DNA of 64,000 nucleotides from a bacterium. GTDB lineage: Bacteria > Zhuqueibacterota > QNDG01 > DSAB01. Below are positions 1-64,000 of the stretch, piece by piece. The notes under the pieces are model-generated. The model worked only from the letters and a program-made list of their open reading frames with translations, made no database searches and was not told the DNA's origin. The translations under genes and the position numbers were made by a program. The stretch is from NCBI GenBank assembly GCA_016931965.1, contig JAFGDT010000041.1:82851-146850 (forward strand). The letters are read 5' to 3'. Positions within the stretch are counted from its first letter, which is position 1; each line of letters opens with the position of its first letter.

Positions 1-82
1 AACCAAAAATAACACAAGGCAACTACTGATAACTGACACACCCTTCACACTTGCTTCATAACAGTTATAAAACGAACCCAAT

Positions 83-150
83 AAAAAAGCCCGCAAATGA
101 TAAACACCTACGAGCTGAAAAATATATATATGAATAATCTTCTTTCTTCG
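83..150. repeat. 68-nt imperfect direct repeat, left copy
   Basis: Aligns without gaps to 2171-2238 with 14 mismatches (about 79% identity). The right copy contains the intrinsic terminator and the last codons of the acyl-CoA dehydrogenase. In this left copy the hairpin arms have drifted and pair poorly. The similarity stops abruptly at 150. The two copies bracket the accessory patch. Confidence 0.75.
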
Positions 151-220
151 TCGGGTATCCCCGACAGGTGTAACAACGATAAAAGATATTACGTGTGGCA
201 CGTGCCTTTAGGCCGTGCCA
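150..220. repeat. Palindromes upstream of the RAYT transposase (REP-like)
   Basis: Two hairpins lie just before the transposase. One is a perfect 6-bp stem, 150-155 with 160-165, loop TATC. The second pairs TGGCACG (196-202) with CGTGCCA (214-220) and continues as GCC/GGC (204-206 with 211-213) around a TTTA loop, with one bulged base at 203. Bulged GC-rich palindromes next to a transposase of this family are typical REP substrates. The rest of 1-251 shows no gene. Confidence 0.55.
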
Positions 221-251
221 AAGATACCAACATTTATAATATAACCTTACC

Positions 252-827
252 ATGGAAGACTCACTAAAAATAATACAAAGAAAAAAAAGAAAGTCATATA
301 ATATCGCAGGTCATGCCCATGAACTGACTTTCTCATGTTACTATCAATATGATTATTTAAAAAACCCCTTATGTTGCAGACTATTCATGAATGAGTTATC
401 AACAGCAAGAATAAAATATAAATTTTATTTATGGGCTTATGTTTTAATGCCAACCCATGTTCATTTGTTATTATATCCATATAAAAGCAATTATAACATA
501 TCCACTATTCTGCAGTCTATAAAAGGCAAGATGTCAACAAGCTATCGTTATTTATTGTCCAAAAATAATCCTGAATTATTTAGGAAAATGTGTATTAAAA
601 TTAGGAGAAAAGATATATTTCGTTTCTGGCAGGTCGGAGGTAGTTTTGACAGAAATCTTCGGAATGCAAAAGCTGCTCATTCATCAATAAACTATATTGA
701 AGGCAACCCTGTTCGTGCAGGTTTGGTAGAATATCCAGAAGATTGGAAGTGGTCATCAGCAAGAGCCAGAAAATATCAAAAAGGTCTCATTCCCGATGAT
801 TTTGGTATTCCTGTCTTGATGAAGTAG
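252..827 (+). CDS. REP-associated tyrosine transposase (RAYT, IS200-like fold)
   Basis: 191 aa, single-strand DNA transposase of the Y1/HUH class. The metal-binding HUH motif is visible as MPTHVHLLL near residues 66-74. The family signature NYIEGNPVRAGLV followed by W-KWSSARA lies near residues 147-172 and contains the likely nucleophilic Tyr. Full length for a RAYT and intact. RAYTs act on REP palindromes and are usually stationary, single-copy housekeeping-like genes rather than active insertion sequences. Palindromes with a TTTA or TAAA loop lie on both sides (196-220 and 833-852), which supports the assignment. A TATAAT box at 235-240 sits only 11 bases before the ATG, so the message may have almost no leader. 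Codon use is AT-rich compared with the metabolic genes to the right. Confidence 0.85.
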   Translation: MEDSLKIIQRKKRKSYNIAGHAHELTFSCYYQYDYLKNPLCCRLFMNELSTARIKYKFYLWAYVLMPTHVHLLLYPYKSNYNISTILQSIKGKMSTSYRYLLSKNNPELFRKMCIKIRRKDIFRFWQVGGSFDRNLRNAKAAHSSINYIEGNPVRAGLVEYPEDWKWSSARARKYQKGLIPDDFGIPVLMK

Positions 828-832
828 AAAAT

Positions 833-852
833 GCACTGTCTAAAGACAGTGC
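833..852. repeat. REP-like palindrome downstream of RAYT
   Basis: Perfect 8-bp stem GCACTGTC (833-840) / GACAGTGC (845-852) with loop TAAA, five bases after the transposase stop. The + strand loop TAAA is the complement of the TTTA loop in the upstream palindrome, so the two elements are in inverted orientation as in a BIME. It could also act as a weak terminator, but no T-tract follows. Confidence 0.5.
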
Positions 853-889
853 CACACGGATAATGAAATTTGTATGAAGGTCACCCGTC

Positions 890-908
890 GCAGGGGCAAC
901 AGCCCCGC
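890..908. repeat. GC-rich bulged palindrome
   Basis: GGGGC (893-897) pairs with GCCCC (902-906) around AACA, extended by GC/GC (890-891 with 907-908) past a single bulged A at 892. It resembles the bulged architecture of the palindrome at 196-220. Apart from this, the preceding hairpin and the promoter at 1011, the 828-1142 gap contains nothing I can recognise. Confidence 0.4.
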
Positions 909-1010
909 AGAGAAGAAATTTGCAGTTGATATGCAAGTAAAAAGAGGATTAAAATAGCTTAAAAATATACTATCCTATAGCGGCCGAGCCCTGTGATACT
1001 TGAATTTTTC

Positions 1011-1039
1011 TTGAAATTGATGAAATGATTTGTTATACT
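1011..1039 (+). promoter_or_regulatory. Sigma70-type promoter of the toxin-antitoxin-like cluster
   Basis: TTGAAA (1011-1016), a 17-nt spacer and TATACT (1034-1039): close to the vegetative consensus with ideal spacing. It lies about 100 nt upstream of the HicB-like remnant and points at the DUF4258 pair. Confidence 0.6.
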
Positions 1040-1142
1040 TTGATAATTTCATATCCTAAGCAAAGTGAGTCTCAAAGATGAAGTCTTAAATTCAATTCAA
1101 TATTCATTGTGTGTAGAATAATAAAAGTCATTTGGAAAAAAT

Positions 1143-1349
1143 ATGGAAAATAAATACACAGCGGTTATAAAAAAGGATAACGGGTGGTAGATAGGCTGGA
1201 TTGAGGAAATACCGGGTGTAAATTGCCAGGAAAAGACAAATGAATAATTATTAGAAACTTTATGTATTACCCTAAAAGAAGCTTTGGAAATGAATAAAAA
1301 CGAAGCCCCTGCTTTTATCGAAAGCAAGTATCATGAGTGGAACATATAA
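1143..1349 (+). pseudogene. HicB-family antitoxin remnant with two in-frame stops
   Basis: Reading from the ATG gives a recognisable HicB-like N-terminal fold: MENKYTAVIKKDNGW, then IGWIEEIPGVNCQEKT, then LLETLCITLKEALEMN. TAG at 1188-1190 replaces what is normally a second Trp in the GWWIGW motif. TAA at 1245-1247 replaces a Glu codon. Each needs only one base change to restore the reading frame, so decay is recent. The frame ends at 1347-1349, overlapping the ATG of the next gene by 17 nt, as in a translationally coupled pair. Confidence 0.75.
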
Positions 1350-1656
1350 AAAAATTATCACTCTAATTAAAAAAGGGGAAATATTCATTTCTGATCATGG
1401 CTATGATGAAATGATTGAAGATAATATTTTCATAAAAGACATAATTTCGAATATTGAAGATTCATCATTGATAGAGGATTATCCTGATTATCCAAAAGGA
1501 CCATGTATATTATTACTACAATTTGATAATCAAAAGAAACCGATTCATGTTGTTTGGGGAATCCCCAAAGGAAAATCATCTCCTGCCGTTATCGTAACTG
1601 CATATCGTCCTGATCCGAATCTATGGAGCAATGATTTTAGGAGGAGAATAAAATGA
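1333..1656 (+). CDS. DUF4258 protein, candidate toxin of a TA pair
   Basis: 107 aa. The N-terminal half carries the DUF4258 pattern (ISDHGYDEM near residues 19-27, with a conserved His). The C-terminal half has the beta-rich stretch HVVWGIP followed by VIVTAYRPDP, as in RelE/BrnT-like small toxins. It starts inside the decayed HicB frame and overlaps the next gene by 4 nt (ATGA), which implies coupled translation. Toxin activity is inferred from family and arrangement only. Confidence 0.7.
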   Translation: MSGTYKKIITLIKKGEIFISDHGYDEMIEDNIFIKDIISNIEDSSLIEDYPDYPKGPCILLLQFDNQKKPIHVVWGIPKGKSSPAVIVTAYRPDPNLWSNDFRRRIK

Positions 1657-1868
1657 GTAAAAGACAACATACAAAATTAATTCATGAAGGTAAATACGTT
1701 GCTGAAGTCGATGTTGAATTAATTGAAAATGAAGAAGGTTGGGCACCATATATTTCTGTCGAGGATGCGCACAAACTTGATGATGTTCGCGATGCCTTAA
1801 GACGCGGAGACATCCGAAAGGCATCTCAGATTGGTCGTATTTTTAAACTGACCCCCGTTGCTGTTTGA
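1653..1868 (+). CDS. Small antitoxin-like partner of DUF4258 protein
   Basis: 71 aa, acidic in the middle (VDVELIENEEGW near residues 20-31), with an Arg-rich helix toward the C-terminus (DALRRGD near residues 47-53). It belongs to a widespread group of small proteins found directly behind DUF4258 genes. No DNA-binding motif is obvious. Overlap with the upstream gene (ATGA) and a plausible SD (GGAGG in the end of that gene) support expression as a pair. The antitoxin role is inferred. Confidence 0.6.
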   Translation: MSKRQHTKLIHEGKYVAEVDVELIENEEGWAPYISVEDAHKLDDVRDALRRGDIRKASQIGRIFKLTPVAV

Positions 1869-1974
1869 CCCAGACCCAATGAGTTGTTTTCACCTCGCTA
1901 GATAATAGCCGAAGGTGAACAACACTTTTTTCAACATTAAAAAATGTCTTCCACAGCATAAAAAGAGGCCAATT

Positions 1975-2112
1975 ATGAATTACAAAAACATTGTAAGAAC
2001 AGTTTATAAAGTTAGCGATTTTATCTCGTGGCAACGAAGTAATTCATTGATACTAAGTCCCAGTTTTCAGAGAAGAGCGGTATGGACGAAACCAGCCAAC
2101 ACAAAAAAATAG
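1975..2112 (+). pseudogene. Truncated DUF262 (GmrSD-type) N-terminus
   Basis: An ATG with SD AAAAGAGG just upstream opens a frame giving IVRTVYKVSDFISWQ followed by LSPSFQRRAVWTKPA. This matches the first 40 or so residues of DUF262 proteins, where FQRR.VW precedes a Q/LI helix. The frame then runs into TAG at 2110-2112 after only 45 residues, whereas intact family members are several hundred residues. A fragment of a defence- or modification-dependent-nuclease-like gene, presumably left by a deletion between here and the terminator at 2171. Confidence 0.7.
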
Positions 2113-2170
2113 AAATTCTAATATGGCCACCCGTCCGCCATCTCAACAAACCAGAAATCCCTGTAGAGAC

Positions 2171-2204
2171 AAAAAAGCCCATAAGTGACAAACACTTACG
2201 GGCT
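2171..2204 (-). terminator. Intrinsic terminator of the fab/acyl-CoA dehydrogenase transcript
   Basis: 12-bp stem (2176-2187 with 2193-2204, one G-U wobble in the leftward RNA), 5-nt loop, then six U residues in the leftward transcript (2176-2171). It lies 23 nt past the acyl-CoA dehydrogenase stop codon. The same stretch forms most of the right copy of the 68-nt repeat. Confidence 0.9.
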
Positions 2205-2238
2205 GAATTATTTCTATATGGATAATTCTATTTCTTCG
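2171..2238. repeat. 68-nt imperfect direct repeat, right copy
   Basis: Partner of 83-150. It covers the terminator plus the last three codons and stop of the acyl-CoA dehydrogenase. Identity ends exactly inside the coding sequence (2238). Confidence 0.75.
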
Positions 2239-3385
2239 ATGCCGCCTCTTTGATGAGATGCTTTCCGATCACACTCCGCTGGATCTCATTGGTTCCCTCG
2301 TAGATCTGCGTGATCTTTGCATCCCTCATATATTTTTCCACGGGATACTCTCTCATATACCCAAATCCCCCTAAAATCTGGACAGCTTCAACGGTCACAG
2401 CCATCGCCACATCGGACGCAAACAACTTGGCCATCGCGGCTTCCTTGGCATAATCGCTGGCGCCACCATCGATCATCCGCGCCACGGAATAAGTCAAGGC
2501 CCTGGCCGCCTCGATCTGCGTGGCCATATCGGCCAGTTTGAACTGGATGGCTTGAAAGCTCGATATTGACTGGCCGAATTGAATCCTCTGGCGGCTGTAT
2601 TCCAGAGCATGATCCAGTGCACCCTGGGCAATGCCGACGGCCTGCGCAGCCACACCCGGACGAGACCGGTCGAGCGTCCGCATGGCAATGATAAATCCCA
2701 TCCCCTCCTTTCCGATGAGATTCTCCTCCGGAATGCGGCAATCCTCGAATATCAACTCTGTTGTCGACGAAGCCCGAATACCCAGTTTGTCCTCTTTCTT
2801 TCCGAATGAAAAACCCGGTGTTCCCTTCTCAACAACAAAAGCACTGGCACCGCGGCTTCCCTTTTTGGGATTGGTCAGGGCAATCACCGTGTAAAATTGG
2901 GCCACCCCACCATTGGTAATAAAATGCTTCACACCGTTGAGTACATAACTATTACCATCCTTCTTGGCAGTAGTCTTGATGTTGCCGGCATCCGAACCTG
3001 CCTCCGGTTCTGTCAGGGCAAAAGCGGCAAGCGTCTTGCCTTCTGCAAAACCCGGAAAATATTTTTTCTTCTGTTCTTCTGTACCAGCTATCTGAAGCGG
3101 CATGATCCCAAGCATCGAACTGGCATAGCTGGCTGCTATCCCACCGCACGCCCGGGAAAGCTCCTCTGTTACCAATGCCAGACCCATTGCCCCGGCGTTC
3201 ATACCGCCATACGCTTCATCCAAATAAAAACGAAAAAAATCCATCTCAGCCAATTGCTTCATAATCTCCCACGGAAACTCACCGCTCTTATCATACTCAG
3301 CCGCAACAGGCTTAATTTTCTCCTGAGCAACCTGCCGAGCAAGATCTCGAATCATCTCTTGCTCTTCAGTTAAAAAATAATCCAT
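2228..3385 (-). CDS. Short-chain acyl-CoA dehydrogenase (butyryl-CoA type)
   Basis: 385 aa, the normal length. FAD enzyme oxidising acyl-CoA to 2-enoyl-CoA, or the reverse with a low-potential partner. The family signatures are present: LTEPEAGSDA near residue 130, FITNGG, and the C-terminal YEGTNEIQR whose Glu is the catalytic base of short/medium-chain members. It is the last gene of the leftward run, 30 nt after rnc, with an intrinsic terminator behind it. No etfAB, thiolase or crotonase lies in the window, so its electron partner and pathway are not shown. Its position behind fatty-acid synthesis genes is unusual and may reflect read-through rather than a joint role. Confidence 0.9.
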   Translation of the reverse strand: MDYFLTEEQEMIRDLARQVAQEKIKPVAAEYDKSGEFPWEIMKQLAEMDFFRFYLDEAYGGMNAGAMGLALVTEELSRACGGIAASYASSMLGIMPLQIAGTEEQKKKYFPGFAEGKTLAAFALTEPEAGSDAGNIKTTAKKDGNSYVLNGVKHFITNGGVAQFYTVIALTNPKKGSRGASAFVVEKGTPGFSFGKKEDKLGIRASSTTELIFEDCRIPEENLIGKEGMGFIIAMRTLDRSRPGVAAQAVGIAQGALDHALEYSRQRIQFGQSISSFQAIQFKLADMATQIEAARALTYSVARMIDGGASDYAKEAAMAKLFASDVAMAVTVEAVQILGGFGYMREYPVEKYMRDAKITQIYEGTNEIQRSVIGKHLIKEAASKK

Positions 3386-3415
3386 GCATTTACTCCTATA
3401 AGATGATAGTTTGTT

Positions 3416-4186
3416 TTACTGCAGATTGATGGTTTCTAAGGTTTCTATCGCTTGACGTGCAGCTTCCTGTTCTGCTTTTCTTTTGGTATACCCTTTTCCT
3501 CTTCCCATTACTTTTCCATTGACACGGACTTCGACAGCGAACTCTTTTCTGTGCTCAGGTCCTCTCTCTGCAAAAACACGGTACTCCGGTCCCCCCTTGC
3601 CTCTTGCCTGAACATATTCCAGTAAACGGCTTTTATAATTATCATCAAATTCACGATTGATTCGTCCCTCTAAATCTTTTAATAGATTCCGAGATAAAAA
3701 ATGTTTAACTTGATCCAGCCCCCCATCCAAAAACATCGCACCTAAAATCGCTTCATACACATCCGATAAAATAGACTTCCGTTTTCTCCCGCCAGATCTT
3801 TCTTCTCCCTTCCCCAAGAAAAGATATCGACCCAATCCAAGTTTTTTCGCTTCCCGGGCCAGACTATCACGGCTCACAATAGAGGCCCTCGCCTTTGTCA
3901 ATTCACCTTCACTCCCCCGAGGATAGAGACGGTATAGTGCTTCTGTTACGATCAGGTCCAGGACCGCATCTCCCAGGAATTCCAAACGTTCATTTGAAAT
4001 GTTTCTTCCCGCCTCATGGTCCAGATAAGAACGGTGCGTAAGAGCCTGTTTCAACAGAGATTCATTCTTAAAACGGCATGAAAGAATAGAATATAGAGAA
4101 TCCCCTGGAACTGACCGCAGATCCTTGGACAGTTTTATTTTCTTGAAAATGTTTGAGAACAATGTATCAAACTTGACTAAATTCAC
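3416..4186 (-). CDS. rnc: Ribonuclease III
   Basis: 256 aa. Double-strand RNA endonuclease for rRNA and mRNA processing. The RNase III signature ERLEFLGDAVLDL lies near residues 83-95, and the second acidic set in DVYEAILGAMFLDGG. A C-terminal double-stranded-RNA-binding domain runs from about residue 180 (KSRLLEYVQ to AARQAIETL). The fabF-rnc order, with acpP upstream, is common in bacteria. The N-terminus is about 20 residues longer than in many homologues, and a later start is possible. Confidence 0.93.
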   Translation of the reverse strand: MNLVKFDTLFSNIFKKIKLSKDLRSVPGDSLYSILSCRFKNESLLKQALTHRSYLDHEAGRNISNERLEFLGDAVLDLIVTEALYRLYPRGSEGELTKARASIVSRDSLAREAKKLGLGRYLFLGKGEERSGGRKRKSILSDVYEAILGAMFLDGGLDQVKHFLSRNLLKDLEGRINREFDDNYKSRLLEYVQARGKGGPEYRVFAERGPEHRKEFAVEVRVNGKVMGRGKGYTKRKAEQEAARQAIETLETINLQ

Positions 4187-4209
4187 TTTGAATGGCCCGA
4201 TAATCGGGT

Positions 4210-5454
4210 TTATCCTTCAAATCGCTTCACGCATAAACAAACGTTATGGCCGCCAAATCCGAACGAATTGGATATTGCAATGCGCACCTTTCTTTCTCTG
4301 GCCACATTGGGAACATAATCGAGATCGCAGTCGGGATCGGGTATTTCATAGTTGATTGTTGGGGGAATGATGCCTTTCTCAATTGTCAGAGCTGTGGCAA
4401 TAAATTCAGCGGCACCGGATGCACCCAGCAGATGCCCGATCATCGATTTGTTTGAACTGACAGAAAGATTCTTGGCATGTTCCTTGAACAATTTCTTAAT
4501 GGCAAGCGTTTCCGTCTTATCATTGAGCTGCGTGGATGTTCCGTGTGCATTCACATAATCGACCATATCCGGAGGCACACCCCCATCCTGCACAGCCAAT
4601 CGCATGGCCTGAACAGCCCCCTCCCCATCAGGATGGGGTGCCGTAATATGATAAGCATCCCCTGTAAAGCCAACGCCGGCCAATTCTGCATAGATATGCG
4701 CACCCCTCTTCTTGGCATGGGTCAATTCTTCGAGAACAACCATTGCGGCTCCTTCACCGATGATAAATCCGTCCCGTTCCGCATCAAAGGGCCGGCTCGC
4801 ATGAGCCGGATCATCATTTCGTGTGGAGATGGCTTTCGCACTGCTGAACCCTGCAAAAGCCATTTCAGTGATAACGCCCTCTGCTCCACCCGTAATCATA
4901 ATATCCGCATCCCCTCTCTGCACATGCATGAAAGCAACACCAAGACTATGTGATCCCGAAGAGCAGGCTGAAACAGTGCTGTAATTCGGTCCCTTCAAAC
5001 CATGCCGGATGGAAAGATATCCGGGTAAAATATCAGGAATCATCATGGGAATAAAAAACGGACTGACCCTTCTCGGACCCTTTTCCAATAATTTTTTGTG
5101 TTCCGAGTGATAGACAATCATCCCTCCGATACCGGAACCGACTACCACACCGGTTCGTGTTGGATCTTCATTCTGTAAATCCAGTCCCGAATCGCGAATG
5201 GCCTCATCCCCAGCTACCAATCCGTAATGAGTAAATGGATCCATACGTCTGGCTTCTTTGGAATCAATAAACTGGTTCACATCAAAATTTTTCACTTCAG
5301 CAGCGATTTTGGTTTCAAACTGCTCTGTATCAAACTTGGTCACATGTGAAACACCGTTTTTCCCCTGGATGAGGGCTTCCCAAAATGTAGGCACATCATT
5401 CCCGATTGGTGTTACCGCACCCAAACCTGTGACAGCAACACGTCTGTTTTGCAT
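4210..5454 (-). CDS. fabF: 3-oxoacyl-[ACP] synthase II
   Basis: 414 aa. Condensing enzyme of fatty-acid elongation. The catalytic Cys is in VSACSSGSHSLG, the first His in NAHGTST and the second in SNKSMIGHLLGASGA. I place the start at the ATG at 5454 because a strong SD (GAGGAGG) sits seven bases before it. A frame extension to 5508 would cover the SD and adds residues unlike the family. Lies directly behind acpP. Confidence 0.95.
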   Translation of the reverse strand: MQNRRVAVTGLGAVTPIGNDVPTFWEALIQGKNGVSHVTKFDTEQFETKIAAEVKNFDVNQFIDSKEARRMDPFTHYGLVAGDEAIRDSGLDLQNEDPTRTGVVVGSGIGGMIVYHSEHKKLLEKGPRRVSPFFIPMMIPDILPGYLSIRHGLKGPNYSTVSACSSGSHSLGVAFMHVQRGDADIMITGGAEGVITEMAFAGFSSAKAISTRNDDPAHASRPFDAERDGFIIGEGAAMVVLEELTHAKKRGAHIYAELAGVGFTGDAYHITAPHPDGEGAVQAMRLAVQDGGVPPDMVDYVNAHGTSTQLNDKTETLAIKKLFKEHAKNLSVSSNKSMIGHLLGASGAAEFIATALTIEKGIIPPTINYEIPDPDCDLDYVPNVARERKVRIAISNSFGFGGHNVCLCVKRFEG

Positions 5455-5523
5455 AAAGCGACCTCCTCTGTTGCAGAGGTCCCGTTCCGAACAATCAGAA
5501 CGGGACAATTACCCGCTTTTTTC

Positions 5524-5763
5524 TTATTTCTCTGACAGTTTCTTTTGCAAATACTCCTTTGCCTTTCCCACCGTCGTGAGTTTCTCTGCATCTTCATCTG
5601 GGATCTCAATATCAAACTCTTCCTCAAAGGCCATAACCAATTCTACCGTATCCAAAGAATCCGCTCCCAAATCATCAATAAAAGAGGCTTCCGGAGTAAT
5701 TTCATTGGGATCTACACCCAATCGGTCGACAATAATTTCCTTGAATTTTGCTTCATCGATCAT
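5524..5763 (-). CDS. acpP: Acyl carrier protein
   Basis: 79 aa, strongly acidic. The phosphopantetheine attachment Ser is in [12 protein letters not shown]. The start is the ATG at 5763, preceded by SD AGGAGGTG. An in-frame GTG at 5775 overlaps that SD and is not used. Sits between fabG and fabF as in many bacteria. Confidence 0.97.
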
Positions 5764-5898
5764 ACTTATTTTCACCTCCTTTTTTTATTTATCCCTGTAT
5801 GTAACTGGAATATGGTCTACATCTTAAAATGTTAATAAATCCTAAATTCTTTTCGATACGCGAACAATCGGCTAAATTGTCCTCTATCAATTGAATTG

Positions 5899-6645
5899 CT
5901 ATTTTATCAGCATACCACCATCAACACAGATCACCTCTCCTGTAACATAATCCGATGCTGGAGAAGCCAAAAAAGAGACGACTTTTGCTATATCATCAGG
6001 TCGACCGGGTCTCCCGGCCGGAATGTCTACAAGGAAGGAGTCTTTGATTTCCTGTGGAAGATGCTCTGTCATTTCAGTTTCAATATAACCAGGGGCGATG
6101 GTATTGACTTGAATATTTCTTGATGCCACTTCTTTGGCTATGCTTCTTCCAAATGCAATCAAACCTCCTTTCGATGCTGCATAATTGGCTTGACCCGCAT
6201 TGCCCATAAGACCCACAACCGAGGAAATATTGATGATTTTACCCTCTCGCTGTTTCATCATTCCCCGGATGACTTTTTTTGTACAGAGAAACGCCCCTTT
6301 CAAGTTGATTTGAATAACCTTATCCCATTCTTCTTCATTCATCCGCATTAAAAGATTGTCCCGGGTGATTCCGGCATTGTTCACAAGGATATCAATATGT
6401 CCGAATGCTTTCAGGGCTTGTTCGACCAGTGCATCAACCTGAGAAACAACAGAGATATCGGCTTGAACGATCAAAGATCGGACATTCAACGCCTGAATTT
6501 CCTGTCTGATCTGATCTGCATTGGACAAATCGATATCACAAACAACGATATCCGATCCCTGTTGTGCCAATTCCATAACGATGGCTTTCCCTATACCCCT
6601 CATTCCTCCTGTGACCAGAGCCACTTTCCCCTTGAGTGGATTCAT
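5899..6645 (-). CDS. fabG: 3-oxoacyl-[ACP] reductase
   Basis: 248 aa, classical short-chain dehydrogenase reducing 3-oxoacyl-ACP with NAD(P)H. Cofactor motif TGGMRGIGKA near residues 13-22, NNAG near 88, catalytic Ser in ISSVVGL and YxxxK as YAASKGG near 153. The SD (GGAGGG) lies about 13 nt before the ATG, longer than usual. The 135-nt spacer to acpP holds no gene. Confidence 0.95.
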   Translation of the reverse strand: MNPLKGKVALVTGGMRGIGKAIVMELAQQGSDIVVCDIDLSNADQIRQEIQALNVRSLIVQADISVVSQVDALVEQALKAFGHIDILVNNAGITRDNLLMRMNEEEWDKVIQINLKGAFLCTKKVIRGMMKQREGKIINISSVVGLMGNAGQANYAASKGGLIAFGRSIAKEVASRNIQVNTIAPGYIETEMTEHLPQEIKDSFLVDIPAGRPGRPDDIAKVVSFLASPASDYVTGEVICVDGGMLIK

Positions 6646-6678
6646 GAAAGGATTCTCACCCTCCTTTTCGTGTGATGG

Positions 6679-7599
6679 TTACGATAAATTTTCCAGTTCT
6701 TCAACGGTTCCGCACGATTCGATTTTCATATCCCGATCGATTCGTTTCACCAACCCGCATAGGACTTTGCCAGCCCCCACTTCAATAAATCGCTTTACAC
6801 CATTTTTGACCATATTTTGAATGGTCTCAACCCATCTCACAGCATGTGTCAATTGATCCTGTAGAAGCTTTTGAATTTCCTCCATGCTCGAATAAGGAGA
6901 TGCGGTCACATTGGCATAGACAGGAATAGTCACCATATGAATGTCGATCTCTTTCAATACCTTTCCAAAGTTTTCAAGTGCACTGGCCATCATTGATGTA
7001 TGAAAAGCCCCGCTGACCGGAAGCTCAACCGTTCGCTTAGCCCCCTTCGATCTTGCCAGTTCCAGCAGTTTTTCAACACCTTCCTTGGAACCTGAGACGA
7101 CAGTTTGCTGGGGCGAATTGTAGTTGGCCGGCTGAACAAATCCATATTCCTCCGCTTCCACACATAGTTCCATAACCTCCGCCGCATCCAAGCCAATAAT
7201 CGCCGCCATACATCCCGGATTTTTCTTCCCCGCTTCTTGCATGGACCGGGCTCTTTCACGAACGAGCCGCAATCCATCTTCGAATGAATAACCGCCCCCA
7301 AATGCCAAAGCGGACAATTCACCAAGGCTATGACCGGCCACTTCATCAGGAAGAATACCCTTCTCTCCTAACAGTTTAGCAACAATAACACTGTGTGTGT
7401 AGAGGGCAGGTTGTGTGAACTGTGTCTGTTTTAATCGATCTTCAGGTCCGTTAAATGAGACTTCCGCAAGATTAAAACCCAACACCTCCTGAGCATGTTG
7501 ATAAGTATCCTTCACCTCAGGAAAGCGATCATAAAAATCCTTACCCATGCCGACTACTTGCGAACCCTGTCCCGGAAAAAGAAAACCGATTTTATCCAA
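6679..7599 (-). CDS. fabD: Malonyl-CoA:ACP transacylase
   Basis: 306 aa. Loads malonyl groups onto ACP. N-terminal FPGQGSQVVGMGKD, nucleophile Ser in AGHSLGELSAL near residue 92, and active-site His in SGAFHTSMM near residue 200. Normal length and intact, 33 nt ahead of fabG. Confidence 0.96.
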   Translation of the reverse strand: MDKIGFLFPGQGSQVVGMGKDFYDRFPEVKDTYQHAQEVLGFNLAEVSFNGPEDRLKQTQFTQPALYTHSVIVAKLLGEKGILPDEVAGHSLGELSALAFGGGYSFEDGLRLVRERARSMQEAGKKNPGCMAAIIGLDAAEVMELCVEAEEYGFVQPANYNSPQQTVVSGSKEGVEKLLELARSKGAKRTVELPVSGAFHTSMMASALENFGKVLKEIDIHMVTIPVYANVTASPYSSMEEIQKLLQDQLTHAVRWVETIQNMVKNGVKRFIEVGAGKVLCGLVKRIDRDMKIESCGTVEELENLS

Positions 7600-7677
7600 A
7601 TTGATACTTTCTATATGATTTCAACGATCGATCAACCAATCTTTTTTGAATTTACAGATACAAAAATCAACACAACC

Positions 7678-8667
7678 CTAAAATTGAACAACACTGGATG
7701 CCCAGGTAAATCCACCCCCAAAAGCCACCAACAAACAAAGATCACCCTTTTTGAGTCTTCCCTCTTTTTTGGCTTGATCCATCGCCAGCGGGATTGATGC
7801 GGCAGACGTATTCCCGTATTGATTCACATTGATAAAGACCTTCTCCTTCGGCAATTTGACCCGTTTGGCGACAGCATCAATAATACGTACATTGGCTTGA
7901 TGGGTAATGAGAAGATCAACATCTTCGACTTGATGACCCGACCGTTTCAAACCGTGTATGGCTGCATCGACCATCGTGCGAACGGCATGTTTAAAGACTT
8001 CCTGCCCGGCCATCTTGATGTAGTGGAGATGTTGGTCTACCGTTTGATGGCTCGTTGGACAGGTAGCACCGCCACCGGGCAAATGAAGGAGATATCCAAG
8101 CCGACCGTCACTTTTCATGTAAGTGGAGAGGATACCCTTTTCACCATCTGAAGGTCCGATGACGGCTGCACCTGCGCCGTCACCGAAAAGCACACAGGTT
8201 GCCCGGTCTTCCCAATCCGTGAAACGGGAAAGGACTTCAGAACCGATAATCAATACGTTTTGATATTGACCACTGCCAATCAGTTTGTCCACCAGATTCA
8301 TGGCATAGAGAAATCCTGAACAAGCAGCCGATATATCCATTGCGGCAGCATTGACCGCTCCGATTTTCGCTTGTACCTGACAGGCTGTCGAAGGAAAGAA
8401 TGAATCAGGCGAAATCGTCGCCACAATAATACATTCCAATTCCTCTGCCGACATGCCCGCATCTTCAAGGGCCCGTTGCGCTGCATCCACGGCAAGATCA
8501 GAATTGGTTTTTCCTTCTTCCAAAATGTGCCGTTTTTCAATTCCTGTTCTTTCTCGAATCCATTTATCCGAAGTATCAACCATTTTTTCCAAATCATGAT
8601 TGGTCAAAACCTTCTCCGGAACTGCAGACCCCATACCCATAATCATCGACTTCGGATTATTTTTCAC
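7678..8667 (-). CDS. fabH: 3-oxoacyl-[ACP] synthase III
   Basis: 329 aa. Starts fatty-acid synthesis by condensing acyl-CoA with malonyl-ACP. Triad visible: Cys in DISAACSGFLYAM near residue 113, His in ITHQANVRI near 255 and Asn in QYGNTSAASIP near 285. The start overlaps the end of plsX by 11 nt. The 78-nt spacer to fabD shows no clear promoter. Confidence 0.96.
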   Translation of the reverse strand: MKNNPKSMIMGMGSAVPEKVLTNHDLEKMVDTSDKWIRERTGIEKRHILEEGKTNSDLAVDAAQRALEDAGMSAEELECIIVATISPDSFFPSTACQVQAKIGAVNAAAMDISAACSGFLYAMNLVDKLIGSGQYQNVLIIGSEVLSRFTDWEDRATCVLFGDGAGAAVIGPSDGEKGILSTYMKSDGRLGYLLHLPGGGATCPTSHQTVDQHLHYIKMAGQEVFKHAVRTMVDAAIHGLKRSGHQVEDVDLLITHQANVRIIDAVAKRVKLPKEKVFINVNQYGNTSAASIPLAMDQAKKEGRLKKGDLCLLVAFGGGFTWASSVVQF

Positions 8668-9679
8668 TCAAGACTCCCTTCATCCCAATGATCTGATTTT
8701 CGATATGTCGCGTTACACCTTCCCGTGCCATATTCCAGGCCACTCTGATTGCATTTCGAATGGCGCGAGGCCCCGAACTGCCATGCGATATAATACAGTT
8801 TCCTTTCACACCCAGCAGAGGAGCTCCGCCATATTCCTGATAATCAAATAGTTTTAATAATTTTCGAAACTTGGGACGAATCAGAAAATGGCCGATTGTT
8901 CCGGCGATGTTGCCCCCAATCTTACGTTTCAGGGTGAGGGCAATCATCCGGGCAAGACTTTCACCGAATTTCAACAGGATATTACCCACAAAACCATCAC
9001 ACACAATCACATCTGCCCGCCCACGCATAATATCTCGCCCTTCGATGTTTCCAATAAAGTTGAGAGCACTTTTCTCCAAAAGCCGATAAGTCGATTGTAG
9101 TGTTTCATTTCCCTTAACCGCTTCTTGTCCAATATTCAACAATCCTACCTTCGGTTTCTCGGTTCCCAAAATATGATTGACAAAAATAGATCCCATCATC
9201 CCGAATTGCAGCATGTGAATGGGTTTACAGTTTACATTTGTACCCACATCGATTAAAAAACAGACACCGGCTTCGTGGGGAAGAAAAGAGCCGACTGCGG
9301 GTCGGAGCACCCCTTCAATGGGTTTGAGGAGAAAAAGTGCTGAAGCCATAACCGCCCCTGTATTCCCTGCACTGACTACACCCTCAACCCGACCTTCTGC
9401 ATGTAAACGGATCGCTACGGCAATGGAAGAATCGGGCTTCTGCCTCAGTGCTCTGGCCGGAGAATCATCCATCTCGACTTTTTGTGAAGCATGAATGATT
9501 GAAATGGGCAAATCTTTGATAAAATGATGATGCCTGAGTTCATTTTCAATAAGAGGCGTATCGCCCACAAGAACAATTTCACACGGTTCCTTTAATCTTC
9601 GGGCGGCCTCTATGGCTCCAGTCACCACCACTCTTGGTGCCCTGTCCCCTCCCATGGCATCTACTGCAATGCGTATCAT
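8657..9679 (-). CDS. plsX: Phosphate acyltransferase
   Basis: 340 aa. Makes acyl-phosphate from acyl-ACP for phospholipid synthesis. N-terminal VDAMGGDRAPRVVV, and GVVSAGNTGAVMA near residue 100, are family hallmarks. Coupled by overlap to fabH and lies 16 nt after rpmF, the conserved rpmF-plsX-fabH order. Confidence 0.96.
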   Translation of the reverse strand: MIRIAVDAMGGDRAPRVVVTGAIEAARRLKEPCEIVLVGDTPLIENELRHHHFIKDLPISIIHASQKVEMDDSPARALRQKPDSSIAVAIRLHAEGRVEGVVSAGNTGAVMASALFLLKPIEGVLRPAVGSFLPHEAGVCFLIDVGTNVNCKPIHMLQFGMMGSIFVNHILGTEKPKVGLLNIGQEAVKGNETLQSTYRLLEKSALNFIGNIEGRDIMRGRADVIVCDGFVGNILLKFGESLARMIALTLKRKIGGNIAGTIGHFLIRPKFRKLLKLFDYQEYGGAPLLGVKGNCIISHGSSGPRAIRNAIRVAWNMAREGVTRHIENQIIGMKGVLSEK

Positions 9680-9695
9680 GAGTGATCAATCCACA

Positions 9696-9878
9696 TTAAC
9701 GTTCTTTGGGAACAACGACCATTCGATCTCTATAGTACCCACAATTGGGGCATGCTTTATGAGACAATTTTGGCTGATGACAATGGGTGCACTCAACAAT
9801 GTCAGCAGGCTCCAATCTTTGATGAGCTCTTCTTTTGCCTCTTCGCGATTTCGAAATTTTTCGTTTGGGTAATGCCAC
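9696..9878 (-). CDS. rpmF: 50S ribosomal protein L32
   Basis: 60 aa. Starts with GTG at 9878 (SD AAGGAG five bases upstream), giving MALPKRKISKSRRGKRRA, the family N-terminus. The C-terminal half has two CxxC pairs (CTHC and CPNC), so this is the zinc-binding form of L32. A longer reading to 9899 would include the SD and is unlikely. Confidence 0.96.
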   Translation of the reverse strand: MALPKRKISKSRRGKRRAHQRLEPADIVECTHCHQPKLSHKACPNCGYYRDRMVVVPKER

Positions 9879-9912
9879 ACCGTCTCCTTTCCGAATCAAT
9901 TCAGCAAATCAA

Positions 9913-10431
9913 TTAAATAAGTTTTAATGTTTCCCAACGGGGATCAATGTCTTCTTTTTGACAAGTACAATCTTTCTCATTTAAATTCACACCACACTGG
10001 GGACAAAGTCCTTTGCATGTATCACGACACAATTTCTTTACCGGAATAGCCAAATACAAAACATCGATTACATCCTGTGTGATATCGATTTCATTCATCC
10101 CAAATGGAATTAGTTTGATTTCATCGTCTTTTCCGCCTTGAGCTTTTAAGCGATCAAATGTATAAACAATGTGTAAATGACCTTCAATCACTTTTTGAAA
10201 TGTCTCGCAGCATCGATCACACTCAAAAAGGCCCTCACTCTTGACGACGAGATCAACAAACAAATTATCGCCGACTGTGGTGATTTCGACTCGAATATCA
10301 ATGCCCGAAAGAAATCGGCCTCCCACCCCAGCCTGAAGATTCGGGGATTCAATTCGAAAAATAAAAGTAGAAATCCCCTCTTTTACCGATGAGAGGGGGA
10401 TACTGACTTTTTTAAAATCAATTGAACGCAA
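9913..10431 (-). CDS. YceD/DUF177 family protein
   Basis: 172 aa. Member of the DUF177 family usually found immediately before rpmF and implicated in 23S rRNA accumulation. Four Cys form a zinc-ribbon-like set near residues 95-100 and 135-165 (ECDRCCETF, then CKGLCPQCGVNLN, then CTCQ). The apparent start is TTG without a good SD, so the N-terminus is uncertain. The 72-nt spacer to nfnB contains a weak 5-bp hairpin followed by a U-rich stretch, possibly a partial terminator between the redox and lipid genes. Confidence 0.85.
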   Translation of the reverse strand: MRSIDFKKVSIPLSSVKEGISTFIFRIESPNLQAGVGGRFLSGIDIRVEITTVGDNLFVDLVVKSEGLFECDRCCETFQKVIEGHLHIVYTFDRLKAQGGKDDEIKLIPFGMNEIDITQDVIDVLYLAIPVKKLCRDTCKGLCPQCGVNLNEKDCTCQKEDIDPRWETLKLI

Positions 10432-10503
10432 ATTTACTGAAATATCCCATAATAATCAAGGTAAAAATAATGTGAAGATCCGATAAGATCTATTCCTTTG
10501 ATT

Positions 10504-11904
10504 TTACCACTTTCCATCCCTTAAATATTGTAAAATACTCTTTGCTGCTTTTTTTCCTGCGCCCATTGCTGAAATAACCGTAGCTGCTCCAGAAGCAACA
10601 TCACCTCCTGCGAATACACCTTTTTTGGATGTCCTTCCCGTCTCTTCGTCGATGATGATATTACCCCATTTTCCGGTTTCCAATCCGGGTGTTGTATTGG
10701 GGATAAGGGGATTGGGGCTATTGCCGATGGAGACGACCACCACATCGACAGGAATTCGAAAATTGGAACCTTCAATCGGAATGGGTCTCCTCCTTCCCGA
10801 ACTGTCTGGTTCTCCCAGTTCCATACGGAGACATTCCACTTCTTGAACCATCCCCAACGCATCACCATGATAAGCGACCGGATTGGTCAGAAAATGAAAA
10901 ACAATGCCTTCCTCTTCTGCATGATGGATCTCTTCATCCCGGGCGGGCATTTCATTTCTCGACCGCCGATAAATCACAATGGACCGTTTGGCTCCCAACC
11001 GTAACGCAGTCCTGGCCGAATCCATGGCCACATTCCCCCCCCCTATGGTGGTGACGACCTTACCGTGTGCAATGGGTGTATCGTATTCCGGAAAACGATA
11101 TGCTTTCATCAAATTGGCTCTCGTCAAATATTCATTGGCTGAATAGATGTTGTTGAGATTCTCTCCCGGAATTTCCATAAACCAGGGCAATCCGGCCCCG
11201 GAACCGATAAAGACCGCATCGTATTCTTTGAGAAGATCATCAACGGTGAGTGATGTGCCGATAACCACATTTTTAATGAGCTTGACACCCATCCGACAGA
11301 CGTGTGCGATTTCCCTCGCCACAATCCGCTTCGGTAGACGAAATTCCGGAATCCCATAAACAAGCACGCCCCCCGCTTCGTGAAGGGCTTCATACATGGT
11401 GACTTCGATCCCCAACTGAATCAGATCTCCTGCCACGGTAATACCCGCCGGTCCGGTACCCACAACGGCAACCCGCTTTCCCGTTGGTTTTTTCATTCGG
11501 GGTATTTCCGCATCGCCCTGTTGAGCTTCCCAGTCTGCAGCAAACCGTTCCAGCCGTCCGATAGCGACCGGTTCCATTTTCTTGGCAAGAATACAATATT
11601 TTTCGCACTGTTCCTCCTGAGGGCACACCCTTCCGCAAACGGCGGGCAATACATTGGTCTCTTTCAGCACGCGAATGGAATTCCGTAGATCGCCCTCTTT
11701 AATGAGACGAATGAATTCCGGAATATTGATTTCAACAGGACAGCCCTGCACGCAGCTTGGTTTTTTGCACTGGATGCAACGGTTCGCTTCGGCGACAGCC
11801 TCCTCCATCGAATAACCGTAGGGAACTTCCTCAAAATTACGGATGCGCTCCTCTGGAGGCTGCTCTCTCATTTTGGTTTTATTTGAAGCCACCTTTACCA
11901 TCAC
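10504..11904 (-). CDS. nfnB: NfnB/GltD-like NADPH-binding large subunit of transhydrogenase
   Basis: 466 aa, the length of NfnB and of the glutamate synthase small subunit. N-terminal Cys set for two [4Fe-4S] clusters (CIQCKKPSCVQGCPV, then CGRVCPQEEQCEKYC). FAD motif VVGTGPAGITVAG near residue 147, NADPH motif TIGGGNVAMDSARTAL near residue 285, and C-terminal VFAGGDVASGAATV. No glutamate synthase large subunit is present and the gene follows an NfnA homologue, so NADH-dependent ferredoxin:NADP+ oxidoreductase (electron-bifurcating NfnAB) is the likely role. A heptamer-repeat spacer separates it from nfnA. Confidence 0.85.
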   Translation of the reverse strand: MMVKVASNKTKMREQPPEERIRNFEEVPYGYSMEEAVAEANRCIQCKKPSCVQGCPVEINIPEFIRLIKEGDLRNSIRVLKETNVLPAVCGRVCPQEEQCEKYCILAKKMEPVAIGRLERFAADWEAQQGDAEIPRMKKPTGKRVAVVGTGPAGITVAGDLIQLGIEVTMYEALHEAGGVLVYGIPEFRLPKRIVAREIAHVCRMGVKLIKNVVIGTSLTVDDLLKEYDAVFIGSGAGLPWFMEIPGENLNNIYSANEYLTRANLMKAYRFPEYDTPIAHGKVVTTIGGGNVAMDSARTALRLGAKRSIVIYRRSRNEMPARDEEIHHAEEEGIVFHFLTNPVAYHGDALGMVQEVECLRMELGEPDSSGRRRPIPIEGSNFRIPVDVVVVSIGNSPNPLIPNTTPGLETGKWGNIIIDEETGRTSKKGVFAGGDVASGAATVISAMGAGKKAAKSILQYLRDGKW

Positions 11905-11940
11905 ATCTCACAAATCGCTTTTACAATAGATGATCTTCTT

Positions 11941-12017
11941 TTATCTTTAATCTTTAATCTTTTATCTTTAATCTTGAATCTTGTATCTTTTATCTTGAAT
12001 CATAAATCTTTACTCTT
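11941..12017. repeat. Array of degenerate 7-nt repeats between nfnA and nfnB
   Basis: Eleven consecutive in-phase heptamers of consensus TWATCTT (AAGATWA in the leftward mRNA), for example TTATCTT, TAATCTT, TAATCTT, TTATCTT, TAATCTT, GAATCTT. A T/C-rich stretch follows up to 12058. It fills most of the 155-nt gap within what should be one operon. No hairpin and no reading frame. Confidence 0.85.
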
Positions 12018-12059
12018 TTATAACTTTTTACTTTTAACTTTTACCTTTTTCCTTTTCAT

Positions 12060-12875
12060 TCAGCTTGCTTCCTCAGACACCGTCTCATGCCGGATATAGG
12101 CTTTTCTTCTGGCCAGGACAAGGCCCCAGTCGACTTCGTGTCCATCAAAATCGGGCCCGTCGACACAGGCAAATTTCGTTTTACCGCCCACTTCCACACG
12201 GCAGGCCCCGCACATGCCGGTTCCGTCCACCATAATCGGATTCAAACTCACAATTGTTTTCACCCCAAAGGAGCGTGTCGCCTCGGATACAGCATACATC
12301 ATAAAGGTGCACCCAATGGCTACGACCAAATCGATGGATTGGCCCTCTCCCAGCATCTCCCGCAACCGATCACTGTTGTGACCCTTTTCCCCCTTGGACC
12401 CGTCGCTCGTTGACACAATCAATGCATCGCTGACCTGTCTGATCTTCTCTTCCCAGTAGAGGAGAAATCGACTCCTGGCTTCAATAAGGCTGACCACCCT
12501 GTTCCCTGCACTTTTTATCGCCCTGGCAACCGGATAGATACTTCCAATCCCATAGCATCCCCCTACGCAGGCCACAGTGCCAAATCGGTTGATATCGATG
12601 GCCTTCCCGAGCGGACCAACAAAGGTTTCCACTTCATCTCCCATTTTCAAGGCAGCCAGTTTCCTCGTCGATCTCCCGACCTGCATGAAGGCGCAGCTGA
12701 CTGTCCCCTTCTCCCGGTTCCAATCAGCGACCGTTAAAGGAATACGCTCTCCTTTTTCATTGGCTTTGATGATGACAAAATGACCCGGCTGAATCTTGGA
12801 AGCCACGAGTGGTGCTTCCAGGGTAAGCAGATGGATGTTGGGAACCAACATGGATCTATCGACAATCTGAATCAT
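12060..12875 (-). CDS. nfnA: NfnA-like ferredoxin-NADP reductase subunit
   Basis: 271 aa. FAD/NAD-binding module of the dihydroorotate dehydrogenase electron-transfer type. FAD-binding barrel with IPLTVADWN near residues 46-54, NAD-binding VACVGGCYGIGSIYPVA near residue 103. C-terminal [2Fe-2S] Cys set GTGMCGACRVEVGGKTKFAC near residue 220. Forms NfnAB with the downstream gene. Start ATG at 12875 overlaps the end of the FdhA-like gene by 20 nt, so these genes are co-transcribed with the NuoEF/FdhA-like complex. Confidence 0.87.
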   Translation of the reverse strand: MIQIVDRSMLVPNIHLLTLEAPLVASKIQPGHFVIIKANEKGERIPLTVADWNREKGTVSCAFMQVGRSTRKLAALKMGDEVETFVGPLGKAIDINRFGTVACVGGCYGIGSIYPVARAIKSAGNRVVSLIEARSRFLLYWEEKIRQVSDALIVSTSDGSKGEKGHNSDRLREMLGEGQSIDLVVAIGCTFMMYAVSEATRSFGVKTIVSLNPIMVDGTGMCGACRVEVGGKTKFACVDGPDFDGHEVDWGLVLARRKAYIRHETVSEEAS

Positions 12876-15516
12876 CAGCCACCTTTTTGATCTTCACGAA
12901 ATGGATATTTCCTTTGAAACATTCTAGCACATGCGGACTCTTTTTGTCTAACAGCAAATAGAGCGATTTTTGTGGGATCCGATCCGTCACAATGACGGGA
13001 CCTTCAAACTGGAATCCATTGTTCGATTTGATCTGCACACACTCACCTGTCGACACATGCAGCCGCTCTGCGTCTTTCGGATGGATTTCGACTTTCCCTT
13101 CAGAACCAATGCGTTCCATACCGGATACTTTTTCAATGAGAGAAGCGTTTCTGAAGTGGGAAATCCCGACATCGATGATTAACGTATAGGGATAGCCCTT
13201 CGGTTTTTCATGATTTCGAATGGCGACATCAAAATGAAAAATCGAACAGCTTTTCTTTTTCTGATTCGACTTGAAATCCAGTAGGAAAAGGCCCTTCTCT
13301 TTGATCTTGGAAGGGATTAATCCACTATATCGGGGTACAATTGAGTGGATCTCATTCAAAATGTCGGACGATTTTTTATAAGAAAACCCGCTGAAACCCA
13401 TCTTCTGCGCGATTTGTGAGCAGATCCACCAGTCCGGTTTCGAGAGACCGGTCTGTCGATGAATCCGGCGCAGTCGCTGCAACCGTTTCTCGAAATTGAC
13501 GACGGTTCCATCAATTTCCGCAGGATGTGCTGCGGGGAGAAGGACATCGGCCCAGTCTGCCCATTCGGGCCGAAAAACGCTCTGCACGACGATATAGTGA
13601 CATTTTTTCAAAATATCCGTAGGGGGAATCTCTCCGGTCACATAAAGGGTCTTGATTTTCCCACCCTCAATTTGCTGGACCAATTCTGTGAAATCATACG
13701 ATCGTTCTCCTTGAATGGAAAGACCCCACGATTTTTCAAACTTCTTCCTTGCGGATTCTTCGTTGACAGAAATCAATCCCGGCAAAAGACCCGACATACA
13801 ACCCATTTCGAGACAGCCCGCGAGATTACTTTCCCCCACAATCGGGACCATTTTTGCATGCTTTAAAACGACAGAAAGGTTGAATAAACCGAAAAGGCCA
13901 TTCGATGCGGACGCTTGAAGAGCCAGACCCGATCCGACCAGGATAAGGATCCTTTGATGGTGGAAAAGGAGATCGACCAGCTCCTCCATTTGATTTCTGG
14001 GAATACCCGTTTTTTCTTCGATGAGGGACAGATTGACTTTCTTCAGTTTATTCGTTAAATCATTCCATTCAGGGCTCTGCGGGCCGGAAAGAGATGGATC
14101 AGATCTATTTTCAAAGATCAACTTCATCAATCCGGACAGCAACAATGAATCATCTACCGGATTCGGTTGCAGATGCATATCGGCCAGTTCCGCAAGTTTG
14201 GTTTTCCTGGGATCGATTACGATGAGTTTCGCACCCCGGTGAACGGCCTGCTTCACCCTCAATGCAGCAATGGGATGGGAAACCGATAGATCTCCGCCCC
14301 AGACGAGAATCAGACTGGCCTGATCGATATCCCCTAATGTAACAGTATGGGGAGGATGAATCTTTTCGATCTCAACCAGGGAATCTACCCATCGGCTATG
14401 AGCAAAAGGGGAAGAGACCGCAAGGTGACGACTCTGCATCGCCACGCGCCCGAATTTCTGCAGTACATAAGCATCCTCAACAGTGTTGTTGGGGGAAACG
14501 ACGAGCCCGAAACCATCTCCACGATAGCGGACAAATTGTTCGGCAATCCGATCAAGTGCCTCTTCCCAGGATGTTTCGATCCACTGTTTATTTCGTTTGA
14601 CCAGTGGCTTCTTTAGACGGGTCGGATGGTTGACCAGATCCGCGACAGCAAATCGTCCCCTCACACAGACCTGACCCTGATTGGGTGATTTCCCCTGGGC
14701 CGGTACCGATTTAATGATGCGATTCCCCCGAAGATGATAATCCAGTGAACATCCGACAGCACAGTAGGGACAAATCGAATGTTGAGTTTGCTCGGAGCAC
14801 CCTTCCCATTTATCTGCTTTACCGGCAAGAGCGCCGGTCGGACAGACGTCCACACAGGCGCCGCAGAACGCACATCCCACCTCAAGATGGGACTTGCCGA
14901 AGGCCGTTCCCACAACCGTCCGGTCTCCCCTGTAATGAAAATTGAGTGTGCCATTGTATCGGACTTCATTGCACACACGAACACACCGTCCGCAGAGAAT
15001 ACACAAATTGTAATCCCTGTCGAAAAAGGGATCTTTCTGTTCTACAGGATATCCCCGGTAGTTGATGGGAAACGCGATTTCCTCAATCCCTAAATACTGG
15101 ACCAGATTCTGAAGCTCACACGCGCCGCTTTTGGGACAGGTCTGACAGCTTGTCGTGATACCCACCTTGCGGATGGTTCCCATCCACTCGTCGCATCCTT
15201 CCCGCTTATCACAGACAAGACAGGTGTAGGGATGCTCGGAAAGGATCAGTTCGAGAATCTGACACCTGAGAGAACGAAGCCGCTGTGTATTGGTTTGTAC
15301 AACCATACCTTCTTCCGCAGGAATCGTGCAGGCTGTCGGATATCCCCGTACCCCTTTGATTTCAACGATACAGAGCCGGCAGCTTCCCGAAGGATTGAGT
15401 TGGGGATGATGACAAAGCGTGGGAATATAAATATCCGCTTGACGGGCAGCCTCCAGCACAGACATGCCGGTTTTGGCTTTGATCTCTTTGTTATCTATTT
15501 TTAAGGTAATCGCCAT
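12856..15516 (-). CDS. FdhA/NuoG-like molybdopterin-oxidoreductase subunit lacking the catalytic Cys/Sec
   Basis: 886 aa from ATG 15516 (SD GAGGG). Domain order: [2Fe-2S] (CHHPQLNPSGSCRLC), a His-Cys cluster of the NuoG type (H-x3-C-x2-C-x5-C in HPYTCLVCDKREGC), an extra CQTCPKSGAC set, two ferredoxin clusters (CILCGRCVRVC and CAFCGACVDVC), then the molybdopterin-family fold with its own cluster (CPYCAVGC, then VCVRGRF). In formate dehydrogenases the loop after the QKF helix carries a catalytic Cys or Sec preceding HS. Here that loop reads SSPFAHS, with Ala at that position, and the usual Arg is also gone. So it is more likely an electron-transfer subunit than an active formate dehydrogenase. 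It follows nuoF by 10 nt and nuoE, forming a NuoEFG-like soluble NADH module. Confidence 0.82.
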   Translation of the reverse strand: MAITLKIDNKEIKAKTGMSVLEAARQADIYIPTLCHHPQLNPSGSCRLCIVEIKGVRGYPTACTIPAEEGMVVQTNTQRLRSLRCQILELILSEHPYTCLVCDKREGCDEWMGTIRKVGITTSCQTCPKSGACELQNLVQYLGIEEIAFPINYRGYPVEQKDPFFDRDYNLCILCGRCVRVCNEVRYNGTLNFHYRGDRTVVGTAFGKSHLEVGCAFCGACVDVCPTGALAGKADKWEGCSEQTQHSICPYCAVGCSLDYHLRGNRIIKSVPAQGKSPNQGQVCVRGRFAVADLVNHPTRLKKPLVKRNKQWIETSWEEALDRIAEQFVRYRGDGFGLVVSPNNTVEDAYVLQKFGRVAMQSRHLAVSSPFAHSRWVDSLVEIEKIHPPHTVTLGDIDQASLILVWGGDLSVSHPIAALRVKQAVHRGAKLIVIDPRKTKLAELADMHLQPNPVDDSLLLSGLMKLIFENRSDPSLSGPQSPEWNDLTNKLKKVNLSLIEEKTGIPRNQMEELVDLLFHHQRILILVGSGLALQASASNGLFGLFNLSVVLKHAKMVPIVGESNLAGCLEMGCMSGLLPGLISVNEESARKKFEKSWGLSIQGERSYDFTELVQQIEGGKIKTLYVTGEIPPTDILKKCHYIVVQSVFRPEWADWADVLLPAAHPAEIDGTVVNFEKRLQRLRRIHRQTGLSKPDWWICSQIAQKMGFSGFSYKKSSDILNEIHSIVPRYSGLIPSKIKEKGLFLLDFKSNQKKKSCSIFHFDVAIRNHEKPKGYPYTLIIDVGISHFRNASLIEKVSGMERIGSEGKVEIHPKDAERLHVSTGECVQIKSNNGFQFEGPVIVTDRIPQKSLYLLLDKKSPHVLECFKGNIHFVKIKKVADDSDCR

Positions 15517-15526
15517 CGGATACCCT

Positions 15527-17320
15527 CTATTGGATGACCACGGCATCGAATGAACAGACCTCTTGACACGATCCGCATCGTGTGCACAACTGCTGGTCAA
15601 TGACATGCACCTGTTTCTTTTCACCGGAGATGGCATCAACTGGACAGCTTTTGACACAGACTCCGCACCCCGTGCATTTTTGGGGATCGATTGTGTAAAC
15701 GATTAATTTTTTGCAGACACCGGCAGGACATCTTTTTTGCTTGATATGCGCTTCATACTCATTTCTGAAATATTTCAGCGTGGTTAAAACCGGATTGGGA
15801 GCGGTCTGTCCCAGACCGCAGAGCGATCCGCTGCCAATGACCCGGGCCAGTTTTTCGAGACGTTCGATATCAGCCTCTTCCCCCTCTCCCTCGGTGATTT
15901 TGATCAGCATTTCCTTCATTCTCTGCAACCCGACACGGCAGGGTGTACATTTCCCGCAGGATTCTTCTACAAGAAAAGAGACAAAGTATAAGGCGACATC
16001 CACCATGCAGGTATCTTCATCCATGACGATGAGTCCACCAGACCCCATGATCGCTCCCGCCTGGGTCAGCGCTTCATAATCCACCGTGAGATCGAGCATA
16101 GATTCGGGAATACAGCCTCCTGACGGCCCTCCCGTCTGAACAGCCTTAAACCGCTTGCCGTTCGGGATCCCTCCTCCTACGCCGAAGATAATCTCTCTCA
16201 GGGTGATCCCCATGGGTACTTCAACGAGTCCCGAGTTGTTGATTTTGCCGACCAGAGAAAAGATCTTCGTGCCCTTGCTCTTTTCGGTACCGAGAGATGC
16301 GTACCATTTTGCCCCCCTTGAAATAATGGCCGGCACGTTTGCCCAGGTTTCCACATTGTTGATATTTGTGGGCTTCTCCCACAATCCCTTTTCAGCGGGA
16401 AAAGGTGGACGGGATCGGGGTCTTCCCGCCTTCCCCTCGATGGAAGCCATCAATGCCGTCTCTTCACCGCAGACAAAAGCGCCCCCTCCGCGGATAATCT
16501 CGACATCAAAATCAAATCCGGTTTGGAATATGTTCTCTCCCAACAGCCCATAATGACGCGCCTGCTGGATAGCAGTTTTGACCCTTTCAACGGCAAGCGG
16601 ATACTCATCTCGAACATAGATATAACCGCGTTGCGCTCCGATTGCCCTGGCACCGATTGCCATCCCCTCCAGCACGGCATGCGGATCCGACTCGAGAATC
16701 GAACGGTCCATGTAGGCACCGGGATCGCCCTCATCACCGTTGCAGATGACATACTTGGGATTTCCATCGGCCTGGCGGCAGAGCATCCATTTGGTAGCTG
16801 TCGGGAATCCGGCACCTCCCCGTCCGCGCAAACCCGCCTTCTCGATTTCTGAGATGATGCCTTCCGGGCTCAGAGAGGTTAACGCCTTTGCAAGCGCTGC
16901 ATACCCATCCAATGCGATGTATTCATCAATTTTATCCGGATCAATCCGTCCTCGATTTCTCAAAACAACGAGCTGCTGATGTTTAAAAAAATCGATCTCC
17001 ATTAAGGTGGGAATCATTGTCTTGGTTTCTGAAACATCGGTTCTGAGTCTTTGGACCGGTTTCCCTTTCAGAAAATGCTCTTTCACCAGAAATGGAATAT
17101 CCTCCGGCGTTAATTGCTGATAAATGATATGACCGGGTTCGATGACGGCAATCGGTCCGCGATTACAGGTCCCGGAACATCTTCCGGCTAAAACTGCCAC
17201 GCGATCACTGAGTTTATGCTTTCGGATCTCCTGTTCGAAAACCGCTCTGATTGTCAGCGACCCCTTTGAGACACATGTCGAACCGCTGCAGACCCATACC
17301 TGAATGTGATCCTTTTTCAA
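15527..17320 (-). CDS. NuoF-like NADH-oxidising flavoprotein subunit
   Basis: 597 aa. N-terminal thioredoxin-like [2Fe-2S] domain (CSGSTC and [10 protein letters not shown]), NADH/FMN core ([16 protein letters not shown] near residue 165, [15 protein letters not shown], and [12 protein letters not shown]), C-terminal [4Fe-4S] N3-type motif [11 protein letters not shown] near residue 455, and a terminal two-cluster ferredoxin ([12 protein letters not shown] and [11 protein letters not shown]). This layout matches HydB/HndC-type subunits of soluble bifurcating complexes rather than membrane Complex I. Starts with TTG at 17320 (SD GGGGAT). With nuoE and the FdhA-like gene it should oxidise or reduce NAD(H) and exchange electrons with ferredoxin or another partner. 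Confidence 0.9.
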
Positions 17321-17332
17321 ATCGATCCCCGC

Positions 17333-17779
17333 CTACTCATATTTCTTCAGAACCTGTATCACTTTCTTTTGGTTTAATTTCCCGTGAAAATCATCATCAA
17401 TCACGACAACCGGTGCAAGACCGCAGCAACCCACACAGCGCACCGACTCGACGGTAAACCGCCCGTCCTGGGTCGTTTCTCCAGAGCGAACACCCAGATC
17501 CTGTTCCAGCCGATCCATAATTTTCGCACCCCCCCGTACATGACAGGCCGTCCCCAGACAGACATGAATGGAATGGCGTCCCCTGGGTATCAAACGAAAG
17601 GCTTTGTAAAAAGTGGCCAGTGAATAGACACGGGCGATGGGAATCTTTAATTCAGCAGCGATATCCGAAATTCCTTCCTCAGGGAGATACCCTTTTATCT
17701 TCTGGACATCCTGTAAAATGGGGATCAAACCGGATTCCTTCTTTCCATATTTTTCAACAATTTTTCGAATCCATTTCAC
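17333..17779 (-). CDS. NuoE-like [2Fe-2S] subunit
   Basis: 148 aa. Thioredoxin-like [2Fe-2S] subunit pairing with NuoF. Four ligand Cys visible in HVCLGTACHVRGG and VRCVGCCGLAPVV. The start is taken as GTG at 17779 because SD AAGGAG lies six bases before it. The longer frame to 17797 would contain that SD. Confidence 0.92.
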   Translation of the reverse strand: MKWIRKIVEKYGKKESGLIPILQDVQKIKGYLPEEGISDIAAELKIPIARVYSLATFYKAFRLIPRGRHSIHVCLGTACHVRGGAKIMDRLEQDLGVRSGETTQDGRFTVESVRCVGCCGLAPVVVIDDDFHGKLNQKKVIQVLKKYE

Positions 17780-17849
17780 TGGAGACTCCTTGAACACCTA
17801 TGATCTGATACACCAACATCAATTCCGATACATGAGCGCCAAGCTCGGA

Positions 17850-18284
17850 CTAAAATTCATTTTGAATGATTTTCTCAGCCACTTCGGGAATCGATGCATT
17901 CACCTCAGGCGTGCATGTTTCACCGAATGTTAAAATATCCTTCACTTCGATTCCATATATAATGAGGGTTTCGGGTAAATCCATTCCCAATTTTCTGCCC
18001 AACAGGAGCGCTTCATGCAATCCGATCTGATGCCTTGCTGTGGCCGATCCTCCTTCAAAATCTTCGGGTTTCAACTTTAACAGGGTACCGATTCTGTGCT
18101 GTCCCGTCATCACGGCATCGATCAGAATGACTTTACTGAAACCGGCAATACAATTTAAAAGTTCCAGACCGCCGACAGCAGCTTCTTGAATTTGAACTGT
18201 CCTGTTTTTTAACCTATTTCTGATCTCTCTGGCCACATAAATACCCACACCATCATCTGTAAGGATGGTATTGCCTAAACCCAA
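17850..18284 (-). CDS. Hydrogenase maturation protease (HycI/HyaD family)
   Basis: At least 144 aa. Endopeptidase that trims the C-terminus of the [NiFe]-hydrogenase large subunit after nickel insertion. Family N-terminus GLGNTILTDDGVGI with the metal-binding Asp/Glu, and a second set in VILIDAVMTGQ near residue 75. The annotated TTG start cuts into the first beta strand. In-frame sequence continues upstream (EKNTLVLGLG) without ATG, GTG or TTG before a TGA. A strong SD (GAGGAGA) precedes an in-frame ATC at 18314, so a non-canonical AUC start is possible. The matching hydrogenase (48434-50850) is about 30 kb away. Confidence 0.8.
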   Translation of the reverse strand: MGLGNTILTDDGVGIYVAREIRNRLKNRTVQIQEAAVGGLELLNCIAGFSKVILIDAVMTGQHRIGTLLKLKPEDFEGGSATARHQIGLHEALLLGRKLGMDLPETLIIYGIEVKDILTFGETCTPEVNASIPEVAEKIIQNEF

Positions 18285-18342
18285 AACAAGCGTATTTTTT
18301 TCTTGAGAAGGGATAAGCCCGTCTCCTCAATCATGTGATCGA

Positions 18343-18900
18343 TTAATCCAGCTGGTACCGTTTGATACCCTCGACATAGAGATCCCTGCCGTGGCAATCA
18401 TTCACTACGACTGCAGGGAAATCATTGACTTCCAATCTGCGGATCGCCTCGGGTCCGAGATCTTCATAGGCAACGATTTCTGCACGGACAACGCTTTTGG
18501 CCATCAGCGCGGCAGCTCCGCCGATTGCCCCGAAATAGACCGCTTTATACTGCTGGAGAGACGCAATGACTTCCCGAGATCGATTCCCTTTCCCGATCAT
18601 ACCTTTCAATCCGAGCGCCATAAGTTTCGGCGCAAAAGGATCCATGCGGTAGCTTGTGGTGGGTCCGATGGATCCAATGGGTTTGCCCGGTTTGGCGGGC
18701 GCCGGTCCTGCATAATAGATGATCTGACCTTGTATATTGATTGGGAGATCCTTACCGGATTCAAGTGTTTCGATGAGACGTTTATGTGCTGAATCACGAC
18801 CCGTATAGAGAATGCCGCTGATTAAGACGGAATCCCCGATGTGGAGACCCTCCACAGTCTCATCCGATAAAGGTGTCACGATTTTCTTGGGCTCTGCCAT
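18343..18900 (-). CDS. fumB: Class I fumarate hydratase, beta (C-terminal) subunit
   Basis: 185 aa. Two-subunit [4Fe-4S] fumarase, interconverting fumarate and malate. Motifs DSAHKRL, INIQGQIIYYAGPAP and SIGPTTSYRMDPFAP near residues 40-90 fit the beta subunit of fumarase or L-tartrate dehydratase. Fumarase is favoured by the TCA-type neighbours. Start ATG 18900 has SD GAGGAGGAG. Follows the alpha subunit by 62 nt. Confidence 0.88.
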   Translation of the reverse strand: MAEPKKIVTPLSDETVEGLHIGDSVLISGILYTGRDSAHKRLIETLESGKDLPINIQGQIIYYAGPAPAKPGKPIGSIGPTTSYRMDPFAPKLMALGLKGMIGKGNRSREVIASLQQYKAVYFGAIGGAAALMAKSVVRAEIVAYEDLGPEAIRRLEVNDFPAVVVNDCHGRDLYVEGIKRYQLD

Positions 18901-18962
18901 GGTTCTCCTCCTCATCTTCAAGTTAACCCTCTCTGTGGAGGATCATGAACAATCGGTTCATT

Positions 18963-19805
18963 TTATAAAACAATCACTTTATGTCTGGCCACATGGCACT
19001 GCATATTCACGGCAACAGGAAAACTGGCTATGTGGCATGGGTGGACTTCAATAAGCACATCCAGTGCGGTACATCTGCCTCCAAATCCCTGAGGGCCGAT
19101 CCCAAGTCGATTGATCTGAACGAGGAGTTGATTTTCAAGATCCGCATAGAAGGGATTGGGGTGCCTTGATCCCACAGGCCTCAGGAGGGCTCTCTTGGCA
19201 ATCTGTGCACATTTATCAAATGTTCCTCCAATGCCGACACCCACAATGACTGGCGGACAGGGATTGGCTCCGGATCGACGGACGCGATCCACGACAAATT
19301 CCTTGACACCCTCAATACCCGCTGCAGGGGCCATCATTTTCACCTCACTCATGTTCTCACTGCCCCCGCCCTTCGGTGCAACAGTGATTTTAATGCGATC
19401 ACCTGCGACAATATCGGTATAAACGACAGCCGGTGTATTGTCTCCCGTATTTTTTCTTTCCAAAGGATCACCGACAATCGATTTTCTGAGATACCCTTCC
19501 TGGTATCCCTGCCGGACACCTTCATGAATGGCCTGGGTAAAATCACCCCCAACCAGATGCACCTCCTGCCCCAATTCCACAAAAACAACGGCAAATCCGG
19601 TATCCTGACATAAAGGGACTTTCTCACTACAGGCGATCTCTGCATTTTCCATGATTTTTTGGATGACCTCTCTTCCTGTAGGAGATTCTTCCTCATTCAA
19701 AAAGGTCTGAAGCCGTTTTTTAACATCATCACCCAAATAGTAATTGGATTCTATACAGAGTCTCTTAACTGCATCCGTTATTTGGGCAACCTCAAGATCT
19801 CTCAT
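18963..19805 (-). CDS. fumA: Class I fumarate hydratase, alpha (N-terminal) subunit
   Basis: 280 aa. Carries the cluster Cys residues (PLCQDTGF near residue 57, GGTFDKCAQ near 195, GRCTALDV and HPCHIASFPV further on). Start ATG 19805 follows SD AAGGAG. An in-frame TTG at 19820 overlaps that SD. First gene of the leftward transcript from the promoter at 19834-19863. Confidence 0.9.
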   Translation of the reverse strand: MRDLEVAQITDAVKRLCIESNYYLGDDVKKRLQTFLNEEESPTGREVIQKIMENAEIACSEKVPLCQDTGFAVVFVELGQEVHLVGGDFTQAIHEGVRQGYQEGYLRKSIVGDPLERKNTGDNTPAVVYTDIVAGDRIKITVAPKGGGSENMSEVKMMAPAAGIEGVKEFVVDRVRRSGANPCPPVIVGVGIGGTFDKCAQIAKRALLRPVGSRHPNPFYADLENQLLVQINRLGIGPQGFGGRCTALDVLIEVHPCHIASFPVAVNMQCHVARHKVIVL

Positions 19806-19833
19806 CAAATTCTCCTTCAATCAATTTCAGCCA

Positions 19834-19863
19834 TGTATAAACAGAGGTGAACAGAAGCGTCAA
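19834..19863 (-). promoter_or_regulatory. Promoter of the fumAB-led transcript
   Basis: Leftward TTGACG (19863-19858), an 18-nt spacer and TATACA (19839-19834), giving a leader of about 20 nt with the fumA SD. The only convincing promoter in the 19806-20167 gap. Confidence 0.6.
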
Positions 19864-19910
19864 CCACCTTCTTCTTTGTTTGTGCGGGCACTGCAATGGA
19901 AATTCATCCT

Positions 19911-19925
19911 CTGTTATGATAACAG
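19911..19925. promoter_or_regulatory. 15-nt perfect palindrome upstream of the fumA promoter
   Basis: CTGTTAT-G-ATAACAG, about 48 bp upstream of the -35 box. Size and symmetry fit a dimeric regulator site. No regulator gene is adjacent. Confidence 0.4.
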
Positions 19926-20038
19926 CAACAAACGATATCCATTCCGAGAATAATCACAGTGCAAAAAGGTACAAAAAATCAACCATACCATGCAAGTTTA
20001 AAATTCCTTCTATGATAGGCTACCGTTAATAAAATAAT

Positions 20039-20075
20039 AGCGTTTCCATTCAAATAGGGCAATTGCGGAAACGCT
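20039..20075 (-). terminator. Inverted repeat behind sucD, probable terminator
   Basis: AGCGTTTCC (20039-20047) pairs perfectly with GGAAACGCT (20067-20075) across a 19-nt loop. In the leftward RNA it is followed by a U/A-rich run. It lies about 90 nt past the sucD stop. The + strand reading also has a short T-run, so it may work in both directions. Confidence 0.5.
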
Positions 20076-20167
20076 GGTCTTTTTAGAGGGGGAGGTCTCA
20101 AAGTGAGATTTTAAGATGAAAAATGATCGACCTACTCAATCCCCGATCCGCAAATAGATAATGGCGG

Positions 20168-21037
20168 TTATTTTAAAACCGCTTTCATGGTTTTTCCGAT
20201 CATGGCCGGCGAATCGACTACGGTGGTACCGCAGTCGCGAAGCATTTGAATTTTTTCTTTTGCCGTTCCTTTCCCACCTGCGATAATGGCTCCGGCATGT
20301 CCCATTCGTTTTCCCGGCGGTGCCGTCGATCCCGCGATAAACGCCACAACGGGTTTTTTAAACTCGCTTTGAATATACTTTGCAGCGACTTCTTCATCTG
20401 TACCACCTATTTCACCAATCAGCACGACGCCCTCTGTTTCTGTGTCCTCTTGAAACAGTTTCAGCCCATCAATGAACCGCGTCCCGACAATGGGATCGCC
20501 CCCCAGACCGATACAGGTCGACTGACCCAATCCTTCCCTGGTGAGTTGGTCCACGGCTTCATAGGTAAGTGTTCCGCTGCGCGACAGAACACCGATCCTG
20601 CCGGGCGAATGGATAAAACCGGGCATAATACCCACCTTGCACTTTCCAGGGGTAATAATACCCGGACAGTTTGGACCGATCAACCGCACGTTTTTATCCT
20701 TTAAATAGGTCATGACCTTGACCATATCCAGAGTGGGGATCCCTTCTGTAATACAGACAATGACCCGGACGCCCGCATCGGCAGCCTCCATCACAGCATC
20801 GGCAGCAAAGGCGGGAGGCACAAAAATCACGGAGACATTGGTACCGGTCTTTTCAACGGCCTCAGTCACCATATTGAAAACGGGAATGCCTTCATGTTTC
20901 TGGCCTCCTTTGCCAGGCGTAACGCCCGCGACGACACGGGTTCCATATTCCACCATCTGCTGTGTGTGAAAGGTTCCTTCACCCCCCGTGATACCCTGAA
21001 CAACCAACCGTGTATTTTCATCCACAAGAATACTCAT
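20168..21037 (-). CDS. sucD: Succinyl-CoA synthetase (ADP-forming) alpha subunit
   Basis: 289 aa. Nucleotide-binding start ([17 protein letters not shown]), [10 protein letters not shown], and the phospho-His region [13 protein letters not shown] near residues 245-257. Normal length. Its beta partner sucC is not adjacent: two genes (Fe-alcohol dehydrogenase and a monooxygenase-fold protein) lie between them. The start overlaps the dehydrogenase stop by 4 nt (ATGA). Confidence 0.95.
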
Positions 21038-22206
21038 TCACTCACCTCTTTTCCCATCGCATGATTCAATATATTTAAAATTTCTTCATCGGTTAAATCG
21101 ATCGGATTCCCCTTCATACTGCTTGCCTGCTTTACCTTCCCTACCAATTCAGGAAAATCCTTCTTGGCCAGGCCATATTGGGATAACCCGGGAATATTTA
21201 ACAATTGGCAAAGATCCTGTATCCATCGGACACCGTCCCGCGATTCAGCCTGTGATTCACCCGTGAGCGTCTTGGCAATTTCTCCGTATCTTTTCAAAAC
21301 AGGAGAATCGGAAAATCGCGACTCAAGTGCTTTGATATTCGTCATCATCACAATGGGTAACAATCTGGCACAGGCAACACCATGCGGAACAGGAATCATC
21401 CCACCCATGGGCCCGGCAATACCGTGAACCGCTCCCAATTTCGCATTGGCCAGAGCCAGGCCGCTAAACAGGCTGGCCAGTGCCATATCTTCCCTCGCGG
21501 ATTCATCATCTCCTTTATCATAAGCTTTTCTAAGCGACCGCGCCACCCGCACGATGCCATCGAGGCAGATTGGATCGATCAGAGGATTGGGGACTCTGGA
21601 GACATACGGCTCGATCAACTGTGTCAAGGCATCTAAGCCGGTGCTGGCTGTTATTTCCGGTGACAGGGAATGGGTCAATAGCGGATCGATCACGGCCAGA
21701 CGGGGCAGCATGGTTAGACTGCGCAGGCTGACCTTGATGCGATGACGGGGAGATGTTAAAACCGCATTCCGCGTGACCTCTGTTCCGGTACCCGACGTGG
21801 TTGGGATCGCAATACAGGGAGCGGAAGGTCGTTTGAGGGGTCTGCCTCTACCAATCACTTCCAAATAATCGAAAAGATCGCCTTCATTGGCCAAAAGAGC
21901 CGCTACGGCCTTGCCCGTATCGAGCACACTGCCACCCCCAATGCCGATGACCATATCGCAATGGGATTGACGGGCTTCATCCACCCCATTCAATACCAAA
22001 TCGGTTGTCGGTTCACCCTGCACATTGAAAATGACCGTTTCCAGATTTTTCTGTTTTAACTGTTTAATAAGCGGTTCAGCGCGTTGGACGGTATGACCCG
22101 TCACAATAAAAACACGGCGACCCATTTCTGCCGTCAGCGTACTGACTTCATCCAATCGACCCAGTCCAAACAGGATGCGTGTTGCTGTTGCAAATTCAAA
22201 ACGCAC
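21034..22206 (-). CDS. Iron-containing alcohol dehydrogenase
   Basis: 390 aa, group III (iron) dehydrogenase. NAD(P) motif [13 protein letters not shown] near residues 89-101, [14 protein letters not shown] near 137, and metal ligands in [12 protein letters not shown] and [19 protein letters not shown]. Substrate not determined. Members include 4-hydroxybutyrate, lactaldehyde and simple alcohol dehydrogenases. Its placement between sucC and sucD would suit a C4 semialdehyde/hydroxyacid such as 4-hydroxybutyrate, but no semialdehyde-forming enzyme is seen. Confidence 0.88.
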
Positions 22207-22214
22207 GCTCAGTT

Positions 22215-22517
22215 TCAGCCCTCTTCATCTGGATACATATTCGTATATTTGACACTGGATCGCGGCTCAGCCATCATATCAGCCACAGCATCCCGCCATT
22301 TCTGATAGTGTGCAGTTTCCTGATGTTTGGCCGGATCTTCCGGTGTGCGGTAAACTTCAACCAACACAAAACGTTCGGGATCATCCTGCTGTTGAACCAC
22401 ATCAAAACGGGCGATTCCGGGTTCCCGAACACTGTTTCGTGCGTTTTCCTTAGTCGCTTCAATGAACGCATTGATTTGATCCGGTTTGACACGAACGTGG
22501 ACATGAACGATGAACAT
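22215..22517 (-). CDS. ABM-fold (YgiN/LsrG-like) small protein
   Basis: 100 aa, antibiotic-biosynthesis-monooxygenase fold: [15 protein letters not shown] near the start, [12 protein letters not shown] and FVLVEVYRT in the middle, HYQKWRDAV near residue 70. Such proteins are dimeric barrels acting on quinols, quinone-like metabolites or phosphorylated autoinducers, often without cofactor. The role here is unknown. It is translated just ahead of the Fe-alcohol dehydrogenase (8-nt gap). A 6-bp hairpin (22597-22602 with 22610-22615) lies in the spacer after sucC. Confidence 0.8.
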
Positions 22518-22654
22518 GCTTCTTTCCCCTCCGGCTTATTCAACCTTATCAATGATATGATTTCTATTCAAACATCATCAATCCGCTGATCAATGACATC
22601 GACACTCAGTCGATGATATGAATATTAACGGTATGAAGTGAGCAAAAACGGAAA

Positions 22655-23815
22655 TCACTGAGAAACCGCAGCGACGACTTTTTTAGCTGCATCATCAAGA
22701 TTGTTCGCTACGGTAAATTTGAGCCCCGATTGATTAAGAATATCACCGGCCAGATCACTGTTTGTTCCGGCTAAACGAACAACCATCGGCACGTTGATCT
22801 CGAGCCGTTTTGCCGCTTCGACAACACCGTTGGCCACCCGGTCACACCGAACGATACCACCAAAAATATTGATCAGCACAGCCTTGACATCCGGATCGGA
22901 GAGCAGAATGCGAAAAGCATATTCGACCCGTTCTGCAGAAGCCGCTCCACCCACATCTAAAAAATTGGCCGGCATTGAACCGTGAAGTTTGATAATATCC
23001 ATGGTGGCCATAGCCAGACCGGCTCCATTCACCATGCAGCCCACATGGCCGTTGAGTTTCACATAACTCAACTTCTGTTCTGCTGCTTCCACCTCGGCCG
23101 GCTCTTCTTCATGGATATCTCTCAGTTTTTCAATGTCCGGATTTCGAAAAAGAGCATTGTCATCAAAGTTGATTTTGGCGTCAGCTGCCAGTAACCGGCC
23201 GTCTTCTGTGATGACAAGGGGATTGATTTCGGCCAATGAAGCGTCCGATTCAACAAAGAGCCGATAAAGATTCATAATCAGTTTTGTCCCTTCTCGGATA
23301 AGGGCATCGGGAAGGTGAAGCTGAAACACCATCTTCCTGGCCTGGAAAGATTGCATGCCCACCTTGGGATCGATGGATTCTTTGATGATCTTTTCAGGAG
23401 ATTTGGCGGCAACCACTTCGATTTCTACACCCCCCTCTTCTGAGGCAATGACAGCGATGCGGGATTGATCCCGATCCACAACCATGCCGAGATAGAGTTC
23501 TTTTTTGACATTCAGCGCTTCTTCGATGAGGACTTTTCGGACAAGCTTCCCGTCAGGCCCTGTCTGATGGGTGATCAAATTCATCCCGATAATTTCCTCT
23601 GCGCAATTTTTTGCTTCTTCGGGGATTTCAGCCAATTTGATCCCCCCTCCCTTTCCACGACCTCCCGCATGAATTTGGGCTTTTACCACAACCTTTTTGG
23701 TTATTTCTTTGGCAAACTGATAAGCTGAATCTGCATTATCCACCATTTTACCATCAGGAACAGGAATACCATACGCCTTAAAAATATCTTTCGATTGATA
23801 TTCATGAATTTTCAT
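22655..23815 (-). CDS. sucC: Succinyl-CoA synthetase (ADP-forming) beta subunit
   Basis: 386 aa. ATP-grasp subunit: MKIHEYQSKDIFKAYGIPVP at the start, HAGGRGKGGGIKL near residue 51, SLAEINPLV near 195, and GGAASAERV and NIFGGIVRCD in the C-terminal ligase domain. Start ATG 23815 with GAGG upstream; TTG at 23818 also possible. Catalyses succinate + CoA + ATP to succinyl-CoA, or the reverse. Follows mvhD by 23 nt. Confidence 0.95.
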   Translation of the reverse strand: MKIHEYQSKDIFKAYGIPVPDGKMVDNADSAYQFAKEITKKVVVKAQIHAGGRGKGGGIKLAEIPEEAKNCAEEIIGMNLITHQTGPDGKLVRKVLIEEALNVKKELYLGMVVDRDQSRIAVIASEEGGVEIEVVAAKSPEKIIKESIDPKVGMQSFQARKMVFQLHLPDALIREGTKLIMNLYRLFVESDASLAEINPLVITEDGRLLAADAKINFDDNALFRNPDIEKLRDIHEEEPAEVEAAEQKLSYVKLNGHVGCMVNGAGLAMATMDIIKLHGSMPANFLDVGGAASAERVEYAFRILLSDPDVKAVLINIFGGIVRCDRVANGVVEAAKRLEINVPMVVRLAGTNSDLAGDILNQSGLKFTVANNLDDAAKKVVAAVSQ

Positions 23816-23838
23816 CAATTATCCTCTCGGGATTATGA

Positions 23839-24264
23839 TCATAAAAATACTTTTTTCTTGGTCGGATTCTCTCCCATACTTTCAATTTTTCCTGTGAATT
23901 CCTCACTTATTCTGGCAAACTTGGACCCTTCCGAAGCCGAAATCCAGGAAAGTCTCACGCGCTCTGTTTCCAATCCAATCGAATCAAACACTTTTTTCAA
24001 AATGGCGATGCGGCGCCTTGTATGATAATTTCCTGACTGATAGTGGCAGTCTCCCGGATGGCAACCGCCGATGAGAACGCCGTCAGACCCACTCAGATAG
24101 GACTTGATCACAAAGACCGGATTGACTCGGCTCGAACACATCACCCGAATAGGCAGGATGGACGGTGGATACTGCATTCGACTCGTCCCGGCGAGGTCGG
24201 CACCTGAATAGGTACACCACTTGCAGAGAAAACTGACGATTTTAGGATGAAACGGTTCTTTCAT
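23839..24264 (-). CDS. mvhD: MvhD-like [2Fe-2S] electron-transfer subunit (copy 1)
   Basis: 141 aa. Family Cys pattern: SFLCKWCTYSGADLAGTSR near residues 11-29, VRVMCSSRV near 40, and GGCHPGDCHYQSGN near 66. MvhD links HdrA to an electron donor module (hydrogenase or formate dehydrogenase). Last of the redox genes before sucC. One of three MvhD genes in the window. Confidence 0.88.
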   Translation of the reverse strand: MKEPFHPKIVSFLCKWCTYSGADLAGTSRMQYPPSILPIRVMCSSRVNPVFVIKSYLSGSDGVLIGGCHPGDCHYQSGNYHTRRRIAILKKVFDSIGLETERVRLSWISASEGSKFARISEEFTGKIESMGENPTKKKVFL

Positions 24265-24322
24265 AATCGATTGCCCTTACATTTGATAAAATCACGGATA
24301 AAACATAATTTCAAATTGGATA

Positions 24323-25423
24323 TTAATCCTCCCCGATTGTGGATAACTCTTCTTCCTTATAGACGGTCACCGGTACTTCCTCCTCCACATCCCTACCGGG
24401 AAGATAATCAAACAGTTGGGCGGTTTCTTCACCCGTTCGCATAAAAATGGCGGCAACGGGTATACCAGCCGGACAGACTTCGGTACACATCCCACACCCC
24501 ACACATGAAAAACTCATATGGTTCAATCTTCCAATATGATAAAGCACCGTATCGGTTGGAAGCCTCACGCCTCCTTTCCTATAAAGTTCATCCTCGATCA
24601 TAGACGGCTCATAATCAAAAAGATGGGATTCGAAATCACACAGGATACAGTGACATATGGGACACACGCGACTGCATCCATGGCACCCGATACACTTACC
24701 GAACATATCAATCATGCCGTCTAATCCGTTTACTCGGATCACGGTATTTTCAAAAAGCTTTTTTTTCTCCTCTTGTCTTTCACGACGAAGCGTTTCGATT
24801 GCAGGGGACTCCAGCTCGGCTTCAATCCGTTTGCTTTCAAATCCTTCAGCCAGATGCATCGCTTTTTCTGTATGAATGCAGAAAATACACACCTCATTCA
24901 CTGTTTCACCGATCAGTGAAACAGTCACATCTGCATTCATGGGTACGAAATGCTCGCATGCCCGGCAGGTTTCTCTGGTCTTGGGGAAAATTTGTCCTCG
25001 GGCCACCGATTCCCAGTAATCTGGAAGTTCTTTTTCCGGCTCACCAGAAACCGCGACATCAAATGGAAAAACACCACCGCAGGTATACGAAATCATCAGA
25101 AAATGATCCATTGAACCCTGTGACCGTTTGACCAGTTCGATGAAAGCCCTGAGCTCACAGGGTCTGATCACCACTGCAATCGGTTTTTTCATCGATGCAA
25201 AATGAGACAGATCCTGAGCTGCATTCACCGGCATGAAAGGGTGCAGAGGGATGGCATCTTCTAAGAGGGCCGTGTCATGTATCAATCCGTAATCGAATGC
25301 GCCATCTGCACCTGTTTTTCTCAATGTGAATACACCGCCGATCCGATCATTTTCAAGCAGAAATTTGAGAAAATCGATCAGACCGTGCTCGGCACTTTTT
25401 TCAACTCTGAGTAAATAATCCAT
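24323..25423 (-). CDS. FdhB/FrhB-like iron-sulfur protein (copy 2)
   Basis: 366 aa from ATG 25423 (SD GGAG). The N-terminal two thirds resemble the flavin-binding beta subunit of F420-linked hydrogenase/formate dehydrogenase (MKKPIAVVIRPCELRAF near residue 80, plus a four-Cys set from CRACEHF to CIFC). The C-terminal part has two Fe-S motifs: CIGCHGCSRVCPICHCILC near 240 and CVGCGMCTEVCPAGIP near 310. It probably passes electrons between a soluble carrier (NAD(P)H or F420-like, unknown) and the HdrA/MvhD proteins. Paralogous to the gene at 25426-26583; stop and start of the pair are 2 nt apart. Confidence 0.72.
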   Translation of the reverse strand: MDYLLRVEKSAEHGLIDFLKFLLENDRIGGVFTLRKTGADGAFDYGLIHDTALLEDAIPLHPFMPVNAAQDLSHFASMKKPIAVVIRPCELRAFIELVKRSQGSMDHFLMISYTCGGVFPFDVAVSGEPEKELPDYWESVARGQIFPKTRETCRACEHFVPMNADVTVSLIGETVNEVCIFCIHTEKAMHLAEGFESKRIEAELESPAIETLRRERQEEKKKLFENTVIRVNGLDGMIDMFGKCIGCHGCSRVCPICHCILCDFESHLFDYEPSMIEDELYRKGGVRLPTDTVLYHIGRLNHMSFSCVGCGMCTEVCPAGIPVAAIFMRTGEETAQLFDYLPGRDVEEEVPVTVYKEEELSTIGED

Positions 25424-25425
25424 AA

Positions 25426-26583
25426 TCAACTCTCCACACCTTCGGCATCCTTGACCCATTCTTCCACGCCTTTGATCTCTTCCAATCGGTATTGTCGAAT
25501 CGGAAGCGGCTCTTCTCTCTTTTCCCCGGCCTTGTAATCAAAGGTCCGCTGGGTTTGATCAGCCACAAAGCTGAACACGTCGGCAACCGGTATTGAAACC
25601 GGACAAGCATCGGAACAGAGACCGCAGGCAACACAAGAGAGACTCATGTGGGACATTCGCCCGACATGAAACATTCTTCTGTCGAGGGGAAAGGAGAGCC
25701 CCCCTCGCTGTTCGGCCTTCTTCAAAATAAAATCAGAATCCAGTTTCGAGGCTTCCGAACCGAAATAACAATGGCGGCAATAGCATATGGGACAAGCACT
25801 TTGACAGTTATGACAACCGATACATCTGGCGAACGTTTTCAACAGACCGTCGAATCCTTCCACCATGGATTGCACTTCGCGAAACCGTTTGGTCCTCTCT
25901 TTTTTTCTTTCTTGACGGATCGATTCGATTCCATTTTCCCAATCCGAAAGTGACACAGAACCATCGAGGCTCCGATCTTTTAAAACCCGCTGGCCCTTTG
26001 GACTGCTGGAAATGAGCACCACACTGCTTTCTGAACCCGTCATCAGTCCAAAATGAAAATCAGAGGAGGGCAGAATGGAAAACTGTTCACAAATCTGACA
26101 AACCGATTTCATAGAACCATTTCCCCATCGGTTTTCAGAAAGCATGGCATTGAAACGCTTCTCCGATTCGCCGGGATTTTCAAAATAATCCGCCACGGGC
26201 AGTACACCGGGGCAATCCACGCTCATCAGTGTGATGCTCTCCAGATGAATTTGATTGAGTTTGGCCAGTTCGACACTGGCTCGAACTTCGCACGGCCGCA
26301 TTACTGCAGCTATCTTTAGATTGCCTTCGCCTTTCCGAGTCAAGCTTTTCAGGGCTTTGGCGCCTTGAACAGGCATGATGGGAGCCAATGGATTGGCTTG
26401 ATCCAAAAGTGATGGATCCTTCACCAAAACCCAGGCATAAGAATCACCCGCCGGTACCTGCATGGGGATCAAAATTGCATCAAAAACAGCATCGGTCAGC
26501 AGGGATTTTAAAAATGCCAGTATGGGTTTTCGAACACCTTCTTTTTTTGAGACACGTAAGCTTTTTGCTGTCGTTGTTTTCAT
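25426..26583 (-). CDS. FdhB/FrhB-like iron-sulfur protein (copy 1)
   Basis: 385 aa. Same architecture as its neighbour: AAVMRPCEVRASVEL near residue 95, then CIGCHNCQSACPICYCRHC near 260 and CVACGLCSDACPVSIP near 330. No molybdenum subunit (FdhA) is adjacent, so a formate dehydrogenase is not complete. The tandem pair may form a heterodimer bound to the HdrA-like proteins encoded just upstream. SD AGGGA before the ATG. Confidence 0.72.
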   Translation of the reverse strand: MKTTTAKSLRVSKKEGVRKPILAFLKSLLTDAVFDAILIPMQVPAGDSYAWVLVKDPSLLDQANPLAPIMPVQGAKALKSLTRKGEGNLKIAAVMRPCEVRASVELAKLNQIHLESITLMSVDCPGVLPVADYFENPGESEKRFNAMLSENRWGNGSMKSVCQICEQFSILPSSDFHFGLMTGSESSVVLISSSPKGQRVLKDRSLDGSVSLSDWENGIESIRQERKKERTKRFREVQSMVEGFDGLLKTFARCIGCHNCQSACPICYCRHCYFGSEASKLDSDFILKKAEQRGGLSFPLDRRMFHVGRMSHMSLSCVACGLCSDACPVSIPVADVFSFVADQTQRTFDYKAGEKREEPLPIRQYRLEEIKGVEEWVKDAEGVES

Positions 26584-26610
26584 TTGTTGTCCCTACTACA
26601 AAAAATGTAA

Positions 26611-28299
26611 TTATCGAATAGCTTCAATCATTTCTCTGTAAAGTTGCGGCGTTGTAAAATGGATGGCCCGCATGGCCCCGGAAGGACAGCTGGCCACACA
26701 ATTTCCACATCCCCGACAAACCGCTTCATTCACCACGGAAACACCCTTCACCTCATTAAAAGAGATGGCGCCGTAGCAGCAGACTTCCAGACAGGTTTGA
26801 CAACCCGTGCAAAAATCCTCCAAGACTTTGCAGACTTTCACCTCTGGAACGATCTTCTCTCCCGGGATCAGCCGATTGAGAATTTTCCCGCTGACGGCCT
26901 GGGCCTGGGCAACCGATTCTGAAATGCCTTTCGGACCTTGGGCAGCACCCACAATGTAGATGCCTTCAATGGATGTAGCCACAGGATTGAGGTGATGATG
27001 GGCTTCCTGAAAAAATCCGGTTTCGCCGAGAGAGACATTGAGAAGCTCGGCAAGGGCCTCTGTTCCATCAGCCGGTTCCATCGCTGGAGCCAAAATCACC
27101 ATGTCCGCACTTTCTTTTTTCTTGACGCCATCGATTTGGGTGTATTCAATGGATGTATTTTGAATACCGGCCTCTTTGACACGAATAAAATCCACCCCTT
27201 CTGCTTTGACCTCTTCATAGGTTTGCTGATCGGTTTTGTGAGGGAGACAGAGATCCCGATAATAGACTCTGATTGAAATCTGGGGCAACTTCGCTTTAAG
27301 CATTCTGGCGATTTTGATTATTGTGCTGCAACAAATCGTCGAGCAGTACCCCTTTTCATCTCTCCCCACACAGTGTACCAGTGCGATGGATTGGGGTGAT
27401 TTCCCTGATTTGAGACTGATTTTACCCTCGTTGAGTATCATCGATTCGACTTCCAGTGTGGTGTACACCTCATCTTCCTTTTGATAAACAGTTTGAGGGA
27501 GTTTATTGGGATTAAGCAGGCGAAAACCGGTCGCTATCACGATGGCGCCCGCTTTCAGTCCCGTCTGCAACTCCGTCTCTTTTCCCACTTTTAAAACGAT
27601 TTCAAAATTCCCAAAAAACCCCACCACACTTTCCAGTTCTGTTTCGGTAAAAACCTGAATATGCGCATTTTGCTGGACAGCTTCTATTTTCTGCTGAATC
27701 ATTTTCGCAGAATTTCCCTGACGTGAAAGCAACTGAGAATAGAAAATCGATTTCCCACCCAACCTTTCCGTCTTCTCAATCAGACAGACCTTTCTTTTTT
27801 CATCGGCTAGCATCAGGGCTGCTTCCATACCGGCAATGCCTCCTCCAACAATCAGCACATCGGGATTGGCATCCAATTCTCTCTCTAACAGTTCAGATTG
27901 ATGAAGCGTCCTGCGAATGCCGGCCCTAATCGACCGAATGGCCTTCTCCGTCGCTTTCGCCTTATCCGGAATAACCCAGGCACAGTGCTCCCGGATATTC
28001 ACCATATTAAACAGATAGGGATTCAAATTCGTTTTCTTGCACACATTCATGAATGTGGATTCATGATCCCTGGGTGAACACGCGGCCACCACCAAATGGG
28101 TAAGCGCGTTCGATTCGATTTCATTTTTGAGAAATGCCTGCCCATCGTTTGAACAGAGCAATTTGTATCGCTTGACAACCAATTCGATATCTTCAAACTC
28201 TTCCAGTGAAGAGATGACCTTAATAACCCTATCAATATCGACACGTTCTGCAATATTGGGTCCGCATTCGCAAACATAAACACCAATTTTTAAACGCAT
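26611..28299 (-). CDS. HdrA-like flavoprotein with N- and C-terminal Fe-S domains (QmoB-like)
   Basis: 562 aa. N-terminal HdrA domain (YVCECGPNIAERVD near residues 8-21, VVAACSPRDHEST near 72), FAD motif LIVGGGIAGMEAALML near 148, and C-terminal double [4Fe-4S] (CTGCQTCLEVCCYGAI, then CRGCGNCVASCPSGAM). Compared with full HdrA it lacks the inserted ferredoxin region in the middle, which the neighbouring 433-aa protein keeps. Likely role: flavin-based electron distribution with MvhD and the FdhB-like pair. Start ATG 28299 has SD AGGAGA. Confidence 0.82.
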   Translation of the reverse strand: MRLKIGVYVCECGPNIAERVDIDRVIKVISSLEEFEDIELVVKRYKLLCSNDGQAFLKNEIESNALTHLVVAACSPRDHESTFMNVCKKTNLNPYLFNMVNIREHCAWVIPDKAKATEKAIRSIRAGIRRTLHQSELLERELDANPDVLIVGGGIAGMEAALMLADEKRKVCLIEKTERLGGKSIFYSQLLSRQGNSAKMIQQKIEAVQQNAHIQVFTETELESVVGFFGNFEIVLKVGKETELQTGLKAGAIVIATGFRLLNPNKLPQTVYQKEDEVYTTLEVESMILNEGKISLKSGKSPQSIALVHCVGRDEKGYCSTICCSTIIKIARMLKAKLPQISIRVYYRDLCLPHKTDQQTYEEVKAEGVDFIRVKEAGIQNTSIEYTQIDGVKKKESADMVILAPAMEPADGTEALAELLNVSLGETGFFQEAHHHLNPVATSIEGIYIVGAAQGPKGISESVAQAQAVSGKILNRLIPGEKIVPEVKVCKVLEDFCTGCQTCLEVCCYGAISFNEVKGVSVVNEAVCRGCGNCVASCPSGAMRAIHFTTPQLYREMIEAIR

Positions 28300-28320
28300 G
28301 GCATTCTCCTGAATGGACTT

Positions 28321-29622
28321 TTATTCTGTATGGGAAACCGACAGTGAACGGACAACATGCCCGACAGCCGATTCAGCCTGGATAACGGCATATTGGGCGT
28401 CCTTGGGACCTTCGGCACATCCGGCAACAAAAATACCCGATCTCGATGTCTCTGTCGAACCCGCCTTCTCATCTAAAGTCCGGAAAAACCCGTGATTATC
28501 CTGATCAATGGCCAGTATTTTTGCGATCTGAGAGGCGGTTTTATCCGGGATCATGGCCGGTTCAAGAATGACCATATCCACAGAGAGTGTTTCTTGAACA
28601 CCTTTTCCATGGGTATACTTTACTTCAAGACCGCTCCCATTTTCAGCTACACGGACAGCCTCTGGATCTGTTTGGAATATAAAATGGACACCTTCCTCTT
28701 TCACTTGATGAAGGAATTTTTGAGACAGCTTACCAGGCACACAGAGATCAGAATAAAAGTGGGTGATACTGGCATCCGGCAGCTTGTGCTTCACAAAATG
28801 GGCATGTTTCAGAGAACTCATGCAGCATACACCTGAACAATACCCCTGCTCTTTCCGTCCAATACAGTGCACGATGGCTACGGATTTCGGTGCTTTTTCG
28901 CCATCCCGGAGGGTCAGTTCACCGGAAGTGGGTCCATTGGAGGCAAACAACCTTTCAAACTCCATGGCTGTGTAGACCCCAGGCAGCTTTCCGTATCCCA
29001 GATGCGAGAAATGGCTGACATCGAGGAGTTCAAAACCGGTAGCCACCACAATCGTTTTCACGCGAATATCCACTTCATTTTCCTGATCGGAGAAATCGAT
29101 TGCTTCGAACATGCAGGCTTCCTGGCAGGCCTTGCAATTTTTTTTGCCGCTGATCTGCAGACAGTGTTCGGGATCGATCACTGGGACATTTGGCAAAGCT
29201 CCCGCACATGCGATATAGATGGCCTTTTTATCCGAGAGATTCTCTTCCCATTCGTTTTTGAGGCTGACCGGACAGGGCTCGTAACACATGCCGCACCCGA
29301 TGCAGGCAGTAAGACTTACATAACGGGGTTTCTGATGAAGGGTCACATGAAAATCTCCAGCTTCACCTTCGACCTTCTGAACTGTACTGAGCATCATCAG
29401 ATCAATATTCGGATGCTGCAGAATCTCCTGCTGAACCGGAGCCACCATACAGGTCGAGCATTCCAGATGGGGGTAACTCTCCTCATTTTTAATGATATTC
29501 CCGCCGATCAGGGGAAGCTTTTCCACCAGACAGACCTTTTTACCCCCTTTGGCCAAAAGCAGGCTCGCTTCCATACCTGCAATGCCGGACCCGATCACCA
29601 GTGTATCGTAAGTATTATTCAT
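28321..29622 (-). CDS. HdrA-like flavoprotein, core plus insertion clusters (QmoA-like)
   Basis: 433 aa. Begins directly with the FAD motif (LVIGSGIAGMEASLLL) and so lacks the roughly 140-residue HdrA N-domain and the C-terminal ferredoxin. It keeps CIGCGMCYEPCPVS near residue 108 and a second Cys set (CLQISGKKNCKACQEAC) near 155. HdrA-type FAD loop CIGRKEQGYCSGVCC near 255. Complementary in domain content to the downstream 562-aa protein, as QmoA is to QmoB. No QmoC, ApsAB or Dsr genes are present. The 149-nt gap to the upstream mvhD holds nothing recognisable. Confidence 0.8.
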   Translation of the reverse strand: MNNTYDTLVIGSGIAGMEASLLLAKGGKKVCLVEKLPLIGGNIIKNEESYPHLECSTCMVAPVQQEILQHPNIDLMMLSTVQKVEGEAGDFHVTLHQKPRYVSLTACIGCGMCYEPCPVSLKNEWEENLSDKKAIYIACAGALPNVPVIDPEHCLQISGKKNCKACQEACMFEAIDFSDQENEVDIRVKTIVVATGFELLDVSHFSHLGYGKLPGVYTAMEFERLFASNGPTSGELTLRDGEKAPKSVAIVHCIGRKEQGYCSGVCCMSSLKHAHFVKHKLPDASITHFYSDLCVPGKLSQKFLHQVKEEGVHFIFQTDPEAVRVAENGSGLEVKYTHGKGVQETLSVDMVILEPAMIPDKTASQIAKILAIDQDNHGFFRTLDEKAGSTETSRSGIFVAGCAEGPKDAQYAVIQAESAVGHVVRSLSVSHTE

Positions 29623-29771
29623 CTTTCATCTCTCTTATACATGGAATCATTTTCAAACGGATTCATACAACCTTCCGCCTCATGACGTTTCATTTGTCAC
29701 ATGATCCTTGAATATCTTCATCAACGGTTGAACAATGGATACTGTATCGGCTAAAACTGGAACACTGTGTT

Positions 29772-30212
29772 TTAATAATAAGCATTCCTGTTTATCGGAT
29801 TAGGCCCTAATTTTTTAATTCTCTCGGTAAACTCATTAACAACATCCACATACCGTTTGCCTTCGGAGGCCGATATCCAGGACAGTTGCAGTCTCTCCGG
29901 ATCCAATTTTAATGTTTCCAGGATGCTTTTCAATAAAGCATATCGCCTGCGGGCATAATAATTCCCCTTGTCATAGTGACAATCTCCCGGATGGCAACCG
30001 GCAATCAGGATTCCGTCAGCACCGCCGAAAAAAGTGGTCAACACGAGATTGTAATCAACCCGGCTGGAACACATTACACGAATCACATTGAGTGAAGGAG
30101 ACAGTTCCATTTTGGATGATCCAGCCAGATCTGCCGCTGCATAGGTGCACCAGTTGCACAAATAACCGACGATTTTGGGAAAAAATTCCTCTTTTTGTTT
30201 TTGATCTTCCAT
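29772..30212 (-). CDS. mvhD: MvhD-like [2Fe-2S] electron-transfer subunit (copy 2)
   Basis: 146 aa from ATG 30212. GYLCNWCTYAAADLAGSSK, VIRVMCSSRVD and AGCHPGDCHYDKGN are the family Cys motifs. First gene behind the promoter at 30271-30300. The start is uncertain: another in-frame ATG lies at 30233, and neither has a clear SD. Confidence 0.85.
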   Translation of the reverse strand: MEDQKQKEEFFPKIVGYLCNWCTYAAADLAGSSKMELSPSLNVIRVMCSSRVDYNLVLTTFFGGADGILIAGCHPGDCHYDKGNYYARRRYALLKSILETLKLDPERLQLSWISASEGKRYVDVVNEFTERIKKLGPNPINRNAYY

Positions 30213-30270
30213 ACTGCAATCCACATGAATCATTGTACAAGATAACTTGAGTAAACAATCTCCTGATACA

Positions 30271-30300
30271 TTATTAGGATAGACAAATAACACCTGTCAA
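30271..30300 (-). promoter_or_regulatory. Promoter of the mvhD-hdrA-sucCD transcript
   Basis: Leftward TTGACA (30300-30295), 18-nt spacer, TAATAA (30276-30271). Perfect -35 box. About 60 nt upstream of the mvhD start. Confidence 0.65.
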
Positions 30301-30313
30301 ATCAGTGATTTGA
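30297..30313. promoter_or_regulatory. 17-nt perfect palindrome overlapping the -35 box
   Basis: TCAAATC-AGT-GATTTGA, two 7-nt arms with a 3-nt centre, covering four bases of the -35 element. The position suits a repressor, or an activator of the FNR/CRP class bound close to the polymerase, although the arms do not match the TTGAT-N4-ATCAA FNR consensus. Confidence 0.5.
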
Positions 30314-30387
30314 TATGCATTTATTTGGACTATGGGTAATGGATCACCGTTTGAAATTTGGACGTTCTTTGCCAAAGAGCTGCAGTC

Positions 30388-30612
30388 TTAAATCTGAATC
30401 TGCGCCGAGTGTTTCCCGTTGGCATCTGTATTGCATAACAGCAGCGTCTTTCCCGTTCTCTGGCTCCACGCCTTGATATCATTGGGAAAAGAAGGACAGT
30501 CCGCTTCTATTTCCAGGATATCGCCGGGTTGTAATTGAGGCAACATTGCCGCCACCTTCAAAATAGGCTGTGGACACTTCAGCCCGAGCGCATTCAATTT
30601 TTGTGTCGCCAT
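30388..30612 (-). CDS. TusA/SirA-like sulfur carrier protein
   Basis: 74 aa, full length. The persulfide Cys is in LGLKCPQPILKV near residue 13. TusA-type proteins carry sulfur as a persulfide. The adjacent DsrE-like gene suggests a small sulfur-transfer pair, although no dissimilatory sulfur enzymes are in the window. Last gene of the long leftward run. Confidence 0.87.
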   Translation of the reverse strand: MATQKLNALGLKCPQPILKVAAMLPQLQPGDILEIEADCPSFPNDIKAWSQRTGKTLLLCNTDANGKHSAQIQI

Positions 30613-30632
30613 GGATTCTCTCCTCGCCTTAT

Positions 30633-30992
30633 CTAAAAAGAAAACGTCAACTCTGACCCCTGTGCTTCAGCCACAAAGGTCGTGGCACCAACGATTTCAG
30701 TTCCTTCAATAAGGTCATCTTTTGTAAAATTGTGTACATCAAAAGCCAGTTCACAGACAAGCAGTCTTCCGCCCAAATTGATCAATCCCCTGTACAGTTC
30801 CATCAGGTCCGGAAGCGCCTTCGATGCTTCATTCAATTTCTCAAGAGCTCCCTTGACCATTGCCGGAGCACCGCTCGGTGTAAAGAAAAGAATGACCTCG
30901 TCTCCACTGGCCGCCGCTGCAGATCCTAAAATAAACGGAGAATACACATTCTTGGGTTCTGCGCCGTTCACTGTGATTGCCATCTTCGCCAT
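30633..30992 (-). CDS. DsrE-family protein (copy 1)
   Basis: 119 aa. DsrE/F-like fold: nucleotide-like start MAITVNGAEP, SGDEVILFFTPSGAP near residue 30 and LVCELAFDVHNF near 85. Likely partner of the TusA-like protein 20 nt downstream. A TATAAT box (leftward, 31083-31078) stands about 85 nt before its ATG with a poor -35, so it may have its own promoter. The rest of the 30993-31154 gap is AT-rich and featureless. Confidence 0.8.
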   Translation of the reverse strand: MAKMAITVNGAEPKNVYSPFILGSAAAASGDEVILFFTPSGAPAMVKGALEKLNEASKALPDLMELYRGLINLGGRLLVCELAFDVHNFTKDDLIEGTEIVGATTFVAEAQGSELTFSF

Positions 30993-31154
30993 ATCTTACT
31001 CCTCCCTGATTATGATAACTTTTCCTATTGCCTATCAAAACACAACGGCTATCATCCGAAATTTAATACCAATCGATATTATATCTGAGCATTGTTTTAG
31101 ACATAACATGTATACTATTAAAAATTGTGTGCGATTGTCTTTCTATGTAATTTG

Positions 31155-31889
31155 CTAATAAATCCATTTATGTTGAATATTTCGTTTACTGAATAAAAAT
31201 AAAACAATAGAAAATATAATTAAAATAGAAAAACTGATTGGTACTGTAATATGACCGTCCTGATTGATAGCTGTTTTTAAAAGATCAGCGCCATAGGTTA
31301 ATGGTATAAAATAGGATAAAAGACGCACGTAAACCGGAAGCTGACCGAGTGGAATAAACAAACCGCATAAAAAAACCATCGGAAAACGAAAAAAGTTAGA
31401 AAAAGTCTGCGCCTCAAAAACTTCACTCACCGAAACAGCAATGAAAAGACCTAAAAACGTTGAAGTGATGGCAATAAAAATAACACTCATAAAAACAATC
31501 ACCCAGTTAATATGTGGAAGATTTACAAAAAAAAGAGCAATAAGCACAGGTACAAAGGCATTCACAATACCAAATAAAATAGCTCCCAGCGTTTTCGCCA
31601 GCATCAGCCAGGTGAGACTGATGGGTGATAGCAGCAACCTGTCGAATGAACGGCTGCGGCGTTCAAATGTGATGGTGACCGAAAGCAATGATGTAGTACC
31701 GAAAAGGATGGACATTGCCATTATGCCAGGCAGAATAGCACGAACATCCACAGGAGTTTGAGATTTAAGGAAAAACATCAGCATCCAAGCAAATGGGAAA
31801 ATAATCCCCCAGCTAATATTGGGAGGTTTTAAGTAGTAATTACGGAAATCCTTAAGCATAATATTCCAAAAGGCAATGGCCGTTTTCAT
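31155..31889 (-). CDS. ABC-2 type transporter permease
   Basis: 244 aa, about six hydrophobic segments, with the ABC-2 signature region (VFLCGLFIPLGQLPVYVR near residue 170, then FIPLTYGADLLK). NodJ/DrrB-like exporter membrane protein; substrate unknown. Stop-to-start overlap of 4 nt with the ATPase gene. More AT-rich than the Kor and Hdr genes around it, so this pair and the adjacent DsrE gene may be a later insertion. Confidence 0.87.
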   Translation of the reverse strand: MKTAIAFWNIMLKDFRNYYLKPPNISWGIIFPFAWMLMFFLKSQTPVDVRAILPGIMAMSILFGTTSLLSVTITFERRSRSFDRLLLSPISLTWLMLAKTLGAILFGIVNAFVPVLIALFFVNLPHINWVIVFMSVIFIAITSTFLGLFIAVSVSEVFEAQTFSNFFRFPMVFLCGLFIPLGQLPVYVRLLSYFIPLTYGADLLKTAINQDGHITVPISFSILIIFSIVLFLFSKRNIQHKWIY

Positions 31890-32863
31890 TTTTTCTTGCC
31901 TTCCTTTTCTTTCTTCATCACTTCTCGTTCGATTCCCGTGATTTTAACAAATACTTCTTCCAGCGATGGTTTGATGATCTTGGCTTCCATCACTTTTATC
32001 CCGCGGGAATCAAAAAATGACATCAACGACATCAGATCATGTGCTATCGCCGAACGAACCTGAAAAACAGATTCCTGAATGTGCGTTAACTTACATTGGC
32101 TGAATTGCTGTAGAAAATCATACTCGAATTGACTGAGCTGAACAATCCCATCAAATGAGAATTGGATAATTGCCTCTTTTTGAGCGTCTTCCATCAAGTC
32201 ATGAATTGCACCTATTTTTATAATTTGACCCTTTACGATAAAAGCAATACGATGGCAAAGCCGCTCTGCTTCTTCAATGTAATGCGTGGTCATAAAAATA
32301 GTGGTGCCTGTTTCATTCAGGCTTTTTATCAACAACCGTATTTGACGTGCGCTGGCAACATCGATTCCTGTTGTCGGTTCATCTAAAAATAATACACTCG
32401 GTTGGTGGATAATACCCGCGGCAATGGTAAGTTTCCGTTTCATGCCTTTGGAATAGGATTTATAAAGCCTTTTACCGGCTTCTGTTAAATTAAATTGTCG
32501 CAACAAATTTCTGGCTCGATGCTCACGCTCTGTTTTTTCAATTCCATAAAGTGAAGCACAAAAACACAGGTTTTCAAAGCCATCCAGTTCTTCGTATAAA
32601 TTACTCTCGTCTGGGACAATGCCAATTATTTCCTGCGCTTTTTTTATATGCGCGGTGTAATCTTTTCCATTGAAAAATATACTGCCAGAAGTTGGACGGG
32701 CTAATCCAGTCAGCATATTAATAGTCGTTGTTTTGCCTGCGCCATTTGGTCCTAAAAAACCAAAGATTTCATTCTTCAAAACTGAAAAGTTCAGACTGTC
32801 TACCGCTAAAAAATCATTGAATTTTTTGGTCAGGTTTTCAACTTTTAAAATGTGTTGTTCCAT
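31886..32863 (-). CDS. ABC transporter ATP-binding protein
   Basis: 325 aa. Walker A GPNGAGKTTTIN near residue 39, signature YSKGMKRKLTIAAG near 137, Walker B VLFLDEPTTG near 157 and H-loop TTHYIEEAE. The extra C-terminal region of about 100 residues is typical of NodI/DrrA/CcmA-like exporters. Works with the permease just downstream. Confidence 0.9.
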   Translation of the reverse strand: MEQHILKVENLTKKFNDFLAVDSLNFSVLKNEIFGFLGPNGAGKTTTINMLTGLARPTSGSIFFNGKDYTAHIKKAQEIIGIVPDESNLYEELDGFENLCFCASLYGIEKTEREHRARNLLRQFNLTEAGKRLYKSYSKGMKRKLTIAAGIIHQPSVLFLDEPTTGIDVASARQIRLLIKSLNETGTTIFMTTHYIEEAERLCHRIAFIVKGQIIKIGAIHDLMEDAQKEAIIQFSFDGIVQLSQFEYDFLQQFSQCKLTHIQESVFQVRSAIAHDLMSLMSFFDSRGIKVMEAKIIKPSLEEVFVKITGIEREVMKKEKEGKKK

Positions 32864-32917
32864 ATTTAACGTTATATCTTTTTTATTTAAAAGCCATTTA
32901 ATGCAACGGAGTTACCG

Positions 32918-33277
32918 TTAAAATGTAATAACTTTATCACATTCAACCGTCCATTTAGAAAACTCATTCATATTGCTCAATTGAACACCTTCAATGAATC
33001 GAAGTCCATCAATACCGCGCGCTTCAGAACAGCCGCCGCAACTTTTTACTTCACCGCCTTGTTTGATGACAGATTTCAACATCCGTTCGATGTTATAGTA
33101 GCCATTCGGCGTTGTTTGGTTAGGCAGTCCGCAAAACACAGCGTCCGCCAGCAGGAATATTTTTATTTCTACTTTGTCGGCATGCTCTTTCTGAAGTGTC
33201 ATGGCCAATCGCAAAGCATTGTATGCTTTTTCTGTTCCGTAAGGCGCATCGTTGATTATAATGAGAATTTTTTGCAT
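32918..33277 (-). CDS. DsrE-family protein (copy 2)
   Basis: 119 aa. DsrE/F fold with IIINDAPYGTEKAYNAL at the start, LLADAVFCGLPNQ near residue 42 and the Cys pair CGGCSEARGI near residue 80. Probable sulfur-relay or redox role. 38 nt behind korC. Confidence 0.82.
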   Translation of the reverse strand: MQKILIIINDAPYGTEKAYNALRLAMTLQKEHADKVEIKIFLLADAVFCGLPNQTTPNGYYNIERMLKSVIKQGGEVKSCGGCSEARGIDGLRFIEGVQLSNMNEFSKWTVECDKVITF

Positions 33278-33315
33278 TTTATTTCCTTTATATATAGACG
33301 GCTAACACTTTCTGT

Positions 33316-33837
33316 TTATTCTGCCCTATAATGGTATCCCCGATCAAACGCTTCTATATTAAGCTCGATAAACCGCTGGGGAACCGATTCGGGTATCGTT
33401 TTCTTCATGGCTTCCACGGAGACAACCTTCGTCACCGCTGTCATAAAACCAAGCATGACCACGTTGGCAATGATCCGATTACCCAGCTCCTCCGCAATGC
33501 GGGTAGAAGGAATGCCAAAAATTTTCTTATCCGTCTTCGGTTTCACCAGATCGGAATCGATAATCAGAGTGCCATCCTCTTTCAGTTCATCAATGAACTT
33601 GTCGTATCCTTCTTGAGACATGGCAATCAAGAAATCGGTCCTGGATACATAGGGATAGAGGACTTTCGTATCAGAAATAACCATCTGAGAACTGCATGCA
33701 CCGCCTCTCGCTTCTGGGCCAAAAGACTGATTCATGGTTGCAAATCCATGATCGTAGATCGAAATGGCTCTTCCTAAAATAATTCCTGATCGGATAATTC
33801 CCTGACCTCCAAATCCGGCAAATCTCATTTCAGTCAT
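33316..33837 (-). CDS. korC: 2-oxoacid:ferredoxin oxidoreductase gamma subunit
   Basis: 173 aa. FAGFGGQGIIRSG at the N-terminus and MNQSFGPEARGGACSSQ near residues 36-52 are gamma-subunit hallmarks. Single gamma subunit for a cluster that has two alpha and two beta genes. Last Kor gene, 102 nt after the divergent beta subunit. Confidence 0.92.
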   Translation of the reverse strand: MTEMRFAGFGGQGIIRSGIILGRAISIYDHGFATMNQSFGPEARGGACSSQMVISDTKVLYPYVSRTDFLIAMSQEGYDKFIDELKEDGTLIIDSDLVKPKTDKKIFGIPSTRIAEELGNRIIANVVMLGFMTAVTKVVSVEAMKKTIPESVPQRFIELNIEAFDRGYHYRAE

Positions 33838-33939
33838 TGGTTATATCCTTTTTATTTGAACAATTCTGAAAAACCTGCACGACTGTGAAATCTTGAAAAA
33901 CGAACCGTTTTATATATTGTTTTTCAAAAATAAAAAAAT

Positions 33940-34659
33940 CTACACTTCTATCTTGACAAATTTATCCCCCAATACTTTCGTCATTTGCTCATTGTAAGAA
34001 TCGATAAAATTGGGACGCTCTCTATCGACAAATTGACCCACGATGATTTTTCCATCGGGCACGATCTTCACATTGAGTGTATCTTCCCCATTTTTGATTT
34101 CCGAATGTTGAAAATAGAAATCAAGAATGTCCGGTTCGTTTGAAATGACATCCACCACAGAAAATCCGGTTTTTCTCAAAGATTCGGCAATCGCATGGCT
34201 TAACTGATTCGCATGAAGCAGCGTCCATCGCGCCACATAAACAGCACCGCATGACCTGGCCAGATGGGGAATATTGAGGGGTTCATCAAATGATCCGTAG
34301 GGAGATAAGGGCACACGGGGGAATACCCCGGGTGCATACTCGCCCCCAACCTTTTTGTAGTGATAATGGTTTATGCAAATAACATGGATATCCATGTTTC
34401 TTCTGCCGGCGTGAACGAAATGATTCCCACCTAAAGTCGCAAGATCACCAATAAAGACGGCCAGCTTTAAGCGGGGATTCGCTAATTTCATTCCCGTTGC
34501 AAAGGGTATGGCCCGGCCTCTCGAGGTATGAAATAAATCCATTCCGAGATAGTCAGTCACCTCTGGATGATACGCTATATCCGTAACCATACAAATATCT
34601 TTTTGATCACATTGAGAGCTTTCAACACCCTTTTTAAATATTTCAATAATCGGATCCAT
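33940..34659 (-). CDS. Divergent Kor beta subunit without TPP and Fe-S motifs (KorB2)
   Basis: 239 aa, shorter than its paralogue at 35964. Clearly related (FHTSRGRAIPFATGMKLANP, LGGNHFVHAGRRN, VGQFVDRERP), but every cofactor signature has changed. The N-terminal CPGCG is absent, IGCTGR is DIAYHP, the TPP/Mg motif GDGDLVSIGG is GDLATLGG, the NNFIYAMTGG loop is NHYHYKKVGG, and the fourth Cys (SPCAMYY in the paralogue) is missing. A structural or regulatory subunit rather than a catalytic one is the simplest reading. Intact frame, so it is kept under selection. Confidence 0.85.
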   Translation of the reverse strand: MDPIIEIFKKGVESSQCDQKDICMVTDIAYHPEVTDYLGMDLFHTSRGRAIPFATGMKLANPRLKLAVFIGDLATLGGNHFVHAGRRNMDIHVICINHYHYKKVGGEYAPGVFPRVPLSPYGSFDEPLNIPHLARSCGAVYVARWTLLHANQLSHAIAESLRKTGFSVVDVISNEPDILDFYFQHSEIKNGEDTLNVKIVPDGKIIVGQFVDRERPNFIDSYNEQMTKVLGDKFVKIEV

Positions 34660-34669
34660 TTGACCCCTA

Positions 34670-35950
34670 CTATTTTTTTATTTTTTCTGTCAGACTTCCT
34701 TTAAAAATGGTCTTCTCCAAAGTGGTTGTATACTCGATAACCTGTTCATATTTTTTATTGTCTTTCACAATCTTTTTGATTGCTCCAAGTATATCATCCG
34801 GTTTATGTACCGAAGCCCCACCATGAGGGACCAGAATGGTATTGGCTTTTCCATGACTGCACCGATCCACTTCAAACACAATTTGACCATAATTAATCTC
34901 CGGTACCACAAAACCCTTCACCTTTTTTGCCAGTTCGGCTATCCGGTCATCGGGAAAGGGCCACACCGTAATCAGACGAAGCATACCCACTTTGATCCCT
35001 TCCTGTCTTGCCTGCTCAAACGCTCGATACGCAACCCTTGAGGTAATGCCATACGAGACAATGACAACTTCTGCATCTTCCAAGTGATCTTCCTGCATTT
35101 CAATGATTTCATCTTTATTTTTTCTTATTTTATCAACCAAATATGGGTTTGTCGATTTTTTATGGATCACCTTGGCCTTTTCAATTTTGGGGAGAGAACG
35201 ATGATCCAACAGAGGATAACCCCGTTCATCGTGGGTTAATCCCGTGATATAGAGATGATAGCCATCGCCCGCTTTAACGATAGGGGGAACAAGATCCTGA
35301 TCTCTCCTGTAAGGGATATATTCCTCTTTCTTCCCCTGATAAAATCTTCTGGGTTCAACTTCGATCTCCGAAGCGTCGGGAATAACAACCTTCTCGGTCA
35401 TATGTCCGACACATTCGTCAGCCATAAACATCACCGGTACACGATACCGTTCAGCTAAATTGAACGCTTTGATGGCAAAATCAAAACTTTCCTGGGGTGA
35501 TTCCGGAGCCAGCGCAATCACTTCATAATCTCCATTTGCACCCCACTTCGACTGCATGATGTCTGCCTGACCCGTGCTCGTCGGAACTCCCGTCGAAGGA
35601 CCGCTGCGTTGTATGTTAATAATGACAAACGGAATTTCCATGGCTGCGCCTAATCCGATATTTTCCATCATCAGAGAATAACCCGGACCCGACGTGATGG
35701 TCATCGATTTTTTCCCCGACCAGGATGCACCCAGGACAGAAGCAATCGAACCCAGCTCATCTTCCATTTGAATGAATTGGGCACCGACATAGGGGGCCTT
35801 TCTAGCAAAAGCTTCGGCTGCTTCCGTAGAAGGCGTAATGGGATATCCTCCTAAAAATTTACAACCTGCTGCCAAAGCACCGTAGGCAGCGGCAACATCG
35901 CCGTCTATATAATAGGTACCGGTAAAAACATCTCTAGGATTGGCTTTCAA
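34670..35950 (-). CDS. korA: 2-oxoacid:ferredoxin oxidoreductase alpha subunit (KorA1, catalytic type)
   Basis: 426 aa. Retains the substrate motif GGYPITPSTEAAEAF near residue 33 and GPSTGVPTSTGQADIM near residue 117, with EDELGSIASVLGASWSGKK between them. I take TTG at 35950 as the start: SD GGAGG lies seven bases before it and just past the korB stop. Upstream in-frame ATGs (to 36103) would lie inside korB. Pairs with KorB1 as a thiamine-dependent enzyme, probably 2-oxoglutarate:ferredoxin oxidoreductase given SucCD in the window. Confidence 0.9.
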   Translation of the reverse strand: MKANPRDVFTGTYYIDGDVAAAYGALAAGCKFLGGYPITPSTEAAEAFARKAPYVGAQFIQMEDELGSIASVLGASWSGKKSMTITSGPGYSLMMENIGLGAAMEIPFVIINIQRSGPSTGVPTSTGQADIMQSKWGANGDYEVIALAPESPQESFDFAIKAFNLAERYRVPVMFMADECVGHMTEKVVIPDASEIEVEPRRFYQGKKEEYIPYRRDQDLVPPIVKAGDGYHLYITGLTHDERGYPLLDHRSLPKIEKAKVIHKKSTNPYLVDKIRKNKDEIIEMQEDHLEDAEVVIVSYGITSRVAYRAFEQARQEGIKVGMLRLITVWPFPDDRIAELAKKVKGFVVPEINYGQIVFEVDRCSHGKANTILVPHGGASVHKPDDILGAIKKIVKDNKKYEQVIEYTTTLEKTIFKGSLTEKIKK

Positions 35951-35963
35951 TGGTTGACCTCCA

Positions 35964-36800
35964 TTAATCTTCAAACCACTTGCCCATCGATTCTGAATAG
36001 GTGGGTCTTTCTCGATCAACAAATTTACCGACGATAATTTCTTTTTGATAATCGATCTCAAGATGGTCCGTCGGTTCACCATGTTTGATGATCGAATGGT
36101 CATAGTAGAATTTCATCATATCCAGACCATCGCCCAATTTGTTTATTCTTGAATAATACATCGCACAGGGTGAAATCACTTCAACAACCGAAAATCCGGG
36201 CTTCTTTAAAGCATCCACGATGGAATAGGTTAATCGACGCATATGAAGAGCTGTCCAACGGGCTACATAGACTGCTCCGGCTGCCTCTGCCAATTGAGGT
36301 ACATTGGAGGGATTCTCGAAATTCCCGAAAGGGGATGTGGTGGTATAGGCCGGCGTGGGCGTCGTTGGAGCAACCTGGCCCCCTGTCATGGCATAGATAA
36401 AATTATTCACACAAATAACGGTTAAATCGATATTCCTGCGGGCGGCATGGACAAAATGATTCCCCCCGATGGAAACAAGATCCCCATCACCGGAAATCAC
36501 AACGACCTTTATGTCCGGATTGCCCAATTTGATGCCGGTGGCAAAAGGAATGGCCCGACCGTGGGTTGTGTGAAACGAATCCACTTTGATATACCCGGCA
36601 ACCCTCCCGGTGCATCCGATTCCTGAAACGACACATAGTTTATCGAGATTATATTCCAATTTGTCCAACGCATCAGCAAATGCACTCACCGCATTACCAA
36701 TGCCGCATCCAGGACACCATATATGCGGCATTCTGTCCATGCGCAGGAGGTTATCCATGGGATGTCTTTTTGCTTCTTGTTGCGTAATAATGGCTTCCAT
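35964..36800 (-). CDS. korB: 2-oxoacid:ferredoxin oxidoreductase beta subunit (KorB1, catalytic type)
   Basis: 278 aa. Complete cofactor set: HIWCPGCGIGNAV near residue 27, GIGCTGRVAGY near 60, TPP/Mg motif VISGDGDLVSIGG near 104, VNNFIYAMTGGQ near 134 and SPCAMYYSR near 207 for the last [4Fe-4S] ligand. Eight nt behind korA2 and 13 nt ahead of the korA1 start. Confidence 0.93.
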   Translation of the reverse strand: MEAIITQQEAKRHPMDNLLRMDRMPHIWCPGCGIGNAVSAFADALDKLEYNLDKLCVVSGIGCTGRVAGYIKVDSFHTTHGRAIPFATGIKLGNPDIKVVVISGDGDLVSIGGNHFVHAARRNIDLTVICVNNFIYAMTGGQVAPTTPTPAYTTTSPFGNFENPSNVPQLAEAAGAVYVARWTALHMRRLTYSIVDALKKPGFSVVEVISPCAMYYSRINKLGDGLDMMKFYYDHSIIKHGEPTDHLEIDYQKEIIVGKFVDRERPTYSESMGKWFED

Positions 36801-36807
36801 TTTCCGC

Positions 36808-37971
36808 CTACTTTTTCATGACTTTTTTTATCAATTTGACAATATCGTCCGACTGGCCTATGCGGGAAGAAGCATGATATAGATAATGCGTCTCAGCCCT
36901 TCCCCTTGCACATCGTTCGACTTCAAGACAGATCTGCCCGAAATTATTTTCTGGCACAATTAAGTGTGTTGCTTTTTTTGCCAGTTGGGTTATCTTTTTC
37001 TCCGGAAAAGGCCAGATGGTTTTTATCCTCAGGCTCCCGGCTCGAATGCCCTCTTCCCGGACCTGATGAACCGCATGTATCACATCACGGGAGACAGCCC
37101 CATAGGACACCACAATCACATCGGCATCATCTGTCTGCTCCTCTTCAAAATCAACAATATCCTCAGCAAAGATCCGTATTTTCTGAACAAGGCGATGGAC
37201 ATTCCACTCCTGGCACTTTTCATCCATTACCGGATAGCCTCTCTCATCGTGGGTTAATCCTGTGACATGAAAACGGTATCCCTTGCCCACATCAACCATG
37301 GGAGGTACCAAATCCTTGGCATCATATTGAAAAGGAAGATAGTCCTCCCTTTTCCCTTTATAATATTTTCTTGTGTGGATCTGGATATCCTTCGCATCAG
37401 GAATATGGACAGCCTCATTCAGATTGCTTACATATGTGTCTGTTATCAGAATAACAGGTGTACGGTATTTTTCTGAGAGACTGAAGGCCTTCACCGTCAT
37501 ATCAAACATTTCTTGAGGAGAATTGGGAGAAAGGGCAATAACCTCATAGTCTCCATGAGATCCCCATCTCGCCATCATGATATCCCCTCCACCAGGTGCA
37601 CTCGGAGAACCTTCCGAGGTCCCATCTCTCTGAACATCTACAATCACACAGGGTGTTTCCAGCATCACGCCGAGACCAATATGTTCCGCCATCTGGGCAA
37701 AACCGGGTCCCGAAGTGACTGTCATGGCTTTTTTCCCCGTCCATGATGCGCCGAGAACAGCAGCCAGGGCGGATATTTCATCCTCCATTTGTATGAGAAC
37801 ACCTTTGACATCCGAAAAACGTTCGGCAAATCGCTCCACGATGTCAAAAGAGGGGAATATGGGATAATATCCTAAAAAACGACACCCGGCTGACAACCCC
37901 CCTTCAGCGCATGCCTGACTACCTGTAAGATCATGACTGCCTGTTAAAACAGCCAGATTGGTTTCTTTCAT
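36808..37971 (-). CDS. Divergent Kor alpha subunit with altered substrate motifs (KorA2)
   Basis: 387 aa. Overall fold and EDEISALAAVLGASWTGKKA match KorA. The catalytic YPITPST is YPIFPSF and the GPSTGVPT loop is GTSEGSPS, removing the Thr and other residues that contact the 2-oxoacid and CoA in characterised alpha subunits. C-terminal region is normal (VPENNFGQICLEVERCARG). Probably partners the equally divergent KorB2. Confidence 0.85.
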   Translation of the reverse strand: MKETNLAVLTGSHDLTGSQACAEGGLSAGCRFLGYYPIFPSFDIVERFAERFSDVKGVLIQMEDEISALAAVLGASWTGKKAMTVTSGPGFAQMAEHIGLGVMLETPCVIVDVQRDGTSEGSPSAPGGGDIMMARWGSHGDYEVIALSPNSPQEMFDMTVKAFSLSEKYRTPVILITDTYVSNLNEAVHIPDAKDIQIHTRKYYKGKREDYLPFQYDAKDLVPPMVDVGKGYRFHVTGLTHDERGYPVMDEKCQEWNVHRLVQKIRIFAEDIVDFEEEQTDDADVIVVSYGAVSRDVIHAVHQVREEGIRAGSLRIKTIWPFPEKKITQLAKKATHLIVPENNFGQICLEVERCARGRAETHYLYHASSRIGQSDDIVKLIKKVMKK

Positions 37972-38016
37972 ATCACAATTACCCCTGATTTAATGGTTCA
38001 CAATCATATATTTTAT

Positions 38017-38307
38017 CTATGCTGTATTGGATTTACTTTCCACTGCTTTCTCCTCGATGGAGAATATGGCAAAGTCAGGACAGACCAACTGGCAAAAACC
38101 ACAATAGCGACAATTTTCTTCATGAACCACTTCAGGTGGATGATAGCCCTTTGAATTGAACTTATCCGAAACGATTAATACATCATTCGGACAGTACTCA
38201 ACACAGAAACCGCATCCTTTACACCGGTCCTCAATAATAATGAGTTCTCCTTTCACCGGTTGCGGTTTCTCAGATCCAAATGGTTTAATCCTTTCTCTTA
38301 CTCGCAT
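38017..38307 (-). CDS. korD: Kor delta subunit, 2x[4Fe-4S] ferredoxin
   Basis: 96 aa. Two clusters: CKGCGFCVEYCPNDV near residue 29 and CRYCGFCQLVCPDFA near 66. First Kor gene, 6 nt behind the fumarate reductase-like flavoprotein, which implies co-transcription of the two systems. Confidence 0.93.
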   Translation of the reverse strand: MRVRERIKPFGSEKPQPVKGELIIIEDRCKGCGFCVEYCPNDVLIVSDKFNSKGYHPPEVVHEENCRYCGFCQLVCPDFAIFSIEEKAVESKSNTA

Positions 38308-38313
38308 GTCACT

Positions 38314-39987
38314 TTACCTCAAAGTACCGGTATAATCGGTCGTTAATTGTTTTTTACGCACATCGGGATTGCTGTAATCGGGCAAAATCATAGGGGCTAC
38401 ACGACCATCAAGATCGATGCCCGAATCCTGAAGCGCTTTGTTATACCTTTTCACATGATTCAGCGTAAGTTTGCCATCTTTAAATTGCTTACGGGCATAA
38501 GCAGCGGCAGTCTCTCCGGCTATGCGACCATAAACCATCACGTCGAGCAGTGAATTGCCCATCAACCTGTTTTCTCCATGAACCCCCCCACTGACTTCAC
38601 CACCCACAATGAGACCGGGAACGACCGTTTCACCTTTCCGGTTGATCTCCAAGCCGCCATTTTGATAATGCAGCGTGGGATAAACCAGCATGGGTTCCTG
38701 GGTAATATCAATGCCGTATCGATGGAACAGAATCCACTTGCCCGGAAATTCACGACGGACTGTTCCTTTCTCATTAAGGATGTCAATCATAGGAGAATCC
38801 AACCACACACCGAATTTACCCGTAGGCGTGGGCACGCCTTTTCCCCTCACGGTGCATTCCCGAATGAAAGCCGCCGCTTCCACATCCCTCGGTTCCCTCT
38901 CGTAGACGAACTGTTCTCCATCGATGTTGAGTACATTGGCTCCGGCTCCTCGAAACTTTTCAGTAATCAACAATCCTTCAGCCTGCTCCGGAAAAACGGC
39001 GCCGGTGGGATGATACTGAACTGTATGGAGAAATTTTATTGGAACCCCGGCTCGATAGGCGATAATCAAACCATCTCCGGTTGCACCATAGTGGTTTGTG
39101 GTCATAAATTCCTGTATATGCAGACGACCCGATCCGCCAGTAGCCAATACCGTGGCTTTGGCCTTGACGACAATATACTCTTCAGTTTCCAGATTATAAA
39201 GAACCGCTCCTCCACAGGCCCCCTGATCATTGAGAATGAGTTCCACTGCCGGACTGAATTCGAGGACTTTGATATCATTCGGATAATTTCTGGCTTCGTC
39301 TCTGATTGTGCGCATAATTTCTGCGCCTGTAATATCCCCGGCATAGTGCATACGCTTCCGCGAAGTTCCACCTCCATGAAGCGATTTCATCCGTCCATCC
39401 TCAAATTTGGTAAACATCGCTCCCAAGTTCTCCAACCAGGCCATCACTTTGGGCGCTTCTGTAACCAAGGTCTCGACCAAATCTGGATCGTTTCTAAAAT
39501 GACCCCCTCCCAGAGCATCTAAATAATGGTAATAGATTGAATCCTTCTGGTTCTTTGTTGCTGCCTGAATGCCGCCTTCAGCCATCATGGTATTGGCATC
39601 GCCGTGTCGAAGCTTGGTCGCAATCAATACCTTCACGCCGGTTTTTTGAGCCATTAAAGCTGCGGCTGTTCCGGCACCGCCCCCACCAATGACCAGCACA
39701 TCTGTTTCATAATCGATCCTGGAAAGATGGATTAAATCGGGATTCACTCGACTTTTTGCATGCAGGAGCTCTACCATTTCGTTGGCAATTCTGTACCCCT
39801 TATTGGGTCCAACCTTGATTTCAGAACGTCCCTCTTCTTTGAAATCGGGATGGTATTTGAGAATCTTCTCCCGCTCACTGAGAGACATGGCTGGGAATTC
39901 CTCTCCACGCTTTTTCCTTTCCACGCGTTCCGGCCTGGTTTTCTCAACAATTTTGATCAGCTTCTTTAATTCCGATGTGTATGGCAT
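38314..39987 (-). CDS. Soluble fumarate reductase/succinate dehydrogenase-like flavoprotein (TfrA-like)
   Basis: 557 aa. FAD motif LVIGGGGAGTAAALMA near residue 75, SLHGGGTSRKRMHYAG near 206, QYHPTGAVFPEQAEG near 320 and VGGEVSGGVHGENRLMGNS near 472, with LHYQNGGLEI as the fumarate-site loop. No membrane anchor genes (SdhC/D, FrdC/D) are present, and the Fe-S partner is followed upstream by HdrABC-MvhD. That is the context of thiol:fumarate reductase-like soluble enzymes. L-aspartate oxidase is an alternative family but does not fit the context. Confidence 0.82.
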   Translation of the reverse strand: MPYTSELKKLIKIVEKTRPERVERKKRGEEFPAMSLSEREKILKYHPDFKEEGRSEIKVGPNKGYRIANEMVELLHAKSRVNPDLIHLSRIDYETDVLVIGGGGAGTAAALMAQKTGVKVLIATKLRHGDANTMMAEGGIQAATKNQKDSIYYHYLDALGGGHFRNDPDLVETLVTEAPKVMAWLENLGAMFTKFEDGRMKSLHGGGTSRKRMHYAGDITGAEIMRTIRDEARNYPNDIKVLEFSPAVELILNDQGACGGAVLYNLETEEYIVVKAKATVLATGGSGRLHIQEFMTTNHYGATGDGLIIAYRAGVPIKFLHTVQYHPTGAVFPEQAEGLLITEKFRGAGANVLNIDGEQFVYEREPRDVEAAAFIRECTVRGKGVPTPTGKFGVWLDSPMIDILNEKGTVRREFPGKWILFHRYGIDITQEPMLVYPTLHYQNGGLEINRKGETVVPGLIVGGEVSGGVHGENRLMGNSLLDVMVYGRIAGETAAAYARKQFKDGKLTLNHVKRYNKALQDSGIDLDGRVAPMILPDYSNPDVRKKQLTTDYTGTLR

Positions 39988-40021
39988 AAGTCACTCCATA
40001 AATACAAATGGAACATATTAT

Positions 40022-40804
40022 TTATTGGACGATAATATACTTTTTATCCTCTGGCTCCCAGAACTCATCCGCCATGTCCGGTTCGATCTCCCGATCGTTA
40101 TAGAGACGCTTCAGCGATTCCAGATTCATCGATTTTAAAGTTTTCAATCCCTTATCAAACCGCTTTTTCTGGATATTCTCCACCGATTCTGCCACATGTT
40201 TGGCACGGGGTGCAATATGACGTCCATAGAGACGACGTGTCAGGATGCCCACATTGTATTGGGCTTCTTCCGCCGGACAACGGGCTGTGCAGAGGCCGCA
40301 CATCACACAATCAAAGGAGAGTTCTGCAGCTCCGGCAATATCTCCCCGAATCGCCAGGGAGATATATTCCATGACATCGATATCCATAGGACAACTTCGG
40401 GTACAAGTACCACAGCCCACACATTTAAAGATCTCGGGATAGAGAGCCATGACGGTGGAGCCGGTGGGTTCCAATTTCTCAAGGTCGTATGTCGCTTTAT
40501 TGGCTGGAAAGAACGGAATCTGTGTAATATACATGTTGGGTTCAACAACGGTCTGACACGCCAATCCGACTTCTATGCGGTAGGAATCAGGAAAGCGGTA
40601 AACCGTTCCACAGGCACCGCAGATGCCACCGCGGCATCCACATCCCCGGATCAGCTGAAATCCGGCATACTCCAGGGCTTTTTGAATCGTTAAAGATTCA
40701 GGCACTTCATATTTTTTGCCCATAATAAAGATGGGAACCCGTTTCTCCGATGAGTCTTTGGATTTACTGACGGTTTTTTTTGGTTTCACTGCTCGATTAC
40801 CCAT
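40022..40804 (-). CDS. Fumarate reductase-like iron-sulfur subunit (TfrB/SdhB-like)
   Basis: 260 aa from ATG 40804 (SD GAGG). N-terminal [2Fe-2S] domain (RGCGCRGGICGACG near residue 52, then LACQ) and two [4Fe-4S] motifs (CVGCGTCTRSCPMD near 125, CVMCGLCTARCPAE near 163). Unlike methanogen TfrB it has no C-terminal CCG domain. HdrB, encoded three genes upstream, would supply that. Overlaps the mvhD stop by 8 nt. Confidence 0.83.
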   Translation of the reverse strand: MGNRAVKPKKTVSKSKDSSEKRVPIFIMGKKYEVPESLTIQKALEYAGFQLIRGCGCRGGICGACGTVYRFPDSYRIEVGLACQTVVEPNMYITQIPFFPANKATYDLEKLEPTGSTVMALYPEIFKCVGCGTCTRSCPMDIDVMEYISLAIRGDIAGAAELSFDCVMCGLCTARCPAEEAQYNVGILTRRLYGRHIAPRAKHVAESVENIQKKRFDKGLKTLKSMNLESLKRLYNDREIEPDMADEFWEPEDKKYIIVQ

Positions 40805-41234
40805 GCTTAGTATCCTCATTTGTTAAAGACACTTGATCCAGATTTAATGCACCCAGTTCACGAATACTTTCGGAAAATGCGTTCATGGTTTCCATGAATT
40901 TTTTCCCTTCTGCGGCTGAGATCCACTCCAACCGCAGCCGTCTTTTATCGATGCCAAAATCCTCCAACATACGGCTGAGCAGAATGGTTCTCCTCAGTGT
41001 TTTGTAATTTCCTTCGACATAGTGACAATCTCCCGGATGGCACCCTCCGATGAACACACCATCCGCACCTTCTTTGAAAGCATACAAGATGTGTTGAGGA
41101 TCAATCCGGCTGGAACACATCACTCGAAGATTCACACTGTTGGAAGCATACTGCATGCGTGAAGTACCGGCCAGATCTGCACCGGCATACGTACACCATT
41201 TGCAAAGAAAACACATAATTTTGGGTTCAAACAT
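40797..41234 (-). CDS. mvhD: MvhD-like [2Fe-2S] electron-transfer subunit (copy 3)
   Basis: 145 aa. CFLCKWCTYAGADLAGTSR, LRVMCSSRID and GGCHPGDCHYVEGN. Lies between HdrA and the fumarate reductase pair, so it is the natural link from the MvhGA hydrogenase to HdrA. Start is 2 nt past the hdrA stop. Confidence 0.9.
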   Translation of the reverse strand: MFEPKIMCFLCKWCTYAGADLAGTSRMQYASNSVNLRVMCSSRIDPQHILYAFKEGADGVFIGGCHPGDCHYVEGNYKTLRRTILLSRMLEDFGIDKRRLRLEWISAAEGKKFMETMNAFSESIRELGALNLDQVSLTNEDTKHG

Positions 41235-41236
41235 AG

Positions 41237-43207
41237 CTATCCCTTTAAAATGGCTTTGACCATAGAAAATATTTGGTTATCGGTTTGATTTTTTTGCTGC
41301 GCGGCTCCCGACGGACAAGCAGCTGCACACGCTCCACACCCCTCACATAGAATCTCATTGACCTTGACGACTTTTTTAATGGGATCCAATTCCCGTGCAC
41401 CATAGGGACAAACAGTCACACAAATCCCGCATCCGCTGCAGAGCTCTTCATTGACAGGGACAATGGTCGGTTCGTGCAACAACTCTTTCTGAGCAAACAG
41501 ATCTCCGACCTTGGCTGCTGCTGCTGAGGCCTGGGCGACGGTCTCCGGGATGTCTTTGGGGCCATGAGCACAACCAGCCAAAAAGAAACCGGCGTTGAGA
41601 CTTTCCACGGGACGCAGTTTGGGATGGGCCTCAGCCAGCCACCCGTTCGCATCCGTGGCAATCTTTAATTTTTTTAAAAGCTCCTCACCACCCTCGGTTT
41701 TCACCATAGACATGGCCAGAACCACCATGTCCGCTTCCATTTCAACCTTCTTTCCCGTTAGTGTATCGACTCCCCATACAATGATCCGATCTCCTTCTTG
41801 AAAGACTTTGGACACTTTGCCTCGAATATAGAGAACATGGTCTTCTTCAACAGCTCTTTGATAGAATTCATCAAAAGCCTTTCCACCCGTTCGTACATCG
41901 ATATAAAATACGGTCGCATGACCATCGGGAACACGGTGTTTGTAGAGCATGGCATGCTTGGCCGTGTACATACAGCAGATCTTCGAGCAATAGGGATTGT
42001 GGTTTTCCGTATCCCTCGATCCGCAACATTGAATGAATACCACATTTTTGGGGACTTTACCGTCCGATGGTCTTCGCACGACACCGCCCGTTGGTCCCGA
42101 AGCGGAGAGAATGCGTTCAAATTCAAGCCCATTCAGAACATCCTCATATCTTTCGCCGCCGTATTCACCGAGATGATCCATGGTATAAAGATCGTAACCC
42201 GTCGATACGACAATGGCACCCACCTCTTCCTCAAAAATTTCTTCTTGCTCATCATAATTAATGGCTTTAGGCTCACATACATCTTTACATTTGCCGCACC
42301 GGATGGGGAGCAATCCCAGACAATTGTCGATATCTAAGGTATACGTGCCGGGTACAGCCTGGGGAAATGGCATATAGATGGCCTTTCGAAAAGAGAGACC
42401 CATATTGAATTCATCAGATACAATCTGAGGACAGACCTTTTCGCAATCACCGCACAGGGTGCAAAGATCCGGATTCACATATCTCGGTTTTTTCCGGATT
42501 TTAACCTTAAAATTGCCTACAAATCCAGATACCGATTCGACTTCATGATAGGTAAGCAGCCTGATTTTCGGATGCCTGGATACCTCAACCATTTTGGGTG
42601 TCATGATACACTGAGAGCAATCCAGTGTCGGAAAGGTTTCAGAAAGCTGGATCATATGGCCGCCAATAGAAGGTCCTTTTTCCACCAGAAGAACTTCATA
42701 ACCATGGTCAGCAATATCGAGAGCCGCCTGAAGACCGCTGATTCCGCCACCGATTACAAGAGCCCTGCGTGTGACACCAACCCGTATCGGCTCCAGACTC
42801 TCATTTTGCAGTACCTTTTCGACCATCGATTTCACGATTTTGACGGCTTTTGCTGTTGCTTTTTCTTTATCCGAATGGACCCAACTGTCCTGTTCCCTGA
42901 TGTTGGCAATTTCGAGCTGGTAAGGATTAATCCCGGCAAGCTCCACGACGTTTTGGAAAGTTTTCTCATGAAGTGTCGGTGAACAAGCTGCAACAATAAC
43001 CGAATCGAGTTTTTGTTCTTTGATCTTTTCAAGAATCATCTTCTGTCCCGGCTCAGAACACATATAGACGTAATTCGTCGAAAATTCAACACCCGGGTAG
43101 TTTTCCAATGCTTTGGCTACCCTTTCCACATCGACCACACTGGCTATGTTCACACCACAATGGCAGACAAATACGCCTATTTTTTTCTTTTTCCCGTTTC
43201 CATTCAT
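41237..43207 (-). CDS. hdrA: Heterodisulfide reductase subunit A-like flavoprotein (full length)
   Basis: 656 aa, complete HdrA layout. N-domain with FVCHCGVNIASVVD near residue 12 and VVAACSPTLHEKT near 75. FAD motif VIGGGISGLQAALDI near 151, LDCSQCIMTPKM near 198, inserted ferredoxin (CTLCGDCEKVCPQ) near 247, and C-terminal CSGCGICVTVCPYGA and CEGCGACAAACPSGAA near 580-640. HdrA houses the bifurcating FAD. Start ATG overlaps the hdrB stop by 4 nt. Confidence 0.92.
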   Translation of the reverse strand: MNGNGKKKKIGVFVCHCGVNIASVVDVERVAKALENYPGVEFSTNYVYMCSEPGQKMILEKIKEQKLDSVIVAACSPTLHEKTFQNVVELAGINPYQLEIANIREQDSWVHSDKEKATAKAVKIVKSMVEKVLQNESLEPIRVGVTRRALVIGGGISGLQAALDIADHGYEVLLVEKGPSIGGHMIQLSETFPTLDCSQCIMTPKMVEVSRHPKIRLLTYHEVESVSGFVGNFKVKIRKKPRYVNPDLCTLCGDCEKVCPQIVSDEFNMGLSFRKAIYMPFPQAVPGTYTLDIDNCLGLLPIRCGKCKDVCEPKAINYDEQEEIFEEEVGAIVVSTGYDLYTMDHLGEYGGERYEDVLNGLEFERILSASGPTGGVVRRPSDGKVPKNVVFIQCCGSRDTENHNPYCSKICCMYTAKHAMLYKHRVPDGHATVFYIDVRTGGKAFDEFYQRAVEEDHVLYIRGKVSKVFQEGDRIIVWGVDTLTGKKVEMEADMVVLAMSMVKTEGGEELLKKLKIATDANGWLAEAHPKLRPVESLNAGFFLAGCAHGPKDIPETVAQASAAAAKVGDLFAQKELLHEPTIVPVNEELCSGCGICVTVCPYGARELDPIKKVVKVNEILCEGCGACAAACPSGAAQQKNQTDNQIFSMVKAILKG

Positions 43208-44139
43208 GATACAACCTCAGTCTTATGCATCTTACTCAGAACGGGACGTGGATCATAATAGTGTTGATCCAGTCCCAATACCTTCTCATCCACTCCCAAT
43301 GCCAAAGCCAACAGTTGTGTAAAAAATAAAATCGGCATCCCTGTAAAATCGAAAAACCTTTCTTTAATACGATCTTGTCGTCGATCCAGATTATAATAAC
43401 AGAGAGGGCAACTGAGAGCTAACATATCTGCCCCACAATACCGAGCTGATCGGAGTATCTGGTAAGAGGCTTCTGATGCCGCATCCGGCAGGGAAACCGA
43501 TATATAAGAGCCGCAGCATTCCTGTTTGAAAGGAAAATCAACCACTTCGCAACCGATATTTTCTAAAAATTCCTCAAAAATATGGGGATCGTCCGGTATG
43601 TCAATACCGACCTCTCCTGCCGGTCTAAGCAAGCGACATCCATAATAGGGGGCCACCTTGAGATTGGCAAGATCTCTTTTGATATGAGATTTGACCTTGT
43701 CATAACCGATCTGATATTTGATAAATTCCATGAGGTGCAAAACCCAAACAGTTTCATGGTATTCCGCAAAATCGGTCGTTTTTTTCTTGGTGAGGGGATC
43801 AATTTTGATATCATCTCGCAGGTAAGCATTGATACGTTTATGCTTTAAAGGATCTTTCAATAAAGCTTCATTTGTACGCTTCAACACATTAAAACAAAAT
43901 GCACACGTCGTGACAACCTTATCACCACCTTCTAATTCGACCTGACGCAAAATCCGTGTGGGTGCAGCCAGTCCTACAATTTTCTCTTCAGTGAGTGGAA
44001 ATTCAGCACCGCAGCAGGTCCAGTTTTCCGGTTCAACCAGTTCATATCCTAAAACTTCCATGGCCGCCCGCGTTGAATCATCGAGATTCGTTGTTTTTTC
44101 TTTTAATGTGCATCCAGGATAATAATGTAATTTCATCAT
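43204..44139 (-). CDS. hdrB: Heterodisulfide reductase subunit B-like
   Basis: 311 aa from ATG 44139 (SD AGGGA). Two CCG domains: NWTCCGAEFP with TTCAFCFNV, and KQECCGSYIS with LSCPLCYYN, which bind the noncubane [4Fe-4S] pair that reduces disulfides in methanogens. In a bacterium the acceptor may be another disulfide, or HdrB may relay electrons to the TfrAB-like pair encoded downstream. Confidence 0.9.
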   Translation of the reverse strand: MMKLHYYPGCTLKEKTTNLDDSTRAAMEVLGYELVEPENWTCCGAEFPLTEEKIVGLAAPTRILRQVELEGGDKVVTTCAFCFNVLKRTNEALLKDPLKHKRINAYLRDDIKIDPLTKKKTTDFAEYHETVWVLHLMEFIKYQIGYDKVKSHIKRDLANLKVAPYYGCRLLRPAGEVGIDIPDDPHIFEEFLENIGCEVVDFPFKQECCGSYISVSLPDAASEASYQILRSARYCGADMLALSCPLCYYNLDRRQDRIKERFFDFTGMPILFFTQLLALALGVDEKVLGLDQHYYDPRPVLSKMHKTEVVS

Positions 44140-44155
44140 ACAATCCCTATTTGAT

Positions 44156-44563
44156 TTATTTACTAAATTTTCGGTATACAGCGACAAGCACTTGTTGAGG
44201 AAGTTCATTCGCCAGTTTGGTCGGCACGTCATTCGGTCCAAACTGATCTTTTCCCTTGGGTTCAATTAAAAGTCTGATGGCTTCCATCAATCTGGCCAGA
44301 TCAATCCCTTTCGGACAGCGTGATTGACAGGTAAAACACGAAGCGCACAGATAAAGTGTTTTTGAGTGGATAACTTCATCTTGAAGTCCCATCTGCACCA
44401 TGCGAATAATTTGATTGGGGAGAAGGTCCATCTCAAATGCAAATGGACACCCTGCCGAACAGCGCCCGCACTGATAGCATTTATAGACATCCTGACCGGA
44501 GAGTTCGCTCACCCGTTCAATGAACTGTTTTTCTTCTTCTCCGATTTTTAATTTGACACGCAT
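44156..44563 (-). CDS. hdrC: Heterodisulfide reductase subunit C-like
   Basis: 135 aa. Two [4Fe-4S] motifs: CYQCGRCSAGCPFAF near residue 34 and CASCFTCQSRCPKGI near 78. Soluble, no membrane segment. Precedes hdrB by 16 nt. Confidence 0.92.
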   Translation of the reverse strand: MRVKLKIGEEEKQFIERVSELSGQDVYKCYQCGRCSAGCPFAFEMDLLPNQIIRMVQMGLQDEVIHSKTLYLCASCFTCQSRCPKGIDLARLMEAIRLLIEPKGKDQFGPNDVPTKLANELPQQVLVAVYRKFSK

Positions 44564-44616
44564 TGTGAATCTCCATTTTTAAATGGAACGTCGTTTTACG
44601 ATCAGAGAGTTGTTCC

Positions 44617-46440
44617 TCACGCTGCAACTTTTGTTCGAAGCATCGCAAGTGTTTCACGCACGATTTCTTTAACCCGTTGTCTTTCGCCCCGTTTCTTCAG
44701 AAGTTTTTCCAAGGGTTCGATAGCCCGGCTGTCGCCAAACTCACCCAATAATCTCGCCGCCCTGAAACGGGTGGTCCAGAATCGACTGGACAATGCTTGA
44801 ATCAATTGGGGGACGGCTTTTGACCCAAAGTTTAAGAGTGCGCATTCGGCACTTTCCCGAACGCTCCAGTGTGTATCAGCTGTTGCTCTGAGAAGAGGTT
44901 GAATCGATCGGTCATCCTGAAAATTACCTAAAAGTCGGGCGGCTTGTGATCGCACACTGCGAAATGGATCCTTTAAGGCCGAAAGGGCCAATTTGAGGAC
45001 TTCTGGATAACCCACACCGACCGATCGCAAATAGCGCATGGCTTCCGTACGGATATAGGGATCTCTGTCTTTTTTGACAACCGAAATCAACGGTGGAATA
45101 ACTTCAGCCCCACCCACACTGGCCAGTGCGCGAACCGCCTCTAATCGAACGTTATCGGAATCATCCTGAAGAGAATGAATCATATGAGGAATCAATGAAA
45201 CATCCCCCATTTTACTCAGAACAATCAGAGCACCACATCGTCCCCATGCAGCGCATCCGATCTGGACGAGAGCCTGCTCTACAGCTTCTTGTATCTCAAG
45301 GGAATCCTTTTCGATGAGGCGTTTCAGCAAGGGGACGGCCCTGTGTTCTTCCAATCCACCCAACGCATTGATAGCCCTGATCTGAACAGACAGATTGTCA
45401 TCGTTTGCTGCATCCTTGAGAAGCAATTGAATATGGGATTCATTGAAAGAGAGTGTCGGTATGAGGGAATGAATCACATGCCGACCAAACTTTGCCAAAG
45501 CTTTGGTGGCTGCAATCCGGACAATAAAATAACTGCTTCTCAAGTAATCGATGAGATAAGGTATTGCCTTTTCATCGCCAATATCGCCCAAAGTCAGGAG
45601 TATCATTCGCAGAGCACATTTGGTCCTTTGATGAACCAGCGTATTGATTAAAGGTTGCGTGGCCAATTTCCCAAATCCCATAATGGATTGCATTGCCTGA
45701 TTTCGTACACGCTCTACATTATCCATAAGACACCGAACAAGGGGTTCAACAGCGGATTTATGACCGATATTTCCCAATGTTTCAACCGCACTTCGGCGCA
45801 CTTCCCATTTCGGATCATGCAACAGATCAATCAAAGGGTACAGAGCACGATCTGTTTTAATGAGACCCAATGTTCTGGCTGCATTTTTTCGAATGAATGG
45901 TGATGAACTTTTCAATGCGTCTAACAAAAGATCAACGCTTCTATCTCCCAATGCGGTCAATCCTTTGACGGCCAAGTCAACGATTTCCTCATGATCCAGG
46001 GCCAGCAGACGAATGAGAATGCGCACATTCCGATGATCCTTTAATTCAATAATCTCCTGTATCTTCTCTTTTAATTCAGTCACGGCCTGGTTTCGGATTA
46101 TCCATTCCGAATCTCCGGTGGCTTTTAGAAGATGATCGATAATTCGGTAATCTCCCAACTGTCCCAAAGAAACCAATGCAGCCCACCGAATATTGACAAC
46201 AGGTGAATGAAGAATTTTCGGTTTGATCAATTCTTCAATGGCCGAGGGATTGCCGTACCGACCCAGAGAGATGACAGCCGCATGTTGAATGGTTCTGGAG
46301 GGGTCGCTCAGTTTCTGAACAAGAATGGAATAGACAGCTTTATCTTTTTGATATCCCAATTCGATAACAGCTTCTCGCTGCCTGCTCACATCGGATCCAT
46401 CATCCACGATCTGAATCAATTCAGATAATTTTTTTCTCAC
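44617..46440 (-). CDS. HEAT-repeat (PBS-lyase type) scaffold protein
   Basis: 607 aa made almost entirely of about 31-residue helical repeats with the recurring pattern VR..A...L...GD..A...L, at least 15 copies. No enzymatic motif and no signal peptide. HEAT proteins of this type serve as binding or assembly platforms. The gene lies between ackA and hdrCBA within one leftward run (45 and 53-nt gaps), so a role in assembly or regulation of the Hdr/hydrogenase complex is a reasonable guess without direct support. Confidence 0.88.
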   Translation of the reverse strand: MRKKLSELIQIVDDGSDVSRQREAVIELGYQKDKAVYSILVQKLSDPSRTIQHAAVISLGRYGNPSAIEELIKPKILHSPVVNIRWAALVSLGQLGDYRIIDHLLKATGDSEWIIRNQAVTELKEKIQEIIELKDHRNVRILIRLLALDHEEIVDLAVKGLTALGDRSVDLLLDALKSSSPFIRKNAARTLGLIKTDRALYPLIDLLHDPKWEVRRSAVETLGNIGHKSAVEPLVRCLMDNVERVRNQAMQSIMGFGKLATQPLINTLVHQRTKCALRMILLTLGDIGDEKAIPYLIDYLRSSYFIVRIAATKALAKFGRHVIHSLIPTLSFNESHIQLLLKDAANDDNLSVQIRAINALGGLEEHRAVPLLKRLIEKDSLEIQEAVEQALVQIGCAAWGRCGALIVLSKMGDVSLIPHMIHSLQDDSDNVRLEAVRALASVGGAEVIPPLISVVKKDRDPYIRTEAMRYLRSVGVGYPEVLKLALSALKDPFRSVRSQAARLLGNFQDDRSIQPLLRATADTHWSVRESAECALLNFGSKAVPQLIQALSSRFWTTRFRAARLLGEFGDSRAIEPLEKLLKKRGERQRVKEIVRETLAMLRTKVAA

Positions 46441-46485
46441 CTTCTGTCCTAAAAATAATTTTTTTGAACTCTTGCAACGATAACC

Positions 46486-46983
46486 TTATATCCTTTCAAC
46501 ATACCCCTGACAGTCACCATCTATATTAAAGGATCTGACCTGATAATCACAATCGATATTGGCCAATGTTTTAACTGCAGCCCGAAAACACCCAATTCGC
46601 GCGCAGGTTAAATTCTTAATCCGAAATCCCTGATCAATTAAAGTCTGACAGCTTTTGAGATATTTACAATTGTGAACGGTTATATCAACGCGGAAAGGGT
46701 TTACATCGACCAGTTCAAAATCACTGGCATCCTGAAAAAGCCTTCCTTCAACACCGACCTGTATATATTGTTCTACGGCAGCACGGATTGTAGCGGCTTT
46801 CTTAACCTGAATGTCGTATTCATCACCCAATACATGAAGAAAATGTTGAACAGCATGTTCGTAAGCCCTCTCACAAAACAGTTTTGGACGGGTTCCGTGA
46901 AAATCCCTCGCTGTCTCTTCTAATGCGCTCAACCAGCTGAGAGCAATCACCCATCCTGCATCTTCTTTTGGAATTTTCGCCAT
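46486..46983 (-). CDS. Unknown 165-aa cytosolic protein
   Basis: I do not recognise this gene with confidence. Start ATG 46983 has SD AAGGA. The N-terminal half is helical (DAGWVIALSWLSALEETARD). The C-terminal half has spaced Cys residues (HNCKYLKSC, LTCARIGCFRAAV, NIDCDYQVRSF, DGDC), reminiscent of small ligand-binding or ATC-hydrolase/V4R-like domains. No signal peptide. Its start abuts the ackA stop, so it is probably translated with ackA. Confidence 0.65.
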   Translation of the reverse strand: MAKIPKEDAGWVIALSWLSALEETARDFHGTRPKLFCERAYEHAVQHFLHVLGDEYDIQVKKAATIRAAVEQYIQVGVEGRLFQDASDFELVDVNPFRVDITVHNCKYLKSCQTLIDQGFRIKNLTCARIGCFRAAVKTLANIDCDYQVRSFNIDGDCQGYVERI

Positions 46984-46984
46984 T

Positions 46985-48424
46985 TTATTGATCCTTCTCA
47001 AGTGGTTTATTTTGCGTGCGGGTATTCTTTCTGAGTCCCAGGACATCAAGTTCCCGTTTTACAGTCTGTACTTGAAAATGTTTTCCCATTTTCTCACTAA
47101 GTTTTTGCGTCAAGTGAGGAATACTGGACCGTGGGTGGTTGGCCCAGAGCAGAACAAGTTCTACTTTCTCATGATCATTGAGAGCCTCAACCTCTTCGGA
47201 AACGGCCGCTTCTGGGATTGGTTTCTCGATTCCTTTTTGAATGGATTCCAAAACCTGTTTTGTATCTCTGGCGATGGCCAGTTCTTCATTGGTTGGAATG
47301 ACCAATATTTTTATCTTTCCTGTGCTGATAACCGGATTATTTTTTTTGTTCTTCTTGGGATCGATTTGAATGCCAAACGATTCCATATTACCAAGTGATT
47401 GTTCACGCACATAACTCGAATGCTCCCCAATGCCCCCTGTAAATATAATGGCATCCACTTTTCCCAGTTCAGCCATATAGGCACCGATATATTTTTTAAC
47501 GGCATGACAATAAATTTCTAAAGCCAACTGATGTTGCGCACTTCCACGTTGAGCTTCTGCTTCGATTTCACGCATGTCGTTTGAGGTTGCGGTCAAACCG
47601 AGCATACCGCTGTTTTTATTCATAATCGCATCAATTTGATCTGTGGACAGATTTTCCCGCTCCATAATAAAAGGAACAAGCGCTGGATCGATATCTCCGC
47701 ACCGCGTTCCCATAATCAAACCTTCCAGCGGTGTAAACCCCATAGAGGTATCAATCGATTTCCCGCCATCCACAGCCGTAATGCTGGCACCATTACCCAG
47801 ATGACAGGTGATGAGTTTTAAGGATTTTAAAGGGGCATTGAGGAGTACCGCGGCCCTTTCAGCAACATAACGATGGGAAGTGCCATGGAAACCGTACCGT
47901 CGAATACCCAATTTTTGATACAGAGCATAGGGCAATCCATAAATATAGGCCTTGGGTGGAAGGGTTTGATGGAATGCGGTATCGAATACGGCAACTTGAT
48001 AAATTCCGGGCAATAATTTTTCACATGCCTCAATCCCTTTTAAATTGTGGGGATTATGAAGCGGTGCGAATTGAATACACTGTTGAATGGCTCCTTTGAC
48101 CTTTTCGGTGATGAGCACCGATTCGGAAAAGGATTCGCCGCCATGAACAACCCGATGACCGATTCCGTCGATTTCATCTTGATTCCTGATCACCCCATGT
48201 TGTGGATGAAGCAACATGGCAATTAAAATATTGATTGCTTCTTGATGATTAAAGACTTCCCGGATTTCCCGAATCGTGTTCTTTTCTTTCGGCTGATAAG
48301 AAATGATAGCATCGCTCGACCCGATTTTTTCCACCATCCCCTTTGCAAGAATACTTTCCTGTCGCATGTTGATAAGCTGAAACTTAACCGAAGAACTGCC
48401 GCAATTTAGAACAAGAATTCTCAT
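46985..48424 (-). CDS. ackA: Acetate kinase with C-terminal extension
   Basis: 479 aa against about 400 in typical enzymes. Core intact: VLNCGSSSVKFQL at the N-terminus, HRVVHGGE near residue 91, AVFDTAFHQTLP near 145, HLGNGASITAVDGG near 205 and the usual end PTNEELAIARDT near 380-391. About 87 extra residues follow, including a helical stretch (VELVLLWANHPRSSIPHL, then VKRELDVLG) that looks like a small helix-turn-helix or protein-binding domain. No phosphotransacetylase gene is in the window. Lies 9 nt behind the hydrogenase large subunit. Confidence 0.9.
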   Translation of the reverse strand: MRILVLNCGSSSVKFQLINMRQESILAKGMVEKIGSSDAIISYQPKEKNTIREIREVFNHQEAINILIAMLLHPQHGVIRNQDEIDGIGHRVVHGGESFSESVLITEKVKGAIQQCIQFAPLHNPHNLKGIEACEKLLPGIYQVAVFDTAFHQTLPPKAYIYGLPYALYQKLGIRRYGFHGTSHRYVAERAAVLLNAPLKSLKLITCHLGNGASITAVDGGKSIDTSMGFTPLEGLIMGTRCGDIDPALVPFIMERENLSTDQIDAIMNKNSGMLGLTATSNDMREIEAEAQRGSAQHQLALEIYCHAVKKYIGAYMAELGKVDAIIFTGGIGEHSSYVREQSLGNMESFGIQIDPKKNKKNNPVISTGKIKILVIPTNEELAIARDTKQVLESIQKGIEKPIPEAAVSEEVEALNDHEKVELVLLWANHPRSSIPHLTQKLSEKMGKHFQVQTVKRELDVLGLRKNTRTQNKPLEKDQ

Positions 48425-48433
48425 CTCTGTTTT

Positions 48434-49894
48434 TTAGTCTCTCCTGAGTTTCTGGATCAACTGATGCTGATGGTCAAAGATATGGATGATCAACGGCATC
48501 TGCCCGGGCAAAGTATGCGTTGCACACCCAAAACAGGGATCATAAGCACGAAAAGCCATTTCCACCATATTGAGAAGACCATCATTCACCTCGCCGTTTT
48601 GAATCAATCCCTGGGCTGCCTTTTTTACGGACATATTGATGGGAGCATTGTTATTCGTTGTACCGACAATCAGATTGGCTTCCTGTATGATGCCATCTGC
48701 ATCCGTCTTGTAGTGATGGTAAAGGGTGCCCCGTGGAGCCTCAACAACACCCACCCCTTCATCTGGTACATCTGTGGGAATCATACGATAGTCCGGACCT
48801 GTGATTTCGGGATCACTGACCAGTTCGACCCACCTTTCTGCAGCATAGAGCAGTTCAATAATACGGGCCCAATGCGTCGCCAGAGTCTGGTGTACGGGTT
48901 TCCCTCCCAATGTTTTGTACATGCGATCATGTTCTTCATTGGCGAGGGGTGTTGCCATACCATCAGACACATTGAGCCGTGAAAGCGGTGTAGCCTTGTA
49001 TACACCGCTCTCCGGCCCATCAACAAAACCTTTCCATCCAACTTTCTTCAGAAAGGGGAATTTGAGGTAGGACCAGGATTCAACATGCTCTTCAACATGA
49101 TTGAGATAATCAGCCGGTTTGAATTTGACAAATTCTTTTCCGTCAGGTCCAACCACGCGGATATCCCCATCATAAAAATTAACGTGATTATTCTCATCGA
49201 CCAAGCCCATGTTATAGGTTTCATGGGTGAATGTATCACTCAGGATCAGATCAACATACGCTTTATTTTTGAGGACGATATCATTAAAAAGCTGGATGGT
49301 AAATTTGGCAAACTCGACGGCTTCCAACCCCGCTTTTTTAATTTCTTCCTGTTCTTCTTCGATCATCCCTTTGCTCATACCGCCGGGAATCGCACCCACA
49401 GGATGGACTGCTTTACCCCCCATTTTTTTGATCAATTCGTGGCACATTCCTCTCAGACCAACAACCTTGCCTCCAATCTCTACGCCGACCTTATGAATAA
49501 TTCCCAGAATGTTTCGTTGCGCTTTTGGCGCATCAGGTCCCATGACAAAATCGGGCCCGGCGAGAGCATAAAAGTGTGTGGTGTGATCGGTTACATAAAA
49601 GATAGAATAGAGCAGTTCACGCAGCATCTTGGCTGTTCGCGGAATATCCATATGATACAATGCGTCGCAAGCTTTTGCTGAGGCCATCATGTGGGCTTCC
49701 GGACATACACCGCAAATACGTGGTGTGATGCGAGGCATCTCCTCGACGGGACGCCCCCTGCAGAACATTTCGAATCCCCTCAATTCGGGAACCTGCAGAT
49801 AGGCATCTTTTACATTACCTCCATCATCCAAAAATATTTCTATTTTACCATGTCCTTCGAGCCGGGTTATGGGATCTATTGTGACTTTCTTCAT
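48434..49894 (-). CDS. mvhA: [NiFe] hydrogenase large subunit (group 3, MvhA-like)
   Basis: 486 aa. Both nickel-binding motifs are present: RICGVCPEAH near residue 59 and DPCFGCATH near residue 450. About 25 residues follow the second motif, the tail expected to be cut by a maturation protease such as the one at 17850. No membrane anchor and no Tat signal on the small subunit, so a cytosolic H2-oxidising (or evolving) enzyme. Start overlaps the small subunit stop by one base. Confidence 0.92.
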   Translation of the reverse strand: MKKVTIDPITRLEGHGKIEIFLDDGGNVKDAYLQVPELRGFEMFCRGRPVEEMPRITPRICGVCPEAHMMASAKACDALYHMDIPRTAKMLRELLYSIFYVTDHTTHFYALAGPDFVMGPDAPKAQRNILGIIHKVGVEIGGKVVGLRGMCHELIKKMGGKAVHPVGAIPGGMSKGMIEEEQEEIKKAGLEAVEFAKFTIQLFNDIVLKNKAYVDLILSDTFTHETYNMGLVDENNHVNFYDGDIRVVGPDGKEFVKFKPADYLNHVEEHVESWSYLKFPFLKKVGWKGFVDGPESGVYKATPLSRLNVSDGMATPLANEEHDRMYKTLGGKPVHQTLATHWARIIELLYAAERWVELVSDPEITGPDYRMIPTDVPDEGVGVVEAPRGTLYHHYKTDADGIIQEANLIVGTTNNNAPINMSVKKAAQGLIQNGEVNDGLLNMVEMAFRAYDPCFGCATHTLPGQMPLIIHIFDHQHQLIQKLRRD

Positions 49895-50850
49895 TAAATC
49901 TTTCTCCCTAAAATGGAACTCGGTAAATTGAACCGATAAAAAGTGCCGACAGGATCGACAATTTGGCCGACAATTTCTTCAATTTCCTCTGGATCATCGC
50001 TGTCGACAATGGAAGCAATGGCTCCCGCCAATTTTCCCCCCATATCGGATATACCTTCAGCCGGCCCATAACATCCTCTGCATCCCAAATGGACCTGAGG
50101 ACAGAGAGCACCGCAGCCGGCCTGCGTGGCCGGCCCATTACAGATAATCCCTTGTTCGAGCAGACACTTCTCGGGATCGATGTTCTTGATCATATGCGGC
50201 CGTATAAACGCTTTCACCCGCTTTTCCTCTTTGGTCTTAGGACATTCATCACAAACCGTTTTCGGATTGATACCGATGACGGATCCTTTCTCCGGTAAAT
50301 TCCCTGAAAGAATGGCTTCAATAACGGCCCATATCTGCTCTGCAACCGGCGGACATCCCGGCATTTTATAATCAACATCCACAACTTGATTTAATGTTCT
50401 GACATAATCAAACATTGCAGGCAATGTCAGTTTACCAGACTTGACCTTGGTTTCAGTTTGGGGTACTATTTTCTCAGGATTTCTAACCGAGGGTGAATCG
50501 TGATAGACATATTGAAAAATGGCTTCTTTATTCGTTAAATTAGCCAAACCGGGGATGCAACCTTCGCTTGCACAGGATCCATAAGCGACAAGGATCTTGG
50601 ATTTCTTTCTCAGCAATTCTGCAATATGAAGATTTTCCTCATTACGGATAACACCATTAAAAAGACAGACATCGATCTCTTTATCCGACATGGCCTCAAC
50701 ATCTTGATATTTTGTATCCATAACACAGGGACAAAATACCAAATCAACTGCTCTATCAACATCTAAAATTTTTTCTCTGATATCCAGAAAAGCAATTTCA
50801 CATCCTCCACAACTACCGGCCCAATAGATAGCAAATTTTGGTTTGGCCAT
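49894..50850 (-). CDS. mvhG: [NiFe] hydrogenase small subunit (MvhG-like)
   Basis: 318 aa. Proximal cluster Cys in YWAGSCGGCEIAF near residue 12, YGSCASEGCIPG near 90 and PGCPP near 165. Further Cys (CDECPKT, CLLEQGIICNGP, CGALCPQVHLGCRGCYGP) bind the medial and distal clusters. No signal peptide. First gene of the long leftward transcript. Confidence 0.92.
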   Translation of the reverse strand: MAKPKFAIYWAGSCGGCEIAFLDIREKILDVDRAVDLVFCPCVMDTKYQDVEAMSDKEIDVCLFNGVIRNEENLHIAELLRKKSKILVAYGSCASEGCIPGLANLTNKEAIFQYVYHDSPSVRNPEKIVPQTETKVKSGKLTLPAMFDYVRTLNQVVDVDYKMPGCPPVAEQIWAVIEAILSGNLPEKGSVIGINPKTVCDECPKTKEEKRVKAFIRPHMIKNIDPEKCLLEQGIICNGPATQAGCGALCPQVHLGCRGCYGPAEGISDMGGKLAGAIASIVDSDDPEEIEEIVGQIVDPVGTFYRFNLPSSILGRKI

Positions 50851-50902
50851 ACACTGATCTCCTTAAAAATGCATAAGTCAAGAATAAAAATCATCTTAGC
50901 AT

Positions 50903-50949
50903 AAAAAATAAAAAAGCCAACTCTATTATAAAAAAAATCGGATTGGCTT
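50903..50949 (-). terminator. Intrinsic terminator in the mvhG leader (possible attenuator)
   Basis: In the leftward RNA, AAGCCAA (50949-50943) pairs with TTGGCTT (50920-50914) across a 22-nt A/U-rich loop, and a U-rich run (TTTTTTATTTTTTAT) follows directly. No gene lies upstream on this strand, so a terminator here stands between the hydrogenase promoter and mvhG and could act only on the mvh leader. Confidence 0.6.
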
Positions 50950-50972
50950 GTTCTAAAAATGAAATGGATGTT

Positions 50973-51010
50973 CACGGTTCAAACTGTATATCCTTGCAGT
51001 ACCAACCGTG
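50973..51010 (-). promoter_or_regulatory. Structured leader element upstream of the mvhG terminator
   Basis: Outer 7-bp stem CACGGTT (50973-50979) / AACCGTG (51004-51010) enclosing an inner ACTG/CAGT stem (50983-50986 with 50997-51000). It precedes the terminator hairpin by 23 nt in the leftward RNA. The layout is that of an aptamer plus expression platform or a protein-binding leader. It does not match a riboswitch class I can name. Confidence 0.4.
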
Positions 51011-51121
51011 TAACTTTCAAAAATAATCAACAAACTACAAGCATGTAATATTTTTATTACCAAAGGATTACCTTCGTAAGAAACGAAAGCTTCCCATTAT
51101 CGAATTATCATTTCCAAATAA

Positions 51122-51150
51122 AACGTACCGAATTACACATTATTAGTCAA
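51122..51150 (-). promoter_or_regulatory. Candidate promoter of the hydrogenase operon
   Basis: Leftward TTGACT (51150-51145), 17-nt spacer and TACGTT (51127-51122). Good -35 and moderate -10. Expected RNA would carry a leader of about 265 nt containing both hairpins. Confidence 0.45.
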
Positions 51151-51190
51151 GAGAAAAATCCTTATAGTTATTATAAATTATACTAATAAT
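51139..51190. promoter_or_regulatory. Inverted repeat in the lysR-mvhG divergent region
   Basis: ATTATTAGT (51139-51147) and ACTAATAAT (51182-51190) are perfect inverted copies, 34 nt apart. The left arm overlaps the putative -35 of mvhG, and the right arm lies 25 nt before the lysR -35. Position and spacing suit a LysR-type tetramer site. Surrounding sequence is AT-rich, so chance is not excluded. Confidence 0.45.
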
Positions 51191-51214
51191 TTTAAAATAA
51201 CCTGATGATTCGCC

Positions 51215-51243
51215 TTGACAGGAAACAAAGATTATTTTATATT
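51215..51243 (+). promoter_or_regulatory. Promoter of the lysR gene
   Basis: TTGACA (51215-51220), 17-nt spacer, TATATT (51238-51243): near-consensus vegetative promoter about 60 nt before the lysR ATG. Confidence 0.7.
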
Positions 51244-51306
51244 TAAGAAATTTTAATTATGATTTTAATTAATCAAAAAAAATCTAATATTTGGAGCAGT
51301 CAGAAT

Positions 51307-52197
51307 ATGGAAATCCAACAACTGAGAGGTTTTTACTACAGTGCGAAACTGGGAAGCTTAACAAATGCAGCGGACAAAATGTCCCTAACACAATCAGCCA
51401 TCAGTCAACAAATAAAGTCCCTTGAAATGGAATTGGGCATCAAATTATTCAATCGGTATGGTCCTAGAAAAGACATTACCCCTGATGGAGAAATCCTGCT
51501 CAATCTAATCACCCCACTCATTCAGGAAATAGAAATGCTCAAGGTCACATTTGAAGATCTGAAAGGCAATCAAAAGGGCCAATTGACAATTGCTGCAACA
51601 ACTGTATTGATCATGAATTATCTTCCATATATTATCCAAAAATATATCAAGAATCATCCGAATGTTCGATTAATCATTTTAGAGCATCGATGGAACGAAG
51701 TGGTTTCATTGGCTGAATCGGGTGAAGTGGATTTCGGCATTGCGCCCATTCAATCGATCCCTTCCAACTTAAGCTATATTGAACTCGAACCTTTTGATCG
51801 CATACTCATTACAAGTCTGAATCATCCGCTCTCAAGGAAAAAGGACATTACACTTCAAGATATTGCTCAATATCCTATCATCACCTATGAGAAAGGTCTT
51901 GTCCACAGGTCAGACTTGGATCACATATTTAAAGAAGCCAAATTAGAAATTGAAATCGTCATGGAAGCCACAAATGCGGAAACCATTAAAAGGTATGTCG
52001 AAATCGGCATTGGTGTTGCAGTCATACCCAAAATCGCTCTGCTGCCGACAAAAATGCTCCGTTTGCATGCCATCTCCGTTAATGAATTCTTTGGTAAAAG
52101 CTGTTATGGTGTAATTATCAGAAAAGGGAAATACATGACATCCTATGCAAAAGATTTTCTCGATCTTCTCAGTCCAAAGGTAAAGGATATTCTTTAA
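51307..52197 (+). CDS. LysR-family transcriptional regulator
   Basis: 296 aa. N-terminal winged helix (MEIQQLRGFYYSAKLGSLT, then KMSLTQSAISQQIKSLEMEL near residues 24-43) followed by a periplasmic-binding-like effector domain (GQLTIAATTVLIMNYLP near residue 92, SGEVDFGIAPI near 138). ATG 51307 (SD GGAG) gives the usual N-terminus. An upstream in-frame ATG at 51259 adds 16 non-family residues. Divergent from mvhGA, the classic layout for a regulator of the adjacent operon, and adjacent to the propeller operon on its other side. Confidence 0.9.
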   Translation: MEIQQLRGFYYSAKLGSLTNAADKMSLTQSAISQQIKSLEMELGIKLFNRYGPRKDITPDGEILLNLITPLIQEIEMLKVTFEDLKGNQKGQLTIAATTVLIMNYLPYIIQKYIKNHPNVRLIILEHRWNEVVSLAESGEVDFGIAPIQSIPSNLSYIELEPFDRILITSLNHPLSRKKDITLQDIAQYPIITYEKGLVHRSDLDHIFKEAKLEIEIVMEATNAETIKRYVEIGIGVAVIPKIALLPTKMLRLHAISVNEFFGKSCYGVIIRKGKYMTSYAKDFLDLLSPKVKDIL

Positions 52198-52390
52198 TGA
52201 ATCTTACTGTTAAATTGGAACATAAATCATATAAACGGGTTTAATTACAAATAATATGATGACCAAACCATCAAAAATGATTAATAAAGATGATCTATTT
52301 TCGTGATTATTCTTTGTTTTTTCTTCTTCACGGCGATTCAATTTTTTTTATGGTTGTGTTCTTTTATATTGATAAAGTTGGTCGTGAATA

Positions 52391-52503
52391 TGCATCTTCA
52401 ATAAAGATGCAAAACAAAAGATGAACGGTTTGTGCCTGTGTTTACCCGTCGTTTATTGATCAACATAAGAAGGCAAGTTAGCCTACACCCTAATAAATAA
52501 CGG
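52391..52503. other. Two stem-loops in the lysR-propeller intergenic region
   Basis: TGCATCTT (52391-52398) / AAGATGCA (52404-52411) forms an 8-bp hairpin with a 5-nt loop. A larger stem pairs 52446-52457 with 52492-52503 (12 positions, one mismatch, one G-T) and encloses AGGC/GCCT (52471-52474 with 52481-52484). No T-tract follows either. The remainder of 52198-52604 shows no gene and no convincing promoter for the operon that begins at 52605. Confidence 0.45.
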
Positions 52504-52604
52504 ATACAGCATAAGGGCAAGGTTCGAATTGTGAAAGTTGTAAAAAACGTGATAAATACAAACAATGACCCGTTACATTTTATCTTAAAAACCATTTCGA
52601 TAAT

Positions 52605-54053
52605 ATGAAAACCATTCTCATAGAAAAAGTCCTTCCACTGTCAGTCCCAGCAACTGTTTCACTCATTGGCTTCGTTTTCCTTTCCTGGTGGATCACTACG
52701 GATCCTGTAAAGCACCTGAATGAAAGCATCCCGGGGATGGACAACCGTTCGGCAGAAATGGCTGGATCCTCGGAAACCGTTATTTTCGATGCCTACTTTG
52801 AGCTTTTTGAGGGAGTGCCTGCTGAAAACAGTTTAGGTTCATGGCCCCGTTTCAGAGGCCGTTATTTTGACAACATCAGCAGAGAAGAAACCGAGATTCC
52901 GGATAGCTGGGGTGAAACCGGACCGACAATTGTATGGTCGCAGGACTTGGGCGAGGGGTTTGCGGCTCCTGTTGCTGCCAACGGCCGTGTCTACATTCTG
53001 GATTACGATGAAGAAAGAAAAATGGACATGCTGCGCTGTTTTTCATTGGCGGACGGAAAAGAAATCTGGAGGAGGGGATACGAGATCCACATTAAACGGA
53101 ACCACGGCATGTCTCGGACCATACCCGCGGTTGGGAATGACGTCGTCGTCACCATCGGCCCCCTGGGGCAAGTGATGTGTGTAAATGCGGAAACAGGCGA
53201 TTTCCTGTGGGGCATTGATCTGCATAAAGAATACGAAGCTGAAATCCCCTTATGGTATACCGGCCAATGTCCCCTGATCGATGATTCAATGGTTGTGGTT
53301 GCGCCCGGGGGTAAAGCGCTTATGATTGGTATCGATTGTAAAACAGGAGACGTTATTTGGGAAACACCAAATCAAAACAACTGGAAGATGTCCCATTCGT
53401 CCATCATGCCGATGACGTTCGCAAATACAAAGATGTACGTCTATCCAGCCATCGGTGGAATCGTCGGCGTGTCGGCAGAAGGAGAGACCCTCGGCAGCAT
53501 TCTCTGGGAAACAGCCGTTTGGAGCCCCCAGGTGATCGCACCGGCACCGCTCGTTCTGGATGATGGGAAAATCTTTTTTTCGGCCAGTTACGGAGCCGGA
53601 AGCGCGATGCTGCAAGTGGTCAAGGAGGGAGAACAATTCACCGTGGACACACTGGGGACCTACACACCCAAAGAGGGATTTTCAACCGAACAGCAAACAC
53701 CGATTTATTATCAGGGATACCTCTTCGGGATTCTGCCGAAAGATGCGGGTGCTTTGCGGACTGAATTCGCCTGTTACCATCCGGACGATCTGACCCAGCT
53801 GGTCTGGTCCAGCGGTAAAGAAAACCGTTTTGGTCTGGGCCCCTTTATCCTGGCCGACGGGAAATTTTTCATCCTCGACGACGTAGGCGTCTTAACGGTT
53901 GCGGAAGCCAATACGCGGGCATACAATCAGCTGGCTCAGTATAAAATTTTAGATGGGCAGGATTCCTGGGGTCCGATGGCCATAGTCAATGGCAGACTCC
54001 TTCTTCGGGATTCAAAGAAGATGGTCTGTATCGATCTCAACGCATCCTCGTAA
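52605..54053 (+). CDS. Membrane-anchored PQQ-type beta-propeller protein
   Basis: 482 aa. One N-terminal hydrophobic segment (about residues 11-31) with a following acidic region suggests an export/anchor sequence. The propeller starts at SWPRFRG near residue 79 and shows PQQ-type blades (DGKEIWRRG, ETGDFLWGID, KTGDVIWETP). No heme motif, and the catalytic acid/Ca-binding residues of quinoprotein dehydrogenases cannot be recognised, so it may be structural (BamB-like) rather than a PQQ enzyme. First gene of the + operon. No clear SD before the ATG. Confidence 0.8.
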   Translation: MKTILIEKVLPLSVPATVSLIGFVFLSWWITTDPVKHLNESIPGMDNRSAEMAGSSETVIFDAYFELFEGVPAENSLGSWPRFRGRYFDNISREETEIPDSWGETGPTIVWSQDLGEGFAAPVAANGRVYILDYDEERKMDMLRCFSLADGKEIWRRGYEIHIKRNHGMSRTIPAVGNDVVVTIGPLGQVMCVNAETGDFLWGIDLHKEYEAEIPLWYTGQCPLIDDSMVVVAPGGKALMIGIDCKTGDVIWETPNQNNWKMSHSSIMPMTFANTKMYVYPAIGGIVGVSAEGETLGSILWETAVWSPQVIAPAPLVLDDGKIFFSASYGAGSAMLQVVKEGEQFTVDTLGTYTPKEGFSTEQQTPIYYQGYLFGILPKDAGALRTEFACYHPDDLTQLVWSSGKENRFGLGPFILADGKFFILDDVGVLTVAEANTRAYNQLAQYKILDGQDSWGPMAIVNGRLLLRDSKKMVCIDLNASS

Positions 54054-54070
54054 CAATAGGAATAAAGAAT

Positions 54071-55120
54071 ATGGAAAAACATGAAAAAAAATCAACCATC
54101 AGTCGAAGAAATTTCTTCGATAAAACGGCCAGGAAACTGACTGCCTTTGCAACAGGAATGGGTGCAGGTTTATTGTTGAAACGGTCTCGATCAGGATTCA
54201 GCTCTCAAGCTGCCGTAAAACCCAAATCCCAAACACAGCAACAAAATCCATATGAATACAATATTGATGATTTAAAAAAAGTCGATTCCGCACTCATCAC
54301 CTATCAAGAAATCGATCAGAACCACATCGATCTGGGTGAACTCCGCGGTCTGACAGTGGATTCTGACGACAACCTCTTTGTCACCGGAGACACCGTCATA
54401 CTGGGTTTCGATAAGACAGGCAACCGCATTAAAAAAATAGATCTGAATAGTCCTGCATACGGATTGACAATCGACAGTAACAATCAATTCTATCTCTGTA
54501 TGAAAGACCATGTCGAAATCATGGACGAAAACGGATTACAGGTCGAGGAGATGCACAGCCTCGGAGAACAGGCCTATCTGACATCAATCGCTCTGTCCGA
54601 TCAATACATTTATATGGCCGATGCGGGGAATCGGGCCGTATGGCAGTTCAGCAAATCGGGTATGTTGCTGAAACGTTTCGGAGAAAAAAATCCCGAACAG
54701 GGGATTCCCGGCCTGGTGATTCCCAGCCCTTACATGGATGTGGCTGTCGATGACAGCGGGGATATTTGGGTGGCCAACACGGGACGGCATTCTCTTGAAA
54801 AATACAATGCGAAAGGAGAATTGATCACCCGATGGGGAACAGCCTCCATGCGGATTGAATACTTTTGCGGATGCTGCAATCCCACCCATTTTGCCCTTCT
54901 CCATGACGGCTCCTTTGTCACCAGCGAAAAAGGGCTCCCCAGAGTCAAAATTTATAACAAAGAGGGTGCATTTCAAACAGTTGTGGCTGAACCGGCTCAG
55001 TTCGATGAAGGCACAGTCGGGCTTGACTTGGCTGTCGATTCGCAAAACCGCATCTACGTGCTTGATCCAAAAAGAAAATCCGTGCGTATCTTCTCTCAAA
55101 TGGCGTTATCCTTAGAATAG
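54071..55120 (+). CDS. Tat-exported NHL-type beta-propeller protein
   Basis: 349 aa. Twin-arginine signal ISRRNFFDK near residue 11 followed by a hydrophobic stretch. NHL-like blades (LRGLTVDSDDNLFVTG, YMADAGNRAVWQFS, VAVDDSGDIWVANTGRHSL). A Cys cluster FCGCCNPTHFALL near residue 263 followed by SEKGLPRVKIYN is a recognisable conserved feature of this family and may bind metal or form a disulfide. Exported folded, consistent with a cofactor acquired in the cytoplasm. 17 nt behind the first propeller. Confidence 0.82.
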   Translation: MEKHEKKSTISRRNFFDKTARKLTAFATGMGAGLLLKRSRSGFSSQAAVKPKSQTQQQNPYEYNIDDLKKVDSALITYQEIDQNHIDLGELRGLTVDSDDNLFVTGDTVILGFDKTGNRIKKIDLNSPAYGLTIDSNNQFYLCMKDHVEIMDENGLQVEEMHSLGEQAYLTSIALSDQYIYMADAGNRAVWQFSKSGMLLKRFGEKNPEQGIPGLVIPSPYMDVAVDDSGDIWVANTGRHSLEKYNAKGELITRWGTASMRIEYFCGCCNPTHFALLHDGSFVTSEKGLPRVKIYNKEGAFQTVVAEPAQFDEGTVGLDLAVDSQNRIYVLDPKRKSVRIFSQMALSLE

Positions 55121-55130
55121 GAAGCAGAAT

Positions 55131-55379
55131 ATGAAACCAAAACAGATCTGCAGACGCACCTTCATAAAAAAGACAACGCCCTATCTCTTTTTCACCGCCG
55201 TAATTGTGGCTCCCGGTTTGATCACCCTGAAAAATCACAATAAAAAGGGGACAGAACAGACGAATGGTTCGTCAAGTCCGTGTCTCACCTGTTCATGGCT
55301 CTCTGAATGCGACCTGCCGGAAGCAGTTCATCTCAAACAAAAATCGGCAGCAATCACTGAAAATCCAACGGTGAAATAA
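55131..55379 (+). CDS. Small Tat-type Cys-containing protein
   Basis: 82 aa, unrecognised. N-terminus CRRTFIKK followed by a hydrophobic helix (residues about 17-32) looks like a Tat signal or anchor. The short exported part carries three Cys (CLTCSWLSEC near residues 50-59). It sits between two other Tat substrates with 10- and 12-nt gaps, so it is probably a real subunit of the same system rather than a spurious frame. Confidence 0.6.
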   Translation: MKPKQICRRTFIKKTTPYLFFTAVIVAPGLITLKNHNKKGTEQTNGSSSPCLTCSWLSECDLPEAVHLKQKSAAITENPTVK

Positions 55380-55391
55380 AAGGTTTAAAAG

Positions 55392-55958
55392 ATGAAAAAA
55401 GAAAACGACAAAAAAATAGATCGACGTCAATTTTTCCGGAGTGGCACCCGGACAGCGGTGATTGTGGGTTTGGGCGGGCTGACGGCCCATGCGGCAAATC
55501 AGGCGACGGCAAAAGACACAGTATGGCAGATCGATCCCAATCTTTGTGTCCAATGCGAACAGTGCGCTGAAAATTGTGTTTTGTCACCTTCTGCTGTGAA
55601 ATGTGTGCACATCTACGATATGTGCGGCTACTGCGACCTCTGCAGCGGTTATTTTGAACCCAACACAGATGAACTCAACACAGGGGCGGAAAATCAGCTC
55701 TGTCCCACAAGTGCGATCACAAGAACATTCATCGAAGATCCCTATTTCAAATACGATATCGACGAAGAGAAATGCATCGGATGCGGGAAATGTGTCAAGG
55801 GATGCGGTGCATTCGGTAACGGTTCTCTGCAGCTTCAGGTGCGGCACGACCGATGTGTCAACTGCAACCAGTGTGCCATCGCCATCGCCTGCCCGGCGGA
55901 TGCGTTTCGACGGGTTCCCGCAGATCATCCCTATCTGTTGAGGGGCTATGATATCTGA
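55392..55958 (+). CDS. Tat-exported polyferredoxin (NapG/NrfC-like)
   Basis: 188 aa. Tat motif DRRQFFRSG near residue 10, then Ala-rich cleavage region. Cys residues for about four [4Fe-4S] clusters: CVQCEQCAENC, CGYCDLC with a later C-P, CIGCGKCVKGC, and CVNCNQCAIAIACP. Periplasmic electron carrier expected to dock on the NapH/NosR-like membrane protein encoded next, with which it overlaps by 11 nt. Confidence 0.87.
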   Translation: MKKENDKKIDRRQFFRSGTRTAVIVGLGGLTAHAANQATAKDTVWQIDPNLCVQCEQCAENCVLSPSAVKCVHIYDMCGYCDLCSGYFEPNTDELNTGAENQLCPTSAITRTFIEDPYFKYDIDEEKCIGCGKCVKGCGAFGNGSLQLQVRHDRCVNCNQCAIAIACPADAFRRVPADHPYLLRGYDI

Positions 55959-57270
55959 TCTGATAAGACACGACCAAATTACCAGAAAATGGACTGTGGT
56001 TCTTTTACTCTCTATTTTGGTCTGCTCAATTCCCACGCAAATCCATTCACAAATCCAACGATTTCCCAAACCGGAATTTGAATCCGGCCATGTGGTTCCC
56101 ACACCCACAACGCCCCATCCCCGCCAGGATATTTACGAATACATTGATGTGGCTGTGCTGATCATCGCTCTGTCAACGGCTTCCTATCTGGCATTGAAAA
56201 AAAGATCCCGCAACGGGATTTTCATGCTGAGCCTCTTTTCCCTGCTCTATTTCGGTTCCTGGAGAAAAGGCTGTGTCTGCGCGATTGGATCCATACAGAA
56301 CATCTCTCTGGCCCTGTTTGACCGGACCTATGTGATTCCGATCACGGTCATTGCATTTTTCACGATTCCCCTGTTATTTACATTATTCTTCGGACGCACG
56401 TTTTGTGCGGCGGTCTGTCCTCTGGGAGCCATTCAGGACGTGGTGATCCTGAAACCGGTAAAAGTGGCAGCCTGGCTCCAGAAAGTACTCGGTTTCATCC
56501 CCCACATTTACCTCGGTTTGGCCGTTCTCCTGGCTGCTTATGGAGCCGATTTTATCATCTGCCGCTACGATCCGTTTGTCGGACTGTTTCGATTTGATGC
56601 CAGTTTTCTCATGCTCCTGTTTGGGGCCGTTTTATTGATTGGCGGTATCTTCGTCGCCCGTCCTTATTGCCGATTTCTCTGCCCCTACGGGTTGATTTTA
56701 AACTGGATATCCCGCTTATCAAAACATCACGTGACCATTACCCCGACCGATTGTATCCAGTGCCGGCTGTGCGAGGATTCCTGTCCGTTCGGGGCCATTC
56801 TGCCGCCGACACCTGAAAAAGCGCCGGAAGCGCGCTCCGTGGAACACAAGCGCTTGGCCATTTTACTTGCACTATTACCTGTTCTCATAATCGGAGGAGC
56901 CTGTCTGGGATCCCTCCTTCACACACCCCTTTCCCAGATACACAACACCGTTCAGCTGGCCGAAAGGGTCAGGCTTGAAGAGCTGGGTAAAATTCAGGAT
57001 ACTGTAATAGAGAGCGAAACATTCCAACAGTCGGGCAAACCGGTGGAACAACTGTACGGTGAAGCAGCTTTAATCAAAAATCGATTCATAAAGGGCAGCA
57101 CCTATTTGGGGGGATTTATCGGATTGGTGTTCGGCACGACGCTCATCGGTCTTTCAATAAGAAGAAAACGTCGAGATTATACTCCTGATCGGGGAACCTG
57201 TCTCAGTTGCGGACGCTGTTTTGCCTACTGCCCTGTCGGTAAAAAGGAATCAAAAGAAGATGAAAAATGA
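55948..57270 (+). CDS. NapH/NosR-like membrane iron-sulfur protein
   Basis: 440 aa. Cleavable-looking N-terminal segment, then about six to seven membrane helices. Conserved paired motifs CAAVCPLGAIQD near residue 152 and CRFLCPYGLIL near 240, plus CVCAIG near 110. Two ferredoxin-type clusters: CIQCRLCEDSCPFGA near 270 and CLSCGRCFAYCPVGK near 420 at the C-terminus. No FMN-binding domain of full NosR. Expected to move electrons across or along the membrane between quinol or cytosolic donor and the exported ferredoxin. Overlaps the next gene by 11 nt. Confidence 0.85.
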   Translation: MISDLIRHDQITRKWTVVLLLSILVCSIPTQIHSQIQRFPKPEFESGHVVPTPTTPHPRQDIYEYIDVAVLIIALSTASYLALKKRSRNGIFMLSLFSLLYFGSWRKGCVCAIGSIQNISLALFDRTYVIPITVIAFFTIPLLFTLFFGRTFCAAVCPLGAIQDVVILKPVKVAAWLQKVLGFIPHIYLGLAVLLAAYGADFIICRYDPFVGLFRFDASFLMLLFGAVLLIGGIFVARPYCRFLCPYGLILNWISRLSKHHVTITPTDCIQCRLCEDSCPFGAILPPTPEKAPEARSVEHKRLAILLALLPVLIIGGACLGSLLHTPLSQIHNTVQLAERVRLEELGKIQDTVIESETFQQSGKPVEQLYGEAALIKNRFIKGSTYLGGFIGLVFGTTLIGLSIRRKRRDYTPDRGTCLSCGRCFAYCPVGKKESKEDEK

Positions 57271-59005
57271 GCAGGAAAACATGAATCAAAAATCAGAAGA
57301 AACAAGGGATCGGAAAAAATTTGGATATCAAATTGCCCGGTCTGTGGCCGTGGTCTCGGGAATCTTCATGCTGATTTTCTCGATCCTCGTCCTGGCCAAT
57401 TATTTTCAAACCAAGACAACGGATCCCCTGAACAGCCCGGCTCTGGAAACATTGATGGGCCAGATGGAGGAGAGACCGGACGATCAGGCATTGAAAGAAC
57501 AGATCCGGGCACTGGATTTATTAGCCAGAAAAGCCTACTTTACAACCCAATGGCAGATCCGGACTGGAGGCTATCTGATCTTCGGCAGTTTTATTGTCTT
57601 CATCGTTTCACTGAGAATCATGGGACATATGAAATCCAAATTGCCCGTTGTCGGAGAAAAACCGGTGAATGTGTGGGAATCGGCTGGGTTGACCAGAAAA
57701 CGGATGGCTATTACCGGTTTTTCGATGGCCATCATCTCGATTCTCATCGTGATCCTTTCCCACAGTGAACTGGAAGAAATCCAATTCCGCATTGATGAAG
57801 TCATGGACGAGGCGGGATTAACCGATTCGGCATATCCGAACGATGAAATACTGCGCCAGAATTGGCCCGGTTTCCGGGGACCCTACGGTACAGGCATCGC
57901 CTCGTTTGACAATGTGCCGACAGAGTGGGATGGGCCGAGCGGACAAAATGTGCTTTGGAAAACCGAAATACCGCTTCATGGGATGAATTCCCCGATCCGA
58001 TGGGACAACCGGTTGTTTGTTTCAGGAGCCGATGAAACGCGGCGTCAGGTCTACTGTTATGATACGGATACCAGTGAAATGCTATGGCAGAGAGATGTTT
58101 TGGATGTCCCGGGATCGACAGACGAAATTCCCGAAGTATCCTATGACACCGGTTATGCGGCTCCCACGATGACGACAGACGGAGAACGTGTATTTGCCAT
58201 CTTCGCAAATGGGGATCTGGTCTGTTTCGACTTCGAGGGAAATCAGATCTGGGCGATCAGTCTCGGTATCCCACAAAACATTTATGGTTATTCCTCTTCT
58301 TTAATCATCTATCAGAATCGGCTCATTGTCCTTTTTGATCAGGAAACGGGTGGTTATCTTTACGCATTTAACACCCAATCAGGCAGAATGGAGTGGCAAA
58401 CATCCCGTGAAAACATGATGACCTGGGCCTCCCCTATTTGTGTCAACACAGGAAACCGGTTCGAAATCATTATTAATGCCAATCCGGCAGTCGCATCATA
58501 CGATCCGTCCACTGGCAGAGTATTATGGTCTATCGAAGGCATGACCGTAGACGCAGCCCCCTCGGTTGCCTATGCGGACGGATGGGCTTATGCCGTAAAC
58601 GAATATGCTTTTCTGTGGGCGATCAAACTCGAAGATCCGCCCCAGATCGGATGGGAAAACATTGACTACCTCTCCGAAATTTCAAGCCCCGTAGCCAATG
58701 AAAAATTTCTTTTCGTTGCCACCAGTTATGGAGATCTCATCTGCTTTGACGCAAAAACGGGAGATCGGTACTGGGTCGAAAGCTTCGATCATGGATTCTA
58801 CTCCTCCCCTATTCTGGTGCAAGACAAAGTCTATGTCATGGATTACGAGGGTGTAATGCAAATCTGTTATGCCGATGTGGAATACAGACCGATCAGTCAT
58901 CTGGAACTCGGTGAAGCTTCATTTTGTATTCCCGCCTTCGACGACAACCGGATTTTCATCCGCGGCGACACCCATCTTTACTGTATCGGTCATGAGGATG
59001 AATAA
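57260..59005 (+). CDS. PQQ-type beta-propeller with three N-terminal membrane helices
   Basis: 581 aa from ATG 57260 (an ATG at 57281 is also possible). Three hydrophobic helices near residues 26-48, 103-120 and 155-175, then a propeller beginning NWPGFRGPYGTGIAS near 202. Blades show DTSEMLWQRD, QSGRMEWQTS, STGRVLWSIEG and KTGDRYWVES. It therefore looks like a propeller held at the outer face of the inner membrane. Central gene of the operon, between the NapH-like protein and the NuoEF fusion. Confidence 0.82.
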   Translation: MKNEQENMNQKSEETRDRKKFGYQIARSVAVVSGIFMLIFSILVLANYFQTKTTDPLNSPALETLMGQMEERPDDQALKEQIRALDLLARKAYFTTQWQIRTGGYLIFGSFIVFIVSLRIMGHMKSKLPVVGEKPVNVWESAGLTRKRMAITGFSMAIISILIVILSHSELEEIQFRIDEVMDEAGLTDSAYPNDEILRQNWPGFRGPYGTGIASFDNVPTEWDGPSGQNVLWKTEIPLHGMNSPIRWDNRLFVSGADETRRQVYCYDTDTSEMLWQRDVLDVPGSTDEIPEVSYDTGYAAPTMTTDGERVFAIFANGDLVCFDFEGNQIWAISLGIPQNIYGYSSSLIIYQNRLIVLFDQETGGYLYAFNTQSGRMEWQTSRENMMTWASPICVNTGNRFEIIINANPAVASYDPSTGRVLWSIEGMTVDAAPSVAYADGWAYAVNEYAFLWAIKLEDPPQIGWENIDYLSEISSPVANEKFLFVATSYGDLICFDAKTGDRYWVESFDHGFYSSPILVQDKVYVMDYEGVMQICYADVEYRPISHLELGEASFCIPAFDDNRIFIRGDTHLYCIGHEDE

Positions 59006-59009
59006 CGCG

Positions 59010-61379
59010 ATGGATACCGACTCCAAAACAAGTGAATTGAATCTCGACGAATTGGACGATATCGTCGAGAAAATCGGGCACTCAAAAGAGCATGTCATCC
59101 CGATTCTCCAGGCCATTCAGAACCGCTACAACTACCTGCCTCAGGGAATGCTGCATCGGGTCTGTGAAATCACCGATATTACACCCGCAGATATCGTGGG
59201 CATATCCACATTCTACTCACAGTTCAGACATGTCCCGGTCGGTAAACACATCATCCGAATTTGTACGGGAACAGCCTGCCATGTGAAAGGGGCTGATCGG
59301 GTATATGATGCATTCATGCGCCATTTGCACATTGCAGAAAACCAGGATACCGATCCAGACGGTCTTTTTACACTGGAAAAGGTGGCCTGTCTCGGGTGCT
59401 GCACGATTGCCCCGGTCATTCAAATCAGCGGGGTTACCTACGGGCATCTGACACCGGATGGTGTTTCTGATGTCATCAAAGACTTTCTCGAACAGGAACA
59501 AACCGGTCAACAACCGCTGAAGAAGGGTAAGAAGCAGGTTGACGAGCAGTTGGGAGAAATGCGGATCGGATTGGGATCCTGTTGTGTGGCCAGCGGATCG
59601 GCCAAAATTCATCAGACTTTACTCGATTCGTTGGCCCAATCCAATGTCAACGTGAAGGTAAAACGGGTTGGGTGTGTGGGTATGTGCCACCAGGTTCCAC
59701 TCCTGGAAGTCAATATGCCCGGGCAGCCGGTTGCACATTATTCACACCTTCAGCAAGAGACCATTCAAAAAATCATTGATAAGCATATCAAACCGAAACA
59801 GTTTCGGAAGCGCATTCAAAACACCGTTTCCCGGTGGTTAGACAATCTCCTCACCGATGAAACATGGCAATCCGCAGCCAAGTATGCAATCGATTTCAGG
59901 GACCCCCCTGTTGCCGCATTTTTGGATCAGCAAAAACACATTGCCACGGAACATTACGGCACACTTGATCCACTGGACATGGATGAGTACAAAAAAGGAG
60001 ATGGTTTCAAAGCACTCGAAGACTGTCTTCACCGATCCTCTCCGGAAAAGATCATTGCATCCATCAGGCAAAGCGGGCTGAGAGGCCGCGGAGGGGGTGG
60101 CTTCCCGACAGGCCAAAAATGGGAGAGGGTTCATAAATCTTCAGGCAGCCAGAAATACATCATCTGCAACGGAGACGAGGGGGATCCCGGTGCTTTCATG
60201 GACAGGATGCTCTTGGAATCCTATCCCTTCCGCATCATTGAGGGGATGGCGATCGCGGCATTCGCCGTCGGGGCTTCTGAGGGTGTTTTTTATATCCGGG
60301 CCGAGTATCCCCTTGCCTTACAACGAATCAGAGAAGCCCTCCGTCAATGTCGAGAATTCGGACTGCTCGGGGAAAATATTCTGGGTAGTGGCTTTTCATT
60401 GAACCTCCGGATCATGGAGGGAGCCGGTGCATTTGTTTGTGGAGAAGAAACAGCCCTCATTGCATCGATAGAAGGCAAGCGCGGAATGCCGCGCATCCGT
60501 CCTCCTTACCCTGCCGAAGCGGGACTTTGGGGAGCTCCGACTCTGGTCAACAATGTAGAAACCTATGCTCAGGTCTCCTGGATCATGCGAAACGGTCCGG
60601 ATGCATTTGCCCAGATCGGCACTAAAAAGAGCAAAGGGACCAAAGTCTTTGCGCTTGCAGGTAAAATTGCCAGGGGCGGATTGATTGAAGTCCCTATGGG
60701 GATGACAATCCGGGAAATTGTCAACGATATTGGTGGCGGAATTGCGGGCGGAAAGCAGTTTAAAGCCATCCAAATCGGAGGACCCTCAGGGGGCTGCATA
60801 CCGGCACATCTGGCGGATACACCCATCGATTTCGAAGCGCTGCTCGATGTAGGCGCCATGATGGGTTCGGGAGGCCTCGTTGTTCTGGACGAATCGGATT
60901 GCATGGTTGATATCGCCCGCTATTTCCTGAGTTTCACGCAGGCCCAGTCGTGCGGCAAATGCACATTCTGTCGTGTCGGCACACGCCGCATGCTTGACAT
61001 TCTCGACCGGCTCTGTACAGGACATGGTCAAAAAGACGACGTGGACAAACTGGAGCATTTGGCCCACAAAGTCCGCCAGGGCAGTCTCTGCGGTCTGGGA
61101 AGAACAGCGCCGAATCCGGTGCTGACAACGATCAAATATTTCAGGGACGAATATGAAGCCCACATTGAAGGTAAATGTCCGGCAAAAAAATGTACGTCCC
61201 TCATCACCTATACCATCAACGACAATTGCATCGGCTGCACGAAATGCGCCCAGCATTGCCCCGTCGGTGCCATCCCCATGACGCCTTACGAAAAACATGT
61301 GATCGACAATGAAAAATGCACCCGGTGCGATACCTGCCGGAAAATCTGTGAATTTGATGCGGTTGACATAGAATCATAG
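59010..61379 (+). CDS. Fused NuoE-NuoF NADH-oxidising subunit
   Basis: 789 aa. Residues about 1-165 are a NuoE domain (CTGTACHVKGA, then ACLGCCTIAPV). About 185-260 is a second thioredoxin-like [2Fe-2S] domain (GSCCVASGSAK, then VGCVGMCHQVP). Then the NuoF core ([42 protein letters not shown]), SCGKCTFCRVG, and a C-terminal double ferredoxin (CIGCTKCAQHCPVGA, CTRCDTCRKICEF). Start ATG 59010 lies 4 nt past the previous stop; longer readings would overlap it heavily. Independent of the split NuoE/NuoF genes at 15527-17779. Should oxidise or reduce NAD(H) in the cytosol. Confidence 0.9.
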   Translation: MDTDSKTSELNLDELDDIVEKIGHSKEHVIPILQAIQNRYNYLPQGMLHRVCEITDITPADIVGISTFYSQFRHVPVGKHIIRICTGTACHVKGADRVYDAFMRHLHIAENQDTDPDGLFTLEKVACLGCCTIAPVIQISGVTYGHLTPDGVSDVIKDFLEQEQTGQQPLKKGKKQVDEQLGEMRIGLGSCCVASGSAKIHQTLLDSLAQSNVNVKVKRVGCVGMCHQVPLLEVNMPGQPVAHYSHLQQETIQKIIDKHIKPKQFRKRIQNTVSRWLDNLLTDETWQSAAKYAIDFRDPPVAAFLDQQKHIATEHYGTLDPLDMDEYKKGDGFKALEDCLHRSSPEKIIASIRQSGLRGRGGGGFPTGQKWERVHKSSGSQKYIICNGDEGDPGAFMDRMLLESYPFRIIEGMAIAAFAVGASEGVFYIRAEYPLALQRIREALRQCREFGLLGENILGSGFSLNLRIMEGAGAFVCGEETALIASIEGKRGMPRIRPPYPAEAGLWGAPTLVNNVETYAQVSWIMRNGPDAFAQIGTKKSKGTKVFALAGKIARGGLIEVPMGMTIREIVNDIGGGIAGGKQFKAIQIGGPSGGCIPAHLADTPIDFEALLDVGAMMGSGGLVVLDESDCMVDIARYFLSFTQAQSCGKCTFCRVGTRRMLDILDRLCTGHGQKDDVDKLEHLAHKVRQGSLCGLGRTAPNPVLTTIKYFRDEYEAHIEGKCPAKKCTSLITYTINDNCIGCTKCAQHCPVGAIPMTPYEKHVIDNEKCTRCDTCRKICEFDAVDIES

Positions 61380-61403
61380 ACAATCGACCGAAGAGTCTGG
61401 AAA

Positions 61404-62987
61404 ATGATCAATCTGAAAATAAACGGAAAACCGGTTCACATCACAGAGGGAAGTACCCTACTCCAGGCAGCCGAAAAACTGGGAATAGAGATCCCCACCC
61501 TCTGTCACCTGAACGGTTACGCACATTTTACATCATGCATGATCTGCATGGTCTGGGACAAAAAATCTGGTTCGTTTCATCCCGCCTGTTCGAAGCGGGC
61601 AGAAGAAGGGATGGATATTGAGACCGATTCGGATGAAGTGCGCTGGATCAGAAAAGAGACACTGGATCTGCTCCTCAGCGAGCACGTGGGCGACTGCGAG
61701 GCTCCCTGTCACCGTGTCTGCCCCGCCCACATGAACATTCCACTGATGATCCGACAAATCCAGAAAAGAGAATATCGAGACGCCTTAATCACCGTGAAGC
61801 AGGACATCCCGCTCCCGGCGGTCCTGGGGCGCATCTGTCCGGCGCCGTGTGAAAAAATCTGTAACCGGTCGCAAGTGGATACTCCCGTTCAGATCTGTCT
61901 GTTGAAAAGATATGTGGCCGATGTCGATCTGGCCAACAAAAATCCATACATGCCTGAAATAAAAAAATCGAGGAAGAAAAAAGTGGCCGTTATCGGATCG
62001 GGACCCGCCGGCCTGACAGCGGCTTACTATCTTCTCATCGAAGGTTACCAGTGTGTTTTGTTCGATGACCATCCGAAACCGGGCGGCATGCTCCAGTACG
62101 GCGTTCCCGAAGAAAACCTGCCCCGTTCTGTCTTGGATGCGGAAATCGATATCATACGCAAAATGGGCGCCGCATTCGAGCTCAACACAAAAGTGGATCG
62201 ATCTCTCTGGCAGAATACGATCACCAAAAAATATGATGCCGTCATTCTGGCAACTGGTCAGATTGATCCGAAATCAGCCCAAGACTGGGGCATCAGGGTA
62301 TCTGAAAAAGGCATCTGGATCAACAATCAGACTTTTGAAACCAGTGTACGGGGCGTTTTTGCCGGCGGCAACGCAGTCCGGTCGGGACAGATGGCCGTCA
62401 GGGCGGTCGCGCATGGCAAAGCGATTGCATACTCGGTACACCAATATTTACACAAGAAGGAAGTCGCCGGCCCGCCAAAACGATTCAATTCGCAAATCGG
62501 TAAAATGAGCGAGAAAGAAGCAAAGGGCCTGCTTCAGGAAACAGAAATCCTTTCTGATGAATCAATCGAAGTCAACACACAAACTGGACTTTCAGAATCA
62601 CAGGCTGGTCAGGAATCGAATCGCTGTCTCCACTGTGACTGCCGGAAACCGGAAACCTGCAAACTCAGGATCTATGCCGATCAATACGGTGCGGAACAAA
62701 AACGCTACCAGACAAGCGAAAGAAAAACCGTGGAGAGAATTCTGCAGCACGAGACCGTTGTTTATGAACCGGGGAAATGCATCAAATGCGGACGCTGTGT
62801 CCGTATCACGCAAAAGGCGGGCGAAAGCCTCGGCCTGACATTCACCGGACGGGGATTCAATGTGCGGATCGATGTGCCTTTTAACGATTCCCTCTCAAAG
62901 GCGCTTCTGAAAACAGCGGAAGCATGCGTGGAGGCCTGCCCGACAGCTGCGCTGGCTTTCAAAAATACGGAAGAGGAACAACGATGA
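61404..62987 (+). CDS. NuoG/GltD-like Fe-S flavoprotein without an NAD(P)H domain
   Basis: 527 aa. N-terminal [2Fe-2S] domain (LCHLNGYAHFTSCMIC, then ACSK), GltD-type cluster region (CEAPCHRVCPA, CPAPCEKICN), FAD motif VIGSGPAGLTAAYYLL near residue 195, and FAGGNAVRSGQMAVRA near 315. C-terminal Cys sets (CLHCDCRKPETC, CIKCGRC, CVEACP). In GltD/NfnB a GGGNVAMD NAD(P)H-binding domain of more than 100 residues lies between the ILATG and FAGG motifs; here only about 35 residues connect them. So it has FAD but no pyridine nucleotide site of its own, and would depend on the NuoEF fusion upstream (24-nt gap). Confidence 0.83.
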   Translation: MINLKINGKPVHITEGSTLLQAAEKLGIEIPTLCHLNGYAHFTSCMICMVWDKKSGSFHPACSKRAEEGMDIETDSDEVRWIRKETLDLLLSEHVGDCEAPCHRVCPAHMNIPLMIRQIQKREYRDALITVKQDIPLPAVLGRICPAPCEKICNRSQVDTPVQICLLKRYVADVDLANKNPYMPEIKKSRKKKVAVIGSGPAGLTAAYYLLIEGYQCVLFDDHPKPGGMLQYGVPEENLPRSVLDAEIDIIRKMGAAFELNTKVDRSLWQNTITKKYDAVILATGQIDPKSAQDWGIRVSEKGIWINNQTFETSVRGVFAGGNAVRSGQMAVRAVAHGKAIAYSVHQYLHKKEVAGPPKRFNSQIGKMSEKEAKGLLQETEILSDESIEVNTQTGLSESQAGQESNRCLHCDCRKPETCKLRIYADQYGAEQKRYQTSERKTVERILQHETVVYEPGKCIKCGRCVRITQKAGESLGLTFTGRGFNVRIDVPFNDSLSKALLKTAEACVEACPTAALAFKNTEEEQR

Positions 62988-64000
62988 AAACGGCTTTCAT
63001 GAAACAAATCGCTCTTGGCACAATGATCATCATGGGGATGATGTGCATCACATGTCAAAAAAGCAAAGAGGAACTCGCTCTTCAAGCCCCAGAAACTGGG
63101 GAATCCGAATGGCCGATATTCCGGGGAGACACCCGGCTCTCCGGTGTATCCAATGCCACCCTGTCCGATTCGCTCCGACTGCGCTGGACATTTCAAACGG
63201 AGGGTGAAATTAAATCCTCCGTTGTGATTGAGAACAGTACCGCTTATTTTGGATCGAGTGACGGCAATATCTATGCCTGCCGACTGGACAATGGCACTTG
63301 GGTATGGACTTTCAAAACCAATGGGGATGTGGAAGCAGCGCCGTTGCTGCTGGATGAAACCATTTATGTCGGATCATTAGACGGCACATTTTATGCGATT
63401 GACGCAATCAACGGAAGAGCAAAATGGAAGTACCAGACAGAGGGACAGATCACCGGTTCGGCCAACTGGTTCCCATCCAAAGACGGCCAGAAAAAATATG
63501 TTGTTTTCGGAAGCTACGACAACTTATTGCACTGTGTGGACAGTCAGACAGGTGTAAAAAAATGGACGTTCGAAACGGCAAGCTACATCAATGGATCTCC
63601 GGGTATTTTCGAGGAGAAAATTGTATTCGGTGGATGCGACGAACTGGTCCACACCGTTGAAGGCCAGTCCGGGGAAGAGATCGGTGCAGTTGATGTGGGA
63701 TCCTACGTCGCTGGTTCGGTAGCCGTCTCGGACCATTATGCATTTATGGGACATTACGATGCCAAGTTGGTCTGCGTGGATTTGGAAAAGGAACAAATCA
63801 AATGGGAATACGGCAATGAAGAGTCGGGTGACGCATTCTTTTCATCACCCGCAGTTGGAGAAAATGTGGTTGTCATTGGATCGAGAGACGGATCGGTCCA
63901 TTGTGTTGAGAAAGCATCAGGCCGGGGAATATGGCAATTTCGCACGAGACAAAACGTGGACAGTTCACCGGTGATATGCAACGGCCGGGTAATTGCGGGT
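62984..64000 (+). CDS. Exported PQQ-type beta-propeller protein (3' end outside window)
   Basis: At least 339 aa, truncated by the window edge. N-terminal hydrophobic signal (about residues 8-22) ending at a Cys (CITCQKS) that could be a lipoprotein site, although the lipobox is not canonical. Propeller from EWPIFRGDTRLSG near residue 43, with blades DNGTWVWTFKT, INGRAKWKYQTEG, QTGVKKWTFET and SGRGIWQFRT. BamB-like. Start overlaps the upstream stop (ATGA), so it belongs to the same operon. Confidence 0.82.
   Translation, partial: MKTAFMKQIALGTMIIMGMMCITCQKSKEELALQAPETGESEWPIFRGDTRLSGVSNATLSDSLRLRWTFQTEGEIKSSVVIENSTAYFGSSDGNIYACRLDNGTWVWTFKTNGDVEAAPLLLDETIYVGSLDGTFYAIDAINGRAKWKYQTEGQITGSANWFPSKDGQKKYVVFGSYDNLLHCVDSQTGVKKWTFETASYINGSPGIFEEKIVFGGCDELVHTVEGQSGEEIGAVDVGSYVAGSVAVSDHYAFMGHYDAKLVCVDLEKEQIKWEYGNEESGDAFFSSPAVGENVVVIGSRDGSVHCVEKASGRGIWQFRTRQNVDSSPVICNGRVIAG

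Follow-up and report, generated by a model that had tools for sequence, protein, structure and literature searches.

An operon was found that appears to join a cytosolic core of the electron-bifurcating Bfu family to a NapH-like membrane protein, an exported ferredoxin and several beta-propellers. We give an even chance to the reading that it encodes a membrane-spanning complex, which would merge electrons from NADH and ferredoxin and deliver them outward to a periplasmic propeller reductase. The proposal builds on gene content, synteny, co-occurrence, cluster ligands and a domain deletion, together with predicted propeller folds; from these we infer complex formation, the order of carriers, the outward direction and a catalytic role for propeller 1. 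A preliminary description had suggested a conduit from cytosolic NADH, and perhaps ferredoxin, to exported propellers. Anatomy, synteny and co-occurrence speak for such a conduit, but the Bfu core had been missed.

Gene content and conservation of the operon

Nine consecutive genes occupy the + strand from 52605 to 64000 of the window (the whole 64,000-nucleotide stretch of DNA that was analysed), with gaps of 17, 10, 12, -11, -11, 4, 24 and -4 nt, as the preliminary description had it (-11 to +24). The rightward extension of the contig recommended there revealed that the operon continues past 64000 with at least three more genes, coding for a GT4 glycosyltransferase, a Cys-containing membrane protein and an ABC ATPase, so that operon genes reach to 147 nt short of the contig end. 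Downstream genes also include an FtsX permease. Scans of the window and of seven related loci detected no riboswitch or other RNA element.

In a one-genome-per-species set, 377 loci contain relatives of the operon's ferredoxin. Among the best 80 of these, gene order is nearly constant across about 15 phyla, rather than being kept in close relatives only, and chance can hardly explain the arrangement. Counting for each gene only the loci with enough flanking sequence, the NapH-like gene is present in 68/68 and propeller 2 in 59/59, followed by the NHL propeller (69/71), the NuoEF protein, that is BfuC-BfuB (49/51), propeller 1 (55/60) and BfuA (40/44). BfuA is followed by propeller 3 in 36 of 42 loci; since propeller 3 is absent from the other six, including Planctomycetota, we regard the glycosyltransferase/ABC module behind it as accessory. 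Co-occurrence across genomes was likewise found: 41 of 231 surveyed genomes are NHL-positive, and all 41 encode the Tat ferredoxin.

A few loci deserve comment. In one of them (L103), the interval from propeller 2 to BfuA holds no intact NuoEF frame, and BfuA's own frame reaches further upstream; the apparent loss is probably an assembly frameshift. In another (L033), the NapH-like gene and propeller 2 are separated by inserted genes that resembled Nos genes by eye only; these code for a PD40 propeller and for an ABC transporter of NMT1 type, and a link with Nos-type copper transport was rejected. The idea that the flanks encode a conserved terminal oxidoreductase was also dismissed, clustering of unlabelled flank neighbours having yielded the FtsX permease and sporadic genes only. 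No NapH-like gene was found on plasmids. Our search of open-licence papers returned neither a description of this gene cluster nor an annotation of it as a known complex, in keeping with the earlier remark that no named system is known to have this nine-gene set.

The cytosolic core

The protein encoded at 59010 to 61379 had been described as a NuoE-NuoF fusion. Its domains agree with this: PF01257 (BfuC, 175.8 bits) lies at the N-terminus, and the BfuB part contains PF01512 (155.7 bits), PF10589 (113.3 bits) and Fer4 (29.6 bits), all over cut-off, with SLBB (PF10531) in the expected place at 22.4 bits for a cut-off of 27. What had gone unnoticed is its bifurcating type: by the membership criteria of Schut et al. 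2022 (PMC9304861), its sequence identifies it as the core of the Bfu family, with BfuC and BfuB fused. It aligns full-length to 9n5u_B and 8oh5_B, and carries the FMN site, the NADH site and the ligands of clusters C1 and B1 to B5. The diagnostic B2 His (H720) is present in 59/59 sequences, as are C633, C725 and C730 (each 59/59). The position of the fourth B2 Cys is variable, with Arg or Lys in 13/59, which counts against the proposed reading. Ligands of C1 are kept in 58 to 59 of 59 sequences, and those of B1, B3, B4, B5 and C1 in at least 55. Non-bifurcating homologues lack the B2 His and clusters B3, B4 and B5 (PMC9304861). The nearest solved structures are all of bifurcating enzymes (Thermococcus sibiricus NfnB, 9n5u and 9bov; Stn, 8oh5; NiFe-HydB, 7t2r), and in the tree the fusion forms a separate clade.

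The operon's protein thus shares BfuB/BfuC domain order, cluster ligands and the B2 His with the HydABC-like Bfu family, in which Nfn-Bfu/Stn is nearest. It differs in the fusion of BfuC with BfuB and in its constant partners, namely the NapH-like membrane protein, the Tat ferredoxin and the propellers. The paper defining the family names no propeller, PQQ or NapH in its text, and leaves 17 BfuB clades without assigned function (PMC9304861). Because the cytosolic pair is a bifurcating-type core, ferredoxin is an expected substrate.

The second member of this pair (61404 to 62987), earlier called GltD-like, is confirmed as such; its identity and a missing domain had escaped attention. Judging from domains and alignments, it is an Nfn/Stn-type BfuA whose NADP(H)-binding domain is deleted. 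Fer2_4 (57.6 bits), Fer4_20 (68.9 bits) and Fer4_Nqo3 (28.7 bits) are recognised, with Cys conserved across orthologues, and the [2Fe-2S] and 4Fe-4S clusters and the Nfn-type FAD motif are those of Nfn-Bfu/Stn. In contrast to that subgroup, it aligns in two halves, with the NADP(H) stretch absent between residues 286 and 278. The domain is gone in 58/58 aligned orthologues, where 10 to 40 residues (median 32) separate the flanking motifs. NADPH should therefore not be the third substrate of BfuA, which must have a different partner for electron exchange. Of the operon's proteins, only the NapH-like protein and the ferredoxin are constant candidates for this role, and they have probably taken the place of NADPH.

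Proposed membrane relay and exported proteins

The NapH/NosR-like polytopic membrane protein (55948 to 57270) contains the paired CxxxCP motifs announced in the preliminary description, in the forms FCxxVCP and CRFxCP, and two 4Fe-4S motifs. Its Fer4_5 (PF12801) match scores 51.9 bits, above the cut-off of 22, and it stays under the cut-offs of the NapH model TIGR02163 (51.9 of 213 bits) and the NosR model NF046105 (34.9 of 1000). Hydropathy and charge suggest a topology in which the two CX3CP and the two 4Fe-4S motifs would lie at the inner face, and C109, C111 and C205 at the outer face. Proteins of the NapH-like kind have been proposed to relay electrons through the membrane, and in NapGH, NosR and PceC (PMC8238504), as here, a polytopic CX3CP protein with Fer4_5 adjoins a Tat ferredoxin. 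The operon's protein departs from these relays by its additional C-terminal 4Fe-4S motif, predicted to be cytosolic, its three putative outer-face Cys, its scores below the NapH and NosR cut-offs and its pairing with a Bfu core. The flavinylated extracytosolic NapH-like systems (PMC8238504) differ from the operon in another respect: no FMN_bind domain was matched in operon proteins with Pfam profiles, and the ApbE target motif D.[ST]GA[ST] is absent from all core orthologues.

The ferredoxin TatFd (55392 to 55958) has 16 conserved Cys, enough for the four [4Fe-4S] clusters expected of it, and an RR motif in 87% of orthologues. The exported 82-aa protein (55131 to 55379) begins with an RR-type N-terminus and has four Cys in a conserved pattern. 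It gave no Pfam or NCBIfam match; a counterpart is encoded in 73/86 related loci, which makes it a real component. Both Tat-type assignments made previously are upheld, as is the view that no cytochrome c takes part: CxxCH heme-c motifs are absent from the window proteins.

Profile matches recovered all four propellers, three of PQQ_2/BamB type and one of NHL type, and the WPxFRG opening said to be common to three of them reads SWPRFRG, NWPGFRG and EWPIFRG in the PQQ_2 propellers. Propeller 2 (57260 to 59005) has N-terminal transmembrane segments; propeller 3 (from 62984, extending beyond the window at 64000, 390 aa in total) is an exported PQQ_2/ACSF4-type protein. Structure prediction, proposed earlier as a check, gave propeller folds for the six-bladed NHL protein (54071 to 55120; pLDDT 95.5) and for propeller 1. 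Tat export of the NHL propeller is only partly sustained: its N-terminus is of Tat type in the source genome, but just 13% of orthologues have an RR motif. It contains an invariant FxGCCNP with vicinal Cys268 and Cys269, a pair that could be structural.

Propeller 1 (52605 to 54053) has an N-terminal membrane anchor and eight blades of PQQ_2/BamB type (AlphaFold model, pLDDT 93.6). Its invariant residues are enriched in the loops connecting the blades (p 8.5e-5), and would form an enzyme-like central pocket with the motifs KRNHGxSRT, WYTGQCP and EQQTP. Median identity is 0.54, compared with 0.59 for NuoEF and 0.43 for propeller 2. This near-redox-subunit conservation, with invariants gathered in central loops, argues for a reductase; propeller 1 could also be a scaffold. 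It shares the PQQ-like fold without PQQ with tetrathionate hydrolase (7cqy, 6l8a; TM by query length about 0.70) and BamB (0.60 to 0.64; nearest fold by E-value), at an identity of 14 to 18%.

Proposed direction and end point of electron flow

In the proposed scheme, the Bfu core would draw electrons from NADH and also, if it resembles the rest of its family, from reduced ferredoxin, merging both by confurcation. Electrons would leave through BfuA, by way of its remaining Fe-S clusters and FAD motif, to the C-terminal cytosolic cluster of the NapH-like protein, whose Cys sites at the inner and outer faces would relay them to TatFd on the far side of the membrane. The NHL propeller with its Cys pair and the small Cys protein may be further carriers or docking parts, and the likely end point is the central pocket of propeller 1, acting as the reductase of a periplasmic substrate. 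Outward flow agrees, on thermodynamic grounds, with the membrane potential.

Electrons might instead travel inward, propeller 1 being a periplasmic dehydrogenase of a low-potential substrate, for example an aldose or aldehyde-level compound, that feeds TatFd and the NapH-like protein, with bifurcation by the Bfu core to NAD+ and ferredoxin. Bfu enzymes are reversible (PMC9304861), NapH-like proteins also accompany the quinoprotein oxidase ExaA (PMC8238504), and propeller 1 is in the fold class of quinoprotein dehydrogenases. Such flow would, however, run against the membrane potential up to the potential of NAD+ and ferredoxin, which few periplasmic substrates could drive. Nor is a dehydrogenase cofactor at hand. 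PQQ binding, left open in the preliminary description, is unlikely: the operon has the same PQQ_2-type propellers near a NapH-like protein as clusters of PQQ-dependent dehydrogenases such as ExaA, but propellers 2 and 3 reach only 29.4 and 60.1 of the 480 bits of TIGR03075, propeller 1 matches none of the curated PQQ-enzyme models, and PqqC exceeds its cut-off in 0/14 carriers (in a run without positive control, PQQ being importable). No other known dehydrogenase cofactor is apparent, and we consider the inward direction unlikely.

Two further readings depart from the proposed scheme. TatFd might reduce the vicinal Cys of the NHL propeller, in a periplasmic thiol-disulfide or metal-centre reduction, with the PQQ_2 propellers in the role of scaffolds or clients. 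The invariant FxGCCNP, the small four-Cys protein, the fold of propeller 1, nearest to BamB by E-value, and the glycosyltransferase, ABC ATPase and FtsX permease genes downstream fit this picture, which we nevertheless find quite improbable, as the glycosyltransferase/ABC module is accessory and propeller 1 is more conserved than a scaffold should be. Ferredoxin-dependent disulfide reductases offer a likeness, and the downstream genes would then aid envelope maturation. NapH is thought to work with menaquinone. The Bfu core might thus reduce quinone, or quinol feed TatFd and the propellers, with no direct path between NADH and the periplasm; quinone is a proposed third substrate of Nuo-Bfu (PMC9304861). 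Yet the NapH and NosR scores are far under cut-off, the extra cytosolic 4Fe-4S motif better suits a cytosolic protein partner, and an enzyme linking cytosol to quinone would leave the constant periplasmic parts unexplained, so that we judge a menaquinone route very improbable.

The operon is a candidate for a Bfu system in electron exchange with the periplasm, by an explicit, testable path. If this is right, energy models of KSB1, Aminicenantes, Planctomycetota, Lentisphaerota and many Bacteroidota would gain an extra-cytoplasmic electron sink or source without cytochromes, and PQQ-free propellers a redox role. More tentatively, and with distinctly less than even confidence, the confurcating NADH/ferredoxin core and the membrane potential together may drive a very low-potential periplasmic reduction in a PQQ-free propeller with a new kind of active site. 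This would amount to an undescribed class of respiratory-like enzymes in many phyla, mostly of uncultured bacteria. Carriers of the operon include the named cultured genera Marinifilum, Ancylomarina and Perlabentimonas.

The BfuC-BfuB fusion and its partner BfuA

The nine plus-strand genes at 52605-64000 and their spacing, as read from the window sequence, agree with the preliminary description. The nearest solved structures to the NuoE-NuoF fusion they encode are bifurcating enzymes, namely T. sibiricus NfnB (9n5u, 743 bits), 9bov, Stn (8oh5) and NiFe-HydB (7t2r), whereas complex I NuoF scores far lower (at most 373 bits). Schut et al. (PMC9304861) take a BfuBC core carrying six clusters as the defining feature of the Bfu family, and point to a His ligand of the B2 cluster that is missing from non-bifurcating homologues. 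Alignment to 7t2r places this diagnostic His at H720 (reading frame from 59004), and all 59 orthologues (59/59) keep it, together with C633, C725 and C730. At least 55 of the 59 have the ligands of clusters B1, B3, B4, B5 and C1, and the fourth Cys position of B2 is variable (Cys 33, Thr 9, Arg 9, Ser 4, Lys 4). In a tree, a fully supported split sets the BfuB of the cluster apart from 25 other NuoF/BfuB proteins from this phylum, among them the one encoded next to formate dehydrogenase in the window.

Alignment of the GltD-like partner with Nfn-type BfuA (8oh5 and 9bov) covers both flanks of a gap of some 130-140 residues. This gap corresponds to the NADP(H) domain of these structures, which is also absent from the aligned orthologues. 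In contrast, an Nfn/GltD-type flavoprotein at 10504-11904 (minus strand) matches the full Pyr_redox_2 profile, its NAD(P)H-binding domain being intact. BfuA retains the FAD motif GxGxxG and the acidic ribose ligand; the residue after the second FAD motif, usually an Asp, is replaced by Asn or Ser in 47 of the 58 orthologues. On sequence grounds, the missing domain suggests that the third substrate of BfuA should be something other than NADP(H), so that a different partner is expected.

Relay, exported proteins and proposed electron path

Judging from hydropathy and charge, the NapH-like protein would expose C109, C111 and C205, together with a loop of roughly 60 residues, on its outer face, and two CX3CP and two 4Fe-4S motifs on its inner face; the Cys of these sites are conserved. 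TatFd (55392-55958) has a Tat motif and 16 conserved Cys. A counterpart of the 82-aa protein, with a four-Cys pattern, occurs at 73 of 86 loci. In the NHL protein (54071-55120), an invariant FxGCCNP directly precedes a strand.

Propeller 1 is predicted with high confidence to be eight-bladed, with BamB and tetrathionate hydrolase as fold neighbours. Blades were counted, and the eight D-A (blade-connecting) loops assigned, by hand from the predicted strand list. Invariant residues occupy 39 of 121 positions in these loops versus 35 of 249 outside (p 8.5e-5), and include K164 R165 N166 H167 S170 R171 T172, W217 Q221 C222, N256 H264 S266, E362 Q363 Q364 T365, R408, D453 and W455. Quinoproteins hold their cofactor on the D-A loop face.

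We propose that electrons of NADH and ferredoxin would be merged and leave through BfuA, from which the NapH-like relay would pass them to TatFd and then to propeller 1. We favour outward flow on the argument that electrons moving inward to the potential of ferredoxin would do so against the membrane potential. Other low-potential enzymes of the window are consistent with a metabolism running on NADH and ferredoxin: a formate dehydrogenase accompanied by a Bfu-type module, an Nfn-type protein, a 2-oxoacid:ferredoxin oxidoreductase, HdrA and a hydrogenase of the Vhu type. At 12856-17797 (minus strand), a formate dehydrogenase alpha subunit with a NuoG-type N-terminus, NuoF/BfuB and NuoE/BfuC probably make up an Fdh-Bfu, which would give the window another Bfu module, 40 kb away from that of the operon. 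The minus strand at 41237-50850 brings together HdrA2, a CCG-domain protein, acetate kinase and a Vhu/Mvh-type [NiFe] hydrogenase. A 607-aa protein at 44617-46440 (minus strand) has matches to HEAT-repeat phycobilin lyase models (NblB, CpcE), all of them under the cut-offs.

Meheust et al. (PMC8238504) report NapH-like relays from flavinylation clusters, some of which also contain a nitrite reductase or the ethanol oxidase ExaA; the present cluster has no flavinylation motif. No description of this gene set was found in open-licence papers. We therefore regard it as an apparently undescribed form within the Bfu family; it may even be an entirely new class of enzyme, though that would depend on the putative role of propeller 1.

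Distribution and extent of the operon

A search of 79 genomes found orthologues of the NapH-like protein in 14 besides that of the window (50-60% identity, E < 1e-130), with gene order around them unchanged as far as each contig reaches. A one-genome-per-species scan based on the TatFd alignment found 377 related stretches. Titles of the best 80, mostly MAGs with taxon names as submitted, cover Bacteroidota, KSB1, Calditrichota, Marinimicrobia, Latescibacterota, Sumerlaeota, Aminicenantes, Acidobacteriota, Verrucomicrobiota, Lentisphaerota, Planctomycetota, Armatimonadota, Poribacteria and Spirochaetales. Where related loci had enough flank, partners were present as follows: NHL 69/71, propeller 1 55/60, NapH-like 68/68, propeller 2 59/59, NuoEF 49/51 and BfuA 40/44. 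Among 82 genomes of the phylum, TatFd was found in 18 and NHL in 17, and among 149 of the order of Marinifilum in 25 and 24; every genome with NHL (17/17 and 24/24) also had TatFd. Between subunits, pairwise distances are correlated (rho 0.52-0.87), some correlation being expected from common descent alone. In the NapH-like tree, 41 Bacteroidota form a single clade, the remaining sequences being intermixed across phyla with modest support.

The window spans positions 82851-146850 of a 149783-base contig. Past it come the remainder of propeller 3 and three further genes of the operon, for a GT4 glycosyltransferase, a 180-aa membrane protein containing Cys and an ABC ATPase; the contig stops 147 nt later. 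In relatives, an FtsX permease (about 1100 aa) follows the ATPase. The 180-aa four-helix membrane protein between the GT and ABC genes (L003, 1535-2077) contains the Cys motifs CPYCHYYGTRGCPCGYG and CAECPQKDQC, and a Pfam search with it gave no match. Upstream of TatFd (up to 9 kb), 37 of 46 related loci with enough flank have one to five additional PQQ_2 propellers; in the window genome a LysR regulator stands in their place. In the related locus L029, from one KSB1 genome, the cluster is interrupted by a 711-aa (6619-8754) and an 822-aa (10693-13161) protein, judged by eye to be a TonB-type receptor and a glycogen phosphorylase. In another, L033 (6287-9773), the NapH-like gene is separated from propeller 2 by four inserted genes, which encode a PD40 propeller and an ABC transporter of the NMT1 type.

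Follow-up and report, generated by a model that had tools for sequence, protein, structure and literature searches.

A widespread StnC/NfnA-type subunit that lacks the NAD(P)H-binding domain and is encoded with a BfuC-BfuB fusion and a NapH-like membrane protein

Introduction

Enzymes of the Bfu family combine a constant NADH/ferredoxin core with a variable third substrate (PMC9304861). What defines the core is a set of clusters missing from non-bifurcating NuoF relatives, among them B2 with its His ligand; 17 BfuB clades have no assigned function (PMC9304861). Among the members with solved structures are the NfnABC of Caldicellulosiruptor saccharolyticus (9bov), the StnABC of Sporomusa ovata, which includes StnC (8oh5 and 8oh9), and the NfnABC of Thermococcus sibiricus (9n5u). 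These Stn/NfnABC enzymes are transhydrogenases that connect NADPH to the bifurcating NADH/ferredoxin core. In Stn, electrons follow the path NADPH-FAD-C7-C6-C5-C4-C3-B1-FMN, clusters C1 and C2 in the FdhF-like domain lie off this path, the FAD is judged to be non-bifurcating, and K170, a ligand of C7, is described as "strictly conserved" in StnC (PMC10482914). A second relevant group is formed by NapGH, which serves periplasmic nitrate reductase as its quinol dehydrogenase module, and similar systems. NapH is said to pass electrons to NapG at the periplasmic side, although its exact role is disputed (PMC5928378, PMC6195509).

Here, we analyze a 64,000-nucleotide stretch of a bacterial contig (referred to as the window), in which one gene had been predicted to encode a GltD-like flavoprotein that has lost its NAD(P)H-binding domain. 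In the open-access papers that we searched, we found no description of the surrounding operon or of an Stn without its NADPH domain.

Results

The gene in question (61404..62987, + strand) starts with ATG and encodes a protein of 527 residues, here called the truncated subunit. At its N terminus is a NuoG/HydA-type [2Fe-2S] domain (Pfam Fer2_4, residues 1-76, 61404..61631, +), which corresponds to StnC cluster C4 and whose ligands C34, C45, C48, and C62 are conserved at 98-100% across truncated-subunit homologues. It is followed by a GltD-type Fer4_20 domain (Pfam, residues 98-178, 61695..61937, +), in which C98, C102, C106, C145, C149, and C153 are invariant in the family and K168, the equivalent of the C7 ligand K170 of StnC, is Lys in 46 of 54 homologues. 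The first part of the FAD Rossmann domain (residues 192-286, 61977..62261, +) carries the GxGxxG motif and has Asn238 at the position of the Arg that contacts flavin N5; the FAGG return strand and C-terminal FAD helix (residues 316-350, 62349..62453, +) have Asn where Asp usually follows FAGG. Between these two parts lies the site of the deletion (residues 286-318, 62259..62357, +). The C-terminal cluster region (residues 404-517, 62613..62954, +) contains the sets C408/C411/C413/C419 and C459/C462/C465/C512, which match StnC path clusters C5 and C3. This end is not a full two-cluster ferredoxin: the ferredoxin-like part holds the Cys residues for one [4Fe-4S] cluster (C459, C462, C465, and C512) plus the C408/411/413/419 set. 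No FdhF-like C terminus follows the C3-like cluster, since the chain stops at residue 527, and we saw no membrane-binding segment in the protein. The NuoG-like domains that the original prediction placed at the two ends are present; they are not additions, however, since StnC and NfnA have the same order of Fer2, GltD, and C-terminal clusters.

Between the end of the ATG motif and FAGG, there are 33 residues in the truncated subunit, compared to 194 in the NfnB encoded in the same window (10504-11904). The Pfam Pyr_redox_2 profile is covered at positions 1-109 of 291 only (residues 192-286), indicating that the NAD(P) insert is absent, whereas the window NfnB matches positions 2-291 and also Pyr_redox. 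An AlphaFold2 model of the single chain, computed without cofactors from a 49-sequence alignment (pLDDT, 91.7; pTM, 0.89), has one Rossmann domain and no second one: between strands 279-282 and 318-320, there is nothing but a short helix (289-294). The predicted loss of the NAD(P)H-binding domain is thus borne out by the residue spacing, the partial profile match, and the fold model. The same gap is short in all 54 full-length homologues (34 residues in 38 of them, 33 in 8, range 13-55), and it is therefore a family trait rather than a local sequence error. None of the homologues found beside the same genes has a full NAD(P)H-binding domain. The 54 homologues share ~40-56% identity and come from many phyla. 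Loss of the domain is a fixed trait of this family, spanning many unrelated bacterial phyla. Most homologues do come from metagenome assemblies, where frameshifts, misassemblies, or pseudogenes might be suspected. Such an artifact was rejected and has practically no probability here, considering that the frame is open, the deletion is common to 54/54 homologues from many phyla, the Fe-S Cys residues are conserved, and the fold is predicted with confidence.

The solved proteins closest to the truncated subunit by sequence are 9bov_A, 8oh5_C, and 9n5u_A, and the same three entries are closest by fold (Foldseek E values of 9e-45 to 2e-40, TM scores of 0.84-0.88 on the query). Against 9bov, the E value is 3.8e-98 with phmmer and 9e-45 with Foldseek, at a TM score of 0.86-0.88 on the query. 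The alignment covers 9bov residues 4-287 and then resumes at 427-674; the jump from 287 to 427 means that ~140 residues, the NADP(H) domain, have been cut out. Judged by sequence and predicted structure, the nearest relatives of the truncated subunit are the A-type subunits of the Stn/NfnABC transhydrogenases of the Bfu family. Membership in GltD/NfnB was rejected, as NfnB/NfnL matched the fold at a TM score of 0.42-0.45 only. Considering that the NADP(H)-binding domain is absent from the sequence, the model, and 54/54 homologues, we do not class the protein as a transhydrogenase.

We compared the cluster ligands to the electron path described for Stn. The Cys residues for the on-path clusters (C34/45/48/62, C98/102/106, C145/149/153, C408/411/413/419, and C459/462/465/512) are conserved at 98-100% in the truncated family. 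On the basis of these residues, the ligands of every Fe-S cluster on the FAD-to-FMN path are present: the NADP(H) end has been removed and the wire has been kept.

Directly upstream is a gene for a fusion of BfuC and BfuB (NuoE and NuoF). Its open reading frame spans 58869..61379 (+), with a likely start at 59010, as in homologues of ~786 residues. Pfam identifies Complex1_51K, NADH_4Fe-4S, and Fer4, with SLBB and Fer4_21 below the cutoff; the C terminus carries two [4Fe-4S] motifs, and the best PDB matches are the B subunits of NfnABC and Stn. Across 48 fusion homologues, the ligands of B1, B2, B3/B4, and BfuC are conserved at 87-100%. For B2, these are C678 (100%), C716 (87%), H765 (100%), C770 (100%), and C775 (100%), a His/Cys set that corresponds to C438, C476/T, H525, C531, and C536 of A. 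mobile. B1 (C695/698/701/741) and the eight Cys residues of B3/B4 are conserved as well. The BfuC part has a 2Fe-2S_thioredx domain at residues 63-205, in which C132, C137, C174, and C178 are conserved at 100%. A B5 cluster is not clearly present: in that region of the BfuB N-terminal domain, C239 and C269 alone are invariant and the sequence resembles StnB, for which no B5 cluster is listed (PMC10482914). Because the ligands of the Bfu core are intact in the fusion, the bifurcating center is most likely its FMN.

FAD-tuning residues are relaxed in the truncated family. The Arg that contacts flavin N5 (R201 in NfnB, R239 in StnC) is retained in 7 of 54 truncated homologues compared to 24 of 24 full-length relatives, and the FAD-ribityl Asp after FAGG is retained in 8/54 compared to 24/24. 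Mean pairwise identity in the truncated family is lower in the FAD domain (0.449) than in Fer4_20 (0.592); among the full-length relatives, the order is reversed (0.518 and 0.427, respectively). The GxGxxG motif of the FAD Rossmann fold is nevertheless present in 54/54 truncated homologues, and most members therefore probably still bind FAD, with the site under selection where it is present.

Two further homologues, L064 (8001-9062 of its locus) and L066 (2601-3662), lack approximately residues 180-352, which is the whole FAD domain, and retain the cluster Cys residues. Their BfuCB and downstream neighbors are the same as in the FAD-bearing loci, and neither genome contains an FAD-bearing copy of the truncated subunit. 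In a tree rooted on full-length StnC, L064 and L066 form one clade (100/100) nested within the truncated family; loss of the FAD domain therefore appears to be derived and to have happened once. In both proteins, K168 is replaced by Ile and the Fer4_20 domain has an extra Cys (LCERCRKPCETVC and LCDECKQPCETVC), which is possibly a substitute ligand. The FAD is best read as a relay that one lineage has come to do without, and a role as a second bifurcating flavin is unlikely.

The operon around these two genes also encodes membrane and exported proteins. In the window, it begins with a PQQ/BamB-like beta-propeller with an N-terminal membrane anchor (52605..54053, +), followed by an NHL-repeat propeller protein with an RR motif near its N terminus and a conserved CC (54071..55120, +) and a small protein of 82 residues with an RR motif and a Cys cluster (SPCLTCSWLSECDLP; 55131..55379, +). 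Counterparts of the small RR-motif open reading frame occur in the same place in L006, L012, L024, and L067, and in L009 and L022 the small protein is apparently fused to the N terminus of the polyferredoxin. Next are a Tat-signal polyferredoxin of NapG-like architecture with 17 Cys residues (55392..55958, +) and a NapH-like membrane protein (55948..57270, +). A membrane-anchored PQQ/BamB-like propeller (57221..59005, +) separates the NapH-like gene from the Bfu core, and the ATG of a PQQ/BamB-like lipoprotein (62984..64000, +, ending at 64156 beyond the window) overlaps the stop codon of the truncated subunit. A LysR-type regulator is encoded just upstream of the operon (51259-52197, +) and did not appear among the conserved neighbors.

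Gene order is remarkably constant across loci and runs from the PQQ-type propeller through the NHL protein, often the small RR-motif Cys protein, the Tat polyferredoxin, the NapH-like protein, the membrane-anchored propeller, and BfuCB to the truncated subunit and the propeller lipoprotein. In many loci, a glycosyltransferase, an ABC ATPase, and an FtsX-type permease follow. Downstream of the window (L072, 4027-6634), a glycosyltransferase, a Cys-rich small membrane protein, and an ABC ATPase are encoded in the direction of the operon; the permease that accompanies such genes in other loci has ~1,100 residues. Among adequately flanked loci, BfuCB is present in 43/48, the membrane propeller in 39/41, the NapH-like protein in 37/41, and the Tat polyferredoxin in 33/41; some of the 8 loci without the polyferredoxin and the 4 without the NapH-like protein are explained by assembly or simple open reading frame calling. 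The PQQ/BamB-type propellers, three of which are interleaved in the operon of the window, are conserved across phyla at two to three per locus. We looked in the propellers for Cys and His residues that mark redox proteins and found few Cys residues conserved per protein. A c-type cytochrome partner was rejected, as no CxxCH motif occurs in the propeller, NHL, or polyferredoxin families. No terminal reductase was identifiable in the operon.

The NapH-like protein has the four-helix module of NapH and contains two CX3CP motifs (C153/C157 and C241/C245) and two 4Fe-4S motifs (C269-C279 and C418-C428), and the Cys residues of both motif types are invariant in 39-43 homologues. Charge counts predict that the loops with the 4Fe-4S motifs, at residues 237-295 and 404-440, are cytoplasmic. 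The protein scores 51.9 bits against the curated NapH model TIGR02163, for which the cutoff is 213; among PDB structures, it had no fold match and, by sequence, ferredoxin-motif matches only. CxxCH was found in 4 of 44 NapH-like sequences. In the polyferredoxin, 16 of the 17 Cys residues are conserved at 97-100% in 35 homologues and the remaining one at 91%, and an RRxF-type motif is present in 29/36; it gave no match to the NapG model.

In total, we found 66 homologous loci in GTDB genomes, by a search that was seeded with short peptide patterns, favors near relatives, and drew mostly on metagenome assemblies. The carriers are metagenome-assembled genomes titled Aminicenantes, KSB1, Caldithrix, Planctomycetota, Bacteroidota, Verrucomicrobiota, Lentisphaerae/Victivallis, Kiritimatiellae, Spirochaetota, Poribacteria, and others, and the conserved gene order spans Aminicenantes, KSB1/Calditrichota, Planctomycetota, Bacteroidota, Verrucomicrobiota, Lentisphaerota, Spirochaetota, and others. 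Within the phylum of the window, 17 of 82 genomes encode the truncated protein and 15 encode a close BfuCB fusion, which adjoins the truncated subunit wherever the contig allows. One Bacteroidota genome (L041) carries the truncated system together with a full StnBC (GGGNTAMD, complete Pyr_redox_2), and in the phylum of the window, the genomes G015 and G016 pair it with another, differently arranged Bfu of the NADP type. The truncated system is therefore not simply a substitute for Stn. The full-length matches in G015 (contig C19, L100) and G016 (contig C1, L105) were rejected as Stn: there, Fer2 and a dicluster ferredoxin precede a complete GltD with GGGNVAMD, beside a BfuB gene.

Many electron-bifurcation and ferredoxin modules are packed into the window. 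A second Bfu-like set (12856-17320, -) encodes a NuoG/formate-dehydrogenase-type molybdopterin protein of 933 residues and a NuoF-like protein with C-terminal 4Fe-4S motifs, with NuoE-like sequence extending to ~17770, and it directly adjoins NfnAB (10504-12875). Genes at 36808-50850 (-) encode NiFe-hydrogenase subunits, an HdrA-like FAD/Fe-S protein, a CCG protein, POR subunits, and acetate kinase.

Discussion

We propose that the truncated protein acts as the third-substrate subunit in a bifurcating complex of the Bfu family that resembles Stn/NfnABC, has had its NADP(H) site deleted, and has a third wire leading to the membrane and periplasm. We give this reading an even chance. Since the NADP(H) site has been cut out and the wire kept, the third partner must be something else. 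The conserved NapH-like and polyferredoxin neighbors suggest, from gene order, where the wire goes, and on that basis we propose the NapH-like protein as the candidate partner of the truncated subunit. In this scheme, NADP(H) would be replaced as the third substrate by a protein partner. The FMN core would confurcate NADH and reduced ferredoxin, and the resulting mid-potential electrons would leave along the clusters of the truncated subunit, ending in most lineages at a non-bifurcating FAD. From there, they could pass outward, first to the 4Fe-4S domains that the NapH-like protein has on the cytoplasmic side and then to the Tat-exported polyferredoxin. The more ambitious proposal is that this is a new, widely distributed Bfu class that couples NADH/ferredoxin confurcation through a NapH-like protein to a periplasmic polyferredoxin and in which an ancestral NADP(H) flavoprotein has been dismantled stepwise; we advance it tentatively, as somewhat less probable than its opposite. 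The NADP domain would have been lost first, with the FAD domain following later in one lineage.

The original prediction described the protein as an internal relay fed by the NuoE-NuoF fusion, and this stands as the natural reading, because the NAD(P)H domain is missing and the adjacent fusion, with a full Fe-S chain between, is the only electron source in reach. It also suggested that the FAD might be a second bifurcating flavin, fed by NuoEF and splitting electrons into high- and low-potential branches. A GltD/NfnB-type FAD beside Fe-S clusters, with an unbroken GxGxxG record, does recall bifurcating NfnB. However, the N5 Arg is missing from this protein and from 47/54 homologues, Asp is similarly rare after FAGG, two genomes have lost the whole FAD domain with the rest retained, the homologous Stn FAD is judged non-bifurcating (PMC10482914), and the adjacent gene already encodes a complete Bfu bifurcation core. 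We therefore regard this suggestion as highly improbable and do not retain it. A somewhat less remote alternative, still unlikely, is that the FAD faces a small molecule or lipid such as menaquinone, making the truncated subunit itself the terminal reductase. In StnC, NADPH sits on the domain that is lost here, and the flavin may be exposed as a result; the GxGxxG motif is also invariant. Against this reading, FAD-less homologues occur with the same BfuCB and downstream neighbors, the residues of the FAD pocket are poorly conserved, unlike those of a catalytic site, and we saw no membrane-binding segment in the subunit.

Two other alternatives concern the membrane link. Electrons might flow inward, from a periplasmic donor through the polyferredoxin and NapH-like protein to a Bfu core that bifurcates to NAD+ and ferredoxin. 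Bfu reactions are reversible (PMC9304861), and the periplasmic propellers could be part of an oxidation system. This direction would need a periplasmic donor near -400 mV, however, and none is encoded. PQQ-type oxidations have a potential far too positive for such a donor, and we consider inward flow to have only a small chance of being correct. The complex could also be soluble, with a soluble acceptor, and the NapH-like and propeller genes mere neighbors. The link to membrane proteins is one of gene order, and some loci lack those genes; yet the order is shared by many phyla and the genes are interleaved around the Bfu core, so that we think a wholly soluble system doubtful.

The outward route to the membrane remains our preferred reading. 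The system is conserved in multiple phyla, and its operon supplies candidates for the third partner. The natural FAD-less variants offer a direct test of whether the FAD matters. If the membrane link is true, the system would allow low-potential electrons to reach the periplasm in many anaerobic lineages that are uncultured, and if the exporter reading is true, it would be a soluble-to-periplasm electron exporter.

Among known systems, NapGH, NosR, and PceC/RdhC share a membrane protein with two CX3CP and two 4Fe-4S motifs plus a Tat-exported polyferredoxin (PMC5928378). Unlike NapGH, the operon described here lacks NapA/NapB; no NapA-like gene was recognized in the operon of the window or as a conserved neighbor cluster across loci. 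The NapH-like protein also differs from NapH in having extra helices and the conserved C109 and C111. The fusion resembles the Bfu core of HydBC and BfuBC in its B2 Cys/His set and ferredoxin-binding clusters (PMC9304861), and no third substrate in Table 1 of that work clearly fits the truncated system. With NfnAB and GltD (the NfnB of the window and NfnL of P. furiosus), the truncated subunit has in common the GltD-type Fer4_20 and FAD fold; it lacks both the NADP(H) domain and the N5 Arg, which are present in NfnB. The NfnABC enzymes of C. saccharolyticus and T. sibiricus likewise differ from it in carrying a full NADP(H) domain. The closest counterpart is Stn of S. ovata, as the truncated subunit shares with StnC the order of Fer2, GltD-type clusters, FAD domain, and C-terminal clusters, the path ligands of C3-C7, a mostly retained K170 equivalent, and the same kind of bifurcating partner. 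It differs from Stn in lacking the NADP(H) Rossmann domain and the FdhF-like domain with C1 and C2, in not conserving the equivalent of R239, in having NuoE and NuoF fused, and in belonging to an operon that includes membrane and periplasmic genes.
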